Shown one piece after another: positions 1 to 64,000 of a stretch of 64,000 nt of DNA. The stretch is from Candidatus Cloacimonadota bacterium (GTDB lineage: Bacteria; Cloacimonadota; Cloacimonadia; Cloacimonadales; WRIO01). Below the pieces are notes generated by a model. That model made no database searches. It saw only the letters and a list, made by a program, of their open reading frames with translations, and was not told where the DNA came from. The stretch's first letter is position 1; each line of letters opens with the position of its first letter. Where the stretch lies: the NCBI GenBank assembly GCA_009777575.1, contig WRLO01000008.1, positions 1-64,000 on the forward strand. Direction: 5' to 3'. A program made the translations under genes and the position numbers.

Positions 1-2
1 CA

Positions 3-1628
3 AATTACCATACAGTTTTAGATGAAAGTGTGGTTAAGCTTCTTGACGATCCAGATGCTTGGTACAATCAATTTCGTCAGAGAGTAACCAATAAAATTAA
101 TGAAGAGCCTTTCCGTCCTTTGTATTGCATTAACAATGGAGCACCTAATGCTTCTATTCGTTTACAAATAGCTATGATGATACTCAAAGAACTGCAAGGT
201 TGGACAGATATCCAACTATTTGAAAATTGTCAGCTACATTTGGGTGCTCGTGTTGCTTTAGGATTATTCAATGCAGACGACCCCATTCCAGGTAAAACCA
301 CATATTATAACTTACGGCGCAACATGGTTCAATGGGAGAGTACAACAGGCGAATATCTTTTAGGTGGAATTTTTTCCAGCCTAGCAGAATCGCAAATTGA
401 AGAATTTGGTATCAGTGGTAACAAACTCAGGATTGACAGTACCCTGATAGGTAGTAATATAGCATGGTATAGCCGTTATGAGCTTATTCATGAAACTCTT
501 CGTTTGGCTTTTAAGAAAGTCCATAATCTATTATATGATTTTTTATCAGTTGATGATTTTGAAATATTGAATCACCTATCAGTTGAGAATGGGGAAAAAG
601 TTTCTTTTCGCAGTACCAAAGCGGAAGTTGAGACAAAACTATTAAGGTTAGGTAAAATCATATATTCTATTATAAGTCGTATACCACCTGCTTTTTCAAA
701 AGAAATGCAGACTCTTCACAATGTTTTTTACCAGCAATATTCTGTCACTGACGGCGTTGTTATTCCGCTTCCCAAGCAAGATCTCAAAGCCAGCAATATT
801 CAATCGCCACACGATACCGACTGTGATTATCACAAGAAAGGTGACACTGAGATCAAGGGTTATACTGCTGATATCACGGAAACATGCGACCCCAATAATC
901 CGTTAAATCTTCTAACATCAGCCGATATCCACCCTGCTAGTACACCTGATGTTGCTTTGTTTCAAAATGCCATCGAAAAATCACAGGAAATTATCTCTGA
1001 TAAAATTGAAAAAGTCCACAGCGATGGAGCATTTTACAGCCCAGAAAATATTGAATATTGTAAAGACAATGATATAGAGCATATTTTTTCAAGAATGGGT
1101 GGCAACGAACCAAAACATAACTATGACATCTGCGATGACGGTAATTTATTAGTTACCTGCCGACAAACAAATGAAACTACAATCGCTCATAGAGCAAACA
1201 ATAAAGAAGGCGCCCCGCCTTCATGGAAATTTCAAAACGGAAATAAAAAAGCAATATACATAAAGTTAATCGAGGTGGAAGCAAACAAATTAAGAAGAGT
1301 AATTGCCGAAATCCCCAAAAAAGTGCGAGAAATACGCAACAATGTTGAGGCAACAGTCTACCATGTAAAACATCAATGCTCTAGTGAAAAAACAAGATAT
1401 CGAGAACTTATTAGAAATCGGTTCTGGTTATTTTCACGATGTATCTGTGTAAACTTCAAAAGAATATTGAACTATCTGAAAAGAAAAAATGATACGCCTT
1501 CTATACTGAATGCAAATATGAGCGAAAACAAGTCACCTAATAATAGATTTTCTTTGTTTTTTGAAAAATATTGTATAAAATATAGTTTTTTGCTACAAAT
1601 ATCGATAATATTCGTTTGTATGCTATGA
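3..1628 (+). CDS. IS1182-like transposase, 5' end cut by window edge
   Basis: The reading frame is open from the left edge (in-frame residues NYHTVLDESVVKLL precede an internal GTG at 30), so the true start lies outside the window. The roughly 540 visible residues look like an IS1182/DUF772-type DDE transposase: an N-terminal region with RPLY and GWTDIQLFENC, a first acidic motif LRIDSTLIGSN near residue 145, HSDGAFYSPEN near 345, and a C-terminal YRELIRNRFW block that would hold the third acidic residue. These enzymes cut and join insertion-sequence ends. The frame runs uninterrupted to TGA, so the visible part looks intact. Terminal inverted repeats were not identified; the 1629-1700 stretch downstream should hold one end. 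Family assignment is from recognised sequence style, not a database match. Confidence 0.8.
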   Translation, partial: NYHTVLDESVVKLLDDPDAWYNQFRQRVTNKINEEPFRPLYCINNGAPNASIRLQIAMMILKELQGWTDIQLFENCQLHLGARVALGLFNADDPIPGKTTYYNLRRNMVQWESTTGEYLLGGIFSSLAESQIEEFGISGNKLRIDSTLIGSNIAWYSRYELIHETLRLAFKKVHNLLYDFLSVDDFEILNHLSVENGEKVSFRSTKAEVETKLLRLGKIIYSIISRIPPAFSKEMQTLHNVFYQQYSVTDGVVIPLPKQDLKASNIQSPHDTDCDYHKKGDTEIKGYTADITETCDPNNPLNLLTSADIHPASTPDVALFQNAIEKSQEIISDKIEKVHSDGAFYSPENIEYCKDNDIEHIFSRMGGNEPKHNYDICDDGNLLVTCRQTNETTIAHRANNKEGAPPSWKFQNGNKKAIYIKLIEVEANKLRRVIAEIPKKVREIRNNVEATVYHVKHQCSSEKTRYRELIRNRFWLFSRCICVNFKRILNYLKRKNDTPSILNANMSENKSPNNRFSLFFEKYCIKYSFLLQISIIFVCML

Positions 1629-1689
1629 TTTTTATGAAATTAATGTTATTTTAAGAATTATATAAAAAAGGACTTTCAGGAGCGGGCTC

Positions 1690-1806
1690 ATACATGCGTT
1701 CCCTACGAATGCCAATAGATTGGTTGCATCCCTACGGGATGGGGTTTTGTGGTTTTACATCATTTTCTACCTAGCTTCACATACCTTCGGCATGTGTAAT
1801 GTAAAT
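1690..1806. repeat. Interspersed repeat family A, copy 1 (partial)
   Basis: Contains the palindrome CATCCCTACGGGATG followed by GGTTTTACATCATTTTCTAC and a second small hairpin around ACATACCTTCGGCATGTG. Longer copies of the same text occur near 8973-9180 and 30240-30448. It also begins with a variant of the GCGTTCCCTAC element. It is non-coding and follows the transposase gene. Confidence 0.75.
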
Positions 1807-1915
1807 ATAATTAAATGGTTTATTTTTTACTACTTGACAATTAAGCTTCAAATAAAATAATGGTTCCAATTAAATACATAAAGATTGTGAGGTGGTGATG
1901 GAGAAAGGACTTTTA

Positions 1916-2980
1916 ATGATAAAAAAAGCACAATATTTGTTTTTACTGTTAATATTATTTATATCAGCTTGTAAACCTCAAAGTATATTATCACCTCCAA
2001 TAGGTTCTGGGTATTACTACAATACTCGATTAACAGATGAAGAAAAGCATTTTTATTGGGCAATTCAAACTGGTATTGAAGCATTAGAAGATGAGATAAT
2101 TTTACCAATAAATTCAATCAATATATATTCGAGAATCTTTGAATATATACTCTTGGACAACCCCAAAATATTTTATGTCACGGAATTTACTCAAATAAAT
2201 AATAGAAGATCAAAAAAAAGCACATTGAAACCAATATATAAATATGATAAAACATTTATTATACAAAGTTTAGAAGAAATAGAAAATTACTTAAAAAGAT
2301 TTGATATAGTCAAAATAAGGAGTGATATACAAAAGGAATTGTATGTCCATGACTATATTCTACAAAACTACCAATACGATTATACTTTTCATGAACAATC
2401 CCATTCTGTATTGGGACCAATTTTTAGGAAAACAGCTGTATGTGATGGGATAGCAAAATTTGTTAAACTCGCTCTAAATTATTTAAATGTTAACTGTATA
2501 GTTGTCGAAGGGAAATCATTGAACCCACCACCGGGCTCTCATACAGATGCTCATGCCTGGAATATAGTGGAAATAGGTCCGAATACATTTCATTTGGATG
2601 TGACTTTTAATATGACTTTGACAAAAAACATTTTCAGATATGATTTTTTTAATCTTTCAGATAAAGAAATCGAAAATAGTCATATAATTTTAAATAATGT
2701 GCCTGAATGTAACACATCAGGAAGAGATTATTATACTATGAATGGTATGGTTGTAAATAGCTTTTCTGAGCTTGAAATATATATAGAAAATAAATTAAGA
2801 CAAAACAATGCGAACTTTGTGGTAAAATTGTTAGGTATAGAATATTCACAATCAGTATTAGACCAAGTAATGGCTTTGGCGTTAAATAAGTATGGAAGCT
2901 TTATTCGCCCTAATTCTACGGGACAAGTAGATGTAAACCATAACCCAAGTAGAATGGTATTTGAGATAATATATATGTGA
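1916..2980 (+). CDS. Lipoprotein with transglutaminase-like domain
   Basis: A predicted secreted lipoprotein of about 354 aa. The start at 1916 is preferred because it gives a compact signal peptide (MIKKAQYLFLLLILFISAC, lipobox cysteine near residue 19) with a GGA-rich ribosome site a few bases upstream; GTG/ATG codons at 1892-1898 are alternatives. The central part has a transglutaminase/cysteine-protease-like core: VCDGIAKFVKLAL (catalytic Cys), DAHAWNIVEI (His) and HLDVTFN (Asp), in the usual order and spacing. Such domains act as cell-envelope peptidases or crosslinkers; the substrate is unknown. The C-terminal 100 residues are unassigned. It stands alone, with a possible TTGACA promoter element near 1835. 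Confidence 0.75.
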   Translation: MIKKAQYLFLLLILFISACKPQSILSPPIGSGYYYNTRLTDEEKHFYWAIQTGIEALEDEIILPINSINIYSRIFEYILLDNPKIFYVTEFTQINNRRSKKSTLKPIYKYDKTFIIQSLEEIENYLKRFDIVKIRSDIQKELYVHDYILQNYQYDYTFHEQSHSVLGPIFRKTAVCDGIAKFVKLALNYLNVNCIVVEGKSLNPPPGSHTDAHAWNIVEIGPNTFHLDVTFNMTLTKNIFRYDFFNLSDKEIENSHIILNNVPECNTSGRDYYTMNGMVVNSFSELEIYIENKLRQNNANFVVKLLGIEYSQSVLDQVMALALNKYGSFIRPNSTGQVDVNHNPSRMVFEIIYM

Positions 2981-3026
2981 GGGCAGAAAAGTCAACGGCG
3001 AGACGCTGTTGCTACTTTTTTTAGTA

Positions 3027-3284
3027 TCAGACCCTCAATCCTTTGATAGTTCCTTGATTTAGTTTCAGAGCAACTTCTCCTCTGACCATCATTATTATGC
3101 CAAGTTCTTTTTTACATTGCGGACATAGAGGTTTATGATGAGTTGGAAGATTGCTGACTCCCACAAAATCATTTTCCATTCTTTTGATAATGCATTTGAT
3201 AATTTTGCCTTTACCTGCTTTGAAATAGCGGAATAGTAAAAGTCCACATTTGCATTCAATATTTACGATTTTACCAATTTTCAT
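3027..3284 (-). CDS. Small zinc-ribbon-like protein
   Basis: An 85-aa basic protein with two cysteine pairs, ECKCG near residue 10 and CPQCKKELG near residue 54, spaced as in a zinc ribbon. The C-terminal GEVALKLNQGTIKGLRV looks like a conserved tail. No signal peptide or membrane segment is visible, so it is probably cytosolic. It is convergent with the upstream lipoprotein gene and divergent from the solute-binding protein gene downstream. The function is not recognised; nucleic-acid or metal binding is possible. The paired cysteines and clean boundaries argue that it is real. Confidence 0.65.
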   Translation of the reverse strand: MKIGKIVNIECKCGLLLFRYFKAGKGKIIKCIIKRMENDFVGVSNLPTHHKPLCPQCKKELGIIMMVRGEVALKLNQGTIKGLRV

Positions 3285-3425
3285 GTTTTACTAAATAAAA
3301 AAAAGGGTAAATTTTGTCAATAGAAAATATATTAAGCTATTGACATTGATAAAATGATTGACAAGATAAAAAGAATAAAAATCTTTGTTCAATTAGTTAA
3401 TTTTTTAACCTAAGGAGATAGTGAT

Positions 3426-4184
3426 ATGAAAAAAATTATCAGAATAGTAGTAGTTTTTATTAGTGTAATTTTAATGTTTTTAGCTTGCTCTCCGAAAAAA
3501 GTTCTTGTAGTAGGAACAAGCCCTGATTTTATGCCATATCAGTTTTTGGATGAGGATGGAACTATGATAGGTTTTGACATCGATTTCATGAACGAGATAG
3601 GGAGTAGAATAGGTCATAAGATTGAATGGCGAGCAATGGAATTTATTGATATATTACCTGCTGTGGCATCAGGTGATATAGACGCTGGAATATCAGCAAT
3701 TACGATAACCGCTCAGAGATTACAAGAAGTATTGTTTTCAACGGCGTATACTACAAATGTCCAAGTTCTTGTAGTCCGCAATGAAGATGAATCATGGAAT
3801 AATCTTGATAAGTATCAAATTGAGGAAAGACTCAGTGGTAATATCAGAATAGGAGCTTGTGATAATTATGTCGGGCTTTTTTATGCAGAAAAGATTATTG
3901 GTGAAGAAGGCACTTTGATAGATTATTTAAATTTTTCACTAGCCCTCGAAGCTCTAAAATCTGATTTGATAGATGTTATCATCATGGATAGGATGGTTGC
4001 AAGAAAAACAGCAGAAATTGTAGAAAATAATATCAAAATAGTTGATGTTACATTGACTACTGAAAATTATGGCATAGCAATGAATCCTGAAAATGATCTT
4101 TTAAAGGAGAAAATAGACCAAGCTATCATCGATATTTTTGAAGACGGAACTTTAGAAAAACTAACAATTTACTGGAAGGAATAG
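3426..4184 (+). CDS. Amino-acid-type ABC transporter substrate-binding lipoprotein
   Basis: A 252-aa family-3 solute-binding protein. It has a lipoprotein signal (FISVILMFLACSPKK), then the typical opening VGTSPDFMPYQFLDEDGTMIGFD is represented by GTSPDFMPYQF and IGFDIDFMNEIG, and later SGDIDAGISAITITAQR and the closing EKIDQAIIDIFEDGTL. Members capture polar amino acids or related solutes for an ABC importer. No permease or ATPase gene is adjacent, so the partner must be elsewhere. A good AAGGAG site precedes the ATG. TTGACA-like boxes lie at about 3340 and 3358. It probably starts a run that continues into the Se/S carrier and SelD genes. Confidence 0.9.
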   Translation: MKKIIRIVVVFISVILMFLACSPKKVLVVGTSPDFMPYQFLDEDGTMIGFDIDFMNEIGSRIGHKIEWRAMEFIDILPAVASGDIDAGISAITITAQRLQEVLFSTAYTTNVQVLVVRNEDESWNNLDKYQIEERLSGNIRIGACDNYVGLFYAEKIIGEEGTLIDYLNFSLALEALKSDLIDVIIMDRMVARKTAEIVENNIKIVDVTLTTENYGIAMNPENDLLKEKIDQAIIDIFEDGTLEKLTIYWKE

Positions 4185-4199
4185 AAAAAAAATTCAATT

Positions 4200-4424
4200 A
4201 TGAAAAAAATCATAGTTTTTGATTCCGTTCATTTTACAATAAAGGCAGATAAACTGCTGCAGAGCGGAAAATACAGATATCATATAATTACTACTCCGAG
4301 AGAAATAAGTAGTGATTGTGGGATGTCAATTGAAACTGACCTTGAAAATTTTGAAGATATTTATAATCTTTTAAAAGAAAATAGTTTGGAAATGAAAGTG
4401 TATGAAATACGAACTGATGATTAG
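4200..4424 (+). CDS. DUF3343-type putative Se/S carrier protein
   Basis: A 74-aa protein with the layout of the DUF3343 (putative Se/S carrier) family: FDSVHFTIKADKLL at the N-terminus, then TTPREISSDCGMSIET with a single conserved cysteine near residue 41, and a short C-terminal beta-alpha segment. Members are thought to carry selenium or sulfur on that cysteine. It sits 15 bp after the solute-binding protein gene and about 25 bp before selD, which supports a role in supplying selenide or persulfide to selenophosphate synthesis. The family call is from motif recognition; the biochemical role is inferred. Confidence 0.8.
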   Translation: MKKIIVFDSVHFTIKADKLLQSGKYRYHIITTPREISSDCGMSIETDLENFEDIYNLLKENSLEMKVYEIRTDD

Positions 4425-4450
4425 GATAAAAATAGATATTTAGGTTGATT

Positions 4451-5542
4451 ATGTATGATCTTTTACAAACAATAGAATATGGTGGATGTTCAGCTAAATT
4501 GTCTGCTGAGACCTTAGAAGAGCTTTTAAAAAAACTTAGTGGATTAGGGACAAAAAAAAATACCAATCAAGGCACTAATTTCTTAGATGAAAATAAAAAC
4601 ATGTCTTTACTAGTAGGTAATGACACATCCGATGATGCAGCAGTGTATAAGCTCAATGAAGAACAAGCCATAATCTTTACAACAGACTTTTTTCCACCAG
4701 TATGCTCTGATCCTTATACCTTTGGGCAAATAGCAGCAACGAATGCTTTGAGTGATGTATATGCAATGGGCGGAAAGGTTTTGATGGCACTAAACATCAT
4801 CATGTTTCCAGCTCAAAAAATCCCTCTGGAAGCATTAGCAGAAATACTCAAGGGTGGGCAAGATAAGGTTTTAGAAGCAGAAGCTCTTATTGTTGGTGGG
4901 CATACTATCGAAGATTATCCGCCAAAATATGGATTGGCGGTAATTGGATTGATTCATCCAGATAAAATCATCACCAATGCCGCAGCAAAGGTAGGTGATG
5001 TGATTATATTGACCAAACCATTGGGTATAGGAACTATTTTAGCAGGTCAACGACTTGATTTAGTCTCTGTAGAGCATTACCAAAAGGCTTTAGAAATGAT
5101 GAAACAATTAAACAAAGAAGCTGCAGTATTGATGAATAAATACGATATAAAATGTGCTACGGATATAACAGGTTTTGGACTGCTTGGACATCTAAAAAAA
5201 ATGGCAAAAGCAAGTGGAGTATGTATAAGTATTGATATCGAGAAAGTGCCTTTTCAGGCGGGTGCTTTGGATTTGATAAAGACAGGTTGCATACCCGGAG
5301 CAGCTTTTAGAAATAAAGAATATGTAAAATTGGATGAGGTAGGACATAGTGAAATAAAAATAAAGAGTTATGGTAAATCAATATCAAAAACTCACTACAA
5401 TGAAACTATGCTACTTTATGACCCTCAAACTTCAGGTGGAATGGCAATATGTGTGCCTGCAGAAAAAGAAAAAAACATGTTGGAAGAATTAAAAAAATAT
5501 TATCCAGAATCTGCTGTTATTGGCAAGGTTGAAGAAATATAA
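4451..5542 (+). CDS. selD: Selenophosphate synthase (selenide, water dikinase)
   Basis: Makes monoselenophosphate from selenide and ATP, the selenium donor for selenocysteine or selenouridine. The protein (about 363 aa from ATG 4451; an in-frame TTG lies at 4445) has the N-terminal catalytic loop YGGCSAKLS with Cys13 and Lys16, the ATP/metal loop NDTSDDAAVYKL, TDFFPPVCSDPYTFGQIAAT, the AIR-synthase-like fold (DVYAMGGK, GGHTIEDYPPKYGLAVIG), TDITGFGLLGHL and DPQTSGGM. The active-site residue is Cys rather than Sec. No selA, selB or tRNA-Sec gene is seen here. It forms a likely unit with the preceding carrier protein and lies 8 bp before the ABC ATPase gene. Confidence 0.95.
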   Translation: MYDLLQTIEYGGCSAKLSAETLEELLKKLSGLGTKKNTNQGTNFLDENKNMSLLVGNDTSDDAAVYKLNEEQAIIFTTDFFPPVCSDPYTFGQIAATNALSDVYAMGGKVLMALNIIMFPAQKIPLEALAEILKGGQDKVLEAEALIVGGHTIEDYPPKYGLAVIGLIHPDKIITNAAAKVGDVIILTKPLGIGTILAGQRLDLVSVEHYQKALEMMKQLNKEAAVLMNKYDIKCATDITGFGLLGHLKKMAKASGVCISIDIEKVPFQAGALDLIKTGCIPGAAFRNKEYVKLDEVGHSEIKIKSYGKSISKTHYNETMLLYDPQTSGGMAICVPAEKEKNMLEELKKYYPESAVIGKVEEI

Positions 5543-5550
5543 GGAGATAC

Positions 5551-6900
5551 ATGAAAACAATACTTAAAATCACAAATTTAACAAAAGAATACGAAAAAGT
5601 CGTAGCTCTCAAAGATGTTAGTTTGGAGATAGAAAAAGGAACGATATTTGGATTGCTTGGTCCTAATGGAGCTGGTAAAACGAGCCTAATAAGGATATTG
5701 ACAGGAATAACAATCCCAGACCAAGGTAGCTTTACCCTTGACTATACAGATAACAAAGATTTTGAATCTTTGTCTCGGATGATAGGCTATTTACCAGAGG
5801 AGCGTGGACTATACAACGACATGAAAGTAATAGAACAGCTTGAATTTTTCGGAAAAATAAAGGGATTGAAGCGCAAAGAAGCCAGAGAAAGAATAGATTT
5901 TTATAGCGATAGAGTGGGAATAAAGGATTGGTATCAAAAAAAGGCAAAAGAACTCTCTAAGGGCATGCAACAAATGGTGCAGTTTACAGCGACGATATTT
6001 TATGAACCCAATTTGATTATTCTCGACGAACCCTTTACAGGACTAGACCCACTTAATTCAAACAAGATGATTCAAGAGATACATGAATTACAAAAAAAAG
6101 GTATTACTATTATCTTTTCAACACATAGATTGGAGCAAGTTGAGGAAATTTGTGAAGATATAGCATTGATAAATAAAGGACAAGTGATTTTGGCAGGACA
6201 AATAAACAAAATAAAAAGAGAGTTTAAAAAAGGATTGTTCAAAATCAACTATTCAAAAAATATCAATACCTCGTCTGAACTTCCAATTTCCAGCCAAGAT
6301 GAAGCTTTCATAAATGATTTAGAAGACGAAAATTTTGAAATCATTCAGAATACACCAATTATTTCGTCTGACAATGAAGAACGGGATTTTGAAATGATAA
6401 TAAAATGTAAAAATCCTGATATTTCATCAAACACAATCATAAAAAGATTGATGGAAAAGATTGAAATTCATTCATTTATTGAGATATTGCCGAGTTTGAG
6501 TGAGATTTTTATTGAGCAGGTAAATAAATTTTCTAATCAATCCCTCCAAGCTGATGATGTGGTTTTACAAGACTTAGATAGCGTATCTCAAGAGGAGGCT
6601 ATCGATACTAATACTCAAGAGGATGAGACAACAGAAAGTATCGAAGAGTTAACTGAGAATAGTGAAAAAGAAGTAACAAAAAACAATGATCTATCATCAC
6701 AAAAGAAGAAAAATATGAGATTTTTTTGGCGTGCTGTGCTTATTTTCATGATAGTTTATTTCTTGTTTAAATGGATTGATAGGCATATCAACTGGGAGTT
6801 TATAAGAGATATGTTTTTAAGAGAAGCGGTTGTTAGTAAAATAGATAAAACCCCTTCAGACAATACAATTAATACGCTACAGGAAAGGAGTTATACATGA
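5551..6900 (+). CDS. ABC-2 exporter ATPase with C-terminal membrane extension
   Basis: A 449-aa ATP-binding subunit of the NatA/CcmA type. Walker A GPNGAGKTS near residue 37, Q-loop region YLPEERGLYNDM, signature LSKGMQQMVQF and Walker B LIILDEPFTGLDP are all present, followed by the H-loop STHRLEQVEE. After the normal ~300-residue core there is an acidic, low-complexity linker (about 320-390) and one predicted membrane segment (AVLIFMIVYFLFKW) near residue 405, unusual for this normally soluble subunit. AAGGAG precedes the ATG. The stop overlaps the start of the permease gene by 4 bp, so the two are translationally coupled. The exported substrate is unknown; sodium or drug export is typical of homologues. 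Confidence 0.92.
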   Translation: MKTILKITNLTKEYEKVVALKDVSLEIEKGTIFGLLGPNGAGKTSLIRILTGITIPDQGSFTLDYTDNKDFESLSRMIGYLPEERGLYNDMKVIEQLEFFGKIKGLKRKEARERIDFYSDRVGIKDWYQKKAKELSKGMQQMVQFTATIFYEPNLIILDEPFTGLDPLNSNKMIQEIHELQKKGITIIFSTHRLEQVEEICEDIALINKGQVILAGQINKIKREFKKGLFKINYSKNINTSSELPISSQDEAFINDLEDENFEIIQNTPIISSDNEERDFEMIIKCKNPDISSNTIIKRLMEKIEIHSFIEILPSLSEIFIEQVNKFSNQSLQADDVVLQDLDSVSQEEAIDTNTQEDETTESIEELTENSEKEVTKNNDLSSQKKKNMRFFWRAVLIFMIVYFLFKWIDRHINWEFIRDMFLREAVVSKIDKTPSDNTINTLQERSYT

Positions 6901-8201
6901 AAAAAATCAAAGCTATCATACAAAGAGAATATTTAACTAAGGTAAAGAAAAAATCCTTCATAATTATGACGATTTTAACGCCTATATTGCTACTTTTACT
7001 TATGTCTGCCCCATTTCTTATGATGAGAGTGCAAACCGGTAGTGTAAATATAGCAATATTAGATCAAACTGGTTTATTGGAAGGCAATGTTCGTGGGACC
7101 AGTAGGTATGAAATAACTTTTGTCTACGGAGATATAGAAGCTCTAAAAGCATCTTTTGCAGAGCATTATGACGCATTGCTTTATATCCCAAATTTCGATT
7201 TAAGGTATCCGGGCGGTGTCTCATTGTTTGCAGAAAAGCAAATAGGTGTCACCACAGTTTCAAGTTTAGAAAGACAGATAGAAAATATCATCGAAAATGC
7301 AAGATTTGAAAATGCAGGGATTGATAGAGAGCTGATAGATAGACTTCGAACCCAAATTCGGATAGAGTCTATCATCATAGCTGATGGTGTGGAAAGGATA
7401 GGGAACAACGCAGTTGCACATATTCTGGGATTACTCATGGGTTTTGCAATGTATTTTATTGTTTTCGCATATGGCACAATGGTAATGGCAAGTATAATGA
7501 ACGAAAAAAAGAACAGGATTATTGAAATATTGGTTTCTTCTGTCCGCCCCTTTGAGATAATGATAGGCAAAATACTTGGTATGGCTGGAGTAGCTATGAC
7601 CCAGCTTCTTATTTGGGCGATATTAGGAGTAATCTTCTTTGCTTTCATTAGTGTTGGCGTGATACCATTTCTGGATATTTCTCATTCAGAAATAGAAAAT
7701 ACAATGGAAATGCAAACATCTATGGCAGGTCAAAATGCTTTAGCATATCAAATAGTTGATTTTATCAATGACCCAGGTGCACTGCATTTTCCAACTATTT
7801 TTATGATATTTGCTTTTTATTTTATGTTTGCCTATCTATTTTATGCTACCCTATATGCCACTTTGGGTGCAATTACTGACGATGAGGGACAATCACAACA
7901 ATTTACCATGATAGTCACTTTACCGGTGATATTATCGATGATTATCCTCGTCAATGTGGTCGACAATCCGCATAGCGCCCTGGCTTTTTGGGCATCTATC
8001 ATTCCATTTTCCTCTCCTATAGTGATGTTAGGGAGAATACCTTTCCATGTTCCTACTTGGCAATTGATTTTGTCTGGAAGTATACTCGTTATATCCTTTA
8101 TAGTTTCTACATGGCTCTCTGGCAAGATTTATCGAACAGCGATTTTGCTCTATGGAAAAAAACTTACATGGAAAGATTTATGGAAATTTGTGCGAATATA
8201 G
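6897..8201 (+). CDS. ABC-2 type permease (NatB-like)
   Basis: A 434-aa membrane subunit. It opens with the family hallmark IIQREYLTKVKKKSFIIMT leading into a first membrane helix, has a large extracytoplasmic domain (about 40-170), and then five or so hydrophobic segments, with NEKKNRIIEILVSSVRPFEI between helices as in the ABC-2 family and QSQQFTMIVTLPVIL further on. It forms an exporter with the ATPase encoded immediately upstream (ATGA overlap). The final residues are basic and cytoplasmic. The gene is the last of the run that begins with the solute-binding protein gene. Confidence 0.92.
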   Translation: MKKIKAIIQREYLTKVKKKSFIIMTILTPILLLLLMSAPFLMMRVQTGSVNIAILDQTGLLEGNVRGTSRYEITFVYGDIEALKASFAEHYDALLYIPNFDLRYPGGVSLFAEKQIGVTTVSSLERQIENIIENARFENAGIDRELIDRLRTQIRIESIIIADGVERIGNNAVAHILGLLMGFAMYFIVFAYGTMVMASIMNEKKNRIIEILVSSVRPFEIMIGKILGMAGVAMTQLLIWAILGVIFFAFISVGVIPFLDISHSEIENTMEMQTSMAGQNALAYQIVDFINDPGALHFPTIFMIFAFYFMFAYLFYATLYATLGAITDDEGQSQQFTMIVTLPVILSMIILVNVVDNPHSALAFWASIIPFSSPIVMLGRIPFHVPTWQLILSGSILVISFIVSTWLSGKIYRTAILLYGKKLTWKDLWKFVRI

Positions 8202-8404
8202 GGAATGGAAGATTTTAAATTACAAATTACAAATTACAAATTACAATTTACAAATATTATGAAGACGCAGGTTACGCTGATTATCACAGATTTTATTTGG
8301 ATTTTGATTATTGGATTGACATTCTCCGTTTTTTTGCATTAAAAAAGTTGTTGACATGAATGAGGAAAAAAAATCAAATATGCGGAAATAATGGAGGACA
8401 AAAA
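8202..8404 (+). repeat. Copied promoter-leader cassette, copy 1 (decayed)
   Basis: This starts with short AAATTACAAATTAC tandem repeats, then ATGAAGACGCAGGTTACGCTG, TTGACATTCTCC, GTTGTTGACATGAA and GGAGGACAAAA. The same order of text occurs upstream of the lipoprotein genes at 28997 (from 28790) and, in shorter form, at 30596. In this copy the -35 TTGACA (8351-8356) is kept, but the region where TAGAAT/TAAAAT stands in the other two copies is altered, so it is probably a weak or dead promoter. Confidence 0.75.
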
Positions 8405-8440
8405 ATGTTTAGGACACTAAAAACTCGAACCAAGCCTTAG
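8405..8440 (+). pseudogene. Truncated lipoprotein leader (MFRTLKTRTKP)
   Basis: After a well-placed GGAGG, the ATG at 8405 opens a frame reading MFRTLK, identical to the start of the lipoprotein at 30596, but it reaches TAG after 11 codons without the hydrophobic segment or lipobox. It is a stump of the same gene family, left after the rest was deleted or replaced. Confidence 0.65.
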
Positions 8441-8972
8441 TGGTTACAGTTGATCATTAATTGACAAAAGTTTTTTTGGAGATTTTGAAAAAATATCTAT
8501 TGAAAATATTTTATAGATTCACAATAAGGATGCAATAAATACTCTGAACGAAAAAATAGAAAGAAATGGAAAAAATGAATTTAGGTCGAACTATAAAATC
8601 ACTCATAAAGATGTGAAATAGTTTGAGAAAAATACGAAGAAATGTATAGATATTCTCAAATAAGATCACACTGAACAACAGCAGTTTTTCCAATTGGCCG
8701 ATTATTTTTTTGGTCATAGAGTAATTTGGTTAGCCCAATAATATTTATTCTATTTTTTATTGGGCATAAAGCGGCTTTAAAAATTGGAACAAAAATAAGT
8801 CTCACTGCATGGGATATATTCATAGCGATTATCGATAAAGCTATTACGGATTTACTGTTTTTTTGAAGTTTTGTTTTGACTAGTCCTAAGCCATAAGCCC
8901 CTTTGGCACCTAATACTATTCCTCATTTAATGCGAGGTGCTATCAGAATGCCGAACGGAGTCTTCTCCGAAA
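8441..8972. other. Gene-poor debris with a possible membrane-protein remnant
   Basis: No convincing gene is present. An in-frame stretch from a TTG near 8728 to TGA near 8865 reads SPIIFILFFIGHKAALKIG and then TAWDIFIAIIDKAITDLLFF, which could be the end of a decayed membrane protein. Around 8922-8941 the text CCTCATTTAATGCGAGGTGC resembles the core of the CRISPR repeat found from 9204 on. Confidence 0.35.
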
Positions 8973-9180
8973 AGTCGTTTGCGTAGCGATGTTAGCTCTG
9001 TAGAAAGGAATATATGCACCATATAGCATCTTGTATGGATGCACCAAAATGTGCCAATAGCTAGGTTGCATCCCTACGGGATGCAGTTTTGTGGTTTTAC
9101 ATCATTTTCTACCTAGCTTCACATACCTTCGGCATGTGTAATGTAAATTTTATTAATATACTTTTCGGAGTGGACTCCGA
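8973..9180. repeat. Interspersed repeat family A, copy 2
   Basis: About 200 bp that matches 30240-30448 over most of its length: AAGTCGTTTGCGTAGCGAT, GTTAGCTCTGTAGAAAG, GTGCCAATAGCT, the palindrome CATCCCTACGGGATG, GTTTTACATCATTTTCTACC and CTTTTCGGA. It ends just before the leader-distal end of the CRISPR array. It has no coding potential; it is likely a dispersed, non-autonomous repeat. Confidence 0.8.
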
Positions 9181-9203
9181 ACTGAGTTCGGCGCTACTGA
9201 TGG

Positions 9204-11842
9204 GTTTCAATCCACGCACCTCATGCGAGGTGCGACACCAAATATAGTTTTTGCATTACATATTTGAATGTTTCAATCCACGCACCTCATGCGAGGTGCG
9301 ACTTTTAGCTTTGATTGCTTGGTCTGCTTCATAAAGTTTCAATCCACGCACCTCATGCGAGGTGCGACGACCTGTTTTATTCCATGCTTTAAACAGGGTT
9401 TTAGTTTCAATCCACGCACCTCATGCGAGGTGCGACCCAGTTCGAAAATAGGTTAGAATATGTTGAAACAGTTTCAATCCACGCACCTCATGCGAGGTGC
9501 GACTTACGGCTATTCTATGGTCTTGGCAATAATGGGAGTTTCAATCCACGCACCTCATGCGAGGTGCGACAGCATTTCAAAGAATCACAAATTATCTCAC
9601 AGTCGTTTCAATCCACGCACCTCATGCGAGGTGCGACAGGTTCGCATTTAGAAAAACCCAACAGATTTCAGTTTCAATCCACGCACCTCATGCGAGGTGC
9701 GACTTGCTTGCTGTCTGTGTGGTTACATCCGTATCGGTTTCAATCCACGCACCTCATGCGAGGTGCGACTGCCATGACAAATTTTTTAGACCTACAGAAA
9801 TTAGTTTCAATCCACGCACCTCATGCGAGGTGCGACGAGTTACTTTAGCTATGCATACTTATTATTTTTTAGTTTCAATCCACGCACCTCATGCGAGGTG
9901 CGACCCACATTCCAATCTTTCTGATTTGACAATACCCGTTTCAATCCACGCACCTCATGCGAGGTGCGACATCGAATAGAGAGTATTATCAATGGTATCA
10001 TAAGTTTCAATCCACGCACCTCATGCGAGGTGCGACTTATTTTTTGACACTCTGTACAACAATAGAGTAGTTTCAATCCACGCACCTCATGCGAGGTGCG
10101 ACTTCTCTACTCAGAAAATTGCGTTCCTCACTAACGTTTCAATCCACGCACCTCATGCGAGGTGCGACAATTGACACTTGACTCACACACTATGCAATAT
10201 TTTGTTTCAATCCACGCACCTCATGCGAGGTGCGACATGATAAATTAATTATCATCACACGAGACAAGTCAGTTTCAATCCACGCACCTCATGCGAGGTG
10301 CGACTTAGCTGGGTTGCAGATATGCGACACCCACCAGTGTTTCAATCCACGCACCTCATGCGAGGTGCGACACTAGGCATCGCCACTTTGAGCGGTGCTC
10401 AACGACGTTTCAATCCACGCACCTCATGCGAGGTGCGACTATCCATCGAAAACAAATCAATATTCAACGCACCGTTTCAATCCACGCACCTCATGCGAGG
10501 TGCGACTAACCGCTTGTTTTTTGACACCCTATATAACAATGTTTCAATCCACGCACCTCATGCGAGGTGCGACGTTTTTGACCAATAAGTCAGAAAACGC
10601 TGTATAGTTTCAATCCACGCACCTCATGCGAGGTGCGACTGGACACCTTTTGATTATTTTTAAACAAGTCATGTTTCAATCCACGCACCTCATGCGAGGT
10701 GCGACCTATTAACATTTACTCTGTTTTCTACTGCACATAGTTTCAATCCACGCACCTCATGCGAGGTGCGACTCATTGCCTTCTCTTAAAAATCTATATG
10801 CTTAAAGTTTCAATCCACGCACCTCATGCGAGGTGCGACTTACTATTGATTTTTTAGTCTCTATCGAGTAGAGTTTCAATCCACGCACCTCATGCGAGGT
10901 GCGACCTCACTAATAAAACAGAAAATGCTGTTTACAGTGGTTTCAATCCACGCACCTCATGCGAGGTGCGACTGTGAACATGCCATGACCATGATTTATT
11001 GCCAGGTTTCAATCCACGCACCTCATGCGAGGTGCGACTTTGTGAACATACCATGACCATGATTGACTGCCAGGTTTCAATCCACGCACCTCATGCGAGG
11101 TGCGACTCTCTACACAAAAAATTGCGTTCCTCGTCAATGTTTCAATCCACGCACCTCATGCGAGGTGCGACCAAGTGTTTGCCTTCGTTCTTATTGACAA
11201 TAAGGTTTCAATCCACGCACCTCATGCGAGGTGCGACATAATGACTATCTTGTTTACTCACAATTTTGTCGTTTCAATCCACGCACCTCATGCGAGGTGC
11301 GACTAAGATTTTTTGATAAAATGTCGTATGTCGATATGGTTTCAATCCACGCACCTCATGCGAGGTGCGACCAATAATGACTATCTTGTTTACTCACAAT
11401 TTTGTCGTTTCAATCCACGCACCTCATGCGAGGTGCGACTTGACACTTGACATTACACACTATGCAATTTTTGTTTCAATCCACGCACCTCATGCGAGGT
11501 GCGACTCACGATTTGTTCCTATATTCCTCCAGGAATGGGGTTTCAATCCACGCACCTCATGCGAGGTGCGACCTCTTGTGATACTATTGAGCATAGTCTC
11601 TACACAAGTTTCAATCCACGCACCTCATGCGAGGTGCGACTTTGTGAACATACCATGTCCACTGTTTGCTGCCAAGTTTCAATCCACGCACCTCATGCGA
11701 GGTGCGACTGAGGTTTTTTGATAAAATGTCTTATGTCGATATGGTTTCAATCCACGCACCTCATGCGAGGTGCGACGGAACAAAATCCGACCTGTTGCAG
11801 ATATGCAAAGTTTCAATCCACGCACCTCATGCGAGGTGCGAC
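9204..11842 (-). CRISPR. Type I-C CRISPR array, 40 repeats and 39 spacers
   Basis: Forty copies of a 33-bp repeat, on this strand beginning GTTTCAATCCACGCACC and ending GAGGTGCGAC, separated by spacers of about 32-36 bp. Every repeat read by eye appeared identical, including the leader-distal one. In transcript orientation (minus strand) the repeat ends in GTGGATTGAAAC, the usual I-C 5' handle, and contains a GCACCTC...GAGGTGC hairpin that Cas5 would cut. The array lies directly downstream of cas2 and is transcribed leftward, so the newest spacers are near 11800. Many spacers are diverged versions of one another (see findings). Apparent open reading frames through the array are artefacts of the repeat period. 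Confidence 0.99.
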
Positions 11843-12009
11843 ACTAACAAATCCAGAGCTGAAGCACCATCACCCTGTTTTTGTTTATTTACTATAATAT
11901 TCATTTCTCCAAATAAAAACAAGCGTTATTGTTATTATTTTTAATGTGAACATATAGTTCGCAAAATTTATCATATAGGAGTATGAAAATAGATAAATCA
12001 TTTTTTTTA
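11843..12009 (-). promoter_or_regulatory. CRISPR leader
   Basis: An AT-rich stretch of 167 bp between the last repeat and cas2. On the minus strand it runs from the cas2 stop into the first transcribed repeat, the expected place for the array promoter and the Cas1-Cas2 integration site. The first 30 bp or so beside the repeat are richer in G+C than the rest. No certain -10/-35 pair was assigned. Confidence 0.7.
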
Positions 12010-12300
12010 TTAAATAATCAGCACCCCCTCTGGATTATACCCAGCTTTTGCACCTACATGTTCGACTTTATTATTCCATTTATTACCGAGGTTATAATAT
12101 CTCAGGCTATCTATTTTTTTATCGATGATTTTTTCAAGCTCTCTTTTTAAAATCAGAAATTTACCAAAGTCAACTACGCATTCAAAGACTGAGTTTTGAA
12201 CTCTTTGCCCATAGTTTTCACAAGTTTTAGCTACTTTTCTGAGTCTTTTTTGACCTGCAGGTGTCTCGGTATTGACATCATAAGTTACTACTATAAACAT
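12010..12300 (-). CDS. cas2: CRISPR-associated endoribonuclease/integrase subunit Cas2
   Basis: A 96-aa Cas2 of the type I-C kind. It begins MFIVVTYDVNTETPAG, with the conserved aspartate after the first beta strand (D8), and contains QNSVFECVVDF and SLRYYNLGNKW. Cas2 bridges two Cas1 dimers during spacer integration. The start at 12300 is chosen because AAGGAATTAAAT precedes it at ideal spacing; a longer frame to 12327 only adds residues outside the family. It is last in the cas operon, separated from cas1 by a tandem repeat block of about 260 bp. Confidence 0.96.
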   Translation of the reverse strand: MFIVVTYDVNTETPAGQKRLRKVAKTCENYGQRVQNSVFECVVDFGKFLILKRELEKIIDKKIDSLRYYNLGNKWNNKVEHVGAKAGYNPEGVLII

Positions 12301-12331
12301 ATTTAATTCCTTTACAATAATATTCATTTTA

Positions 12332-12589
12332 GCGGAACGGATAAATGCGTTCCCTACTGATTGAGGAAATCGGAGATTTCTTCTACGGGGCGGAACTCAT
12401 GCATGCGTTCCCTACTGATTGAGGAAATCGGAGATTTCTTCTACGGGGCGGAACTCATGCATGCGTTCCCTACTGATTGAGGAAATCGGAGATTTCTGCT
12501 ACGGGGCGGAACTCATGCATGCGTTCCCTACTGATTGAGGAAATCGGAGATTTCTGCTACGGGGCGGAACGGATAAATCAGTTCACTAC
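12332..12589. repeat. 58-bp tandem repeat (GGAAC...GTTCC family) between cas1 and cas2
   Basis: Four full 58-bp units starting at 12332, 12390, 12448 and 12506, plus a partial fifth from 12564. Each unit holds GCGGAACnnATnnATGCGTTC followed by CCTACTGATTGAGGAAATCG and GAGATTTCTnCTACGGG. The outer copies carry the GATAAAT version and the inner ones CATGCAT. GGAAC and GTTCC form inverted arms. The partial copy reaches into the cas1 stop codon (TAG, 12586-12588). It belongs to the same family as copies at 14417, 17056 and 61031. Confidence 0.95.
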
Positions 12590-13617
12590 TTACACAAAAA
12601 TGTTGGATATTCGTTCATATCTCCTCTGATATATCGAGCCAGAAGTTGAGCTTGTGCGTAAGGTAATAGTCCTATCTCAATTTTTTCTTCAAGAAAAGGG
12701 TGAGTAATTATCTCTTTCTTTTTTTCCTGCCAGATAGTTAGTATTTTCTTTCTACCCTCGTCAGTCATTAGGACAGCTCCACCTTCTTTTTGAACAAAAT
12801 CCTTTTTATTTATTTGTTTTAAATTTATCATAGAAATGACAGTTCTATCGACTAAATAAGAGCGAAATTCTTCCACCAAATCCACAGCAAGCGATGCTCT
12901 ACCAGACCTTAGTGCGTGAAAAAAGCCTACATAAGGGTCAAGCCCCACAGTTTCCAGAGCAGACATGATTTCGAGGCTAAGGATGGTATAAAGGTATGAT
13001 AAAACACAATTTACTAAATCAAGAGGTGGTCGCTTTGACCTTTCTTGAAAATAAAAATCCTCTTTTTGATGCAAAATCATATCGTCAAACACACTAAAAT
13101 AAAGTTTAGCATATACTCCCTCAAAACCTCTTAATTCCTGTAGATTTTGAAATGTATAGGCTTTTTTTACAGCATTTTTTAGTTCTAAAGAGATTTTTTC
13201 GAGCTTTTCAGTGTTAATTTTTTCTTTATTGTCTCTAATAGTCTTTTCAAGAGTAAACCTCTGATTAAAGAGCTTTGCTGAAACTATATCTTGAGAAAAT
13301 TTAAGGCAAAAGTCCATATCATCTGAAAATATATATTGCCTTTTTCTTAGAAATACGCTACCTTTAGTTTTTCCAGATACTCGACTTAGAAACTCACCAT
13401 TTGGCTTTAAAAAACTCAATCCGATATTATTTTCTGCACATTTTCCCATCAATGCTGGACTCGCTCCCATGTATCCAAAACAAACGATGTTTTCTACATT
13501 TAGCATTGGGATACGAAATTTCTCATCCTCTTCTAATAAAACTACTATAGTTTCGTCTTTCAAGGAAAGATAGGAATGCGGGGTTGTGATATATAGAGTG
13601 TTTAATAATTTTCGCAT
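12586..13617 (-). CDS. cas1: CRISPR-associated integrase Cas1 (type I-C)
   Basis: A 343-aa Cas1, the spacer integrase. The N-terminal beta domain (MRKLLNTLYITTPHSYLSL) is followed by the helical catalytic domain. Metal-binding residues fall in RGFEGVYAKLYF (Glu), DPYVGFFHALRSGR (His) and VDLVEEFRSYLVDR (Asp/Glu), all retained. The length is normal. It is encoded downstream of cas4, with about 120 bp between them, and upstream of cas2. No strong ribosome site is obvious before the ATG. The stop codon lies inside the last partial unit of the neighbouring 58-bp repeat, so the repeat has grown up to, but not into, the conserved protein. Confidence 0.97.
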   Translation of the reverse strand: MRKLLNTLYITTPHSYLSLKDETIVVLLEEDEKFRIPMLNVENIVCFGYMGASPALMGKCAENNIGLSFLKPNGEFLSRVSGKTKGSVFLRKRQYIFSDDMDFCLKFSQDIVSAKLFNQRFTLEKTIRDNKEKINTEKLEKISLELKNAVKKAYTFQNLQELRGFEGVYAKLYFSVFDDMILHQKEDFYFQERSKRPPLDLVNCVLSYLYTILSLEIMSALETVGLDPYVGFFHALRSGRASLAVDLVEEFRSYLVDRTVISMINLKQINKKDFVQKEGGAVLMTDEGRKKILTIWQEKKKEIITHPFLEEKIEIGLLPYAQAQLLARYIRGDMNEYPTFLCK

Positions 13618-13737
13618 ATTATTATACTTTATGAGACGACCACAGAAAAAATGAGAGAAAACAGAGGATTAATAGAGCAGACACAAAGACCACCGAGATA
13701 AAAAGTGTTGATCTGATATAATAATTAGATGTATCCA

Positions 13738-14385
13738 TTATTTCTCCAAAAAATTACTTATTCTAATCAAATTTGAACTTGGTTTCTTAAATACCCTCGG
13801 CAGGCAGATATCAATCATCGAACAGAGATTACAATTTTGACCTTCAGGTTTTTGTGGGATAAATGACTTTTCCATGAGTTGATGAATATCAAGGGCAATC
13901 TTTTCCACAGATAGTCTAAGCTCGTCTGAAAGCAGAACATTTACCCTCTTTCTGAGTTTTCCATAATAAATATCTCCAGACAAAATATCTATCGAAAACA
14001 TTTCTTCCAAGCACATAGCTTGAGCACATAGTTGCATCTCATCTGCTCTGCTCTTTTCAGGTTTTCCATTTTTATACTCGATAGGATTTATTTTCCATAA
14101 ACCCTTTTGTGTAGGTAGCGAAACACCTTTTTCATCTTTTAAAAACTCGATTATATCGCAAACTCCATAAAGACCCAATCTATCAGAATATACAGGGACA
14201 CTACGACTGTAATACTTCTCACCCCTTTTTTCATTAAAAAACGGGTCATTTACCTTTTCGTGAAAAATATTACCCTCAATGGTCTTAAAATTGTCCAGAA
14301 ATTCATTGTCGATATACATCAAGCCAAACCTACGCTTACAATAAGCGTATTGCTTGATAGTTGAAATGGGTAGACGATCATACAT
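13738..14385 (-). CDS. cas4: CRISPR-associated exonuclease Cas4
   Basis: A 215-aa Cas4, a RecB-like Fe-S nuclease that trims prespacers and selects the PAM during adaptation. YAYCKRRFGL near the N-terminus gives the first cluster cysteine; NPIEYKNGKP holds the nuclease E-x-K motif, with DEMQLCAQAMCLEE following; CNLCSMIDIC near residue 182 gives the remaining cluster cysteines. The ATG has a strong GAGGGGGG site. It lies downstream of the third toxin-antitoxin-like pair and upstream of cas1, the usual I-C order. Confidence 0.95.
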   Translation of the reverse strand: MYDRLPISTIKQYAYCKRRFGLMYIDNEFLDNFKTIEGNIFHEKVNDPFFNEKRGEKYYSRSVPVYSDRLGLYGVCDIIEFLKDEKGVSLPTQKGLWKINPIEYKNGKPEKSRADEMQLCAQAMCLEEMFSIDILSGDIYYGKLRKRVNVLLSDELRLSVEKIALDIHQLMEKSFIPQKPEGQNCNLCSMIDICLPRVFKKPSSNLIRISNFLEK

Positions 14386-14406
14386 TTCATGCCCCCCTCT
14401 ATGTCC

Positions 14407-14446
14407 TCTTTGATTCAGTAGGGAACTGATTTATCTGTTCCGCCTT
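14407..14446. repeat. GGAAC...GTTCC palindromic element, single copy
   Basis: On the minus strand it reads GGCGGAACAGATAAATCAG then TTCCCTAC, one copy of the dispersed palindrome, placed between cas4 and the small gene at 14452. The same text recurs at about 17056-17080. Confidence 0.75.
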
Positions 14447-14451
14447 TTTTC

Positions 14452-14646
14452 TCATTTTTTCCCACTGTCCTCCGCTCTCTTCTTAGCATTATACTCATTC
14501 ATTTCTTTGATAAATTTCTTTGCCTTGTTGTTGATATGATCACACATCTCTTCCGTGGTCATATGTTTGGTTATTTCATAGTTGTACTCACGGATTTTGT
14601 GAATATCCTCGATTGTAAAGTTTGGGCTGATTTTTGGCTTTTCCAT
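14452..14646 (-). CDS. Small partner of PIN toxin (putative antitoxin), TA pair 3
   Basis: A 64-aa, strongly charged, probably helical protein (TIEDIHKIREYNYEITKHM; ends KKRAEDSGKK). It starts one base after the stop of the PIN-domain gene, with a strong AAGGAGG site inside that gene, so the two are translationally coupled. Small proteins in this position beside PIN toxins usually act as antitoxins; that is inferred from context. No DNA-binding motif is obvious. Confidence 0.7.
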   Translation of the reverse strand: MEKPKISPNFTIEDIHKIREYNYEITKHMTTEEMCDHINNKAKKFIKEMNEYNAKKRAEDSGKK

Positions 14647-14647
14647 T

Positions 14648-15124
14648 TTATTCCTCCTTGTTGATGAGCATTGATGGTGAGATTAAGTCAATTGGTTTAT
14701 AATCCAAAAGGTTGGTAATGGCACGAACTCCTTTGACTACTTTTACATTCACCATATGCTTGAAATTCCAAGACACTATGTAATCACACTCAGAAACAAT
14801 TGCACAACCAATATGAAAACAATCTCTTAAATGCTTTTGTTTTAAAATATCTAACCTGATTATTTCATTGGCAATTTCTCTGACAGCTGAATTAACTTCG
14901 AGTTGCTCATACTCTATCTGCTCTAAAAAATTGTAAAGCATCAATCTTTTAGGTTCATGGCAGTCATCTAATTCATCAAATACCACACTGGATAGATAAA
15001 TCTTATACTGACCATTCTTTATTTCTTCCCATAAATCTATGGTTTCTTGCATTTTTTCTGGTGCGTCTGGAGCTTCTAGGTGGCTAATCACTGATGTATC
15101 AAGATATAGTCTGATTTTCTTCAT
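14648..15124 (-). CDS. PIN-domain nuclease (putative toxin), TA pair 3
   Basis: A 158-aa PIN-like ribonuclease. RLYLDTSVISHLEA carries the first acidic residue, VVFDELDDCHEP the second, and HLRDCFHIGCAIVSECDYIVSWN the later ones (LRDCFHIG and CDYIVSWNF). PIN toxins cleave RNA and are held in check by a co-encoded partner, here the gene starting 1 bp downstream. It lies between the second cas5 and cas4, read in the same direction as the cas genes and with an AGAGGT site of its own. It differs in sequence from the other two PIN proteins in this operon. Confidence 0.8.
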   Translation of the reverse strand: MKKIRLYLDTSVISHLEAPDAPEKMQETIDLWEEIKNGQYKIYLSSVVFDELDDCHEPKRLMLYNFLEQIEYEQLEVNSAVREIANEIIRLDILKQKHLRDCFHIGCAIVSECDYIVSWNFKHMVNVKVVKGVRAITNLLDYKPIDLISPSMLINKEE

Positions 15125-15167
15125 TTATGACCTCTTTTACTTGTCTGTCATAATATCTTTTTCTCAA

Positions 15168-15893
15168 TTATGGTGACTCTTTATTCATGTAAATATTTTT
15201 AACAAAGCTATTATCAATAAGTTCTCCAGTATTTCGATCTATAAAATAACACATTTTCAACAAATTTTTTAAATAATCGATGTCTTTTATGTTTGGATCT
15301 TTATTATTTTTGCCTTTTTTACTTGGTATTTTTCTTACATGATAATACCCTTGATCATGGAGAATATATCCTAAATTAATTTCTTTGTCTTTCCATTCAT
15401 GATGACTTTCAGGAATAGGTGCGCCATCTTCAAGAAGCTCAAAATGACAGGCATATTCTCTAGCACCAAAAAAAGGTTTTTGAAAATATTCACCTTTGCT
15501 TAATCTTCTTATGGCACATTCTCTATGTTTATTTATGTTATCTCCTATCCCTTTTTCTTCTTCAACTAAACAAATTTCTGCTTCAATGACATAATGAACA
15601 TCCCTTAAAATTATCGCTGATCTTTGAGTTCTATTTTTAGAGTTAGAAATATTTATAGGTTTTGATCCCATCACATCGTTTACCTCATTTCTCCTGATAT
15701 TCATATACCTGATAGGGTTTATGATATGAATTTTTCTGATTTTCCATTGCATCGCTGGCTTCCAATAGATGGAATCAAGAATACCTTTTGCAGCAGATGG
15801 TGTGATTATGTCATAAGTAACCCTATCAACCTTCATTTCAGGACGAGCAAAGCAGGCATAGTCGCCCCAAACTCTAACCTTTATATTTTCCAT
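15168..15893 (-). CDS. cas5: Second Cas5 (type I-C Cas5d-like), diverged paralogue
   Basis: A 241-aa Cas5 clearly related to the one at 20001-20744 (shared VRVWGDYACF, RPEMKV, TPSAAKGILD, IYWKPA, NIRRNEV, FFGAREY region) but well diverged, so it is not a recent duplicate. In type I-C, Cas5 replaces Cas6 and cuts the repeat RNA. The residues matching the known Tyr/Lys/His site of Cas5d are kept: Tyr in SIYWKPA (about residue 43), and Lys-His in INKHRECAIRRL. An AGGAGG site precedes the ATG. It sits between two toxin-antitoxin-like pairs, without its own cas8c or cas7. It may be a spare processing nuclease or a subunit left from a second operon. Confidence 0.93.
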   Translation of the reverse strand: MENIKVRVWGDYACFARPEMKVDRVTYDIITPSAAKGILDSIYWKPAMQWKIRKIHIINPIRYMNIRRNEVNDVMGSKPINISNSKNRTQRSAIILRDVHYVIEAEICLVEEEKGIGDNINKHRECAIRRLSKGEYFQKPFFGAREYACHFELLEDGAPIPESHHEWKDKEINLGYILHDQGYYHVRKIPSKKGKNNKDPNIKDIDYLKNLLKMCYFIDRNTGELIDNSFVKNIYMNKESP

Positions 15894-15937
15894 TAATCCT
15901 CCTGATAATTATGTAGCCCTTACCATTGCAAGCTATT

Positions 15938-16144
15938 TTATAATTTTTGCTTTCCTTTTCTTTTTTCAATACTGGCAACAATATCATCAATGGTTATATC
16001 TTTCAAAGATTCTTCCCTTTCGATAGTATAGTTACCTTTACCACTTTCAAACTGGCCCATAAACAATACCATGCCAGTAACACCAAGTTCTTTTGTTAAA
16101 GCTTTAAAGCCTTTTTCTCTTATTTCACTTAAGTTAAACATCAT
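15938..16144 (-). CDS. Small partner of PIN toxin (putative antitoxin), TA pair 2
   Basis: A 68-aa protein (MMFNLSEIREKGFKALTKEL... ending EKRKGKQKL) that overlaps the end of the PIN gene upstream by 11 bp, with GGAGG inside that gene. The segment GVTGMVLFMGQFESGKGNYT is of a kind I associate with small proteins encoded next to PIN nucleases. An antitoxin role is inferred from position and coupling. Confidence 0.7.
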   Translation of the reverse strand: MMFNLSEIREKGFKALTKELGVTGMVLFMGQFESGKGNYTIEREESLKDITIDDIVASIEKRKGKQKL

Positions 16145-16604
16145 TGTATAATACCTCCATTAACCAAATTACTGGGTTGTAAATATTAATTTTTGAAATC
16201 ATATTTTTTTTTACTTTGTTGATTAATTTATTATCAGTCGTAAGAAAAGCATCTGCCTTATCAAACTCTGCAGATGCCAGATGAAGAGCATCAAAAGGTT
16301 TTATCGAGAGTGCATGTAATTCATTTGCTCTCAATAAAATTACATCGTTAATCTCTAGGTGGGGACTTGTAAAAGAATATAATTCTAAAACTTGTTGCTT
16401 CCTTATGGGATTTATTATCTTCTCGATTTCGGCTTCCAAAACATCGCTTCCACATATTTCCCAAACACCTTCGGTACACTTTCCAATAATAGTTAGAATT
16501 GCCTCACATTCAAGACGCATTTGATAATCAGTTAAGTCGTCAAAAGGTCTATTGAAACAACAATTATCAAGATACAACTTCTTTTTTTTCATGTCATATT
16601 CCAT
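16134..16604 (-). CDS. PIN-domain nuclease (putative toxin), TA pair 2
   Basis: A PIN-like protein of 156 aa (152 from an internal ATG). LYLDNCCFNRPFDD gives the first acidic residue, SDVLEAEIEKI the second, and KPFDALHLASAE with AFLTTDNKLINKV the last two, so the full acidic set is present. It is followed by an overlapping small partner gene. It lies directly after the cas3 remnant and before the second cas5, the same cas3-cas5 junction at which pair 1 stands in the main operon, but with toxin first rather than antitoxin first. Confidence 0.82.
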   Translation of the reverse strand: MEYDMKKKKLYLDNCCFNRPFDDLTDYQMRLECEAILTIIGKCTEGVWEICGSDVLEAEIEKIINPIRKQQVLELYSFTSPHLEINDVILLRANELHALSIKPFDALHLASAEFDKADAFLTTDNKLINKVKKNMISKINIYNPVIWLMEVLYNDV

Positions 16605-16703
16605 AATTTTTTTTTATCCCTCATTAAATTTACTCCTTGCATTATGACTTAGTATTATTAAATATTATACTGTTCTGCATTAAAATTTTTGTCGCTAAAA
16701 ATG

Positions 16704-16957
16704 TCAAGTACTACTCGGTTTATTTGAAAATAGAGATTCAAAAAACTGCACCATTGTTGTTATTATTACAGGGGTATCCCAATTTTCCGTTGCCCAATGA
16801 GTTTTGATTCTTCATCATGATTTTCTTTATTTATATCTGGTATTAGGTTAGAATGGTGTTCTGAGACATTATTGTCGCCCAAAATATTTTTAATTTTTTT
16901 AGCATTTTGTTCAATGATAGTAATGAATGGCACCACATAGATTATTCTGCTCCTCAT
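16704..16957 (-). pseudogene. cas3 remnant (helicase part)
   Basis: Two adjacent frames together match a middle piece of the intact Cas3 encoded at 21588-23813. The first reads IIYVVPFITIIEQNAKKIK and NVSEHHSNL; after a frameshift near 16800 the second reads WATENWDTPVIITT and QFFESLFSNK and ends in TGA at 16704-16706. The intact protein has IIYVV/VIYVVPYTTIIEQNAK, EHHSN, WATENWDVPIVITT and QFFESLFSNK in the same order. Only some 80 of 741 residues survive and both ends are lost. It marks the head of a second, older cas operon. Confidence 0.88.
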
Positions 16958-17049
16958 TTTTATCCAATCTTAATTAAATAAACTACAAAAAATGTTTTTT
17001 TATTTCAAATATTTATTTTTTTCCTAATATTCCACTTGTTTGTAACTTG

Positions 17050-17135
17050 ATTTTGTAGGGAACTGATTTATCTGTTCCGCCTTTTGTCCTTGAAACCATT
17101 GATTCGGAACGGATAAATGAGTGCAGTCAGAAAAC
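17050..17135. repeat. GGAAC...GTTCC palindromic elements, two facing copies
   Basis: TAGGGAACTGATTTATCTG followed by TTCCGCC (17056-17082) is one copy on the minus strand; about 30 bp on, CGGAACGGATAAATGAGTGC (from 17112) is a damaged copy on the plus strand. A further fragment, AAATCTGTTCCCTAC, stands at about 17282-17297. They lie in the seam between the end of cas7 and the cas3 remnant. Confidence 0.7.
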
Positions 17136-17171
17136 CCCAATTTTGTCTTTTTTATTTATTTTTATGAGGTT

Positions 17172-17259
17172 ATTTTTGTAGTGGTGTATTGCTTATGCCT
17201 TTAAAACTGCTTGTGTTCGCACCGAATCTAAAGCGTAAGCAATACGCCACTACAAAAAT
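17172..17259. repeat. Long inverted repeat, 27-bp arms
   Basis: The left arm (17172-17198) starts ATTTTTGTAGTGG and the right arm (17233-17259) ends CCACTACAAAAAT; they pair at 25 of 27 positions around a 34-bp loop. The right arm ends in A-tracts, so on the minus strand the foldback ends in a T-run like a terminator. It lies downstream of cas7, where it could end transcription or be a small miniature element. Confidence 0.8.
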
Positions 17260-17342
17260 GGGTTCTCGGACTGCGGTCATAAATCTGTTCCCTACAAATC
17301 AAATTACTGGGTTCTACCCCTTAAGTCGTGGAGGCTTCGCTG

Positions 17343-18200
17343 TTATTTCATAAGGAGAGTAACCCCATCGGGCATACTTGTATCAATTTCGATATCATAA
17401 TCACCAATACTTCTCGGAGTAACTACATTCAGTTTTTTGGTTATTTTTACCTTTTCAAAAAGTTTATGAGAATGAGTCTTCCCAAGAGCACAATCATGTT
17501 TAAAGATAATCAGCTTATGCATTATCATCTTACCACGAGCAGCAGACCTATCATGCTCAAACATATTGATTATAGCTTCCCAAAATAGCTCTAAATCATC
17601 TTCTGAAAAACCTGTCTTCTCGGCAAGCTTTGCTGATATAAAACCTTCTGCTTTGTATAAAGCATAGGGGATGAAATTCTTTTTGCCCATCTCAGTTTCA
17701 CCGGTTTCTGCTCTTTTTTCGTCTGTACGTGCCATTCTTGTAATGGTAATATCTTGTGGAACTACAGGATCAATACTTTGTGCAAAGTTTAGTTGTATAG
17801 GACCTCGAACTATTCCACAAGGGTGATCACCTGTGCTCATTACGGCACCAAATGTCCTTATGTCGTAATAGTTTCTACACATAAAATCTTGTGCAGTTCT
17901 AATATCATCTGGCTTTTGCTTCCCTTTTTCACTTTTTATACCTGATCTATCATAAGCAACTTTCATTTTTGTGTTTAAAACCTCTTTAATAAATATTTTA
18001 TAGGTTTCAGCATCATTATGGATAAGTTCAATATAGTTCCGAACTTTTCTCTTCAAACAAACATCAGTAACAATACCGTGCCCTGTTTCGGGGTCTGTGC
18101 GTGGCATATTGCCAGCATCGGGATCTCCATTAGGGTTCCCATTTTCTACATCAAATATGATGACAAAGTCATATCTGTTTTTAATCGGTTGTTTCTCCAT
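17343..18200 (-). CDS. cas7: Cas7 backbone subunit (Csd2, type I-C)
   Basis: A 285-aa Cas7 that polymerises along the crRNA to form the Cascade backbone. NRYDFVIIFDVENGNPNGDP at the N-terminus and MPRTDPETGHGIVTDVCLKR are hallmarks of the Csd2 family; IRTFGAVMSTG, CGIVRGPIQLNFAQS and FEHDRSAARGKM follow in the expected order. The start overlaps the end of cas8c by 20 bp, so it is coupled to it. It is the last gene of the main effector block; a long inverted repeat and the cas3 remnant follow. The length is normal and nothing is missing. Confidence 0.97.
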   Translation of the reverse strand: MEKQPIKNRYDFVIIFDVENGNPNGDPDAGNMPRTDPETGHGIVTDVCLKRKVRNYIELIHNDAETYKIFIKEVLNTKMKVAYDRSGIKSEKGKQKPDDIRTAQDFMCRNYYDIRTFGAVMSTGDHPCGIVRGPIQLNFAQSIDPVVPQDITITRMARTDEKRAETGETEMGKKNFIPYALYKAEGFISAKLAEKTGFSEDDLELFWEAIINMFEHDRSAARGKMIMHKLIIFKHDCALGKTHSHKLFEKVKITKKLNVVTPRSIGDYDIEIDTSMPDGVTLLMK

Positions 18201-20004
18201 CTTTCACTTTCTCCTTTTTGGTATAGATTTTTTGAATTTGTTGATAATACCCAAGTATAAAACTACCTTGTTGCTCCATACTTTGAGTTTTTGGGAAATT
18301 TTCATTTTCTATCAAAGCAAGGCATTTACCAAGCTCAATATTTAGATAATTTCCTTCGATTTTTGCCAAATGGTGCTGAGCTAACTTCAATAAAGTAGGA
18401 AAGACGATAGCAGGATTAGCACAGGCAGTAGCAAAATACTTGTCTTTAATAGTGGCATTTAGACTCCCACCAGCAGCATTCTTTTGAATGATTTCGAGAT
18501 AGGCAAACACTCTTCCCAAATTGTATGCACTATTCTTTGACTCTTCGTTAAGATACATATTAATCTCCTTAAAATTTTTATTTCTGATTAAAATTGCTTT
18601 TATTGCAGAGGCTCGCACTTGATTTACGCTCCTCTCTGTTTTTATCCGCAAAAGGAGCTGATTAAAAAGTATTTGAGGATATTTTTGTCCTGTGATTATT
18701 GCCCTCATTACAGCACCACCTAAAAGAGGGTTTACCTTTTTATCAGAGGAGTTTGTGCTTACAGTGGAAAATAATAAATCACGAGATCTGATATAGTTTT
18801 TTGTATATTTTTCATCTGCATTAAAAATTTGTGTCTCTAGATGATATTTGTGAATATTGTCACAAAATTGAGTTAATGTATTTTGATAAAAATAGCGAAC
18901 AGAAATCCTACCTGCATTAGGTGCTAATCCTAGTATGAAATATTTAACATCAACATCAAAATTAGGGTCTTGAGTAATGATACCTTGACTACCAGATTTC
19001 AGAATTGATTTTACCAAATTAGTAATTTTTTTATCAGGGCTTCGAGTGGATTCATTATCATTCTCATTGACAACTTTTGCAGTATTCTCATTTTCGTCAT
19101 TATCATCCGAAACACCATCAAGCAACCCAAAAGCCAAATCTAAAAACTCTTTTTTAGGTGAACTAGCCCAAAATACTGTGGTATCATCGCCAAGATACAA
19201 TTTGTAATCTCGATTGTCCAATAAGTATTGCAAAATAGTGGTATACTTAAATTCTGCCTCAAGAGATACTCTCGAATTATTTGACTGTGTAAAACCGTAA
19301 GATTCATAAGATTCTTCATTAAATGAAATCAGAGCTGCACCAGTCGATTGGGCACCTCTAACCCCACTTAATTTACCATGTGACCTTGAGATTGGTAAAT
19401 TGTCTCCGATGATTGCACATTGTCCTGATTCTTTGTTATTTAATACATCCTTTTTATTGTTCTCTGCTTCCCATAAATTAATTATCTCCTCGCATTCGTG
19501 AAAGCATTTTGTCTCTCCAATTAGCTTAAATACCCCGTTTCCTTTGAAAGCATCATTTCCAGTTTCAACTGCAGCTGAAAGAATATGCTCATTTTCCCAC
19601 GCCTTATCTATATCCCATTTTTCAAAGAATTTGACTATTGCTTTTGCTTCTCTCGATAATCCCGATCTAAATAAATTTAAATGTAAATCTTTTGCTGCAA
19701 GAAATTTCCTTTCATTAAGCTCTTTGTCTTTCTTTTTTCCCATAACACCAAGTAAATAAGTCAAATTATCACAAACAGGTGATGATGCAATGCCTGATAT
19801 TTTCATGTTTTTCGGCATAATAGCACTTTTGGGTTTATCTTTTTTTCTATCATTGACATGGGAAATGATGTTAAATAATTCTCCCTCTTCAGTAATAATT
19901 ATTGTGTAATAATAGTCGGTTTTCTCATAACCATATTTACTGATATTAAAAGACCCGTCATTTGCCAGCATATCATAATATTCACATAAAGCATTAAGTA
20001 TCAT
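18181..20004 (-). CDS. cas8c: Cas8c large subunit (Csd1, type I-C)
   Basis: A 607-aa Csd1-type large subunit of the I-C Cascade, which recognises the PAM. Recognisable blocks are MILNALCEYYDMLANDG at the start, SGIASSPVCDNLTYLLGV, HGKLSGVRGAQSTGAALISF, ESYGFTQSNNSRVSLEAE, FWASSPKKEF and, near the C-terminus, YNLGRVFAYLEIIQKNA, followed by the small-subunit-like helical tail (ATACANPAIVFPTLLKLAQH). It overlaps cas5 by 4 bp and cas7 by 20 bp. In I-C systems an internal start in this gene often makes a separate small subunit (Cas11); a suitable internal start was not pinned down here. An acidic insert lies around residues 295-320. Confidence 0.96.
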   Translation of the reverse strand: MILNALCEYYDMLANDGSFNISKYGYEKTDYYYTIIITEEGELFNIISHVNDRKKDKPKSAIMPKNMKISGIASSPVCDNLTYLLGVMGKKKDKELNERKFLAAKDLHLNLFRSGLSREAKAIVKFFEKWDIDKAWENEHILSAAVETGNDAFKGNGVFKLIGETKCFHECEEIINLWEAENNKKDVLNNKESGQCAIIGDNLPISRSHGKLSGVRGAQSTGAALISFNEESYESYGFTQSNNSRVSLEAEFKYTTILQYLLDNRDYKLYLGDDTTVFWASSPKKEFLDLAFGLLDGVSDDNDENENTAKVVNENDNESTRSPDKKITNLVKSILKSGSQGIITQDPNFDVDVKYFILGLAPNAGRISVRYFYQNTLTQFCDNIHKYHLETQIFNADEKYTKNYIRSRDLLFSTVSTNSSDKKVNPLLGGAVMRAIITGQKYPQILFNQLLLRIKTERSVNQVRASAIKAILIRNKNFKEINMYLNEESKNSAYNLGRVFAYLEIIQKNAAGGSLNATIKDKYFATACANPAIVFPTLLKLAQHHLAKIEGNYLNIELGKCLALIENENFPKTQSMEQQGSFILGYYQQIQKIYTKKEKVKDGETTD

Positions 20005-20744
20005 TTTTTCACCTCAGAAACATTTGTTAAGTCAAGTGTCCCATCTACAAGAACTGCCTTAAAAAATTGTGGTTCTACTTTCATTGTATCCTTTTTTTTA
20101 TCAATCTGGAAATCAAGATTCAGTAGCATATATCCATAATCTTTACTACCCTTGAATTCGTCAGAAATGCGATATATGAAATCAACATTTTCTATAATTT
20201 CAAAATCACAAGGAAACTCTCTAGTGCCAAGAAAAGGTTTTTGAAAAAATTGTCCATTTCTGAGTCTTCTAAGAGCAACATTATAATGTTTTTCCACAGT
20301 ATCTTCTGTCCCACAATTTTCTTTTATAAGTTCAAAATGTGCTTCAATGACATATTCTACATCACGCAAAACCATAGCTGCTCTCTGTGTTCTATCATCT
20401 GTAATGAGAATAGAATAGACATCCTCTTTTTTCTCTGAAGTTTCTGAAATTGAAAAAAGTTGTTGTTCATCGACATGATTTGCTTTCTTCATAATCCCTT
20501 TCACTTTTGATAGAGACATCTTGGACTTCACCTCATTCCGTCTTATATTCGTAAATCTAATAGGCTTTAAAACATGAATTTTATCTATCACCCACCTGAT
20601 TGCAGGCTTCCAATAGATACAATCAAGTATCCCTTTTGCAGCTGAGGGGGTGATAAAGTCATAACTCACCCTCTCGACTTTCATTTCTGGTCTTGTGAAG
20701 CAGGCATAATCGCCCCAGACACGAACATTTACTCCATAACCCAT
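20001..20744 (-). CDS. cas5: Cas5 (Cas5d) pre-crRNA endonuclease of main I-C operon
   Basis: A 247-aa Cas5 that in type I-C both processes pre-crRNA and caps the 5' handle in Cascade. NVRVWGDYACFTRPEMKVE opens the RAMP fold; the processing residues expected from Cas5d are present (Tyr44 in CIYWKPA; Lys-His in VEKHYNVALRR), and FFQKPFLGTREFPCDF carries the glycine-rich region. An insert at about 85-110 is not found in the second copy at 15168. The gene has a GGAGG site and overlaps cas8c by 4 bp. A toxin-antitoxin-like pair is inserted between it and cas3. Confidence 0.96.
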   Translation of the reverse strand: MGYGVNVRVWGDYACFTRPEMKVERVSYDFITPSAAKGILDCIYWKPAIRWVIDKIHVLKPIRFTNIRRNEVKSKMSLSKVKGIMKKANHVDEQQLFSISETSEKKEDVYSILITDDRTQRAAMVLRDVEYVIEAHFELIKENCGTEDTVEKHYNVALRRLRNGQFFQKPFLGTREFPCDFEIIENVDFIYRISDEFKGSKDYGYMLLNLDFQIDKKKDTMKVEPQFFKAVLVDGTLDLTNVSEVKK

Positions 20745-20775
20745 TTGTCCTCCAAAAAATATATTTTTGTATCCA

Positions 20776-21192
20776 TTATCTTATCCAGGCAAACTTAATT
20801 CTCTCGTTTTCTGGTATTTTGTCTAGTTCATGATGATCAGCTGTGACGAAATATCCATTATTGATTATACTTTCTGCAATTCCTATTGTATCTGCTATTG
20901 ACATTTTGTATAGTGATTTTAGTCTGCCTGCTTTTAGAAAAGTATTTTCTGTTATATCAGAGATAATATCAATAGGCAATGAATAAACAAAATTTAATAT
21001 TGCTGTTGCTTCTGTTTTGCCTAGTTTTTTGTAAAAATGATAATAGACTTCAAGTAGGTTAATCTTATGCATGATAATCGAGACTTTATTTAGAACTGCT
21101 TTTTTAAGGAGTTCAGATACATAATCATCTCCTTTTTCTTTTGAAATCAAAGCTATCAAAGCACAAGAATCTAATATGTAGGTATCATTCAT
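20776..21192 (-). CDS. PIN-domain nuclease (putative toxin), TA pair 1
   Basis: A 138-aa VapC-like PIN nuclease. Acidic residues are in YILDSCALIALIS (Asp8), INLLEVYYHF (Glu), KMSIADTIGIAES (Asp) and FVTADHHELDKI (Asp). The ATG overlaps the end of the upstream small gene by 8 bp, the classical antitoxin-then-toxin arrangement. It lies between cas3 and cas5 and is read with them. Probably an RNA-cutting toxin held by the partner encoded at 21185-21436. Confidence 0.85.
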   Translation of the reverse strand: MNDTYILDSCALIALISKEKGDDYVSELLKKAVLNKVSIIMHKINLLEVYYHFYKKLGKTEATAILNFVYSLPIDIISDITENTFLKAGRLKSLYKMSIADTIGIAESIINNGYFVTADHHELDKIPENERIKFAWIR

Positions 21193-21436
21193 ATCCCAAG
21201 TTATCTATCCTCATTTCTTCTAAAAAACTATCTACAGATATTTGACAATCAGAAAACCTACATTGAATCTCATCAATTAATCTCTCTAGACATAAAAGTT
21301 TTTGTTTCATCACTTCATCATCTAGTGAAGTTCTCATTGTACTACCTTCATTTGTGGCTGAAGATTTATTATCTTCAACAAAATAACCAAGCGTTGTATT
21401 TGTATTCTCACTAATTACTGCTTGTTTTTCAATCAT
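21185..21436 (-). CDS. Putative antitoxin, TA pair 1
   Basis: An 83-aa acidic protein with no family that I recognise. The N-terminal 45 residues are polar and probably flexible, and a helical segment (DEVMKQKLLCLERLIDEIQ) is followed by SVDSFLEEMRIDNLGYE, the type of tail that wraps a PIN toxin. The overlap with the toxin gene and an AGAGGT ribosome site support an antitoxin role. A gap of 150 bp separates it from cas3, so it may have its own promoter. Confidence 0.7.
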   Translation of the reverse strand: MIEKQAVISENTNTTLGYFVEDNKSSATNEGSTMRTSLDDEVMKQKLLCLERLIDEIQCRFSDCQISVDSFLEEMRIDNLGYE

Positions 21437-21587
21437 TTCTACCTCTCTTTTTTTGTATTTTCTTTATAATCAAAAATTTTCAATTTACAAAATTTGTCAA
21501 GAATATTTTCTGGGCTAATTATTCCTTTAGTGATCTAATAAAAATAAAACATAATAATTCTACATAAACTATAGAAAACTAGTCCCA

Positions 21588-23813
21588 TCACACATAATGA
21601 CTTTCCGCATTTTTATTTTCATCCGTAAAAATATCGAGACCATTTTCATCATTATAATATTTCTCTGTGGACAGCACGTATATACCAGCGATATTTTCTA
21701 CTGCATGGTCATTGATTAATTTTTGCAGATCATTCGGATAAATATTTAATGTAAATTGTTGTAGTTTCCTCAAATCAGTTTTCTGATAGTATCCGCTCCT
21801 GAGTTTTTCTATAATTTCTTTTGAATCCTTACATTCAATGATTATTGATTTTGTATGGTCTTCAATAAGTTTAAAGTTATCAGAAGCATTTTTGAAGTTG
21901 CAATCAGTAAAACCCCCATTATTAACTTGAAATTCATTTAATATATTGTATTTATCAAGTAGATTGTCCTGTTCTACTGTTGAATAATATATTTCAAAGT
22001 ATTTTTTTATCCCATCGAGATCAAAAGTCTTTTCTTTACAAATATAAATGGTTTGACGACAAAAAGCAATAAAATATTCTAACATTGTCGGTAATTTCCC
22101 AATATCACTAGTTGGTTCAAATACTTTCACCAGACCCTTTTCCCTTTTCCCCTCTCTATTTGCTCGACCTCCAGCTTGGATTATACTGTCTATACCTGCT
22201 AGACTACGATAGACGACAGGGAAATCGATATCAACTCCTGCTTCGATGAGTTGTGTAGAAATAACTATAGTCGGCTTTTTATCGAGCAGTCTTTTTTTTA
22301 TCTCATTGATTTTTTGAGAGCGATGGAGTGGTATCAGTAGAGTGCTAAGATAGAATACATTATTTTCTACACTTTTTTTACGGGCAAACTCATACAATTG
22401 ATAGGCATGTCGTCTACTGTTAACTACTACAAGAGCAGATTTATTTCCATCATATATGTCTTTAACGATTTCATCATCTGATTGTTTTCCCATATTTATA
22501 TAATCCACCCTTTTTAAATCATCGAAAAGTTGCTCTACATTTTCAGCTATTTCGATAGCTTGAAGGTCTTTATAAACATATTTTTGCAGAGTTGGTTGTG
22601 TTGCACTACATAATACAGCGGAGCATCCATAATTTAAAATCAATTCACTGACGATAAACATACAAGGTGACAAATATTCTATAGGTAGCATTTGAGCTTC
22701 GTCAAAGATTATGACACTCTTAGCGATATTATGAATCTTTCTCAATTGTCTTGTCTTGTTTGAAAATAGTGATTCAAAGAATTGGACATTGGTAGTGATG
22801 ACGATAGGAACATCCCAATTTTCTGTAGCCCAACGATATTTGAAATCATCTAAATCTTCATTTTGGATGTTTGAATGATGCTCTAGGACATTGTTTTCAC
22901 CGACTATTTCTTTTATCACTTTTGCATTTTGTTCAATAATAGTTGTATAGGGAACTACATAAATGACTCTTCTGAGATCATGCTTTAAAGCGTGTTTTAA
23001 TGCGAAAGCAAGCGATGACTTTGTTTTTCCACCACCAGTAGGCACTGTCAAAGTAAACAGACCTTGTTCATTTTCTGCTTTATCTAAGCAGTTTTTTAGT
23101 ATCTTAGCTCTGGTGTTATTAAGCTCTGAACCATCGCTTTGAGGGAGTTTCGTTACTAGTTTTTCATATAAATCTTGGACTTTGTCATGCTCTACAATTC
23201 TTTTTGTTCCACTGCAAAACTCTTCTGTATCAGTAAAGTCCGAGTCAACCAGTACTGAAAAGAGCATACGGATGTAGGTGGCTACTTGGAAACCAAGTTC
23301 ATTTTTTGAGAAATTAGGATTTAGTATTTTTCGTAGATTGTGAGACAATGTTTCTGGTAGAGATATTTCTTTTTCAAAAGGTAGATCTGGGGTTTTTGAG
23401 GTTTGGAGTTTGCCGAGATATGTGTCAATATTGTATTCATCACCAAGATTCATCAGACCAGTGTGGTGTGAAGCAATAGCGAGAGCAAATTGTCTTGATA
23501 GTTTGTCTTTTTGATATTTATTGCTAAATATCACAGCTCCACTCATAGCATGGTTAGCTTGTTTAGTTTTTCCTCTCAGTTTATCCTGAAAGTCCTCAGA
23601 ATACTTACCAAAGTCATGACACAACCCCAACACATACCCAATATCCCTCGCTCCAAAGACACTAGCCTTTTCACGAGCTAGCTCAGCCGTTTTTTCTAAA
23701 TGATCTTTCAATAAGTGGCAATTTTCATCACCAGGTAAGCATTTCTTACATTCAGCACAGGTGATTTTATTTCCATTTTCATCCTTTGTATGTGCAAGGT
23801 ACTTTTTTGCCAT
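21588..23813 (-). CDS. cas3: Cas3 HD nuclease-helicase (type I-C)
   Basis: A 741-aa Cas3 that unwinds and degrades DNA bound by Cascade. The N-terminal HD domain has LGLCHDFGKYSEDF, NHAMSGAVIF and ASHHTGL; cysteine pairs upstream (CAECKKCLPGDENC) may bind metal. The helicase part has Walker A TVPTGGGKTKSSLAF, IYVVPYTTIIEQ, DEAQ in IIFDEAQMLP, SATQP and motif VI IIQAGGRANREG. Length and motifs are complete, so it looks active. A GAGGAG site precedes the ATG. It heads the leftward cas operon; the start region faces the divergent pcrA-like gene with about 145 bp between them, where both promoters must lie. Confidence 0.97.
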   Translation of the reverse strand: MAKKYLAHTKDENGNKITCAECKKCLPGDENCHLLKDHLEKTAELAREKASVFGARDIGYVLGLCHDFGKYSEDFQDKLRGKTKQANHAMSGAVIFSNKYQKDKLSRQFALAIASHHTGLMNLGDEYNIDTYLGKLQTSKTPDLPFEKEISLPETLSHNLRKILNPNFSKNELGFQVATYIRMLFSVLVDSDFTDTEEFCSGTKRIVEHDKVQDLYEKLVTKLPQSDGSELNNTRAKILKNCLDKAENEQGLFTLTVPTGGGKTKSSLAFALKHALKHDLRRVIYVVPYTTIIEQNAKVIKEIVGENNVLEHHSNIQNEDLDDFKYRWATENWDVPIVITTNVQFFESLFSNKTRQLRKIHNIAKSVIIFDEAQMLPIEYLSPCMFIVSELILNYGCSAVLCSATQPTLQKYVYKDLQAIEIAENVEQLFDDLKRVDYINMGKQSDDEIVKDIYDGNKSALVVVNSRRHAYQLYEFARKKSVENNVFYLSTLLIPLHRSQKINEIKKRLLDKKPTIVISTQLIEAGVDIDFPVVYRSLAGIDSIIQAGGRANREGKREKGLVKVFEPTSDIGKLPTMLEYFIAFCRQTIYICKEKTFDLDGIKKYFEIYYSTVEQDNLLDKYNILNEFQVNNGGFTDCNFKNASDNFKLIEDHTKSIIIECKDSKEIIEKLRSGYYQKTDLRKLQQFTLNIYPNDLQKLINDHAVENIAGIYVLSTEKYYNDENGLDIFTDENKNAESHYV

Positions 23814-23905
23814 TTTATCTCCTCATGTAATATCTTTTAATTAAAACATTAATCAAAGTATATTGTTTCAGAAAAAAGATTTTGATAATACTGAGTAAAT
23901 ATATG

Positions 23906-23934
23906 TTGACAAAAATGATAAGAAAAAAGAAATG
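23906..23934 (+). promoter_or_regulatory. Possible promoter of the UvrD/PcrA gene
   Basis: TTGACA at 23906-23911, with a weak AT-rich -10 at about 23928-23934 (AGAAAT). If it is used, the transcript would begin near 23940, after the ATG at 23932, and would favour the ATG at 23959 as the true start. Confidence 0.35.
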
Positions 23935-23958
23935 GTAAAAAAGGAAGTAAAAATAAAT

Positions 23959-26355
23959 ATGATTATCGATAAAGCATTAATAACTGAAAGAATTCTAAAT
24001 AAATTAAATATGGAACAACAGCAAGTAGTAACCCACAAAGAGGGTCCTTTACTTGTTCTTGCTGGTGCAGGTAGTGGAAAGACTCGTAGCGTCATCCATA
24101 GGGTAGCGTGGCTTGTATTGCATGAGAGAATCAATCCTTGGAATATCTTAGTAGTGACTTTTACCAATAAGGCTGCTGGAGAATTACGAGATAGATTGGA
24201 GGGGTTGTTTAGTGGAATACTATTGGATGAAATCAACCCATCCGATATCCCAATAGATAGAGAGGCAATGTCTGGCAAGCCTACAGCCATTGAAAGTTTT
24301 GCTAAATCCTCATGGGTTGGAACATTTCATTCGGTATGTGTTAGAATATTACGATATGAGATAGTTCACATTCAACCATATAAGTCAGATTTCACAATTT
24401 TTGATAGAGAAAATCAATTATCTGCCTTAAAAAAAATATATGATGTGTTAAAAATCGACAAAAAAGAATTACCAGTTGAAAAATCATTAAATCTAATCAG
24501 CAACTACAAGTCAAATATGATACTTCCTGATGATTTTTTTGAACACAAAGAAAGAAATAAATATACAGAACAATTTTATAAAATCTATTCAAAATACAAT
24601 GAGTTACTAAAAAGAGACAATGCAATGGATTTTGATGATTTACTAGTCAATACTGTCTTACTTTTGCAGAATAACGCAGAGATAAGACAAAAATACCAGC
24701 ATAAATTTAAATACATAATGATAGATGAGTATCAAGACACAAATTATGTTCAATTTAAGTTTATACAATTATTATCAGAAGGACATCAAAATATCTGTGT
24801 TGTGGGTGATGATGACCAAGCTATTTACGGATGGCGAGGTGCAAAAATAGAAAATATTTTATCATTTCATGAGATTTTTAATCAAGCAAAAATAATCAAA
24901 TTAGAACACAATTATCGTTCTTCACAAAATATCTTGAATCTTGCGAACCAACTGATAATAAAGAACAAAAATCGTCATAAAAAAGAGTTATGGTCTGATT
25001 TTAAATATGAACATGTTCCGGAGCTTATATCCTCAGACAATGAAATGGATGAAACGAGCTTTATAGCTGATGATATACAACAAAAACTTAAAAATGGTAT
25101 AGACCCTAATGAAATAGTGGTTTTATATCGAACAAATTTTCAATCACGCATATTTGAATCATTTTTTGCTACCCGAAATATACCGTATCAAGTTATCGGT
25201 AGCTTTAGCTTTTTCAAAAGAGCTGAAATCAAAGATATGCTTGCCTGGCTGCGATTTTTAGTTAATCCAGACGATATGGAAGCATGTTTAAGAATAATAA
25301 ATACTCCACCTCGCGGAATAGGAAAAACAAGTATTGACCACCTTGTCCGCTATTCAATGAATAGCGGAGTTTCGTTATATGAAGCAATGTCATTATCTGA
25401 AAATTTGAGCGAACTGAAATCAAGTGCGAAAAAAGCATTTCAAAATTTTTATCAGTTGATTCAAGGGATAAGAGATAAATGTCATTTAACTATTTCTGTA
25501 GTATCAGAGCAAGAATCGCAAGGAGAGCTACAATTACCAGACATAGTTATGTTAATAATCAAAGAGTGCGAATTGTTTGAGTATTATAAATCATTGGATA
25601 GTAAAGAAGAGACCGATAAAGTGGAAAATATCAAAGAATTTATCACCGTGGCAACAGAATTTGACAATGATTTTTTTATAGACAACGATAGATACCCGAC
25701 AATAACAGAATTTTTAAACAAGATGAGCCTCCAAAGCGATGTTGATGAGTTGGATGGGAAGAAAAGGTCTGTAAAATTGATGACCATGCACTGCGCCAAG
25801 GGCTTAGAATTTGAATATGTTTATATCGCAGGATTGGAAGAAGGGATACTTCCTCATATTTTATGTTTTGATAAAAAAAATGAAATAGAAGAAGAAAGAA
25901 GACTCCTTTATGTAGCAATCACTCGAGCAAAAAAAGAAGTGAAATTGAATCTTGCTTATTCACGCCGAGTCGCTGGTAAACCTCAATATCAACAAGCAAG
26001 TAGATTTTTGGAGGATATCTATGATAGTGTAGTGTCTTCCAATAGTAGAGATATAGCCAATTGTTATTCTTTTGGCAGTAACAGAGATAGAGCAACCACA
26101 AATGTATTTAAGAGTTATTTATTCACTGACAAAAAGAAAGAAGATGTAGCGAAAAATAATCTGAAACAAAACACAATTAAACATGTTTTAGAAAGTGAGA
26201 AGTTTTTTAAAATAGGACAAACAGTAGAACATGAGGAATACGGTAAGGGAAAAATTCTCAGTATCAACGGAACAGGTAAAGATGCCACATTGACAATATC
26301 TTTTGTCAATGGAGGATTGAAAAAAATAAACGGGAGGTGGGTAATTTATGAATAA
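23959..26355 (+). CDS. pcrA: UvrD/PcrA-type superfamily 1 DNA helicase
   Basis: A 3'-5' DNA helicase for repair and replication restart, about 798 aa. Motifs are complete: NMEQQQVVTH, Walker A LAGAGSGKTRSV, TFTNKAAGELRDR, GTFHSVCVRILR, DEYQDTNYVQF, GDDDQAIYGWRGA, EHNYRSSQNI, MTMHCAKGLEFEYV and LLYVAITRAKKEV. The C-terminus carries the PcrA/UvrD-like tail (FKIGQTVEHEEYGKGKILSI). ATG 23959 has GGAAG upstream and a start like homologues; ATG 23932 would add nine lysine-rich residues. The stop overlaps the start of the PorV-like gene by 8 bp. It is convergent with nothing nearby and is unrelated in function to the cas genes on its left. Confidence 0.95.
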   Translation: MIIDKALITERILNKLNMEQQQVVTHKEGPLLVLAGAGSGKTRSVIHRVAWLVLHERINPWNILVVTFTNKAAGELRDRLEGLFSGILLDEINPSDIPIDREAMSGKPTAIESFAKSSWVGTFHSVCVRILRYEIVHIQPYKSDFTIFDRENQLSALKKIYDVLKIDKKELPVEKSLNLISNYKSNMILPDDFFEHKERNKYTEQFYKIYSKYNELLKRDNAMDFDDLLVNTVLLLQNNAEIRQKYQHKFKYIMIDEYQDTNYVQFKFIQLLSEGHQNICVVGDDDQAIYGWRGAKIENILSFHEIFNQAKIIKLEHNYRSSQNILNLANQLIIKNKNRHKKELWSDFKYEHVPELISSDNEMDETSFIADDIQQKLKNGIDPNEIVVLYRTNFQSRIFESFFATRNIPYQVIGSFSFFKRAEIKDMLAWLRFLVNPDDMEACLRIINTPPRGIGKTSIDHLVRYSMNSGVSLYEAMSLSENLSELKSSAKKAFQNFYQLIQGIRDKCHLTISVVSEQESQGELQLPDIVMLIIKECELFEYYKSLDSKEETDKVENIKEFITVATEFDNDFFIDNDRYPTITEFLNKMSLQSDVDELDGKKRSVKLMTMHCAKGLEFEYVYIAGLEEGILPHILCFDKKNEIEEERRLLYVAITRAKKEVKLNLAYSRRVAGKPQYQQASRFLEDIYDSVVSSNSRDIANCYSFGSNRDRATTNVFKSYLFTDKKKEDVAKNNLKQNTIKHVLESEKFFKIGQTVEHEEYGKGKILSINGTGKDATLTISFVNGGLKKINGRWVIYE

Positions 26356-27307
26356 ACTTGGTTTTTTACTATTATTTATTTTATTATTTACCACACAAAT
26401 TAACCTTTTTGCAGAAATGACCAAGTATGCAGGAGAATTTTTTAAAATGGGCGCAGGGGTCAGAAATTTTTCTATGGGTAGAACCGGTCTAACAGATAGT
26501 AGTTCTCCAGCAGTAGCATATTGGAATTCTTCCCTATTGCTTATACAGGAAAACAGAACCTTTGAATTGATGCACTCAGAAGAATTTCACGGACTATTGA
26601 AATATGATACTATCTCAGGTTCTTTTGGAGAAAACCACAGGATAGGCTTTACTTTGGCAAGAATAGGCGTAAATGATGTGCCTTTGACTAGATTGCCTAA
26701 ACCAGAGGAGCCACCTGGAGATGATAACAAACCATATGCCTATAAACATGTAAACAATTCAGAATATATCCTATATCTTGGATTTGCGAGAAAATTAGGA
26801 AATATTCCTCTGGGAATTACTCCTAAACTTTTTTACAAGGATTTAGCCGGCACATCAGCGTTTGGATTTGGAGCAGATATAGGGACTCATTTACAAGCAA
26901 ATCAATATTTTACCTTTGGTGCAAGAGTTAGAGACATTATTCCGACACAAATATATTGGGATAATGGAACAACTGAGTATGTTTACCCTGGTTTAGACTT
27001 AGAAACACAATTTCATATATTCATGCCAGTCATTGACAAACCTTTGAATATTTATATAAATGGCGAAGTAAATTTTGAAGGCATGAATAGATCTGCTACA
27101 GTCAATGTAGGCGAGATAAGTCTTGACCCACATTTTGGAGCAGAATTGATATTACACCCAATGGTCAGCTTTTTTGCAGGATACGATATAGAAAATTTTA
27201 CAACAGGGATAGGAATTAGTTACAATCAGTTTTTATTGAATTATGCCTTTGAACAAAATTCTGGATTAGATAATTCACACAGATTTTCTATAGGTTATAG
27301 ATTTTAA
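26348..27307 (+). CDS. PorV/PorQ-like outer-membrane beta-barrel protein
   Basis: A 319-aa protein with a signal peptide (LLLFILLFTTQINLFAE) followed by KYAGEFFKMGAGVRNFSMG and TDSSSPAVAYWNSSLL, the conserved opening of the PorV/PorQ family of outer-membrane proteins. The rest is a series of amphipathic strands ending in an aromatic residue (FSIGYRF), as outer-membrane barrels do. PorV-type proteins are needed for handling cargo of the type 9 secretion system, which fits the FlgD/T9SS-like tail on the subtilase encoded at 31474. It overlaps the helicase gene by 8 bp and is 10 bp from guaB. Confidence 0.85.
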   Translation: MNKLGFLLLFILLFTTQINLFAEMTKYAGEFFKMGAGVRNFSMGRTGLTDSSSPAVAYWNSSLLLIQENRTFELMHSEEFHGLLKYDTISGSFGENHRIGFTLARIGVNDVPLTRLPKPEEPPGDDNKPYAYKHVNNSEYILYLGFARKLGNIPLGITPKLFYKDLAGTSAFGFGADIGTHLQANQYFTFGARVRDIIPTQIYWDNGTTEYVYPGLDLETQFHIFMPVIDKPLNIYINGEVNFEGMNRSATVNVGEISLDPHFGAELILHPMVSFFAGYDIENFTTGIGISYNQFLLNYAFEQNSGLDNSHRFSIGYRF

Positions 27308-27317
27308 AGGAGGTTTT

Positions 27318-28784
27318 ATGTATAGTAAAATAACTAAAAAAGGTTATACTTTTGATGATTTGTTTCTTGTTCCTTCAAAATCTGAGATATTGCCATCAGA
27401 TGTCAGCATCCAAACGAATCTTACTCAAAAAATCAAGTTGAATATTCCTATTTTGTCAGCAGCTATGGATACTGTAACAGAGGAATCTATGGCAATAGCA
27501 ATGGCTCGTGAAGGTGGAATTGGAATAATTCACAAAAATCTAAGCATTTCAGAGCAAGCAGAACAAGTTGCAAATGTAAAACGATATGAGTCTGGCGTTA
27601 TAAAAAATCCATATTTTTTGTGTCCAGATGAGACAATCGCCGAAGCAATCAGAAAAAAAGAATTTTACAATATTGGTGGTTTTCCAGTTGTAAAAGATAA
27701 AAAATTAGTTGGTATATTAACTAATAGGGATTTGCGATTTGAGACCAATTTGTCAAAAAAAGTATCTGATTTGATGACACCGAAAGATAAATTAATAACC
27801 GCAAAACCAGATATTGAAATAGAAGAAGCAAAAAAACTCTTACATGCTCATAGAATAGAAAAACTTTTATTGATAGATAACAAAGAAGAACTTGTGGGTA
27901 TGATCACCGTAAAAGATATATTAAAAAAAATATCATATCCCAATGCCGCTACAGACGAAATAGGAAGACTTTTAGTGGGAGCTGCAATCGGAGTTAGTGG
28001 AGATTATTTAGAAAGAGCAGCTGAGCTTGTTGTAAATGGAGTTGATTTGATTGTAATTGACACAGCCCATGGTCATCATATCAATATATTACAAGCTATC
28101 GAAAATATCAAGAAAAAATATGATATAGAAATCATTGCTGGCAATATTGCCACCGCTGAAGCCGCAAAAACCCTTATTAATGCAGGTGTTAATAGTATAA
28201 AAGTGGGTATTGGTCCGGGTTCAATTTGCACAACACGGATCGTTACAGGAGTAGGAGTTCCTCAACTCTCTGCGATCATGGATGTGGTGGAAATAGCTGA
28301 TAAAGCCGATATACCTGTTATAGCAGATGGAGGCATTAAATATTCTGGTGATATAGTTAAAGCAATAGCAGCTGGAGCTTCAACGGTAATGATGGGTAGC
28401 TTATTAGCTGGCACAGATGAAAGTCCGGGAGAATTTGTGCTTTACAATGGTCGAAGTTTTAAAGCATATCGCGGTATGGGTTCAATTGCAGCAATGAAAA
28501 AAGGCTCAGGTGATAGATATTTTCAAGAAAATACAGTCGAACACAATAAATTAGTCGCAGAAGGCATCGAAGGTATGGTGCCTTATATTGGCTCAGTAAA
28601 AGAGTATTTGTATCAATTACTCGGCGGTTTAAAATCCGGAATGGGCTATTGCGGAACTGCTGATATAGAAAGTTTAAGAAAAGAAGCGAAATTTATCGAA
28701 GTTACATCTGCTGGTTTAAAAGAAAGTCATCCTCATCATGTTCAGATAACTAAAGAGGCACCTAATTATCAAGCAGGAGGATAA
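27318..28784 (+). CDS. guaB: Inosine-5'-monophosphate dehydrogenase
   Basis: Oxidises IMP to XMP with NAD, the committed step of GMP synthesis. The 488-aa length is standard. Visible are [19 protein letters not shown], the two CBS modules (about 95-210, [14 protein letters not shown] and [14 protein letters not shown]), [11 protein letters not shown], the catalytic loop [18 protein letters not shown] with the active Cys, [31 protein letters not shown] and the mobile flap [10 protein letters not shown] with GDRYFQ. AGGAGG precedes the ATG. It ends a short run with the helicase and PorV-like genes. Confidence 0.98.
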
Positions 28785-28789
28785 TAATT

Positions 28790-28996
28790 TTAAATTACAA
28801 ATTACAAATTACAAATATCATGAAGACGCAGATTACGCTGATTTTCACAGATTTTTTTTGGATTTTGATTATTGAATTGACATTCTCCATTTTCCATTTT
28901 TAATATTAAAAGTTGTTGACATGAACAAGGTGTAAAATAGAATGTCGTAAAAATAAGAAAATTATTCAAATATGTGGACATAATGGAGGACAAAAA
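28790..28996 (+). promoter_or_regulatory. Promoter-leader cassette, copy 2, upstream of lipoprotein gene
   Basis: Begins with AAATTACAAATTAC repeats, as at 8218. The promoter is TTGACA at 28916-28921, a 16-bp spacer and TAGAAT at 28938-28943, followed by a 5' leader of about 45 bp and GGAGG at 28984. The segment matches the copies at 8202-8404 and 30470-30595. Confidence 0.75.
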
Positions 28997-29848
28997 TTGT
29001 TTTGGACTCTAAAAATTAGTAAAACAAAGACAATCGCAGTGATAGCTCTTGTGATTGTTGTTTTGATGGCAGCTATGAGTTGTACTGAAAGTAATCCTTT
29101 CAGTTTACCAAAAAATCCTAATCCCGTGACGGGAAATCTCGTGATTGGAGAGATTGGATTCATATTGAATCAAGGAGAAAACCTTGATGATTTACTTTTA
29201 TCCTATTCAGATTTTGAATTTCGATTTATCGCAAATGATTTAAATGAAAACTGGTATGAATTTGCATTCAACTATAATCAGAAAGATGGAACAGAACTTG
29301 ATGAAATGCTTCAAAGAGACCCAAGGGTTGATAGTATAGAAGATTCTCATTTATTACCCGGCTGGATACGGGGTGAGCTATTGGCAGGGTTTAATCGTCA
29401 CAGCTCAGATGAGCTAAATGAATTTCTAAGATTGTTTTCTGATTATGAATTCAGAATAATATCTCATGCTGAAACGACAAATCATTTTCGCTTTTCGTTC
29501 AATCCAGACTTGATAAATGAATATGAAATTCTCGATATGGTAAGAAAACATCCATTAGTTTGGAGAGCTGAGTTCAATGGACCATGGCGATATTGGATGT
29601 CTGGGGTATTGCTGGTTCTAATAGAAAAACATTTTATAGATGAAGTAACGATCTTTTATAAAAAACATGGTGTCGATATTAGATTTATGATAGAGAACGA
29701 TCCTATGCCGAGACCTTTTATGTTAGCCTTTTTTGATTACAATCAAATAGACGAATTCAAACTGCTAGATATATTCAACAAAGATAATAAAGTCTACTTG
29801 GCTGTATTCAACGAATTTCTTCAAACATTAGACGAAGGCGGTAAATAA
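28997..29848 (+). CDS. Lipoprotein with three subtilase-prodomain-like repeats (A)
   Basis: A 283-aa lipoprotein starting at TTG (homologous genes have ATG here; GGAGG lies 9 bp before). Signal: SKTKTIAVIALVIVVLMAA then MSCTES lipobox, nearly the same as the next protein. The mature part is three repeats of about 68 aa: GEIGFILNQGENLDDLL..., GELLAGFNRHSSDELNEFL... and GVLLVLIEKHFIDEVTIF..., each a strand, a helix, F/R-F/I-R-F/I strand and a closing pair ending D/N-x-V-x-x-A/I. This pattern resembles the beta-alpha-beta prodomain (I9-like) fused to many subtilases, and the third gene in the row is a subtilase. An inhibitor or folding-helper role is inferred. Confidence 0.7.
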   Translation: MFWTLKISKTKTIAVIALVIVVLMAAMSCTESNPFSLPKNPNPVTGNLVIGEIGFILNQGENLDDLLLSYSDFEFRFIANDLNENWYEFAFNYNQKDGTELDEMLQRDPRVDSIEDSHLLPGWIRGELLAGFNRHSSDELNEFLRLFSDYEFRIISHAETTNHFRFSFNPDLINEYEILDMVRKHPLVWRAEFNGPWRYWMSGVLLVLIEKHFIDEVTIFYKKHGVDIRFMIENDPMPRPFMLAFFDYNQIDEFKLLDIFNKDNKVYLAVFNEFLQTLDEGGK

Positions 29849-29888
29849 TGAAAAAGCTATGTTATTTTTTTGTATTGCTACTTTGTTT

Positions 29889-30180
29889 ATAAGGGGATTG
29901 CTTCTTGAGGATAATAATAAGAGACATCGCAACGACTGGATGGGGGGTAGTGACACGGAGATTGCTTCGTGAGGATAGCAAGAAGTGACCTCGCAACGAC
30001 GGGATGGGGGGTAGTGACACGGAGATTGCTTCGTGAGGATAGCAAGAAGTGACCTCGCAACGACGGGATGAGGGGTAGTGACACGGAGATTGCTTCGTGA
30101 GGATAGCAAGAAGTGACCTCGCAACGACGGGATGGGGGGTAGTGACACGGAGAAGATTCCTCGCTACGCTCGGACCGACA
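29889..30180. repeat. Tandem repeat array, ~61-bp unit
   Basis: At least four units containing GATTGCTTCGTGAGGATAGC, AAGAAGTGACCTCGCAACGA and CGGGATGGGGGGTAGTGACA follow one another; the first and last are diverged. The core (GATTGCTTCG ... CGCAACGAC) is of the dispersed REP type seen in many bacterial genomes. It lies between the two lipoprotein genes. Apparent frames across it are artefacts of the repeat. Confidence 0.85.
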
Positions 30181-30239
30181 ATGTATAGCAAGAAGAGACA
30201 TCGCAAAGACAGAAATTTCATAATAGAATAAAGGACGAG

Positions 30240-30448
30240 AAGTCGTTTGCGTAGAGATTTTAGCTCCGTAGAAAGAAATATAAACACCATGTTGCATTTT
30301 TCAGGGATGCTACAAAACGTGCCAATAGCTTGGTTGTATCCCTACGGGATGCGGTTTTGTGTTTATACATCATTTTCTACCGAGCTTCACATACCTAAGA
30401 GGCTTATGTAAGGTAAAATTTTATTGATACACTTTTCGGACTGCGGTC
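30240..30448. repeat. Interspersed repeat family A, copy 3
   Basis: Matches 8973-9180: GTCGTTTGCGTAGAGAT, TTAGCTCCGTAGAAAGAAAT, CGTGCCAATAGCT, TCCCTACGGGAT, ACATCATTTTCTACCGAGCT and CTTTTCGGACTGCGG. The hairpin arm ACCTTCGGCATGTG of the other copies is changed here to ACCTAAGAGGCTTATG. Confidence 0.8.
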
Positions 30449-30469
30449 AAAGCGGAATAAAGAACGAGT

Positions 30470-30595
30470 ATATTAAGTAAAAAATAAAATTCCTATTTGA
30501 AAATTAAAAACTTGTTGACATGAACAAGGTGTAAAATAAAATGTCGCAAAAGTAAATAATTTATCCCATAAGTGGATATAATGGAGGAAAAGAAA
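30470..30595 (+). promoter_or_regulatory. Promoter-leader cassette, copy 3
   Basis: TTGACA at 30515-30520, a 16-bp spacer and TAAAAT at 30537-30542; then GTGGATATAATGGAGG, like the GTGGACATAATGGAGG of copy 2. The AAATTAC repeats of the other copies are missing here. Confidence 0.75.
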
Positions 30596-31477
30596 ATGTT
30601 TAGGACACTAAAAATTAGTAAAACAAAGACTATCGCAGTGATAACTCTTGTGATTGTTGTTTTGATGGTAGCTATGAGCTGTATAAGCAATCCGACAAAC
30701 CAGCATGCTGATGGTGATTGGGCGAAAGGTGAACTTATAATAAGACTAAAAGATGAAATCAGAGATGAAGATTTTGATTCTTTCGTGTTTTCTTACAAGA
30801 TATATGATTTATCGAAAATAGAATTCTTAGACGAACAAAAAAACGAATTTCATTTTTCTTTCAATCTCTCAAAGATAGGTATTCATGAATTTATTGAAAT
30901 ACTGAAAAATGATATTAGAGTGATTAATGCAGTACAGACACCTTTTCAAACCGATCTGATTTATGGATTGTTATTAAAACTCCATGACTCTGTTAATGAA
31001 AACTTTTTAATTAAATTTATGTTTTGGTTTCAAGATCTCGAGTTGGAGATTAGAGCAATCCATGAGCCTTCTAACGAAATTTTGTTTTTATTCAATTGTC
31101 ATATAGATCTACTTATAGACAAATATATGGAAATTTGTAATCTCTCTGATGTTAAATATGCTAACATTGTTATAATTGGAGAGTTATTAGTTACCTTGAA
31201 TGATTTTCTTCAAGGTAGGGAGTTAGATGAGTTTATTCACCTATATATGAAATATGAACCAATAATAAGATATAGCCATGTACCAACACATCTCATATCA
31301 TTTTATTTTAATCGGTTATTAGTTGATGATTTTACACTTAGGGAGTTATTATTGGTTGATTCTAATGTAAATAGAGTTTCATTTAATTTTACACATATTA
31401 TTTTTCCTTATGTATACTTAGAGAAGCAAGTGAAATATATAGAAAAAAATGATTTTAGTGAGGAGGGTGATAAATGA
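30596..31477 (+). CDS. Lipoprotein with three subtilase-prodomain-like repeats (B)
   Basis: A 293-aa lipoprotein from ATG 30596 (GGAGG 8 bp before; a frame from 30572 is longer but lacks a site). The first 37 residues are almost the same as in the lipoprotein at 28997, including MSC at the lipobox, while the mature part is strongly diverged. Three ~70-aa repeats are visible: GELIIRLKDEIRDEDFDSFV..., GLLLKLHDSVNENFLIKFMF... and GELLVTLNDFLQGRELDEFI.... GELIIRLKDE in particular reads like the first strand of a subtilase prodomain. The stop overlaps the subtilase start by 4 bp, so the two are made together, which supports an inhibitor or chaperone role for the protease. Confidence 0.72.
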   Translation: MFRTLKISKTKTIAVITLVIVVLMVAMSCISNPTNQHADGDWAKGELIIRLKDEIRDEDFDSFVFSYKIYDLSKIEFLDEQKNEFHFSFNLSKIGIHEFIEILKNDIRVINAVQTPFQTDLIYGLLLKLHDSVNENFLIKFMFWFQDLELEIRAIHEPSNEILFLFNCHIDLLIDKYMEICNLSDVKYANIVIIGELLVTLNDFLQGRELDEFIHLYMKYEPIIRYSHVPTHLISFYFNRLLVDDFTLRELLLVDSNVNRVSFNFTHIIFPYVYLEKQVKYIEKNDFSEEGDK

Positions 31478-34400
31478 GAAAGATTAAGTTTATATTTTGT
31501 CTTTTGATATTAATTTTATCTACCATTGGAGTTCAAGGTGAAGAACTTAACGATTTTTGGGCTGGTAGAATAACAGTCTGTTTTAGTTTAGATTTGGTAG
31601 GAAATTCGAGAGGAGAAATAAATATCAATATAGTAGATGGTGTAGTTCAAACTCCTTTTGAATGGTTTAATGAACTGGCGTTTGAATATCAAATCACTAA
31701 TCTTGAACGAAAATATTGGGTAAAAGATCAAGAATGGAATCTTAATGGTCAATATCCTATGAACATTTTTCGACTCGAAACAAGTCAACATAACAGAACA
31801 AATGAGATAGTAAGTAACTTAATTTTGAACAGTAATGTATTGTTTGCAGAGCTTGAACCAATATACAGAACAGCCTATGTTCCGAATGACCCAGGTATTA
31901 TACATCAATGGTATCTGGATAAACTGCGAGTTTTTTATGCATGGGACATAGTGAAAGGATCTCCTGAAATTATCATAGGTATAGTGGATACAGGCATAAA
32001 ATGGAACCATCCAGATTTGAAAGATAGTATGTGGATAAATGAGGCAGAATTACCAGGCATCACTATCAATTGGGATATAGGGAGCATCAATGGTGGTGAC
32101 GGAATAGACAATGATGGTAACGGAAAAGTCGATGATGTTATGGGTTGGGATTTTCAGTTTACATCAACTGGTGGTGAAAGTAACAATCCCTATCAAGCCG
32201 GTTTGGGGCAAGCTCATGGGACAATGGTAGCAGGTGCTTCAGCCGCTGTAGGCAATAATAATGTAGGATTGGCTGGAATAGCATTCAATACAAGGATAAT
32301 AGCAACAAAACATACACCATTTAATGACCCAGCAACATCTATTAATGATGGATTAAAAGGGATTACTTATATGGCAGATACAGGTGTTCACATCATTAAT
32401 TGCTCATGGGGTGGAATTGGTCAAGGAAATGAAAGTAATGTTGTCGTTTCTTATGCCAAAGCACAAGGATCACTTGTAGTAGCGGCAGTAGGAAATAGTA
32501 ATAAAAATATTACAAATGGACCTATTTTTCCAGCTTGTACTGAAGATGCTATTGCTGTAGCAGCTGTAGATCAACAAGATCAAAGATCTCTTTGGGGATT
32601 TTATTCAGGTTCAAATTATGGTTCAAATATAAATATTTCTGCTCCTGGGAGTGTAATATATTCTACATTTTTTAATAGTACAGAAAATTATGATTATGTT
32701 TGGGGTAACGGGACATCTATGTCATCACCTATAGTAGCAGGAGTTGCTGCATTGATAAAGTCTATGAAACCAGAGATGACTGTAGATGAATTGCGTCATC
32801 ATTTACTCACAAGTGCTGTTCCATTAAATCATCACACAGGATTATTAGGAACAGGAAGAGTCGATGCCTATAATGCTGTCTTGAGTGTGATTACCACAGA
32901 AATAATATCAGATACCATTATAACTAATCCTATTGATTTATTGAACAAACATTTTGTTGTTCGCAACGGAGCCAAATTAACCATCATCGGTATCCCCATA
33001 AGCAACCCATCTTTTGATATATCTGGCACTGGCTCCGAAGTCATCATCACCTCCAGCAATTTTCCAGAAAACCGAATCAGGAATGTCATAATCTCAGAAA
33101 GAGGTAGTTTCAGGATGAATTCGAGCACTCTTAGTATAGAAAATGGTAGTATAGATTTCACATATCCAGTTAGTAATTTTGCCTTGCTAAACAATAGCGT
33201 GTTAAATGTGTATAATAGCACAATAAATGTCAGCAATCGAGCTAGGTTTATTGTTTTATCAAGGTCAAAATTAAATCTATATGATGATAGTAAAATCAAT
33301 TTAGTAGATCGAGCGTGGTTAAGTGTTCAATCTGGCGATTTTCTTTTAAGTGGAAGCACATTGGAGCTAAGTGATAAATCAATAGCAAGATTTCAAAGCG
33401 ACAGTTTGTTTGAAAGCCAGTTTGATAGTAAAATTATCGGTAATACTGCCGGTGTCTGGGGTGACCCTTATAATGTAGGTGGTCCTGCGCCTGGAAACAA
33501 TTTTGGTGATCGAATAGAGATATCCAGTAGTCGAATAAATTTCCAGCACGAAGTAGAAATAAGCTCTGGTTCTGGTGAAATATGGGATGGTATATTCTTT
33601 ATTGATACTCATAACACATTTACCCCCGTGAACACTGGCGAACGGACTTTACGAGGCAATATAAGCGGTATAAGATATATAGGCTTGTTTAATTCAGATC
33701 TAACCTTTCGAGATAGCAAAATACAAGGTATTGATAATCTATATTCGACGAATAATTCAGTTTTACGGCTCTTAGGGACATTTGAATATATCGAAAATGC
33801 AAGGGGTATCTATTTAGAGTCGCAAAATTTGTTTGCTGCACAAAATATGCTGATCAAGGACACAGCATATTCATCTGGTTTAAATATTCGTTATTCGCCA
33901 AATAATAACAACATAATCTTAAATTCAAATATTCATAATAATGCAATAGATGGCATCAATGTGTATGAAAGTCGCATTCTGATGATTCACTCTGAAGTAA
34001 GGAATAATGGTCGTGATGGTATCAATATCACGGGGTCATTGAATAGTATCATTCGCGGAGATACGCATATTCATAACAATAATAGAGCTGATGTATATGC
34101 TAATAAAGACTATTTTCCTATTTTTCAAATACAAGCAGGAAGTCCTCTCGTTAGTGATGAATACCCAGCTCCAGATATTATCACTGATTATTTTCTATAT
34201 GCTTATGGACCTCAACGGCTCGTTAATCAAACACCTATAAACCCTCCCATCGATCTATTATTTCTACGAGTAAATGTAAACATGCCGGAGAAGTTTTTCC
34301 CTTGTATCGATAGTTTCCAGATAAATCATCCTATTCGTGGCGGTGAAAATGACCTGTTTTTGACAGCAATTGAATTAATGATAGAAAATAAATATCAAGA

Positions 34401-35133
34401 AGCATTTGATTTAATAAAGATCATCGTGCTTGAATACCCAGAATCATATTATGCAAAACAGGCTGTGACCTATTTGCCAGCATTACATCAAGAACTTGGT
34501 GGTAGCGTAGAAGAAATAATTTTATTTTTAGAAAGAGAGATAAGGCATGAAAAATTATTAGCTGTAGCTTTAGAAACAAGGGCTATGACAAGATTGTTTA
34601 ACAATGATTTTCATGATTCAATATATCTGTTTCATGAAATATTAAATAAACCGCCGAGTCGAGAAAAAGAACTACTAGCAGAATTAAATCAAGCCTATAG
34701 CTATTTTCAACTAGTATCCCAAGGTGCTAACGAGCTTCCCGAAATATCGCTCAGAAAACCAAGAACGCGCGAAGAATTCGAAAAAATATATCATGAAATA
34801 GTAACAGAAATCCAATCTTTTCCAAAGGAAGAAAATAGAGAGATTGCTGAAGAGATTTACGAATTTACATCCACGAATTTTCCCAATCCTTTCAATCCAG
34901 AAACAACAATAAATTTTTCGTTACCAGAGCCTAGTAATGTTCAGATAGATGTATTCAATGTCAGAGGGCAGAGAGTCCTTGTATTATTGAATGACAACCT
35001 AAATCGTGGTCATCATAGCGTTGTCTGGAATGGTTTCGATGGTAACGGAAGAGCAGTAGGATCTGGATTGTATTTTTATCGAATACAGACAGAAAGCCAG
35101 AGTATTGTTAAACGGATGGTGTTGTTGAAGTAG
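31474..35133 (+). CDS. Secreted subtilase (S8) with beta-helix region and FlgD/T9SS-like tail
   Basis: A 1219-aa exported serine protease. Domains in order: signal peptide (1-22, FIFCLLILILSTIGVQG); prodomain-like region (about 26-130); catalytic domain with Asp172 (IGIVDTGIKWNHPDL), His248 (QAHGTMVAGA) and Ser415 (GNGTSMSSPIVAG), plus a DGIDNDGNGKVDD calcium-like insert; a right-handed beta-helix-like stretch (about 490-890; many INVSNRARF, NNSVLNVYNS repeats); a helical TPR-like part (about 955-1090); and a C-terminal FlgD-like sorting domain (TNFPNPFNPETTINFSLPE, then GLYFYRI and VKRMVLLK). The catalytic set is complete. Made in step with the lipoprotein gene upstream (4-bp overlap). It is likely carried across the outer membrane and either released or anchored. 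Confidence 0.93.
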   Translation: MRKIKFIFCLLILILSTIGVQGEELNDFWAGRITVCFSLDLVGNSRGEININIVDGVVQTPFEWFNELAFEYQITNLERKYWVKDQEWNLNGQYPMNIFRLETSQHNRTNEIVSNLILNSNVLFAELEPIYRTAYVPNDPGIIHQWYLDKLRVFYAWDIVKGSPEIIIGIVDTGIKWNHPDLKDSMWINEAELPGITINWDIGSINGGDGIDNDGNGKVDDVMGWDFQFTSTGGESNNPYQAGLGQAHGTMVAGASAAVGNNNVGLAGIAFNTRIIATKHTPFNDPATSINDGLKGITYMADTGVHIINCSWGGIGQGNESNVVVSYAKAQGSLVVAAVGNSNKNITNGPIFPACTEDAIAVAAVDQQDQRSLWGFYSGSNYGSNINISAPGSVIYSTFFNSTENYDYVWGNGTSMSSPIVAGVAALIKSMKPEMTVDELRHHLLTSAVPLNHHTGLLGTGRVDAYNAVLSVITTEIISDTIITNPIDLLNKHFVVRNGAKLTIIGIPISNPSFDISGTGSEVIITSSNFPENRIRNVIISERGSFRMNSSTLSIENGSIDFTYPVSNFALLNNSVLNVYNSTINVSNRARFIVLSRSKLNLYDDSKINLVDRAWLSVQSGDFLLSGSTLELSDKSIARFQSDSLFESQFDSKIIGNTAGVWGDPYNVGGPAPGNNFGDRIEISSSRINFQHEVEISSGSGEIWDGIFFIDTHNTFTPVNTGERTLRGNISGIRYIGLFNSDLTFRDSKIQGIDNLYSTNNSVLRLLGTFEYIENARGIYLESQNLFAAQNMLIKDTAYSSGLNIRYSPNNNNIILNSNIHNNAIDGINVYESRILMIHSEVRNNGRDGINITGSLNSIIRGDTHIHNNNRADVYANKDYFPIFQIQAGSPLVSDEYPAPDIITDYFLYAYGPQRLVNQTPINPPIDLLFLRVNVNMPEKFFPCIDSFQINHPIRGGENDLFLTAIELMIENKYQEAFDLIKIIVLEYPESYYAKQAVTYLPALHQELGGSVEEIILFLEREIRHEKLLAVALETRAMTRLFNNDFHDSIYLFHEILNKPPSREKELLAELNQAYSYFQLVSQGANELPEISLRKPRTREEFEKIYHEIVTEIQSFPKEENREIAEEIYEFTSTNFPNPFNPETTINFSLPEPSNVQIDVFNVRGQRVLVLLNDNLNRGHHSVVWNGFDGNGRAVGSGLYFYRIQTESQSIVKRMVLLK

Positions 35134-35268
35134 GATATTACTGTTTGAGAGATTGCTTCGGTGATGGTTCACAAGAGCTTGCACGCAGAATTACGATCTG
35201 CCGTTTGCAAGACATTAATTATTAGGGGGGGGGATTTTGAAGTTATAAACGAGGAAACCATGTAAAAT
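35134..35268. other. Intergenic stretch with G9 tract
   Basis: Between the subtilase and arsC-like genes, which converge. It holds a fragment of the GATTGCTTCGG repeat and a run of nine G at 35225-35233, odd in such AT-rich DNA. No clear terminator hairpin was found. Confidence 0.4.
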
Positions 35269-35601
35269 CTAATCCTTTGTCACAAATCTATCTATTCCAT
35301 CAACTCCTAGTAAAACCTTTTTATTGTGTCTAATAATAGGTGATTTCAATATTAATGGATAGTCTAAAACAGTTTGTATTTTATCATGGATGATATATTT
35401 AAAGTTTTTTGTTATATATTCTTTTGACAGACTATCAATTATTTCATCTATCGTATAAAATTGTAGAACATTGTTCAATTCGCCTTTACTCAAACCTTTT
35501 ATACTTAAATCTATAAAATGAAAATCAATTCTTCTTTCTTTTAAAAACCTCAAGGCTTTTTGAGTCTCTTTACATTTTTTTGTACCGAATATTTGGATCA
35601 T
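35269..35601 (-). CDS. ArsC/Spx-family protein
   Basis: A 110-aa thioredoxin-fold protein of the arsenate reductase/Spx family. QIFGTKKCKETQKALRFLKE near the start matches the family signature, with Cys10 as the likely active residue but no second cysteine at +3, as in one-cysteine ArsC-like proteins; FHFIDLSIKGLSKGEL and the end LKSPIIRHNKKVLLGVD (cis-Pro and substrate region) also fit. It could reduce arsenate or another thiol target, or be a regulator; the sequence does not settle this. It lies 15 bp after arcA and is read with it. Confidence 0.85.
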   Translation of the reverse strand: MIQIFGTKKCKETQKALRFLKERRIDFHFIDLSIKGLSKGELNNVLQFYTIDEIIDSLSKEYITKNFKYIIHDKIQTVLDYPLILKSPIIRHNKKVLLGVDGIDRFVTKD

Positions 35602-35616
35602 ATCTAATAATCTATT

Positions 35617-36867
35617 TTACTCTGGTTGCTTTCTCAAAACTGGTAATGTCATACATCTTGCGCCACCGCCACCTCTGGATAGTTCAGCTCCTTTAAAAGC
35701 TATAGCATAACGATCATAATCATTTAAGTCGACTTTTCCACTGAGGATATCTGCGGCTTCTATTCTGGGTATCTTTGCAATTTTTTCAATTTCTTCAAAT
35801 GTATTTACACTTCTTGCATAACCAATTATTTTACCCGGTGCTAGAGATAAAAAATTGGCTCCACACATCCATTGCTCTCTGTCCTGATTTATTCTATTAT
35901 TTCCACCACAACGAATGGGTTCGATATCAAGCCCAATAGTTTTAAGTCCAGCTATGAGATTGGGAACTGTTTCTATTTTATTGATTTTATTACTGATGTC
36001 TATATGTTTTACACCTAGATTCTGTTCTCCTAAAATTGCAGGTTCATAGATACAAGCATAGTTGTGATCAAGCATAGTAAAAACCATGTCAAGATGGATC
36101 ATAGCTCTTTGTTTAGGAAGATTTACAGTGAATATGTGTTTCACTATGTCTTTTTCTTTTAGTTTTTCTATTAGCTGTTCTACGGCATCCATTGTCGTTC
36201 TTTCAGATAGTCCTATAGCGAGTATATCGCTTCTAAGAACCAGTATATCACCACCTTCAAATTTTGAGTTTTCATGAAGCTCATTAAATTCTTCAAAATA
36301 AAATCCATCCGAATTTAAATCAGGATGGTTTCTAAATATATGTCTCATAATTGTTGCTTCAGAGGTTCTTATATGATTAGCCATTGAGCCTGAAAGAACA
36401 TGATTGTTTATCACTATTGCCGTGTCGCGAGTAAAGAAAAAATTTGGTAGTGGAGGAAATGAAAACTTTGGATTAATTGTTGTACCAAATGTTATGTTCT
36501 TTTCATCTTCAAATATACCTTCAAATAGAGATTTAACAAGCTCTTCATTGGGATAGGACAGCAAAGCATCAAGTAAATTTATTGGTGCTTTAGTCTCGTT
36601 TATCAGGTCTTTTAATAACTCAGCTTTTTGGTTTTCATTATTTACTATATCTCTCAATAAATCTTTTACTTCATATACATTTGAGTGTTTTTTCAATATT
36701 TCCACAAAAGCCTTGTGCTCACTAACTGCGGTGCTTAAATCCAAAATATCATCAAATAATAGCTCATGCGCTGTGTCTGGCGTCATTAGCTCGATTTCAT
36801 ATCCCGGTTTGTGAATAATCACTTTTTCCAATTTACCTATCTCTGAGGTAATTGATAATTTGTTCAT
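35617..36867 (-). CDS. arcA: Arginine deiminase
   Basis: Converts arginine to citrulline and ammonia, the first step of the ATP-yielding arginine dihydrolase pathway. The 416-aa protein from ATG 36867 (GGAG six bases before it, so preferred to 36885) has SEIGKLEKVIIHKPGYE, NFFFTRDTAIVINNHV, FEGGDILVLR, HLDMVFTMLD, CGGNNRINQDREQW and the active cysteine in GGGGARCMTLPVLR. All guanidino-hydrolase residues appear present. Ornithine carbamoyltransferase and carbamate kinase genes are not in the window. The pathway fits an amino-acid fermenter. Confidence 0.97.
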   Translation of the reverse strand: MNKLSITSEIGKLEKVIIHKPGYEIELMTPDTAHELLFDDILDLSTAVSEHKAFVEILKKHSNVYEVKDLLRDIVNNENQKAELLKDLINETKAPINLLDALLSYPNEELVKSLFEGIFEDEKNITFGTTINPKFSFPPLPNFFFTRDTAIVINNHVLSGSMANHIRTSEATIMRHIFRNHPDLNSDGFYFEEFNELHENSKFEGGDILVLRSDILAIGLSERTTMDAVEQLIEKLKEKDIVKHIFTVNLPKQRAMIHLDMVFTMLDHNYACIYEPAILGEQNLGVKHIDISNKINKIETVPNLIAGLKTIGLDIEPIRCGGNNRINQDREQWMCGANFLSLAPGKIIGYARSVNTFEEIEKIAKIPRIEAADILSGKVDLNDYDRYAIAFKGAELSRGGGGARCMTLPVLRKQPE

Positions 36868-36991
36868 GTAACTCTCCAACTGCATTTTTTATAAAATTTC
36901 ACGACTATATTACAAAAAAAATAAAACTACGCTATTTGTCAAGGATTTTTTCGATTGACAGAAATCAGTATTTTAAAAATTGTGTCAGGAT

Positions 36992-37870
36992 ATGAAAAAA
37001 TATATTATTGCCTTTGATTTACATGGCACTTTATTAGACTTAAATTGGAACATAAGTAATGAGCATCTACAAGAAATTTTAAGTCTCTTGAATGATTTGA
37101 ATTCTATCGCAGATTTCTTTATTATTACAGGAAATGACTATTCTTTCGTGGAAAAACATCTACCAAAAGAATTGATTGATATGATGTCTGGCTTTGTGTT
37201 AGAGACAGGGAGTTATATACTTATGCCAAAATATAAATTTGATAAAGACAATACACTGCTTTCTATTTACCTAGATGATATGGAGTCTTCAAATAAACAT
37301 TGTAGTCATGATTGGATTAAGATTTGTAATGAATTGCTTGCTTATTTTCAAGAAAAAAAGTATTCTTTTATAAAATATTTTGGGAATAGAAAAGCCTCGA
37401 TAAGCATCTTTACTTGTGATGAAAATGGGGGAGAGGACCCTTTGAAGTTTTATGACATCATTCAAAATGATTTAAATCAACATAAATTTGGAGATTTATT
37501 TTTTCTTACTTGGTCCAATGTGGCTTTAGACATCATCCCTAATGATGTGTCTAAGTGGATAGCTTTAAAATCTATTGCTGAGTATTTAAATAATCAAATA
37601 AATTTCCAATCACCTATTTCTATTATTTCCTTTGTTGATTCATACAACGACAGAGAAATAGCTGAATACTCAAATTATTCGATCTTACCTAGTAATTGCT
37701 CAAAAAGTTTGATAGAGCATCTAAGAAAGAAAAATAAACTTGTATTGCCACTCAATAGATTTCATTTTATAGAAAATCTTGTTTATATTTCTGAAAATAA
37801 ATATACTTTAGGTGTTATTGAGGGGTTGAAATTTTTGAAAAATATCAATATAGCATTGGAGCTTTTATGA
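36992..37870 (+). CDS. HAD-superfamily hydrolase-like protein
   Basis: A 292-aa protein starting at ATG 36992. The opening IIAFDLHGTLLDLNWNIS matches HAD motif I (DxxGT), and FFIITGNDYSFVEKH motif II; WIALKSIAEYL (Lys) and SIISFVDSYNDREIAEYSN (acidic pair) match motifs III and IV. The layout is like HAD-IIB (Cof or mannosyl-phosphate) phosphatases. No substrate can be named. The stop overlaps the MeaB gene by 4 bp, so the two are co-translated. Confidence 0.75.
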   Translation: MKKYIIAFDLHGTLLDLNWNISNEHLQEILSLLNDLNSIADFFIITGNDYSFVEKHLPKELIDMMSGFVLETGSYILMPKYKFDKDNTLLSIYLDDMESSNKHCSHDWIKICNELLAYFQEKKYSFIKYFGNRKASISIFTCDENGGEDPLKFYDIIQNDLNQHKFGDLFFLTWSNVALDIIPNDVSKWIALKSIAEYLNNQINFQSPISIISFVDSYNDREIAEYSNYSILPSNCSKSLIEHLRKKNKLVLPLNRFHFIENLVYISENKYTLGVIEGLKFLKNINIALELL

Positions 37871-39018
37871 ATGAGAAAATTAAAAAACCTGAATGGACTC
37901 CAGAAAATGCAGGTTCTGAGTTTGCTACTCATGTATTGCCAGCTGTTCAAAATGATTATCCAAAAAATAATAAAAAACAAAGAGATGACAAAGAAATTAG
38001 TTTAAAAAAAGACAATCATTTAATTACTCCAAAAAAAAATCTCGCACTCAATGATTATAAAGAAGGTATTTTATCAAAAGACAAAACTATACTTGCCAGA
38101 GCTATCACTCTGATTGAAAGCAATGCTGATAAGCATTTTGATATTGCACAAGAACTGATTAAAGAAATCCTACCCTATACTGGAAAATCAATCAGAATTG
38201 GGATAACTGGTGTCCCTGGAGCAGGAAAAAGCACTTTTATTGAAACTTTAGGTCTTTATCTTATTCAAAATAAAAAAACTCCTGCTATTCTCGCTATAGA
38301 TCCATCAAGCACCATCTCAAAAGGAAGTATCTTAGGCGATAAAACAAGAATGGAAATATTAGCAAAAAATGATGATGCTTTTATCAGACCTTCGCCATCC
38401 TCCGGGAATCTTGGTGGAGTGGCTAGAAAAACAAGAGAAACGATGCTTTTATGCGAAGCTGCTGGATTTGATGTAATCATCATTGAAACTGTTGGGGTTG
38501 GGCAAAGTGAAGTTACTGTTAGGTCAATGGTTGATTTTTTCTTATTAATTTTGATCGCGGGTGCAGGAGATGAATTGCAAGGTATAAAAAAAGGTGTGAT
38601 TGAACTAGCTGATGCGATTTTGATAAACAAAGCTGATGGAGACAATATTATTTCTGCTGAATCTGCTAAATCACAATACAATAATGCGCTGCATTACCTT
38701 GCTGATGCTACTCCGGGTTGGAAAACTAAAGCTTTTACTTGTAGCGCTATAGAAAATAAAGGGATTGATGATATTTGGCAAGTCATAAATGACTATATTA
38801 GCTACACTAAAAAGAAAAAACTCTTTGCTGACAGAAGAATACTACAAACTCAAAAATGGTTCGAAAGTATGCTCAATGAGGCTATTTTAAACAATTTTTA
38901 TAAAAAAGATACTGTTAAGGATAATTTGCAACATATTATCGATAAAATACTCAACAATGAAATAACTCCCGTCGTGGGAGTGAGGATGATATTGGATGAA
39001 GCATTAATAAGAAAATGA
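37867..39018 (+). CDS. meaB: MeaB/ArgK family GTPase (methylmalonyl-CoA mutase chaperone)
   Basis: A 383-aa G3E GTPase that loads and protects adenosylcobalamin in B12-dependent mutases. GITGVPGAGKSTFIETLG is the P-loop, LAIDPSSTISKGSILGDKTR the switch I region, DVIIIETVGVGQSEVTV the G3 region, and ADAILINKADGDN the guanine motif. The N-terminus (about 60 residues, starting KIKKPEWTPENAGSEFATHV) is a charged extension ahead of the usual start. The mutase is not in the window, but a MutL-like protein for another B12 mutase is encoded at 59207. Confidence 0.94.
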   Translation: MNEKIKKPEWTPENAGSEFATHVLPAVQNDYPKNNKKQRDDKEISLKKDNHLITPKKNLALNDYKEGILSKDKTILARAITLIESNADKHFDIAQELIKEILPYTGKSIRIGITGVPGAGKSTFIETLGLYLIQNKKTPAILAIDPSSTISKGSILGDKTRMEILAKNDDAFIRPSPSSGNLGGVARKTRETMLLCEAAGFDVIIIETVGVGQSEVTVRSMVDFFLLILIAGAGDELQGIKKGVIELADAILINKADGDNIISAESAKSQYNNALHYLADATPGWKTKAFTCSAIENKGIDDIWQVINDYISYTKKKKLFADRRILQTQKWFESMLNEAILNNFYKKDTVKDNLQHIIDKILNNEITPVVGVRMILDEALIRK

Positions 39019-39050
39019 CATAAACCCAAGTAAATAACTAAAATAAAAAA

Positions 39051-39983
39051 TTAAATTTTACTAATTTTTATATTTTGCCTTTTTAGTCTGACCTCTTTTA
39101 AATACGATTGTAAAAATACAGAAATTATAACTATTAAAACACCTATTATTTGCAAAAAAGTCAAGCTCTCTTTTAAGAGAAAATATGCTAATACTGAAGC
39201 AAAGACTGGTTTCAGTAAGAAAAAGGATGTTCCTATGCTTGCTTTAACATTTTTCAAACCCTCAAAATAAGCTATATAGGCTATACCAGTCACAAATATA
39301 CCAAGATACAGCATTCCTAAGATAACATTTCTGTTAAAGGTAAAAGACATATCCTGTCGACTGAGCAATCCAACAAACATCATAACTAAAGCACCAGCAA
39401 AAAAGGAGACTGCATTAAAAAATATACTGTTGGTCTTTTTAATTTGTTTTTTTGAAAGCACAGTATACAAAGCAAAAGTGATAGAAGCAATAATTGAAAA
39501 CAAGATGCCGAGAACAATATTGATAGAGTTTCCTGTATTTGAGAATTGTCCAAATATTACTAAAGATAGTCCTAAAAGTCCAGATACTAGACAAACAACA
39601 GTTTTTATAGTTAGTTTTTCTTTGAGTATAAATATTGCAAAAATACTAACGAAAATTGGATTTGAACTAACTATGATGGCAGAAAAAGCTGCTTGTCCAT
39701 AATATATACCCAACTGAAGTGTATACATACTGACACATACATTTAGAATGCCTATAATTGAAATAATGAATATATATTTTATAGATACATTGGGGACATA
39801 CTTTTTTTTATTTCTTAGTATAAAAAGAGCTAAAAAAAAACTTCCAATAAAAAATCTATAACTTGTTATAGCAATAGGTGTAATTGATGTATCAATAAAT
39901 TTTCCTACCAATTCATTTGTGGAAAAAATAAATATAGCTAAGACACAATAAAAATAACTATTATATTCAGTGAGTTTTGTCAT
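39051..39983 (-). CDS. EamA/DMT-family membrane transporter
   Basis: A 310-aa protein with about ten hydrophobic segments arranged as two EamA repeats (about 10-140 and 155-295). Typical stretches are VSMYTLQLGIYYGQAAFSAI near the middle of the first and IAYIAYFEGLKNVKASIGTS then LKPVFASVLAYFLLKESLT in the second. Members export amino acids or metabolites. The start overlaps the stop of the YkgJ-like gene by 4 bp. Read together with rnr upstream. Confidence 0.9.
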   Translation of the reverse strand: MTKLTEYNSYFYCVLAIFIFSTNELVGKFIDTSITPIAITSYRFFIGSFFLALFILRNKKKYVPNVSIKYIFIISIIGILNVCVSMYTLQLGIYYGQAAFSAIIVSSNPIFVSIFAIFILKEKLTIKTVVCLVSGLLGLSLVIFGQFSNTGNSINIVLGILFSIIASITFALYTVLSKKQIKKTNSIFFNAVSFFAGALVMMFVGLLSRQDMSFTFNRNVILGMLYLGIFVTGIAYIAYFEGLKNVKASIGTSFFLLKPVFASVLAYFLLKESLTFLQIIGVLIVIISVFLQSYLKEVRLKRQNIKISKI

Positions 39984-40306
39984 TCTAAAGACTCCTGTTG
40001 TTTTTTAATCATGACATAATTATTGATGATATCTTTAGTTTCTGTTTCAGATAAATATCTTTCTGGTATACAGTTTGAACATTTCATAATTTCACTTGTT
40101 CCGAATAATCTACATATAAAAGCTCTCCGATCATGGACAGAACATTGATTATCTTTTAAAAAAATACACCCTCCAGACCATTGATAACCACCCATCCTGT
40201 CGTTTTCTTCTGGTGCTACTTGTATTATATCTTTACAACAATCAGCGCATCCTTCTTTACAAATTGATTGAGGTATCAATCTGTAAAGTTTCTGTATTTC
40301 GGTCAT
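39980..40306 (-). CDS. YkgJ-family cysteine-cluster protein
   Basis: A 108-aa protein with the CxxxCxxCC cluster (CKEGCADCCKDIIQV near residue 15) and further cysteines in GGCIFLKDNQCSVHD and CRLFGTSEIMKCSNC, the pattern of the UPF0153/YkgJ family, which probably binds zinc or iron. ATG 40306 is preferred, with GGAG six bases before it; a TTG lies at 40318. It is encoded 3 bp after rnr ends. The biological role is unknown. Confidence 0.85.
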   Translation of the reverse strand: MTEIQKLYRLIPQSICKEGCADCCKDIIQVAPEENDRMGGYQWSGGCIFLKDNQCSVHDRRAFICRLFGTSEIMKCSNCIPERYLSETETKDIINNYVMIKKQQESLE

Positions 40307-40308
40307 TT

Positions 40309-42687
40309 CTATCTCCAACCTTTGTTTTTCTTTTTTTTCCTTTCATTGATAAGTTTTTTCCTCTCAGTAGGATCTCCCCAATTTTCTTTTTTTCTTTCTG
40401 TGTTTTTATCTCTTTTTGGGGTTGTTTTCTTTTTTTTATCTAAGACATCAAATACTAAATCATCAGCTACTCCTACTAAAATAACATTTAATTCATCACA
40501 GAGCTTGAAAACTCGACCTCTTCTTTTACCTCTGATTTGAAATTTTTTATCATCGTAAGTATAATAGTCATCGTTCAATTGATTTAATTTTATCACTCCA
40601 CGCACAGGGACATCATTAAGCTCAATAAAAATATTATTTTGGCTTATCCCATTTATTATGGCTTTATAAGTTTTACCTATAAAGTTTTTCATATACGATG
40701 TAATTATTTTCGAATCCATCAGCCTTTCAGCTTCATCTGCTATTATTTCTTTTTCAGAGGCTATTCCTGCATAATCAAAAAGAGATTCAGGAGTGAGTGA
40801 AATAGTATTATGACTTGGCATTTCTTCATTTAGAGGATGGTCATTAATTGAGCTAATATGCTTAAAATAACATTCCTTAAGTTGTATATGAACTACCAAA
40901 TCACAAAGCCTTCTGATAGGTGATGTAAAATGTGTATAGGTCTGTAGTCCAAGACCAAAATGTTGGTTATGATTGATTGAATATTTTGCTTTTTTCATTG
41001 ATCGCAAAATTAATCTATCAAATACTTTATGATATTTTTCATCGGGTAAGCAGCCTAGAACATTCTGCCAAGTCTTATTTAAATCTTTTTCTTTATGGAA
41101 ATATATTTCGTGAGCTCTAAGGATATCTGTTATATGATTTAAATCCTTTTCCTCAGGTTCTTCGTGAATCCTATAGAGAGTTGTATTTGCCTTTTCTGTT
41201 AAGAATTTTGCTACATATTCGTTCGCCACTAACATAAAGTTCTCTATCAATGTATGCGATTCAGTATTTTGGGTTCTAACTATATCTTGAACATATCCAT
41301 CATCATCATAGACTAATTCTATCTCTGGTAAATCAAATCTTAAATAACCTCTTTGAGTTTTTTCGTTTGAAAGATATTGTGATAACATTCTCATAATATC
41401 AAGTGTTTTTGAAAGCTGCAAGGATATATCAGTATTTTTACCTTCGAAATATTCATCGACCTCTTCATACGCTAACCTAACATCAGATCTGATGACTGAC
41501 TCAAAAATACTTTGTTTTTTGAGAGAACCTTCTTTATCAAATACACTCATTACTGTGATAGTATATTTATTCTCTGCGGGTCGCAGACTGCACAATTTGT
41601 TGGAAAGTCTTTCAGGTAACATTGGAATCACTTTTTTAGGAAAATAATAACTATTACCCCTTGCTTTTGCTTCATTAAATAAGGCACTTCCAAGTTTGAT
41701 ATAATGCGCAACATCTGCTATATGGACATAAAGATGAAAATCTCCATTATTATTCACCTCTATTGATATAGCATCATCAAAATCTTTGGCTGAAAATGGG
41801 TCAATAGTTATTGTATACAGACTCCTAAAATCTTTTCTGCGTGTTATTTCTATCTCTGATAAATCTTCATTAAATAGATTTGCTTCATGAACTACTTGGG
41901 GTGGAAATTCGAGAGGCAGGTCAAATTCCTTTATCACTGAGAGAATTTCTACTTCAGGATTTCCTGATTCCCCCAATATTTCTTCTATTGTGCATAAAGG
42001 GAGTTTATGCTTTTGCCTGAGACCCCAATTAACTATTTTAACAGAGACTTTAGGACAAGTAAAATTGTCCCATAATCCATCAATAATGCTAGTGGGATTT
42101 TTGTCATATACTTCAAATAATGTATGTATTTTCAAATTGTCAGAACGAAAATATTTCTTATTTCGGACAATTTCTATGATTCCAATGAATTTTTCTTTAT
42201 TTCTTGTAACAACTCTCTTTATGTAACCGTATCTTTTATGGTCTCGGAAACTAGTTATTTCAACTTCTACCATGTCACCATGATAAGCATTTAAAGTATC
42301 CTCAGCAGATACATAGACATCGTTACCATCTTCAAAATTGACAAAAGAATATGAGAGATTTTTTGCTAGTGAAGTTGCATCAAATTTACCTATTTTTGTC
42401 TTGTTATTGTTATTAGGCTTTCCTACGAAAGTATCTTTATTTTTGATAATATTTTTCTTTGGTTTTGTTAATGAAGTTATTTGTTTGTCGACTATAGAGT
42501 ATCGCTTTGATTTTTTTTCGACTAGTCCACTTAGGACTAATTGATTTAATACAAGCTGTATATCATTTCTATTCTCTTTTTTTAAACCTAAATATCCAGT
42601 TATCTGAGTTGTTGTATATTGTTTTTCAGCTCTTTCAGATAAAAATGATATTATGTCATTTTGCGTTTCAATAATATTAATCTTCAA
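40309..42687 (-). CDS. rnr: Ribonuclease R (RNase II/R family 3'-5' exonuclease)
   Basis: A 792-aa exoribonuclease that degrades structured RNA. An N-terminal winged-helix region (about 1-70) is followed by cold-shock domains, then the RNB catalytic domain with TIDPFSAKDFDDAISIE (four acidic metal ligands), HIADVAHYIKLGS, YYFPKKVIPMLPERLSN, and HFTSPIRRLCDLVVH; the S1 domain (KAIINGISQNNIFIELND) and a lysine-rich tail (from about 755) end the protein. Length and motifs are normal. It heads a leftward run with the YkgJ-like and EamA genes. Confidence 0.96.
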   Translation of the reverse strand: MKINIIETQNDIISFLSERAEKQYTTTQITGYLGLKKENRNDIQLVLNQLVLSGLVEKKSKRYSIVDKQITSLTKPKKNIIKNKDTFVGKPNNNNKTKIGKFDATSLAKNLSYSFVNFEDGNDVYVSAEDTLNAYHGDMVEVEITSFRDHKRYGYIKRVVTRNKEKFIGIIEIVRNKKYFRSDNLKIHTLFEVYDKNPTSIIDGLWDNFTCPKVSVKIVNWGLRQKHKLPLCTIEEILGESGNPEVEILSVIKEFDLPLEFPPQVVHEANLFNEDLSEIEITRRKDFRSLYTITIDPFSAKDFDDAISIEVNNNGDFHLYVHIADVAHYIKLGSALFNEAKARGNSYYFPKKVIPMLPERLSNKLCSLRPAENKYTITVMSVFDKEGSLKKQSIFESVIRSDVRLAYEEVDEYFEGKNTDISLQLSKTLDIMRMLSQYLSNEKTQRGYLRFDLPEIELVYDDDGYVQDIVRTQNTESHTLIENFMLVANEYVAKFLTEKANTTLYRIHEEPEEKDLNHITDILRAHEIYFHKEKDLNKTWQNVLGCLPDEKYHKVFDRLILRSMKKAKYSINHNQHFGLGLQTYTHFTSPIRRLCDLVVHIQLKECYFKHISSINDHPLNEEMPSHNTISLTPESLFDYAGIASEKEIIADEAERLMDSKIITSYMKNFIGKTYKAIINGISQNNIFIELNDVPVRGVIKLNQLNDDYYTYDDKKFQIRGKRRGRVFKLCDELNVILVGVADDLVFDVLDKKKKTTPKRDKNTERKKENWGDPTERKKLINERKKKKNKGWR

Positions 42688-42950
42688 TATTGTGTCTCCT
42701 TTAAAAATATTTTTTAATTGTCATAACATGATAATATTATAAATGTTTAACTATAAGTACTTATATTTGTTACAAAAAACATTTAACTATTCAAAATTTT
42801 AAATTTTGATTTTAAAAATTCATTTGACAAAATGTATTCGATTTATTTATTGTCGTTTTATCGGTTTTTTTTATGGGAATGGGTAAAAAAAATATCTTTT
42901 TTAAGCCTAACTCTATAAAGATTTAGATAAATATTAGAAAGGAGGAATCA
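42688..42950. other. Divergent intergenic region, rnr / lipoprotein
   Basis: 263 bp of AT-rich DNA between two genes read away from each other, so both promoters must lie here. TTGACA at 42824-42829 on the plus strand is a candidate -35 for the lipoprotein gene; its -10 is not clear. Confidence 0.4.
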
Positions 42951-43328
42951 ATGATTAACAAGATCAAACTAATAGGGATTTTCATTTTAGTCTTATTATT
43001 CGCAATTACTATTGTAGCTTGCGGTAATAAAAATCCCGAACCAGCTCAAAACGCAGTATCTGCTGCAAGTCCAGAAGCATCAGGCACTTATGATGTTGAA
43101 GCTATGATTAATGAGTATGAAGAAATTATGGATGAATATATTTCTACAATGCTAAGAATCATGGCTGGTGATATGGATGCTATGGCTTTAATTGAGTCAA
43201 TCGACACGAGAGTCACCAATTGGCAATTAAGAATGTCAAATGTGCCTGAAGAAGATTTTACTATAGAGCATCTTCAGAGATTGGACGAAATAGGTAAAAA
43301 AATGGAAGAAGCGCTTTCTATTGATTGA
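42951..43328 (+). CDS. Small lipoprotein, helical
   Basis: A 125-aa lipoprotein. The signal IFILVLLFAITIVACGNKN has a clear lipobox; a short Pro/Ala/Ser-rich linker (about 27-45) and a helical acidic region (VEAMINEYEEIMDEYISTML and later) make up the rest. No known family. The AAGGAGG site is strong, which suggests high expression. It is followed by a G/C-rich hairpin that may be a terminator, and then by the EIIA-CBS gene. Confidence 0.75.
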   Translation: MINKIKLIGIFILVLLFAITIVACGNKNPEPAQNAVSAASPEASGTYDVEAMINEYEEIMDEYISTMLRIMAGDMDAMALIESIDTRVTNWQLRMSNVPEEDFTIEHLQRLDEIGKKMEEALSID

Positions 43329-43337
43329 TTTTAATTG

Positions 43338-43391
43338 CCCCCAACTCATATTAATGAGGTTGCAAGGGGGAAGCTTAACTTAGCTTCCCCC
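43338..43391 (+). terminator. Two competing hairpins (terminator or attenuator)
   Basis: GGGGGAAGC (43366-43374) pairs with GCTTCCCCC (43383-43391) around an 8-base loop. The same G5 (43366-43370) can instead pair with CCCCC at 43338-43342, enclosing a smaller AACTCAT/ATGAGGTT hairpin. The two folds exclude one another. No T-run follows the second hairpin, only TCAATTTA, so termination may be partial. Confidence 0.6.
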
Positions 43392-43463
43392 GTCAATTTA
43401 GCTTATTGAAATCCGATTTAAAATCTCAGATTTATTAAATAAAAAATTTTAAAAGAGGCTGTC

Positions 43464-44372
43464 ATGGGTGCTATGCATTTATCGAGTTTAGTTGATTTAA
43501 GTTTAGTTTTCTTAAATTCAACATTGAATGATTTAAAAGAAATATTTACTTTTATTGTCAATCAGAAGAACAAGAAATATCCATCGAATGTCAGTGTGGA
43601 TGATCTTGTTAGTAGACTTATGAATAGAAAACTTGATGAAGGTGTTCTATTACCTTCGGGGGTCGCAATCCCTCATCTTCATCTTGATGATTTTAAAGAT
43701 ACAACGATATCTGTATTAAAACCGAAAAAGCCTATTGAAACACAATATGGAACAATCAAAATATTTTTCATGGTATTTACTTGTAAGAGTGATAATGCCC
43801 TTTATATGAAAATTTTGCAATCGATTATCAAGATGTCAAAAGATCAGGTATTTTTTGAAAAATTGATGAAATCAAAAACTCCTTATAGTTTTAGAAAAAC
43901 CTTGAAAGAATGTGATTTAGCTGTAAAAAATGCTATTAATGTGAGTGATATAATGAATACTAAGACTTATGCTGTTACTGATGAAACATCATTAAAGGAA
44001 CTAAGCCAGCTCTTTTATGAACACAATTTTGGATATTTCCTCGTTAATGATGCAGCTGGTAACCTGATCGGTGAGGTAACTATTCGAGATTATGTAATGT
44101 CAGCTTTTCCTGCTTACACACAGTTTATAGGAAATTTAAATTTTTTAAAAACTCTTGATCCTTTTGAAAGATTGATTAAAGATGAAGATAATTTTAAAGT
44201 AAAAGATGTGATGAAACCAATAGAAATAGCAATAAAGCCTGATTCAACTATATTCGAAGCTGCCTTTTTAATGAATAAGAACAATAGAAGAGATTTACCT
44301 GTGATGGAGAATGGAAAATTAGTTGGAATTATCAGTTTTATGGATATATTCAGAAAAGTTATTAAGGGGTAA
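43464..44372 (+). CDS. PTS EIIA-like domain fused to two CBS domains
   Basis: A 302-aa cytosolic protein. Residues about 10-150 match the fructose/mannitol EIIA fold (PTS EIIA type 2), with the phosphorylatable histidine in SGVAIPHLHLDDF; residues about 165-300 are a CBS pair (VSDIMNTKTYAVTDE, LIGEVTIRDYVM; KDVMKPIEIAIKPDSTIFEA, LVGIISFMDIF), which usually binds adenine nucleotides. It is followed 58 bp later by a membrane permease gene, so it probably controls that transporter in response to PTS phosphate or ATP/AMP level. No sugar EIIB/EIIC gene is present. Confidence 0.88.
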   Translation: MGAMHLSSLVDLSLVFLNSTLNDLKEIFTFIVNQKNKKYPSNVSVDDLVSRLMNRKLDEGVLLPSGVAIPHLHLDDFKDTTISVLKPKKPIETQYGTIKIFFMVFTCKSDNALYMKILQSIIKMSKDQVFFEKLMKSKTPYSFRKTLKECDLAVKNAINVSDIMNTKTYAVTDETSLKELSQLFYEHNFGYFLVNDAAGNLIGEVTIRDYVMSAFPAYTQFIGNLNFLKTLDPFERLIKDEDNFKVKDVMKPIEIAIKPDSTIFEAAFLMNKNNRRDLPVMENGKLVGIISFMDIFRKVIKG

Positions 44373-44430
44373 CTGATTATTATTTATATAAATTACAGTG
44401 ATATTATGAGACTAGCCCAAGAGGGTAACA

Positions 44431-45714
44431 ATGACTGAAAAAATGTTTTTTGGGCTGGCTATCTTTATTGGATGTTATGTATTTATAGCTTCTGAAAAAA
44501 TAAATAAAGTGGCAGTAGCCCTTTCCGGAGCTGTTCTTTTCATATTTCTTGGATATGTCTCGCAGAATCAGGCATTTTCAACCTATATAGACTGGAATGT
44601 GATTTTTCTCTTGATAGGTATGATGATTATGATGGGGGTCATCAAAAATACAGGTCTATTTGAATTCATAGCTATTTTTTTAGCAAAGAAAGCTCGCGGA
44701 AATCCAAAGAAGATAATTATCATGCTCTTTATAATCACTGGAGTATTTTCAGCATTTCTTGACAATGTCACGACTGTGATTGTAATAGCACCTATTTCTA
44801 TACTGATAGCTGTGGAATTAGGTATATCACCCATACCTTTTGTTATCACTCAGGCATTGGCATCGAATATCGGTGGAGCTGCAACATTGATTGGAGACCC
44901 TCCAAACTTAATGATAGGTAGCGCTGCTGGTTTAAGTTTTTTAGATTTTTTGAAAAATCTTGGTGTATTTATAGCAATAACAATGGTTGTTTGTGCCTTT
45001 ATCGTAAATCTCTTTTTTGGTAAACAATTAAAAGTTACCAACGAAAGAAGAGCTAGAATAATGGAATTTAAAGAAAAAGAGCTTATTCGCGATAAAAGTC
45101 TTCTTATTTACTCTATAGTGGTTTTTGGTATATTTTTGACACTTTTGATACTTCAAGAGGTTTTACAATTACATGCTGCCACTATAGCTCTTGTAGCAGC
45201 AGTTTTATTGTTATTGAGAGCAAGAAAAATTAATATGGAGAATTTCCTCAGCAATGAAATAGACTGGAGTTCAATTCTTTTTTTTATCGGCTTATTTATC
45301 ATGGTCGGGGCTTTGGAAGAAATAGGAATTATCCATTTTTTCTCAGAAAAAATCTTGGATGTATCTAAAGGCAATATGGAGTTAACCACCATTTTTATCA
45401 TCTGGTCATCAGGAATTGCTTCAGCTTTTCTTGACAATATCCCCTTTGTGGCTGCAATGATACCAATGATCAGAGATGTTTCGCAAAGCATCGGTGTAGA
45501 ACAAGCTTTGCCATTATGGTGGGCATTATCTTTAGGTTCATGTTTGGGAGGAAATGGAACACTGATAGGAGCTTCTGCAAATATAATTTCTGCTGGTATA
45601 TGTAAAAAGAGTAATTATCCTATCAGTTTTTGGACATTCACTAAATATGGGGCAGTTATTACCTTAATAAATCTGTTATTAGCTTCAGTTTTTATGATAT
45701 TGAGATATTTTTAA
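44431..45714 (+). CDS. ArsB/NhaD/CitM-type ion transporter
   Basis: A 427-aa membrane protein with about eleven hydrophobic segments and two inverted halves. Each half contains the family loop: FLDNVTTVIVIAPISILIA and ALASNIGGAATLIGDPPNLM in the first, and AFLDNIPFVAAMIPMI and SLGSCLGGNGTLIGASANII in the second. Members move arsenite, sodium or dicarboxylates; the sequence alone does not tell which. Its regulator is probably the EIIA-CBS protein encoded just upstream. Confidence 0.92.
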   Translation: MTEKMFFGLAIFIGCYVFIASEKINKVAVALSGAVLFIFLGYVSQNQAFSTYIDWNVIFLLIGMMIMMGVIKNTGLFEFIAIFLAKKARGNPKKIIIMLFIITGVFSAFLDNVTTVIVIAPISILIAVELGISPIPFVITQALASNIGGAATLIGDPPNLMIGSAAGLSFLDFLKNLGVFIAITMVVCAFIVNLFFGKQLKVTNERRARIMEFKEKELIRDKSLLIYSIVVFGIFLTLLILQEVLQLHAATIALVAAVLLLLRARKINMENFLSNEIDWSSILFFIGLFIMVGALEEIGIIHFFSEKILDVSKGNMELTTIFIIWSSGIASAFLDNIPFVAAMIPMIRDVSQSIGVEQALPLWWALSLGSCLGGNGTLIGASANIISAGICKKSNYPISFWTFTKYGAVITLINLLLASVFMILRYF

Positions 45715-45959
45715 AATAAAATGCTTGCCTTTATTCCTACCATTTTTAAAATGTCTCCCAGACGATGATTTTTAATGTTTCTGGAAAAGAATCAGAGACA
45801 GACAAAATATATAAATAGTTACAAATATCACACTTTAAAGAAAAAATTTAAGAAAATTTCTATTCTAATCAGAAATTTATTTTTTTGACTAATAATCTAT
45901 TGATTAAGAAGTGTGAAAATAATTACAAATAAAAATAACCAAATCAAAAGGATTAAAAT

Positions 45960-46811
45960 ATGAACAAAGATTTAGGTCGTTTAGACTTTCGTGACATTAA
46001 GGTTTATGATGAAAAAATGTCTAAAATTTTTCATTTATTGGATGAAGGACAAACAGAAAAAGCAAAAGACATCATCATAAAAATGCTTACTACACCAAAT
46101 TATTTTATCAGAGAATTTGTGGGAAAAAAGCTAGTTAATTATCAAAATAAAGAACTAATGGATCAGCTTATTCTCAGTTTTTTAGGTCACAAAGTATATG
46201 GCGTTAGAGCTGCGGTAATTTTTTATTACAACCTGAAATTTAACAAAGATCCTGAAAAAATAATTTCTTTGTTGGAATTATGTTGGAACGATACCCCCTG
46301 GGAAACAGAGCATGTTCTCCATGAAATGTGGCAAAAATATCCTGCAATTATGAAAAAAGAAATGATGCGATGGGCGAAATCTGAATTTAACAAACAAAGA
46401 ACACTCGCTTATCATGGAATAGAAGCCATTGCAGGGTCGGACCCTACCTACATTACGACTATCATCGAGTTAAATCTTGATTCAGATAATTTGGAATTAC
46501 AAAAGAAAATCACCAATGTTTTAACGCATGCAGTAAAAGGTTCTCCAGCAGAGTGTTATTCATTTATCAGAGAATGGCTTACCAACCCTTCTGAAACAAG
46601 AATAAAAACTTTGTATATAACTATGAAAAAATTGGTTTCAATTGCCATACACAATCATACAAACAACAAATCACCTAAAAATGATGAATTTTATCTTTTA
46701 ACTATGCAGTCTATTAAAGATTGGAAAGCTGACCCAGATAAATCTATTTCCAGTATGGGTGAAAAATTGGTCAGTTATGTAAAAAACCCCGGTCAAAGAG
46801 AAGAAAACTAA
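45960..46811 (+). CDS. HEAT/DNA-alkylation-repeat-like protein
   Basis: A 283-aa wholly helical protein. LITTPNYFIREFVGKKLVNYQ is represented by TTPNYFIREFVGKKLV, and WNDTPWETEHVLHEMWQKYP and MKKEMMRWAKSEFNKQRTLAY follow. This HEAT-like series of paired helices recalls the AlkC/AlkD DNA-glycosylase superfold, but the key residues cannot be assigned with safety. It could instead be a scaffold. It stands alone, with intergenic DNA of about 245 bp upstream and 120 bp downstream. Confidence 0.65.
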   Translation: MNKDLGRLDFRDIKVYDEKMSKIFHLLDEGQTEKAKDIIIKMLTTPNYFIREFVGKKLVNYQNKELMDQLILSFLGHKVYGVRAAVIFYYNLKFNKDPEKIISLLELCWNDTPWETEHVLHEMWQKYPAIMKKEMMRWAKSEFNKQRTLAYHGIEAIAGSDPTYITTIIELNLDSDNLELQKKITNVLTHAVKGSPAECYSFIREWLTNPSETRIKTLYITMKKLVSIAIHNHTNNKSPKNDEFYLLTMQSIKDWKADPDKSISSMGEKLVSYVKNPGQREEN

Positions 46812-46933
46812 ACTAAATTGAAGTTTCCCAAGATAATTGCCAATATATTATCTGCTTTATGGAATTATCTAATAAAGTATTATTTTTTGTTCAGACAAAA
46901 TACTGAAATGAGTAGAAAGAGGTTTATAGATTG

Positions 46934-48181
46934 ATGTCTTCTCTCAATAATTATTGTGACTATTCATGCATAATCACCGCTGGTGGATATGGCACTCGCT
47001 TTGACGAAAAGAAAAAGAAACAATTCTTTGAAATTAATAATAGACCATTAATAAATATTACTATAGAATTGTTTTATGCTCTGCCTGAGATAAATGAGAT
47101 ATTAGTTACTCTTCCTAAAGAAGATTTTGATTTAACATCAGCTTCCTTAAAAAAAGACTTTCCCAATAAAGTAAAATGTATTTTAGGGGGTGACACAAGG
47201 CAAAAATCTGTATATAATGCTTTACAAAGCTGCAATGAAAAAAATAGTTTTGTATTAATCCATGATGCAGTCAGACCTTTTCTGGATAAAGTTGACTTGT
47301 TAAAAATGATAGAATTAGTAAGAGAATCTGACTCTATGATTCCCGGTTCAAGAGTAAAAAACACAATTCATAGATTGGAAACTACAAATCGTGACTCTCA
47401 AAAAATGTTGATAGAAACTATCCCAAGAGAAGATTTAATCGAAGTATACACTCCTCAAATCTTTAAACTGGATTTAATAAAAAAATACCATGAAAAAGCT
47501 AAAAATCTCAAATTGTTATTTTCAGATGATGCGAGTATAATGGAATTTTTCGGAGAGAAAATAAGATGGTTTGAGACAAATTCTGGAAATTTAAAGATAA
47601 CCACAAGAGAAGATATAGAGTTAGCTGTATGGAGAGAGAATAGGATGACACAGAAAAATAAAAATTTTGAGGAAAAATCTTCTGATTTTTCCAATATCAG
47701 AATAGGTTATGGATATGATGTTCATCAACTTGTAGTTGGAAGAAAACTTATTATTGGCGGGGTAGAGATAGATTTTGAAAAAGGACTACTTGGTCACTCT
47801 GACGCTGATGTTCTTTTACATGCGATAATAGATGCTTTGTTAGGAGCGTTGTCACTTGGAGATATAGGTAGTAATTTTCCAGATAATGATAAAGCTTATA
47901 AAAATATCAATAGCAGGGTATTACTCAGAAAAACATATCAAATTATAAAAAGTAATGGTTGGTATCTAAATAATCTTGATGTTACTATTTGTGCTCAAAA
48001 ACCAAAAATGAGACCATATATAGACGATATGCGTAAAAATATCGCAGAAGACTTGCAATGTGAAATCGATATCATTTCTGTAAAAGCAACTACAGAAGAA
48101 AATCTTGGGATAAGCGGTTCAGAAAAAGGTATGACTGCAACCTGTATAGTGATGATTAGGAGAGCTAATGTCTTTAAATGA
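46934..48181 (+). CDS. ispDF: Bifunctional IspD/IspF enzyme of the MEP pathway
   Basis: A 415-aa fusion catalysing the cytidylyltransferase (IspD) and cyclodiphosphate synthase (IspF) steps of isoprenoid synthesis. The IspD half (about 1-235) has TAGGYGTRFDEKKKKQF, GGDTRQKSVYNAL and HDAVRPFLD; a Ser/Lys-rich linker joins the IspF half (about 255-415), which has GYGYDVHQLVVGRKLIIGG, GHSDADVLLHAIIDALLGA, DIGSNFPDND and TTEENLGISGSEKGM. Metal ligands (Asp, His, His) are present. ATG 46934 follows a TTG; GAGG lies upstream. It overlaps the next gene by 14 bp. Confidence 0.96.
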   Translation: MSSLNNYCDYSCIITAGGYGTRFDEKKKKQFFEINNRPLINITIELFYALPEINEILVTLPKEDFDLTSASLKKDFPNKVKCILGGDTRQKSVYNALQSCNEKNSFVLIHDAVRPFLDKVDLLKMIELVRESDSMIPGSRVKNTIHRLETTNRDSQKMLIETIPREDLIEVYTPQIFKLDLIKKYHEKAKNLKLLFSDDASIMEFFGEKIRWFETNSGNLKITTREDIELAVWRENRMTQKNKNFEEKSSDFSNIRIGYGYDVHQLVVGRKLIIGGVEIDFEKGLLGHSDADVLLHAIIDALLGALSLGDIGSNFPDNDKAYKNINSRVLLRKTYQIIKSNGWYLNNLDVTICAQKPKMRPYIDDMRKNIAEDLQCEIDIISVKATTEENLGISGSEKGMTATCIVMIRRANVFK

Positions 48182-50195
48182 AATGAGTTTTTTCCCCCTC
48201 GACAACCCTGTCTTAGTTTTTTCGTTGTTATTATTCATAATTTTAGTTACTCCTTATATTTTCAGGAAAATAAAAATTCCTCATATTGTAGGTTTGATTA
48301 TTGCAGGTTCTTTGATTGGTGAAAATGGAATTCATCTCATGGAAAGGGAGAGTATTCAGTTATATGGGACTGTAGGTCTTTTATACATAATGTTTCTTGC
48401 GGGTCTTGAGATAGATATGGCAGATTTTAAAAAGAATAAAAATAAGAGTTTTATTTTTGGGATGTATACCTTTTTAATCCCTATGACTCTTGGTATTTTG
48501 AGTAGTTATTATATATTAGGTCTAAATTTATTAACTTCTGTCCTTATAGCGAGTTGTTATGCTTCTCACACTCTTGTTACATATCCTATCATCACTAAAT
48601 ATGGAGTAACTAAAAATAGGTCTGTAAATGTCGCAGTTGGTGGCACTGTGGTTACAGATGTGCTTGCCTTGCTTGTCCTCGCAGTGATAGTAGCGATAAA
48701 TGGTGGTGATTTATCATTGGAATTTTGGGTAAATTTAATCATTAGGTTTTCTGTTTTTGTTACCATAGTTACTTATGTGTTTCCCATGTTAGCGAGATGG
48801 TTTTTAAAAAGAGAAAGCGATCATATTTCACAGTATTTATTCGTTCTTGGTTTGGTTTTTTTAGCAGGTTTTTTGTCAGAAATATCTTATGTTGAAGCAA
48901 TTATTGGAGCTTTTTTAACAGGTTTAGCACTAAATCAATTGATACCTGCTACTTCAGCACTGAAAAACAGGATAGAATTTATTGGTCATGCAATATTTAT
49001 CCCTATTTTCCTGATAGGTGTCGGAATGTTGATAAATTTTAGAGCTTTTTTTACTGATACTTTTACAATAATGGTGGCGATAACAATGGTTATTGTAGCC
49101 ACAATAGCAAAATTTTCAGCAGCTTTTCTAGCTCAAAAATCGTTTAAATACAGCAAAAATGAAAAATATATTATTTTTGGATTGAGTAATTCGCAAGCAG
49201 CAGCTACTTTAGCGGCTATATTGGTAGGATATAGAATCGGTATGATTGATGTTTCCATCATCAACGGTGCTACCTTGATGATACTTGTTACATGTACTAT
49301 AGCTTCATTTGCCACTGAAAAAGGTGCCTCTGGATTAGCTGTTCTTGACAATAAATCAGAAAAAGATGAAGAGTTAGATAATGTCCCAGAAAGGATATTA
49401 ATACCTATCAGTCATCCGGATACTTACGAAGAATTGATAAATCTTGGATTAATTCTTAAAAATAAAAAATATAAAAACAATATTTATGCTGTTAATATAA
49501 TAAATAGCCAAGAAAACAACCAAGAACAAGAAACCAAATCAAGAGATTTATTACAAAAAGCCTCAAAACTTGTTGCAGCAACAGACCAGTCTCTACATGA
49601 TATACTCCGTTATGATATAAATATCAATCATGGTATTTTTAATACCGCTAAAGAAAAAAAAATCACGGACATCATCATCGGTATCCATCATAAAGCTGGT
49701 TTGACTGATACTTTTTTAGGAAAACTGACAGAGGGTTTACTCGCTGAAAGCGTTGCTAATACCTATATTTATCATTCTGTGCAACCTTTTAATACAATAA
49801 AAAGAATGATTATTATGATTCCATCTAAAGCTGAGGAAGAAATTGGTTTCCAGGATTTTCTAAAGAAAATATGGAATATGGCTGAAAATACAAGTTTAAA
49901 ATTTATTATTTATGCTTCTGAAACAGTCAATGAAATCTTTAGTTTGAACAAAGGCTCGCATTCCATCGATCTTGAAATGATTAATTTCACAGATTGGAAT
50001 GATTTCTTGATAGTTTCTGGAAAACTTGATATGAATTCAGGTCTTATGGTCTTTATGAGTAGACCGGGAACAATTTCAAGGAACGATGCAATGGATAAAA
50101 TTACTAAATATCTGAATAAATACTTCAATAAACACAATTATATACTCTATTTTCCAATACAAGAAATTGTGATTAGGGATAAAAAAAGAAAATGA
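48168..50195 (+). CDS. CPA2-type Na+/H+ or K+/H+ antiporter with USP-like tail
   Basis: A 675-aa membrane protein. Residues about 1-390 hold some 12 hydrophobic segments of the cation-proton antiporter-2 (KefB) fold: IPHIVGLIIAGSLIGENG, LYIMFLAGLEIDMADFKKN, VEAIIGAFLTGLALNQLIP and FIPIFLIGVGMLINF. The remaining 285 residues are soluble and look like two universal-stress-protein halves (RILIPISHPDTYEELINL and RMIIMIPSKAEEEIGF), a probable nucleotide sensor. It overlaps the ispDF gene by 14 bp and is 48 bp from the ABC exporter gene. Ion specificity is not known. Confidence 0.9.
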   Translation: MSLNEMSFFPLDNPVLVFSLLLFIILVTPYIFRKIKIPHIVGLIIAGSLIGENGIHLMERESIQLYGTVGLLYIMFLAGLEIDMADFKKNKNKSFIFGMYTFLIPMTLGILSSYYILGLNLLTSVLIASCYASHTLVTYPIITKYGVTKNRSVNVAVGGTVVTDVLALLVLAVIVAINGGDLSLEFWVNLIIRFSVFVTIVTYVFPMLARWFLKRESDHISQYLFVLGLVFLAGFLSEISYVEAIIGAFLTGLALNQLIPATSALKNRIEFIGHAIFIPIFLIGVGMLINFRAFFTDTFTIMVAITMVIVATIAKFSAAFLAQKSFKYSKNEKYIIFGLSNSQAAATLAAILVGYRIGMIDVSIINGATLMILVTCTIASFATEKGASGLAVLDNKSEKDEELDNVPERILIPISHPDTYEELINLGLILKNKKYKNNIYAVNIINSQENNQEQETKSRDLLQKASKLVAATDQSLHDILRYDININHGIFNTAKEKKITDIIIGIHHKAGLTDTFLGKLTEGLLAESVANTYIYHSVQPFNTIKRMIIMIPSKAEEEIGFQDFLKKIWNMAENTSLKFIIYASETVNEIFSLNKGSHSIDLEMINFTDWNDFLIVSGKLDMNSGLMVFMSRPGTISRNDAMDKITKYLNKYFNKHNYILYFPIQEIVIRDKKRK

Positions 50196-50243
50196 GTTTT
50201 TTTACTATTCATATAAATCTTGTAAACAAGCGGAGGAAGTTCT

Positions 50244-52166
50244 TTGAAAAGAATAATTAATATTTACAAATTCATCTTGAAACATCCAATCTATTTAGGC
50301 TTGGGGATTGTTTTCATGTTGTTTTTTGCTGCTTTTAGTGGGGTTAGTATCACTTTGGTTATTCCGTTATTTGATAATATATTTGTCACTGAGAGGAATG
50401 TTGAGCCAGTTTATCAGACATTTTCTGATTTTTCGCAAGTAGTTTCAGAACTATTTATAAATAGATTAGAATTTGAAGGGCTTAACTCTTTATTTTCAAG
50501 AGGTTTTTTAGGAGGTATATGGGTTGAAATGAAGTCAATTCTCTCATTAACTGACCCATGGTTTTTATTAAAGTTGATTTGTAGTATTTTAATAATCTTA
50601 TTTCTTTTGAAAAACCTATTTTATTTTTTAAATCGCATTATGTTTGTCAATTTGCGTGGAAAGGTAATTCAGGAAATCCGTAATGCTTGTTATAAAAAGT
50701 ATTTATCACAATCTTATTCCTTTTTCAATCAAAATCGTGTGGGCGATTCTATAGTTCGTATGATCAATGATATAGAAATAGTTAATAATCTTTTTATAGA
50801 TACTTTTTTTAAAATTTTCCGAGAAACATCAGTTGTGTTTATATATGCTCTCATAGCTGCTACCTTGAACCTAAGATTGTTTTTATTTAGCTTATTAATA
50901 CTTCCACCATTTACTTTGTCTGTAAGGTATTTATCGAACAAAATGAAAAAATATGTCCAAAAAATACAAGCTCATCTATCTGATATGTTTTCAAATATAG
51001 AAGAAGTGTTGAATAGTATGAGAATAGTTAAAGTTTTTTGTAAAGAAGATTATGAAAATAAAAAACAGGAAACACTAAATAAAAAATATTTTCATTTATG
51101 GAGAAAATCTCAAATTTATTGGTCATTTGGGGTGCCAATATCAGAAATGAGCAGTGTTTTTATAGGCTTAATGATATTGTTTGTAGGTGGTGCAGATATT
51201 TTAGGAGCTGATAGTCAGTTTACTTTTGGTGATTTTACAGCTTTTCTTTTTGCTGTTTTTAGCATGATGCACCCTTTGAAAGTTATTACAAACGACATCA
51301 CGGATATGAAAAAAGGTATGGTTTCAGTCGACAGGGTATGCGAAATACTTGAAATGACAAGCGAAATCATTGAGGTAGACAATCCAGTTGTGAAAAAAGC
51401 TTTTTTAGAGAAAATAGAGTATAAAAATGTGAATTTTGCCTACAATCCTGATCAACAAGTATTAATTAACTGTAGCTTTGATATAAAAAAAGGGCAAAAA
51501 ATTGCATTTGTAGGCTCAAGTGGCTCTGGGAAAACTACCTGCGTCAATCTTTTAAACAGGATGTATGATGTGAGTTCTGGTGAAGTTCTGATAGATGGGA
51601 TTAATGTAAAAAATATGAAAATTAAAGATTTGAGAAAACTTTTTGGTGTTGTGACGCAAGATTCTGTGTTATTTACTGAAACTATAACAAATAACATTAA
51701 ATATGGCTCAAATGAAGAGAAAACTCTTGATGAAGTTAAAAAAGCCTGTCATTTTGCTTTCTCTGATGAATTTATTGAAAAATTACCAGACGGATATGAT
51801 ACTCCTATTTTACCACATGCTTCAAATTTTTCTGGGGGGCAAAAACAAAGGCTTTGTATAGCAAGAGCTATTATCGATAATCCACCAATTTTAATATTTG
51901 ATGAAGCCACTTCAGCACTTGATACTGACTCTGAACAAAAGGTCCAAAAAGCCATTGATATGGCTATTGGAGATAGAACTGTCATTATCATTGCACATAG
52001 ATTATCCACAATTCTTTCTGCAGATAAAATAATTGTATTAGATAAAGGAATGGTCGTGGGGACAGGAAAACATGAGGATTTGATAAAAGAATGCTCAAAA
52101 TATAAACATTTTTATGATTTACAGTTTAATAATTTTAAAAATACTAGAAATCATCAAATTCTGTAG
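50244..52166 (+). CDS. MsbA-like ABC exporter (ATPase-permease)
   Basis: A 640-aa half-transporter, of the type that flips lipid A core or other lipids (MsbA-like). Start is TTG with GGAGG 8 bp before it. The membrane part (about 1-360) has six helices with an unusually long first loop (about 45-110); the ATPase part has Walker A VGSSGSGKTTCVNLLN, Q-loop FGVVTQDSVLF, signature NFSGGQKQRLCIARAI, Walker B PILIFDEATSALD and the H-loop IIAHRLSTI. It is read after the antiporter gene. The presence of PagP in this genome fits a lipid A-bearing outer membrane, but the substrate remains a guess. Confidence 0.93.
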   Translation: MKRIINIYKFILKHPIYLGLGIVFMLFFAAFSGVSITLVIPLFDNIFVTERNVEPVYQTFSDFSQVVSELFINRLEFEGLNSLFSRGFLGGIWVEMKSILSLTDPWFLLKLICSILIILFLLKNLFYFLNRIMFVNLRGKVIQEIRNACYKKYLSQSYSFFNQNRVGDSIVRMINDIEIVNNLFIDTFFKIFRETSVVFIYALIAATLNLRLFLFSLLILPPFTLSVRYLSNKMKKYVQKIQAHLSDMFSNIEEVLNSMRIVKVFCKEDYENKKQETLNKKYFHLWRKSQIYWSFGVPISEMSSVFIGLMILFVGGADILGADSQFTFGDFTAFLFAVFSMMHPLKVITNDITDMKKGMVSVDRVCEILEMTSEIIEVDNPVVKKAFLEKIEYKNVNFAYNPDQQVLINCSFDIKKGQKIAFVGSSGSGKTTCVNLLNRMYDVSSGEVLIDGINVKNMKIKDLRKLFGVVTQDSVLFTETITNNIKYGSNEEKTLDEVKKACHFAFSDEFIEKLPDGYDTPILPHASNFSGGQKQRLCIARAIIDNPPILIFDEATSALDTDSEQKVQKAIDMAIGDRTVIIIAHRLSTILSADKIIVLDKGMVVGTGKHEDLIKECSKYKHFYDLQFNNFKNTRNHQIL

Positions 52167-52531
52167 GGACCAAATTTTACATTCTGAATATTTTTGCTAT
52201 AGTAGACAATGCTAAAAACCTTCCAATGCTTATTGGTACCTGTATAATGCCTTGAATTGTTTCTAAGGTTAATTCTAAGTAAATAACGCCTCCTGTAGAA
52301 TTACTATTTTTTTAAGACTCTTATTATATTATATCTGCCACTCTTTTGTCCCTCCTGTATGCTTCCCCTACCGTACCTTTGTAATATGTTAAAAATAAAA
52401 GAGTTGACACTCAGTAATTTCAGCAATGCCAAATAGAATATATTTCTGTTCGAAACATGATAAAGAATAAACAATTGACAAAAAGCATAATAATAAAATT
52501 ATGACACAAATAATACATTTTGGAGTAAATT
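52167..52531. other. Intergenic region upstream of lysS
   Basis: 365 bp without a gene I can recognise. Two TTGACA boxes, near 52405 and at 52475-52480, are candidate -35 elements; the second stands about 50 bp before the lysS ATG. No T-box-like or riboswitch structure was recognised. Confidence 0.4.
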
Positions 52532-54022
52532 ATGGAAGATTACAACGATTTAGTCAAACAAAGAATTGAAAAACTGGAAAAAATAAAAGATATGGGAATT
52601 GACCCTTTTCCTCACCGAAGTCAACGAACTCATCATATTGCCGAATTACTTGAGAAAAAGGATTATTTCATTGAATCAAAAGACACTGTGTATATTGTAG
52701 GTAGGATAACTTCTCAAAGAAGACAGGGTAAAATAGGTTTTACCACAGTTCAAGACATGAGTGGAAAAATACAGGCTTTTATTCGTCAAGATAAGATTGG
52801 TGAGGATCATTATGAGCTTTATAAATTATTGGATTTAGGTGATTTTTTACAGGTTCGAGGACAAGCTGTTTATACGCAAACTGGGGAATATTCAATTCTT
52901 GCAGATGAAATTGTTCTTTTATCGAAAAATATAAGACCCTTGCCTACTGTAAAAGAGAAAGAAATTGATGGTAAATTAGTTCGATATGACGAATTTTCTG
53001 ATATAGAACTTAGATATAGGAAACGATACCTTGATTTGTTGTTGAATCCTATTCAAAGACAAACATTTGAGCAAAGAGCTAAAATAATCACTTTTATTAG
53101 AAGATTTCTTGATGAAAGAGGATTTCTTGAGGTAGAAACACCTATATTGCAACCTCTATATGGAGGAGCAAACGCTAGACCTTTTACTACTCATCACAAT
53201 ACACTTGGTGTGGATCTTTATTTGAGAATAGCTACAGAACTATATCTCAAAAGACTAATAATTGGCGGTTTTGAAAGGGTTTATGAGATTGGTAAAAATT
53301 TCAGAAACGAGGGGATGGATAGAACACACAATCCAGAATTTACTGCAATTGAACTTTATCAAGCCTACACAGACTTAAATGGTATGATAGAAATTACTGA
53401 AAAGATAATTAAAGGTATTGCTGAAACAGTATATCAAACAATGTCGATTCAATATGATAAATATACTCTCGATTTGGAAAAACCTTTCCGAATAGCAAGT
53501 ATGATGAGCTTGGTAAATGAATACACTGGTCAAGATTTTTCTGATTTTGATATACAAAAACTGAGATATTTTTGTAAAGAAAAAGAAATAAATATTGATG
53601 AACATGCTGGAACTGGTAAGATTATTGCGGAGATATTTGATAATTTTGTTGAACCAAACTTGATACAACCCACTTTTGTGATTGATTATCCTATTGAAAT
53701 ATCACCTTTTGCTAAAAATCATCCAGATAATCCAAATATTGTAGAACGTTTTGAACTTTTTATCTGTGGAAAAGAATTTGCCAATGCCTTTACTGAGTTA
53801 AATAGCCCTATAGAACAAAGAAAAAGACTCGATGCACAAGCAAAAGCAAAAGAATTAGGTGACCAAGAAGCAAATGTAGTTGATGAAGATTTCATCGAAG
53901 CTCTTGAATATGGTATGCCACCAATGGGAGGACTGGGAATAGGGATTGATAGGTTGATAATGCTCTTTACAAACAATGTTACTATAAAAGAGGTAATCTT
54001 TTTTCCACAGATGAAAACCTAA
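52532..54022 (+). CDS. lysS: Lysyl-tRNA synthetase, class II
   Basis: Charges tRNA-Lys. The 496-aa length is standard for class II LysRS. The N-terminal OB fold (about 40-150: VYIVGRITSQRRQGKIGF, LGDFLQVRG) binds the anticodon. Catalytic motifs: 1 in FLDERGFLEVETPILQP, 2 in NFRNEGMDRTHNPEFT, 3 in GGLGIGIDRLIMLFTNN; YGGANARPFTTHHN and DYPIEISPFAK, typical of LysRS, are present. It stands between a long upstream region and the ferredoxin gene. Confidence 0.98.
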   Translation: MEDYNDLVKQRIEKLEKIKDMGIDPFPHRSQRTHHIAELLEKKDYFIESKDTVYIVGRITSQRRQGKIGFTTVQDMSGKIQAFIRQDKIGEDHYELYKLLDLGDFLQVRGQAVYTQTGEYSILADEIVLLSKNIRPLPTVKEKEIDGKLVRYDEFSDIELRYRKRYLDLLLNPIQRQTFEQRAKIITFIRRFLDERGFLEVETPILQPLYGGANARPFTTHHNTLGVDLYLRIATELYLKRLIIGGFERVYEIGKNFRNEGMDRTHNPEFTAIELYQAYTDLNGMIEITEKIIKGIAETVYQTMSIQYDKYTLDLEKPFRIASMMSLVNEYTGQDFSDFDIQKLRYFCKEKEINIDEHAGTGKIIAEIFDNFVEPNLIQPTFVIDYPIEISPFAKNHPDNPNIVERFELFICGKEFANAFTELNSPIEQRKRLDAQAKAKELGDQEANVVDEDFIEALEYGMPPMGGLGIGIDRLIMLFTNNVTIKEVIFFPQMKT

Positions 54023-54125
54023 CAATTTCGAGGAATATTTTCATTCTCGATTAGAGTTTCTAAATTTTCCTTGACTAAAATGGATATGAAAAATTCTTAT
54101 CTTTAAAAATAATATGGAGGATAAT

Positions 54126-54296
54126 ATGGCAGTAAAAATTGATACTGACAAATGTATCGGTTGTAGTGCATGTCTTGATTCTTGTCCTGTTAACGCACTT
54201 TCTATGGACAGAGACAAAGTCATGGTTGATGACGCTACTTGTATTGATTGCGGTGCTTGCGTAGGAACATGCCCTACAGAAGCTATCTCTATGTAG
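54126..54296 (+). CDS. 2x[4Fe-4S] ferredoxin
   Basis: A 56-aa clostridial-type ferredoxin. Two full CxxCxxCxxxCP motifs are present: CIGCSACLDSCP and CIDCGACVGTCP. It carries electrons between low-potential enzymes such as 2-oxoacid:ferredoxin oxidoreductases and hydrogenase. ATG 54126 is chosen since GGAGG stands 6 bp before it. A hairpin terminator lies right after the stop. Confidence 0.97.
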   Translation: MAVKIDTDKCIGCSACLDSCPVNALSMDRDKVMVDDATCIDCGACVGTCPTEAISM

Positions 54297-54308
54297 ATTA
54301 TCAAACTG

Positions 54309-54347
54309 GGTTGTCAGTTATTTTTATGATGACTGACAACCTTTTTT
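54309..54347 (+). terminator. Rho-independent terminator after ferredoxin gene
   Basis: GGTTGTCAGTTA (54309-54320) pairs with the reverse text ending TGACTGACAACC at 54341, with a short T-rich loop, followed by six T. A textbook terminator; on the other strand it may also serve the convergent pagP-like gene. Confidence 0.92.
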
Positions 54348-54353
54348 ACTTTC

Positions 54354-54965
54354 TTAATCACGCCTTTTATACCTAAACCATACAAACAAAACATTTCCAT
54401 CGTTATAAGGACCTGGAAAGTAAACAGATTCAAGAATTATGTTTTTATAACCCAAACCTCCTAATGGAAGTGCAATAGGGATGGGAATATATAAATATTC
54501 ATATCTTTGAATAATATGAGCAGTGTATCCAAGCGATATATGCCAGTTCAATGTTTCATTATACCATATTTTTTGCCAGATATACCCCGTGTTCAGTTGA
54601 ATTTTGTGATTTGAATCTGTAAATGCTATCGTGAATAAAGAATGTTCGACATTTTTGTCTGTTTCTCGAGAGATAGAAAAACCAGCTCCCAATGGGATTT
54701 CATTATATCTATCTGTCTTATGTTGGTCATAAAGAAGACGATTGTGCCACATATAGAGAGGAAATAAAAAATTGTTGTATGATGAGTGTTTGAATGTTTC
54801 TGAGATATTATTTGTAAATTTTTCCAATATAGACTTATCTACTTCACTAGCAGTAGATATTTTGGGGTAAAATATGAAAATAAATATATATATTTTTATG
54901 CTAAAAAGACTTAGGAATACATTATTAAGGTGGGGGAGAGGTGAGTTTTTATTTTTTATATTCAC
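54354..54965 (-). CDS. pagP: PagP-like lipid A palmitoyltransferase
   Basis: A 203-aa outer-membrane enzyme that moves palmitate from a phospholipid to lipid A. After a hydrophobic signal (IKIYIFIFIFYPKISTASE) the mature protein follows the known PagP closely by memory: LFPLYMWHNRLLYDQHKTDR, YNEIPLGAGFSISRETD, LFTIAFTDSNHKIQLNTGYIW is represented by IAFTDSNHK, then YIPIPIALPLGGLGY and FPGPYNDGNVLFVWFRY. Catalytic His (MWHNR), Asp and Ser (FTDSN) are all there. The start is GTG, overlapping the stop of psd by 4 bp. The first 15 codons contain the 14-bp text CACCTCTCCCCCAC, also found at 60199. PagP is known mainly from Proteobacteria, so transfer is likely. Confidence 0.88.
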   Translation of the reverse strand: MNIKNKNSPLPHLNNVFLSLFSIKIYIFIFIFYPKISTASEVDKSILEKFTNNISETFKHSSYNNFLFPLYMWHNRLLYDQHKTDRYNEIPLGAGFSISRETDKNVEHSLFTIAFTDSNHKIQLNTGYIWQKIWYNETLNWHISLGYTAHIIQRYEYLYIPIPIALPLGGLGYKNIILESVYFPGPYNDGNVLFVWFRYKRRD

Positions 54966-55849
54966 TTAGTTATAACTCCAATTTTGTCACCCATAAAAAT
55001 CTTTGTTTCATAATTATTCTTAGAATTTTCAATTAAATCACTATCAAACATTATGTTATGATTTTTAAAAATCATAACCACTGTTGATCCACCGAACTCA
55101 AAATAACCTTTTTCATCACCTTTCTTTATATATGAATCAGCTCTATAAGTCTGCTTTATTGAACCTACCAAGGTTGCACCGATTTCCATATAGAGAAAAG
55201 AAAAACTATCATCGTGTTTTATTTCACAGATAGTTCGTTTATTTTCAAAAAAGATTTTCGGATTGAAATGGAGCGCTATTGGAGAAACTGAAAAATAATG
55301 CCCATTTATTGTCTTTGTCTCTGATACATATCCATCAATTGGAAAATGAAACCTATGATAATCTGTTGGAGCTAGTCGTATAACTGCTATAGAACATTTC
55401 TGATATATTTGAGTTAATGGTTTGTCAAATATAAGTTTATCTAAATCAAACATGGTGCCTTTAACAGCTACTGCCTCAAAATTTTCATAAACCAGAATCT
55501 TCCCATCAGCAGGTGAAATGATAGAATCAGATGAAGTATCTATATTTCTGGATAAAGATTTCAACTCCCTAGTAAAAAAGTCATTGAAATTATTAAAATC
55601 AGAAAGACTTTTTTTACTCTCATCGATATTTATTGCGTTTTTGTTTATGAAGCACTTAATTAATCCTCTAGAAAGTTTTGTATTCATAAATTTACCATAA
55701 AGATGACTAATAACACAGTTTTTAGTTAATACTTTTAATACACTTTTCCCTAAAAAACTGCTATATAAAAAAAATATCAACCTTGAACCAATGACTTTTT
55801 CTTCAAATAAGTCATCAATATTTCTTTTTTTGTAGTAAAATTTTTTCAT
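54962..55849 (-). CDS. psd: Phosphatidylserine decarboxylase proenzyme
   Basis: Makes phosphatidylethanolamine from phosphatidylserine, using a pyruvoyl group formed by self-cleavage. The 295-aa length is that of the longer (Psd type I) family. FFTRELKSLSRNID, SPADGKILVYEN (Asp of the triad), DYHRFHFPIDG (His residues) and KGYFEFGGSTVVMIF hold the needed residues; the cleavage motif reads GGST in place of the common LGST. It sits just ahead of pagP with a 4-bp overlap, which links phospholipid make-up and lipid A change in one unit. Confidence 0.94.
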   Translation of the reverse strand: MKKFYYKKRNIDDLFEEKVIGSRLIFFLYSSFLGKSVLKVLTKNCVISHLYGKFMNTKLSRGLIKCFINKNAINIDESKKSLSDFNNFNDFFTRELKSLSRNIDTSSDSIISPADGKILVYENFEAVAVKGTMFDLDKLIFDKPLTQIYQKCSIAVIRLAPTDYHRFHFPIDGYVSETKTINGHYFSVSPIALHFNPKIFFENKRTICEIKHDDSFSFLYMEIGATLVGSIKQTYRADSYIKKGDEKGYFEFGGSTVVMIFKNHNIMFDSDLIENSKNNYETKIFMGDKIGVITK

Positions 55850-56125
55850 ATTACACCAATTTTAATTTTAATAATTTTATGTGAACATACAATCTTAACT
55901 ATGCTATAAATGTCAAGCATTATTTTTAACTACATTTTTAACCTAATCCTTAAAACTATTTCTACATAAGGAAATAAAAAAATAATACTAAGAAAATGAG
56001 CAGATACTTACTTATCAAAGAAAATATCACAGGTATCAAATCAGAACCATTATGCATCAATAAGATGAATATTTATCCATAATGGACATTATGTAAACTT
56101 GGGTAAATTTAAAACAGCTGAGCAT
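55850..56125. other. Intergenic region upstream of psd
   Basis: AT-rich DNA that must hold the psd promoter (minus strand). TGTCAAGC at about 55910 is the reverse of a TTGACA-like box. No gene was seen. Confidence 0.35.
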
Positions 56126-56330
56126 TCATATTCTTGGGCAGGTCTGTCTTTCGGCAACAATACCCCACTCCCGAAGTCTATCAACCACTCCGCTTGTTTT
56201 CAATATAGCATTTCTACTTGAATATTTGCTGTTATTTAAATGTATTACGAAACTATGGTATCAAATCTTCTAACTGAATATATATTTTATTCTTTACTTC
56301 ATTGATGAACTCCCGGAAGCTTCTCTTCAT
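56126..56330 (-). pseudogene. Broken gene, related to the small gene at the right edge
   Basis: Two overlapping minus-strand pieces. From ATG 56330 the frame reads MKRSFREFINEVKNK and IYIQLEDLIP, then hits TAG at 56253; in the next frame, from about 56250 to TGA at 56126, it reads FVIHLNNSKYSSRNAILKTS and GVVDRLREWGIVAERQ. The FINEVKNK.YIQLEDLIP text is repeated, in intact form, at 63950-64000. Probably a decayed member of a repeated family; the family is not known to me. Confidence 0.55.
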
Positions 56331-56346
56331 TTTGAAAAAAATAATT

Positions 56347-58983
56347 TTACTTTAATTCCAAGTCATCTAAAAATCTACTCATTATATTATTTTTATCATA
56401 ATTTTTAGCTCTTTCTACTGCTGCATTTCTAAAATAAGTCTGCTCCTCTGGCTTACCTAAATACGCAACCAATCTTTCACACATTTGTTCCTCAGTTTTT
56501 ACGAGATAACCACATTTTCCGTGTTCTATTATGTCTTTTGGTCCTTTGGAGGAGTATGCAATCACAGGAGTTCCACAGCTCAGGCTTTCTAGGACAACAT
56601 TAGCAAAAGTATCAAATTTGGATGGAAACACAAAAACATCAGCAGCTGAATAGATAGCTGGTAGTTTTTCACGATTGACCCAGTCCCTATAGATAACTTC
56701 TGGTAAAAGTTCTTTTAATTCATCAAAGACAGGACCTCTTCCTACTACCACCAAAGCCACATTAGGATGAGTCATTTTTACTTTTCTATAGATATTTGGT
56801 AGCTCCAAGACACCTTTTTCTTTGCTGACTCTCCCAACATAAAGCATTACGAGAGTATCATTGTCCAATCCAAAAATCTCTTTTTTTGTTATTTTCACAG
56901 GGTGAAAAATCTCACTTACCCAATGAGCAGTGAGACACACCTTTTCTTTTGGAAAATTCATTTCTCGACTAATAAGCCATTTTCTTTGGTCATTGTTTAG
57001 GACAAAGAGCCTATCAAAAGCACCATAAAAAGACCTCATAAATCTTCGCAATCGATTTCTATTGTGCTGGTCAAAATTGAGTACTTTCTGGCTAAACATT
57101 ACCCAATCCGTGTGGATATAAAAACTCGCTGGTACTACATAAGCATGCTTTAGATACAAAGCAATCGCACCCATTATACCTTCTGTAGAGCAAAGTATAC
57201 GATCATATTCTCTATCTTGAAAGAGTTTATGGACTTCAAGAAAATTTGGGATACAAATATTTTGATCTGGATAGTTGGGAATAGTAAATTCATAAAGAGG
57301 CTTCACCACTATCAAATGGTCTTCGCTTTCTAGTTTACTACTACACACGAGAACATCTATAGGATAATCATATTTTTTTATTTCCTCAAGCATTGCTTTT
57401 ATTGTAACAGAAACCCCATTTTTATCCCCAAAAGTATCAGTAAGCCAGAGCATTCTTTTAGGAAAGGTATATTTGTTTAATTTTTCAGAAAAGACTTTGA
57501 GAAATGGTCGGGTCATATTCAATACTTTTGCACTTGTAAAGTGAGCTGAGAGGATAAGTAGAGAAGTCAAAAAAGGAAAAGGTAAACCATCAAAAAACTC
57601 ACCTATGTTGAGATTGTTTTTCTTTTTCCCAGATTTTTCAACAAAAGCTCTGATATTTGAGGGTAACTCTATCTTTTCTACTAAGTTTTCGAGATTTGAA
57701 ATCTCAAATTGCTTTGCCCATTTCTTTGAAGAGATTTTTTTTTCAAACCTTTTGAAAAGGAGCTTATTGAGATGTAAGTTTATAGAACATATAGTCTTAT
57801 AATATTCTTCTGAGATAATTTCTTTTTCTGTTTGATATTTTTTTGATATTTTTGTAATGTCTTCAAAAACTGACTTATAGGCTGGTTTTACTATGAGCTT
57901 TTTTAACATTGCAGGTGATTTTCCGAGTAGGCTATTATGAAAAGTCCTGACAAAAGTAGTAGTGATTTTGTGCCTTTGTATTTCAGAAAAAGCATTTGAT
58001 ATTAACAAAGAAAGCGTCTTCTGACTTGTAGTTCCCTTATGAAGCAGTATTCTGAATAAACCAGGGTCTTTAAAATTAAGAGCAACTTGACACACATAAT
58101 CCAAAAAAGTGATAGTAAGTTTTTCAGAGTTTTCGTGAGAACCAAAGGGAAACATATTCCCTTTTTTGATCGCTTCCAGTGTTAAATCTGACAGTTTTTC
58201 CTTCTTTTTTCTATTTTCAAGGTCAGGTATATAAAGATAAGTTCCTGCCAAACCGGCGAAGAACCCAGAATGACTATCCGAGCCACCAGAAAATGATTTT
58301 TTATAAGGGTCTTTACAATATTTTTTAGGATTGATATTGTGTTTTTTAGATAAGTCATCAATGATTTCTGGTGTTGCATTTTCTACCCATTCTTTTACCA
58401 ACATATTTTGCCAAGTATTTCTCTGTCCATTGAGCATTTCAAATCTTTCAAATATCAAGAGCATCTTCTCAAAAAAATCCATACACATCATTTTGTCGGT
58501 GATATAGTGGTAAAGCGGATGCGCCCATATAGTCGGGATATCATTGAGACAGGCATATTCAAGAAAATCATAAATATTCTTTCTAAGTTTATTTAAAATC
58601 TTTTCTTGATCTTTGCTAAAACCATAAGCAATAACATGTAAAGTAAAGTTATATACAGGGAGGATACAGCTAAACTCGGCAGCAACTAAATTATCAATTC
58701 CTTTTTTTTCTAGTTCATAACAGCTCCGCGTATTGTTGTGGTTTGTAATTACGACTAAATCGCATTCATTTTTTATTAGTTCCTCAACTACTCTACTTGT
58801 TGGAATCCAAGTTTCAGGAACCCTTAGAATCCGACCTAAAATCTCACTTGGTTCATCACTATTGCAATCGTGGCAATGAAGGTCGACTTTCAATAAATCA
58901 GACCTTGGATATTTTGAAAGTTGGTCGGATAAAAATTTTTCTAAATCTGTCTTTAACTCATTTTGTAGCAAGCTATTTTTCAT
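56347..58983 (-). CDS. PHP-domain phosphoesterase fused to glycosyltransferase (GT4)
   Basis: An 878-aa fusion. The N-terminal part (about 20-290) is a PHP metal-dependent hydrolase: LKVDLHCHDCNSDEPSEI, VVITNHNNTRSCYE, WAHPLYHY and FSGGSDSHSGFFAG hold the metal ligands. A helical linker (about 290-485) follows. The C-terminal part (about 490-878) is a GT-B glycosyltransferase of family 4: LWLTDTFGDKNGVSVTIKAM, LYVGRVSKEKGVLELP, and FPSKFDTFANVVLESLSCG with the E-x7-E motif. Such a protein may build a glycolipid or polysaccharide and cut a phosphate or phosphodiester in the same route; that link is inferred. It is a lone gene with a weak leader upstream. Confidence 0.88.
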   Translation of the reverse strand: MKNSLLQNELKTDLEKFLSDQLSKYPRSDLLKVDLHCHDCNSDEPSEILGRILRVPETWIPTSRVVEELIKNECDLVVITNHNNTRSCYELEKKGIDNLVAAEFSCILPVYNFTLHVIAYGFSKDQEKILNKLRKNIYDFLEYACLNDIPTIWAHPLYHYITDKMMCMDFFEKMLLIFERFEMLNGQRNTWQNMLVKEWVENATPEIIDDLSKKHNINPKKYCKDPYKKSFSGGSDSHSGFFAGLAGTYLYIPDLENRKKKEKLSDLTLEAIKKGNMFPFGSHENSEKLTITFLDYVCQVALNFKDPGLFRILLHKGTTSQKTLSLLISNAFSEIQRHKITTTFVRTFHNSLLGKSPAMLKKLIVKPAYKSVFEDITKISKKYQTEKEIISEEYYKTICSINLHLNKLLFKRFEKKISSKKWAKQFEISNLENLVEKIELPSNIRAFVEKSGKKKNNLNIGEFFDGLPFPFLTSLLILSAHFTSAKVLNMTRPFLKVFSEKLNKYTFPKRMLWLTDTFGDKNGVSVTIKAMLEEIKKYDYPIDVLVCSSKLESEDHLIVVKPLYEFTIPNYPDQNICIPNFLEVHKLFQDREYDRILCSTEGIMGAIALYLKHAYVVPASFYIHTDWVMFSQKVLNFDQHNRNRLRRFMRSFYGAFDRLFVLNNDQRKWLISREMNFPKEKVCLTAHWVSEIFHPVKITKKEIFGLDNDTLVMLYVGRVSKEKGVLELPNIYRKVKMTHPNVALVVVGRGPVFDELKELLPEVIYRDWVNREKLPAIYSAADVFVFPSKFDTFANVVLESLSCGTPVIAYSSKGPKDIIEHGKCGYLVKTEEQMCERLVAYLGKPEEQTYFRNAAVERAKNYDKNNIMSRFLDDLELK

Positions 58984-59206
58984 TTTTTTTTTTCCTTATG
59001 GGGACTTAGTTGTTTGTTTCGATTTTAAATGTCATAAATAAAAATATAGTAAAAAAGTCAAGAAAGAATTTTTGTCAATATCTTATTTAATCCAAATTGT
59101 CAATTAAAATTTATAATGAACTTTAATCAAACTCTACATTAAGTAGTTGACAAATAGAGTATAAAAAAATATTTGGTTAAGTGTAAATTTGTAAGGAGCG
59201 GAAACA

Positions 59207-62200
59207 ATGCAAGACAAAATCATCATCACAGATATCGGCAGCACCACGACAAAAGCACTTTTATTAAAGAAAATAGGAGATTCTTATAAATTTATTGATT
59301 ATACTACAGCTTACACAACAGTAGAAAAGCCTTATGAGGATGTTAAAATAGGTATTCTCAATGTTATAAAGAAATTAGAATCTGTAACAGCTACAGAACT
59401 TTTAGCTTCAAAAGAGTCATTGAGGTTAAAGGATGATATATCCTATCTGTCTACAAGTAGTGCTGGTGGTGGCTTACAGATATTTGTGATAGGTCTTACG
59501 AGAGCAGATTCTGTAAAATCAGCAAAAAGAGTAGCTTATGGTGTTGGTGGAGTTTTATTAGATGCTTTGTCAATAGAGGATGGAAAAACAAGCTCAGAAA
59601 AACTCCAAATCTTAAATAAAGCTCACCCTGATATAATCCTATTTTGTGGTGGAGTTGATGATGGTGCTTTATATAATATATATCGATTGGCTGAAATCCT
59701 GAAAACAGCAAATATTAAACAAAAATTTACTGACAATCAAAATATCCCACTTGTTTTTGCAGGTAATAAACAAGCTGTCGACTTTATTAAACTCGTTTTT
59801 AGAGACAAATATAACCTGCATATTGTGCCAAATCTTAGACCCAGCATGAATCTCGAAAATCTTGAACCTGCCAAAAATAAAGTTCATGATTTATTTCTCG
59901 AAAATGTCATGGAGCAAGCACCAGGTTATTCTGAAGTCAAAAAGCTCGTTAATGCTGATATATTACCTACACCCTCAGGAGTTTTAAATGCTTTGAAAAT
60001 ATTAAGCAAAAAGTATGATAATATAATAGCTTTTGACATGGGTGGTGCGACTACTGATGTTTATACTTTCATACATGGACAGCATTGTAGGTCGGTAAGT
60101 GCCAATTTTGGTATGAGCTACAGTATAGGAAATATATTAGCTTTATCTGATTTTGAAGAAGATTTTGGAAAATATATTCGTTATATTACTAATTCAACCA
60201 CCTCTCCCCCACACTCAGCAAGATATTTAAGTGGGTTAACAATGACTTTAAATGATTTCATCGAATATATTCAAAATTATATTGGAAATAAGATACTTTA
60301 TCCTGATTTTAACCCCACAAAAGATATAGAGAAATTCATAGAGCATATTATTGCTATCTCTGGGATAAAAATGTCTCTACAACAACATTTTGAAAATAAT
60401 TATAAACTCAGACCAAATAAACCCATTGAGATAATTAGTAATTTCTTACTTAATAAGCAGGTAGATGAGATATATACCTTGCCTTTTGACATGAGAAAAT
60501 CATTTAGAAAAAACGATTTTGAAATGATTATAGGTGCTGGTGGTGTCATCAGTCATGCAAGTAAATCACAGGCTATTTTTATCTTGATTGAGAGCTTTCA
60601 ACCATCTGGATTGGTTGAGCTTTGGCGTGATAAACACTTTATCTTACCACATATAGGAGTGCTTTCTACTGTAGATGATACTATTGCGGAGTCTCTCCTA
60701 TATAACGATTGTTTAGAAAAACTTGCTCTTTATTTCAGACCAAAAGATTTTAGAAAAAATAATGTTTTGAAAATAAAGACTAGTAACCAAGAGTTGACTA
60801 TAAAATCAGATGAATTTCTTGTTTATACGAGTGATACTGTAGAGAATATCTATATTTGTGGTAAATCTTTCAATAAAATGGAAATAGTTTTAGAGGAAAA
60901 TATAACACTAGTGATAGATACAAGACTCACAAAGGACTGTCCAATAAATATTGTTTTGGATAGTTTGAAATTGTATGATTTTTCAAATCAAGACTTGTTT
61001 ATGGAAAGCAGTTATTCGAACCTGACAGAGTCGGAACGGATAAATGCGTTCCCTACAGAAGCGGAACGGATAAATGCGTTCCCTACAGTAGCGGAACGGA
61101 TAAATGCGTTCCCTACAGACCATCTCCTCAAATATTTACTCCCTTTTAAAGGCACTATCAATGTAACGCAGGGTGAAAATGTCGTCCCAGAAACATTACT
61201 CTGGGAAAACAGATTTGACCCACCCAGAATGTATGTCGTTTTGATTTCATCTTTACTCAAAAGAAATTTAACAAAAGAAGAATTACTTGAGGGCATCCAG
61301 ATATCTGAAAAAGAAATAGTCGAAATCGGCACACCTTTGTTTAAATCAGATAAAAAGCGTTATTTTGTTACTTTAGTTCCAGGTGGGCTTGGGATGGCAC
61401 CAGCAATAGCTTTTACACCAGATAAAGAGCTTACAGATGATGAAATAAATAATGGTGAGGTACAAAGACTGCAAGAAAGAATCTCAAAAGGTGAAAATAT
61501 ATATATAAGAAAAGTCGATGATATTGCCTACTCACCTGTCAAAGCTATAGTTGAAAGAATAGACTATATGACAGGAACAGTTTTTCTTTATGAAATTCAA
61601 GATTATATTACCGAACCTGTAGAAATTAATATAGCTAAGGCATTAAATGTAAAACCTGAAGAAATTAAAGGTTTTATGAAAAAAAGCAAAGGTGATTTTG
61701 TTTATGCTGGTGAATTTTTGGCAGAAAAAACATCGCGTCCAGACCAATTGATTACTTCAAGCCTACAGTTTCAAGGAAAACTTTTAATGGAATATTTATC
61801 AACGATGTATAAAAATGTTTTATCGCCCTACACTGGCAATATCATTGATGTCAACACAACCACAGGAATAGTAACAATTTGTTATGATAAAAAGCCCTAT
61901 CAAATCTTTTCAATGTGCTATGGAAAGGTAGAAAGCATTATTGATGAAAATGAGATTAATATCAGAGTAAATGCCAAATTGATTGAGGGTAAAATAGGCT
62001 TTGGTGCTAATGTCGGTGGGAACTTATCTATTTTTATAAGAGATAGTATAAAATCTGGTGATATTGTGTATTCTCAAGGATTTCTTGACTATGACAAATT
62101 AATAAATTTTCAAGAAATAGGTATCAAAGGATTGATTTGTAATACTATATCATACTCTTGCTTAAAGAAATTTCTAAAAAAAGATATAGGTGTAGCCCTT

Positions 62201-62410
62201 ACTGGAAATGAGATATTGCCCTTTTCTATTATGATTTTGAAAGGATTTACGATATGCCCCCCCCATGAAGCTTGCGAGTGGGGAGGGGAGGGGGGGGACA
62301 CAAATCAAGAAATCTCTAATCATAGCGGAAAATATGCCCTATTACAGCCTCAAACACAGATAAGAGCTGGAGCTATTAGACCTAAATTGTATATATTTAA
62401 TGAGGAGTAG
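59207..62410 (+). CDS. MutL-like ASKHA ATPase (glutamate mutase reactivase family), extended
   Basis: A 1067-aa protein. The N-terminal ~480 residues match the MutL family, whose genes sit beside B12-dependent glutamate mutase: IITDIGSTTTKALLLKK (phosphate 1), SSAGGGLQIFVIGLTRADS, FCGGVDDGALYNI, FAGNKQAVDFI, NIIAFDMGGATTDVYTF (phosphate 2) and IIGAGGVISHASKSQAI. The second half, about 590 residues, is additional and has no family that I recognise; part of it (about 640-1067) may be beta-rich. Residues near 605-640 hold ERINAFPT three times, coded by three 30-bp copies of a dispersed DNA repeat. Near residue 1020 a C8 and a G8 tract give PPHEACEWGGEGG. A GGAG site precedes the ATG. Confidence 0.85.
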   Translation: MQDKIIITDIGSTTTKALLLKKIGDSYKFIDYTTAYTTVEKPYEDVKIGILNVIKKLESVTATELLASKESLRLKDDISYLSTSSAGGGLQIFVIGLTRADSVKSAKRVAYGVGGVLLDALSIEDGKTSSEKLQILNKAHPDIILFCGGVDDGALYNIYRLAEILKTANIKQKFTDNQNIPLVFAGNKQAVDFIKLVFRDKYNLHIVPNLRPSMNLENLEPAKNKVHDLFLENVMEQAPGYSEVKKLVNADILPTPSGVLNALKILSKKYDNIIAFDMGGATTDVYTFIHGQHCRSVSANFGMSYSIGNILALSDFEEDFGKYIRYITNSTTSPPHSARYLSGLTMTLNDFIEYIQNYIGNKILYPDFNPTKDIEKFIEHIIAISGIKMSLQQHFENNYKLRPNKPIEIISNFLLNKQVDEIYTLPFDMRKSFRKNDFEMIIGAGGVISHASKSQAIFILIESFQPSGLVELWRDKHFILPHIGVLSTVDDTIAESLLYNDCLEKLALYFRPKDFRKNNVLKIKTSNQELTIKSDEFLVYTSDTVENIYICGKSFNKMEIVLEENITLVIDTRLTKDCPINIVLDSLKLYDFSNQDLFMESSYSNLTESERINAFPTEAERINAFPTVAERINAFPTDHLLKYLLPFKGTINVTQGENVVPETLLWENRFDPPRMYVVLISSLLKRNLTKEELLEGIQISEKEIVEIGTPLFKSDKKRYFVTLVPGGLGMAPAIAFTPDKELTDDEINNGEVQRLQERISKGENIYIRKVDDIAYSPVKAIVERIDYMTGTVFLYEIQDYITEPVEINIAKALNVKPEEIKGFMKKSKGDFVYAGEFLAEKTSRPDQLITSSLQFQGKLLMEYLSTMYKNVLSPYTGNIIDVNTTTGIVTICYDKKPYQIFSMCYGKVESIIDENEINIRVNAKLIEGKIGFGANVGGNLSIFIRDSIKSGDIVYSQGFLDYDKLINFQEIGIKGLICNTISYSCLKKFLKKDIGVALTGNEILPFSIMILKGFTICPPHEACEWGGEGGDTNQEISNHSGKYALLQPQTQIRAGAIRPKLYIFNEE
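61031..61120 (+). repeat. Three in-frame copies of the GGAAC...GTTCC element in a gene
   Basis: Three 30-bp tandem copies (61031, 61061, 61091) of GCGGAACGGATAAATGCGTT plus CCCTACAGnn. Thirty is a multiple of three and no copy carries a stop in this frame, so each adds ten residues including ERINAFPT. The same text is intergenic at 12332-12589 and 17112. Confidence 0.97.
62257..62297 (+). repeat. C8/G8 GC-rich palindrome inside MutL-like gene
   Basis: C8 (62257-62264), then ATGAAGCTTGCGAGT, then GGGGAGGGGAGG and a final G8 (62290-62297). C and G tracts can pair into a strong hairpin. It is coded as PPHEACEWGGEGG. Such runs are rare in this AT-rich window. Confidence 0.8.
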
Positions 62411-62828
62411 CAACGGCTTCCCAGCAGTTAATTGAGCAATATTCAACGACTACGAAGCCGATATTATTAAACACACTTATGTTCCCAGTCTTGTTATTAT
62501 ACCGTTTTTTTGAAAAATATCGTTAAACTCTTCATTTATGAATTCATTATAATTTAACTCAAAAACGAAAGGGATGAGCAGAGGCTCTTTTTTCTTTTTC
62601 TAATATGAAAATTCTTCAGGTGTCTGGAAGAAGTTTTAAGCGACATGGAAAAAGTAATTAAACTTTTTTTGCTCCGTGTAACTGAAATCGCCCCCAAGTC
62701 ACCCATAATATATATAGATAGTAAAAAATAATTAAGATAATCGGAGGAATATCAAGAGAGACAAGATTAAGTAACTGATATTTCCGAGTTGATTAATCCA
62801 TTTAGAATTTAATACATTGAGTATAGAC
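62411..62828. other. Intergenic region between two converging genes
   Basis: About 420 bp with no clear gene. TAACTGATATTTCCGAG near 62774 is repeated near 63764, within the next gene, so part of this region may come from the same ancestral piece. No terminator was clear. Confidence 0.4.
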
Positions 62829-63815
62829 TTAAAAACTATATCCTATAGCTGTAACAGGTCTCCAGATAAATACTGCACCAGAGTCTCCAAATCTACCACC
62901 GACACTCGCCCCTAAACTAAGGCTCAAGCCTGTTTCTCCGGCGATTCTATAACCTACATTTCCTGCAAATGCACCATTATGTATATACTTATCACCTGTT
63001 TTCCAGGTAGTGTATTCACCTATACCACCTACATAAAATCCACCATAACGACCTCGTTGGATATAATTCATATTCAAACCTATCCCAAACCCACTCAATA
63101 AATCATTGTTCTGCGCCCCAGCTGAAGGAAAACGAACTTGAATCTGTGTATTCAGCCTGTTTTTAGTGAATTCCAAACCTGCCTCAGGACCAAATAGTGC
63201 AAAACCAGACGGGTCAGCAGAAATACCAAAGCTAGTCCCTTCTACATCTTTTCCTCGATTTTGTCTCTGATTTGATATGATTTCTACAGAGCCATTTTCA
63301 AAAACTATCACATTCACCTCGGCAGTAGAAATCACCCTAATAGGTCCTTCTAAATGATCCACTCTCCTATATCTGATTTCGGTAGACGATACCTCTAGTA
63401 CAATCGCCTCTATCCGACTTCCATTGTGTAGCACTATAGTGTCAAAAGGGTTGCCCAATGCTATGATTTCACCAAAGTTTTGATTTACTGATGTTGTGGT
63501 TCGCCTTATTGGTATCGGCGCAGGCATGGGCTGAGTAGTCTCCCTTCTCTCTAAATGCCACCTATTAATTGATGGTGAATAACTGATGTTTACGTTTATG
63601 TTAATATTATCATCTTCTGATCTCCAAACTCGTCCACTTTGATTACCCACTCTAATTCCTGAGTTTATATCTAAACGGAAGCCCGAATTTATCTGATATC
63701 GATAACCCATGCCAACATTTATTTCATTACAAATGTATGTGTATGTGATGTTAGAATAACTAACTGATATTTCCGAGCTATAAAAGCTTGATATATATAC
63801 ATCGTAGGTTGGCAT
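62829..63815 (-). CDS. Outer-membrane beta-barrel-like protein, 5' end doubtful
   Basis: A 328-aa protein of alternating strands (FRLDINSGIRVGNQSG, FYVGGIGEYTTWKTG, AGNVGYRIAGETGLSLSL, ending VTAIGYSF with the terminal Phe typical of barrels). In the middle (about 115-180) NPFDTIVLHNGSRIEAIVLE and STAEVNVIVFENGSVEI form a small beta domain of a kind seen in other secreted proteins. There is no signal peptide at the first ATG, which is odd for an outer-membrane protein; the true start may be lost or be mutated upstream. It is followed in the same direction by nothing before the MutL gene end. No function assigned. Confidence 0.6.
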   Translation of the reverse strand: MPTYDVYISSFYSSEISVSYSNITYTYICNEINVGMGYRYQINSGFRLDINSGIRVGNQSGRVWRSEDDNININVNISYSPSINRWHLERRETTQPMPAPIPIRRTTTSVNQNFGEIIALGNPFDTIVLHNGSRIEAIVLEVSSTEIRYRRVDHLEGPIRVISTAEVNVIVFENGSVEIISNQRQNRGKDVEGTSFGISADPSGFALFGPEAGLEFTKNRLNTQIQVRFPSAGAQNNDLLSGFGIGLNMNYIQRGRYGGFYVGGIGEYTTWKTGDKYIHNGAFAGNVGYRIAGETGLSLSLGASVGGRFGDSGAVFIWRPVTAIGYSF

Positions 63816-63847
63816 ATAAAACAGATATATACTGTTATATCAATGTA

Positions 63848-64000
63848 TTAAGCAACTAATCGTTTTTTGTTGTTATAGACTTCAACCTCAACTATTTTAT
63901 CTATGTAGTCTCTACTGAAAAAATCTTCTATGAAATCATCATACAGGGGTATCAAATCTTCTAACTGGATATATTTTTTATTCTTTACTTCATTGATGAA
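63848..64000 (-). CDS. Small gene cut by right window edge
   Basis: The minus-strand frame is open from the edge to TAA at 63848-63850, giving 50 residues: INEVKNKKYIQLEDLIPLYD, then DFIEDFFSRDYIDKIVEVEV and NNKKRLVA. The broken copy at 56126-56330 starts MKRSFREFINEVKNK, so the whole protein may be only about 58 residues, or the front of a lost longer one. No family is recognised. Two copies within 8 kb suggest a repeated or mobile gene. Confidence 0.6.
   Translation of the reverse strand, partial: FINEVKNKKYIQLEDLIPLYDDFIEDFFSRDYIDKIVEVEVYNNKKRLVA

Follow-up and report, generated by a model that had tools for sequence, protein, structure and literature searches.

We find three intact two-gene PIN pairs among the genes of one type I-C cas operon, all co-directional with the cas genes, and judge it probable (at roughly 0.6) that each is an independently acquired toxin–antitoxin (TA) module of type II (VapBC-like) and that all three came to rest in insertion-tolerant junctions of the operon, along its direction of transcription. 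The window, by which we mean the whole 64,000-nt stretch of contig WRLO01000008.1 analysed here, carries all six pair open reading frames (ORFs) intact on the cas strand, and the minus-strand order is cas3–AT1/PIN1–cas5–cas8c–cas7–(cas3 remnant)–PIN2/AT2–cas5b–PIN3/AT3–cas4–cas1–cas2 (Table 1).

Results

Layout of the operon

The initial annotation had placed PIN genes at 20776, 16134 and 14648, each overlapping or abutting a small partner gene, and every coordinate checks out, as do the positions of the pairs between cas3 and cas5, between the cas3 remnant and cas5b, and between cas5b and cas4. Strand and spacing suggest that the pairs may be read jointly with the cas genes. Promoters of the pairs' own were set aside as a candidate, since promoter-like sites were in little excess over shuffles (64 compared to 48.3, s.d. 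8.3); no terminator-like sites were found between the cas genes on the minus strand, and these scans favour neither co-transcription nor autonomy of the pairs.

Table 1 Features of the type I-C locus in the window.
Feature	Position	Strand	Description
cas3	21588..23813	-	Intact, 741 aa; Pfam HD and Cas3 C-terminal domains
AT1	21185..21436	-	83 aa, PIN1 partner, candidate antitoxin, upstream of toxin; 8 nt overlap with PIN1
PIN1	20776..21192	-	VapC-like PIN protein, 138 aa; PF01850 39.1 bits, above cut-off
cas5 (Cas5c)	20001..20744	-	TIGR01876 3e-51
cas8c	18181..20004	-	TIGR01863 3e-115
cas7	17343..18200	-	TIGR02589 9e-103
Dispersed repeat GGAACAGATAAATCAGTTCCCTAC, copy 1	17055..17078	-	Exact match; 5' edge of extra block
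cas3 remnant	16719..16957	-	Cas3 residues 282-353, frameshifted; tblastn to intact cas3; repeat families D11 and D13
PIN2	16134..16604	-	PIN-domain protein, 156 aa; PF01850 22.6 bits; AlphaFold/Foldseek
AT2	15938..16144	-	68 aa, PIN2 partner, candidate antitoxin, toxin first; 11 nt overlap with PIN2; partner and order kept among relatives
cas5b	15168..15893	-	Second Cas5c gene, C-terminus diverged; TIGR01876 6e-43
PIN3	14648..15124	-	PIN-domain protein, 158 aa; 14 in-genome matches; AlphaFold/Foldseek
AT3	14452..14646	-	64 aa, PIN3 partner, candidate antitoxin, toxin first; 1 nt gap to PIN3; partner kept behind other PIN3 copies
Dispersed repeat GGAACAGATAAATCAGTTCCCTAC, copy 2	14418..14441	-	Exact match; 3' edge of extra block
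cas4	13738..14385	-	PADLOC Cas4c 4e-70
cas1	12586..13617	-	PADLOC Cas1c 1e-144
cas2	12010..12327	-	ORF that aligns to I-C Cas2 proteins from related loci
CRISPR array	9204..11842	.	40 repeats GTTTCAATCCACGCACCTCATGCGAGGTGCGAC

PIN proteins and their partners

PIN1 exceeds the 23.6-bit cut-off of the Pfam PIN model PF01850; PIN2 and PIN3 (19.9 bits) fall below it, and PIN3 also stays below the cut-off of PIN_3 (21.7 compared to 27 bits). When searched with Foldseek, the AlphaFold models of PIN2 (pLDDT 91) and PIN3 (pLDDT 94) find VapC/FitB toxins of solved structure in the Protein Data Bank (PDB), and both proteins are thereby predicted to adopt VapC folds; a sequence search of the PDB with the PINs returned no real match. 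Judging from alignments, all three pairs keep the acidic residues of the PIN active site: PIN1 retains the D, E, D and D positions alongside the other PINs of this genome, D13, E59, D105 and D118 of PIN2 are invariant in a small alignment, and E51, D101, D114 and N120 of PIN3 are invariant across 11 relatives, the fourth active-site position being N in PIN3 and in all of these.

Each pair resembles VapBC type II modules in having a PIN-fold, RNase-like protein with an intact active site and a small overlapping or abutting partner gene, but differs in that the models of Pfam, NCBIfam, PADLOC and PHROGs assign none of AT1, AT2 and AT3 significantly to an antitoxin family, and in that two pairs are toxin-first. 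In the same four collections, none of the known DNA-binding antitoxin folds (RHH, AbrB, Phd) was found in the partners. The lack of a recognised antitoxin domain in the partners and of a close relative of pair 1 speaks against the TA-module reading.

The claim that the three PINs differ and arrived separately holds for the intactness and distinctness of the pairs and for the separate arrival of pair 1, PIN1 standing apart in sequence, but PIN2 and PIN3 turned out to be distant kin (25% identity, E value 0.008).

Foldseek also matches PIN2 and PIN3 to PcrIIC1 (8wmm chain G), which is described as a predicted PIN-domain nuclease of some II-C loci (PMC12669027) and, like the two proteins, has a PIN fold and its gene in a cas locus, there of a Class 2 system. 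The PINs might be pro-CRISPR subunits that bind the effector and aid targeting, as PcrIIC1 does with II-C Cas9. We regard this as highly improbable: the match is no better than those to dozens of VapC toxins, each PIN here has a small TA-type partner beside it, and their relatives mostly occur without cas genes. Nor did we find conserved co-occurrence of the PINs with effector genes, as they are absent from nearly all other I-C operons (one PIN3-family relative in roughly 215).

Relatives of the pairs

Pair 2 is a widespread module. An AT2-type partner follows PIN2 relatives in the same order in three genomes (G092, G116 and G121) and on four plasmids, and one PIN2/AT2 relative lies on the same strand within a Planktothrix type I restriction–modification (R-M) operon (NZ_LR882945.1), where a HEPN-MNT pair is interleaved along with it. 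Pair 3 belongs, by sequence, to a multicopy family scattered over this genome away from cas: roughly seven of the PIN3-family copies are full-length, most of them with AT3 (contigs C125, C105, C33 and C146), decayed copies occur on C15 and C30, and almost all of the other PIN3 copies of this genome are followed by an AT3-like partner (47–59% identical). The full-length copies have acetyltransferase genes and further accessory genes around them. Pairwise dN/dS within the family is mostly 0.1–0.3, with dS partly saturated.

In G116 and G121 the AT2 relative is intact beside a PIN2 relative that is truncated or interrupted by a stop codon, and the partner on C15 is likewise intact next to a broken toxin or a toxin remnant, a direction of decay that fits the expectation for a toxin and its antitoxin. 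Pair 1 has the TA layout, and conservation of the partner was seen for pairs 2 and 3; the nearest relative of PIN1 in the phylum is 28% identical (L137) and has a different upstream ORF from AT1, and a plasmid search with PIN1 gave no match. Pair 1 is without a close relative.

A duplicated cas3–cas5 piece

The block from the cas3 remnant to AT3 occupies what is usually the cas7–cas4 junction and has at either edge an exact copy of a 24-nt dispersed repeat, which occurs 29 times in the genome at up to two mismatches (control 0). The remnant aligns only to its short stretch of Cas3, at 74–79% identity to the intact gene, and is therefore a duplicate of the operon's own cas3. Both cas5 genes score as Cas5c, and the tree places cas5b, whose branch has a length of 1.57, as the sister of cas5 (96/78; 98% of bootstraps); its C-terminus is altered relative to cas5 in the alignment. 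On these comparisons, we read the block as a duplicated cas3–cas5 piece placed at the cas7–cas4 junction. The sister relation of the two cas5 genes (short of certain, given the long branch) and the identity of the remnant to the intact cas3 led us to reject a second operon from another lineage.

The frameshift in the remnant, the long branch and changed C-terminus of cas5b and the dispersed repeats within and around the operon could also be taken to mean that the operon is breaking down, with cas5b and the remnant block as debris and the pairs as marks of the process. This is very improbable, as one complete I-C gene set and the 40-repeat array are present, the cas5b ORF is intact and so are all six TA genes.

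Chance and the survey of I-C operons

With roughly 26 PIN loci in the 3.76-Mb genome, a uniform null predicts 0.07 PIN loci in the 11.8-kb span (Poisson P(≥3) = 6 × 10−5), but this null is wrong because PIN genes of this genome cluster elsewhere too, with four on C11 within 4.3 kb and pairs on C105, C146 and C15, all away from cas.

No related I-C operons were found in the same phylum, cas8c occurring only in this genome among 125. We surveyed roughly 215 other I-C operons, with a PIN3-family HMM in place of a pooled PIN HMM that proved too weak (zero matches in the first 85 loci). None of roughly 200 other cas3–cas5 junctions held a PIN pair, and so the suggestion of a conserved link between these pairs and I-C was not borne out. 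A PIN3-family PIN with a small ORF lies just before cas4 in one unrelated operon (L285) of roughly 215. Seven further operons carry other TA genes (HicBA, HEPN-MNT, DUF4160-DUF2442, a DUF3990 pair, YoeB and an opposite-strand PIN), and in a few (L081, L083, L256, L264, L279 and L285) unrelated TA families sit at the same junctions. The PIN3-family copy before cas4 in L285 and pair 2 in the R-M operon might be a hint that such modules favour defence operons.

Across the roughly 215 loci, insertions occur at cas3–cas5, cas7–cas4 and cas4–cas1 and almost never at cas5–cas8 or cas8–cas7, with gaps of at least 250 nt in 21, 28, 6, 3 and 0 cases, respectively. Insertion tolerance accounts for the 'similar sites' of the pairs, and other TA families share these junctions in a few I-C operons.

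An excess of TA modules in cas operons was not found either. The same queries gave roughly nine modules in 1.67 Mb of operon and six in 1.39 Mb of flank, so that TA density within I-C operons appears roughly that of the flanks; these counts are small, and as most operon sequence cannot take an insertion without gene breakage, parity per base could mask an excess per usable site. In other operons, about two-thirds of the TA modules, namely all six same-strand pairs, follow the cas reading direction, which neutral docking does not need. Likewise, none of the surveyed I-C operons matches the extreme of three intact pairs seen here, which also speaks against neutral docking.

Discussion

The initial annotation saw in the pairs either protein-based guards of the cas operon or back-up immunity. 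As guards, unrelated TA modules would be repeatedly recruited, as interchangeable parts, to the junctions of Cascade with Cas3 and with the adaptation genes, selected for making the operon addictive: its loss or viral shut-off would starve the labile partners, and the freed toxins would remove the cell. This protein analogue of CreTA finds partial support but remains unlikely. It draws on three intact, distinct and co-directional pairs, on the unrelated TA families in the same junctions of other I-C operons and on the two interleaved pairs of the Planktothrix operon, which shares with ours a PIN2/AT2-type module amid a multigene defence operon on the same strand, although R-M there and CRISPR-Cas here. 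Against it, every pair family mostly resides elsewhere, pairs 2 and 3 lying mostly outside cas loci, no partner family is conserved per subtype, TA modules are not enriched over the flanks, and the operon lacks a CreA-like repeat.

CreTA (PMC9458426, PMC10097628) is likewise a TA system within a type I cas locus with a proposed effect of addiction to the cas genes, but it is an RNA toxin–antitoxin in which Cascade represses the toxin and degenerate CRISPR repeats supply the CreA guide, whereas the pairs here are proteins. A search for a CreA-like repeat in the operon (11951–24000) gave no partial-repeat match (control 1), and the array spacers match the remainder of the window over 14 nt at most; a CreTA-type guard was rejected on these grounds.

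Multiple interspersed vapBC pairs have already been reported in Sulfolobales cas gene cassettes; in Acidianus hospitalis, for example, one type III-D cassette has four different pairs (PMC4390879). As there, several different PIN-type TA pairs lie among cas genes in a TA-rich genome, and a maintenance role akin to the guard proposal has been put forward for those cassettes as well; the Sulfolobales cases are archaeal and the cited one is type III-D, whereas ours is a bacterial I-C operon with partners matching no known antitoxin family.

Alternatively, the pairs could be abortive-infection modules triggered by a phage-imposed shutdown of host or cas transcription, with their site in the operon merely coupling them to defence expression. 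Type II TA modules are known for such general behaviour in phage defence, and overlap or abutment would make each pair a single translation unit. We find this distinctly unlikely, as the sequence bears no sign of phage responsiveness and none of the six proteins has a PADLOC defence-system match above noise.

Under our preferred reading of independently acquired TA modules, pair 1 would have entered the cas3–cas5 junction, the cas3–cas5 duplicate now bracketed by the two dispersed-repeat copies would have come to the cas7–cas4 junction, and pairs 2 and 3 would have inserted into this duplicate, pair 2 beside, or replacing, the greater part of the spare cas3. The pairs would each work as an ordinary TA module in which the small partner blocks the PIN RNase; when expression stops, the labile partner would be lost first and the RNase would arrest growth. 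If the pairs are co-transcribed with cas, the toxin would be set free once the operon is deleted or switched off, with no need for a special sensor, and any addiction would follow from co-transcription.

If TA modules in cas operons turn out not to be plain cargo, immune operons would come with a built-in safeguard against their own loss, drawn from any available TA module. This would be relevant to the retention or loss of CRISPR-Cas, and the present operon with its three intact pairs would make a sharp test case for the guard idea. Even if the modules are cargo, the survey maps the sites at which I-C operons take up insertions, and any guard claim has to outdo this map as its null.

Three intact PIN pairs in a type I-C cas operon

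The initial annotation placed three PIN toxin–antitoxin (TA) pairs inside one type I-C cas operon, and the sequence bears this out: all six pair genes are intact ORFs running in the same direction as the cas genes, PIN1 is recognized by Pfam, the predicted structures of PIN2 (pLDDT 91) and PIN3 (pLDDT 94) resemble solved VapC and FitB toxins, and in alignments the PIN proteins retain their active-site acids. The gene layout supports three ordinary TA units.

Features of the cas operon in the window (AT, candidate antitoxin partner; cas5b, second Cas5c gene)
Feature	Position	Strand	Remarks
cas3	23813-21588	minus	I-C by NCBIfam and PADLOC
AT1	21436-21185	minus	Small ORF, intact
PIN1	21192-20776	minus	Clear PF01850 member
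cas5, cas8c, then cas7	cas7 ends 17343	minus	I-C by NCBIfam and PADLOC
cas3 remnant	~16957-16719	minus	Between cas7 and PIN2
PIN2	16604-16134	minus	Just below Pfam cut-off; model matches VapC/FitB
AT2	16144-15938	minus	Small ORF, intact
cas5b	15893-15168	minus	Second Cas5c, between AT2 and PIN3
PIN3	15124-14648	minus	Just below Pfam cut-off; model matches VapC/FitB
AT3	14646-14452	minus	Small ORF, intact
cas4, cas1, cas2	After AT3, in that order	minus	I-C by NCBIfam and PADLOC
CRISPR array, 40 repeats	Beyond cas2		Window sequence

Origin of the extra block

The usual I-C order, cas3-cas5-cas8-cas7-cas4-cas1-cas2, is found exactly in 153 surveyed loci. The window operon carries an extra block at its cas7|cas4 junction, from the cas3 remnant through AT3, flanked on both sides by a 24-nt repeat whose copies here (17055-17078 and 14418-14441) match exactly and share one orientation. 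The repeat has 29 sites in the source genome at up to two mismatches, compared to none for a control pattern. This near-palindromic repeat is dispersed genome-wide, lies also at 12566-12589 near the cas locus and is in some places tandem with 31-nt spacing. The window also has two tandem arrays, one of 64-nt units at 29893-30212 and one of 58-nt units at 12332-12621 (between cas2 and cas1).

The frameshifted remnant covers only Cas3 residues 282-353, with 74-79% identity to the intact cas3. The long branch of cas5b groups as sister to cas5 (support 96/78; recovered in 98% of bootstrap trees). In cas5b the Cas5 core is kept and the C-terminus is different; the gene may be drifting, or it may have acquired a new function in the I-C Cascade. 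In the simplest history, the cas3-cas5 part would have been duplicated, most of the spare cas3 lost and cas5b diverged, with the long branch making the cas5/cas5b grouping unsure. Pairs 1 and 2, which occupy the two cas3|cas5 junctions, are unrelated and so arrived separately, as had been proposed.

Survey of other I-C operons

Because no further I-C system was found among 125 genomes of the phylum, comparison loci were drawn from outside it: 80 by Cas7, 5 on plasmids and 140 around cas8c (from the phyla of a Chloroflexota, a 'Deltaproteobacteria' and a Methanosarcina genome), about 215 distinct operons in total. Gaps of at least 250 nt fall at cas7|cas4 (28), cas3|cas5 (21), cas4|cas1 (6), cas5|cas8 (3, all without same-strand genes of at least 70 aa) and cas8|cas7 (0). 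Same-strand TA-type pairs at these junctions comprise DUF3990 with another gene at cas3|cas5 (L081, L083), HicB-HicA (L279) and a PIN3-family PIN (E = 9 × 10−23) with a 78-aa ORF (L285) at cas7|cas4, and HEPN-MNT (L264) and DUF4160-DUF2442 (L256) at cas4|cas1; L299 and L320 have PIN or YoeB on the opposite strand. No other cas3|cas5 junction in the survey has a PIN pair, and the literature searched yielded no description of PIN pairs in I-C operons. One cas3|cas5 junction, in a Faecalicatena orotica I-C operon (L067, ~7139-7510), contains a CRISPR-array-like repeat stretch.

Accessory genes recur where effector and adaptation genes meet, at cas7|cas4 or cas4|cas1 (L243, L249, L252, L257, L266, L275, L284, L285, L299, L304, L305, L308, L310, L313, L315, L316, L320, L087). 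Counts inside operons versus flanks are 11 versus 4 for Bro-N, 9 versus 0 for 23S-IVP-like four-helix proteins, 6 versus 2 for RhuM and 4 versus 6 for Fic; for IVP and Bro-N the excess inside operons looks real.

Enrichment over chance

One query set, derived from inside operons and thus biased toward inside counts, gave roughly 9 TA modules in 1.67 Mb of operon and 6 in 1.39 Mb of flank; antitoxin families matched 1 or 2 of 150 sampled small flank ORFs. With operon and flank so similar, TA enrichment is not visible, in counts that are small and operons whose bases mostly do not tolerate insertion. In the source genome, the PIN genes of the operon exceed what a uniform spread would give (3 in 11.8 kb, 0.07 expected, P = 6 × 10−5), but PIN genes also cluster away from cas, as on contig C11 (four VapBC-like pairs plus MNT in 5 kb). 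That C11 cluster (L168, 643-5705) is tandem, with one PIN disrupted, an MNT-like gene and no cas nearby. Because PF01850 genes are far denser in the source genome (13 in 3.76 Mb) than across 40 genomes with I-C systems (47 in about 136 Mb), TA genes in its cas operon are unsurprising.

Relatives outside cas loci

With 14 PIN3 matches, pair 3 represents a family of the source genome. Contigs C125, C105, C33 and C146 carry full-length copies, each accompanied by an AT3-type partner and set among accessory genes such as acetyltransferase and isochorismatase-like ones; most dN/dS values between these copies fall at 0.1-0.3, but dS is close to or past saturation. Decayed copies lie on C15 and C30, and on C15 the toxin is broken and the partner intact, as expected if the partner is an antitoxin. 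A unit of GNAT gene, unknown 171-aa gene and PIN3/AT3 is repeated on C105 (L160), C33 (L161) and C146 (L162), which suggests segmental spread of pair 3.

Pair 2 maintains its gene order in three other genomes (G092, G116, G121) as well as on plasmids of cyanobacteria and Butyrivibrio. The space between hsdS and hsdR in Planktothrix is taken by a PIN2 relative with its small partner, adjoining an MNT-HEPN pair; this type I R-M operon is a close analogue of the window's cas operon. On Planktothrix agardhii plasmid p1 (L351, 1288-7493), all its genes are on one strand, and hsdM, hsdS and hsdR are interspersed with the MNT-HEPN pair, the PIN2/AT2-type pair and two paired genes for unknown proteins. 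No close relative of pair 1 was found, the nearest in the phylum being 28% identical with a different upstream ORF.

Possible role of the pairs

If the pairs are co-transcribed with cas, the small partners would run out once the operon is lost or shut off, and the PIN RNases would be released. Given that assumed co-transcription, on which promoter and terminator scans were uninformative, this release would require neither Cascade control nor special evolution. The window cas operon contains no partial CRISPR repeat, which makes a CreTA mechanism unlikely. In Sulfolobales, vapBC pairs are interspersed in cas cassettes, with four in a single type III-D cassette of Acidianus hospitalis, and a maintenance role has been proposed (PMC4390879); defence operons with toxin-like genes are discussed in PMC3506569. 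PcrIIC1 shows that a CRISPR effector can take up a PIN-fold protein as a component (PMC12669027, PMC13153721); the window proteins share its fold, and nothing else in the window data points to an effector role.

The proposal that the pairs guard the cas operon is only partly upheld: the layout of three intact pairs favours it, whereas the lack of visible TA enrichment, the relatives of pairs 2 and 3 outside cas loci and the missing CreA-type repeat do not. We regard the locus as real and striking and read it as most likely a rich instance of an already known type, and guarding of the cas operon by these pairs as a testable idea with a probability of about one in six.
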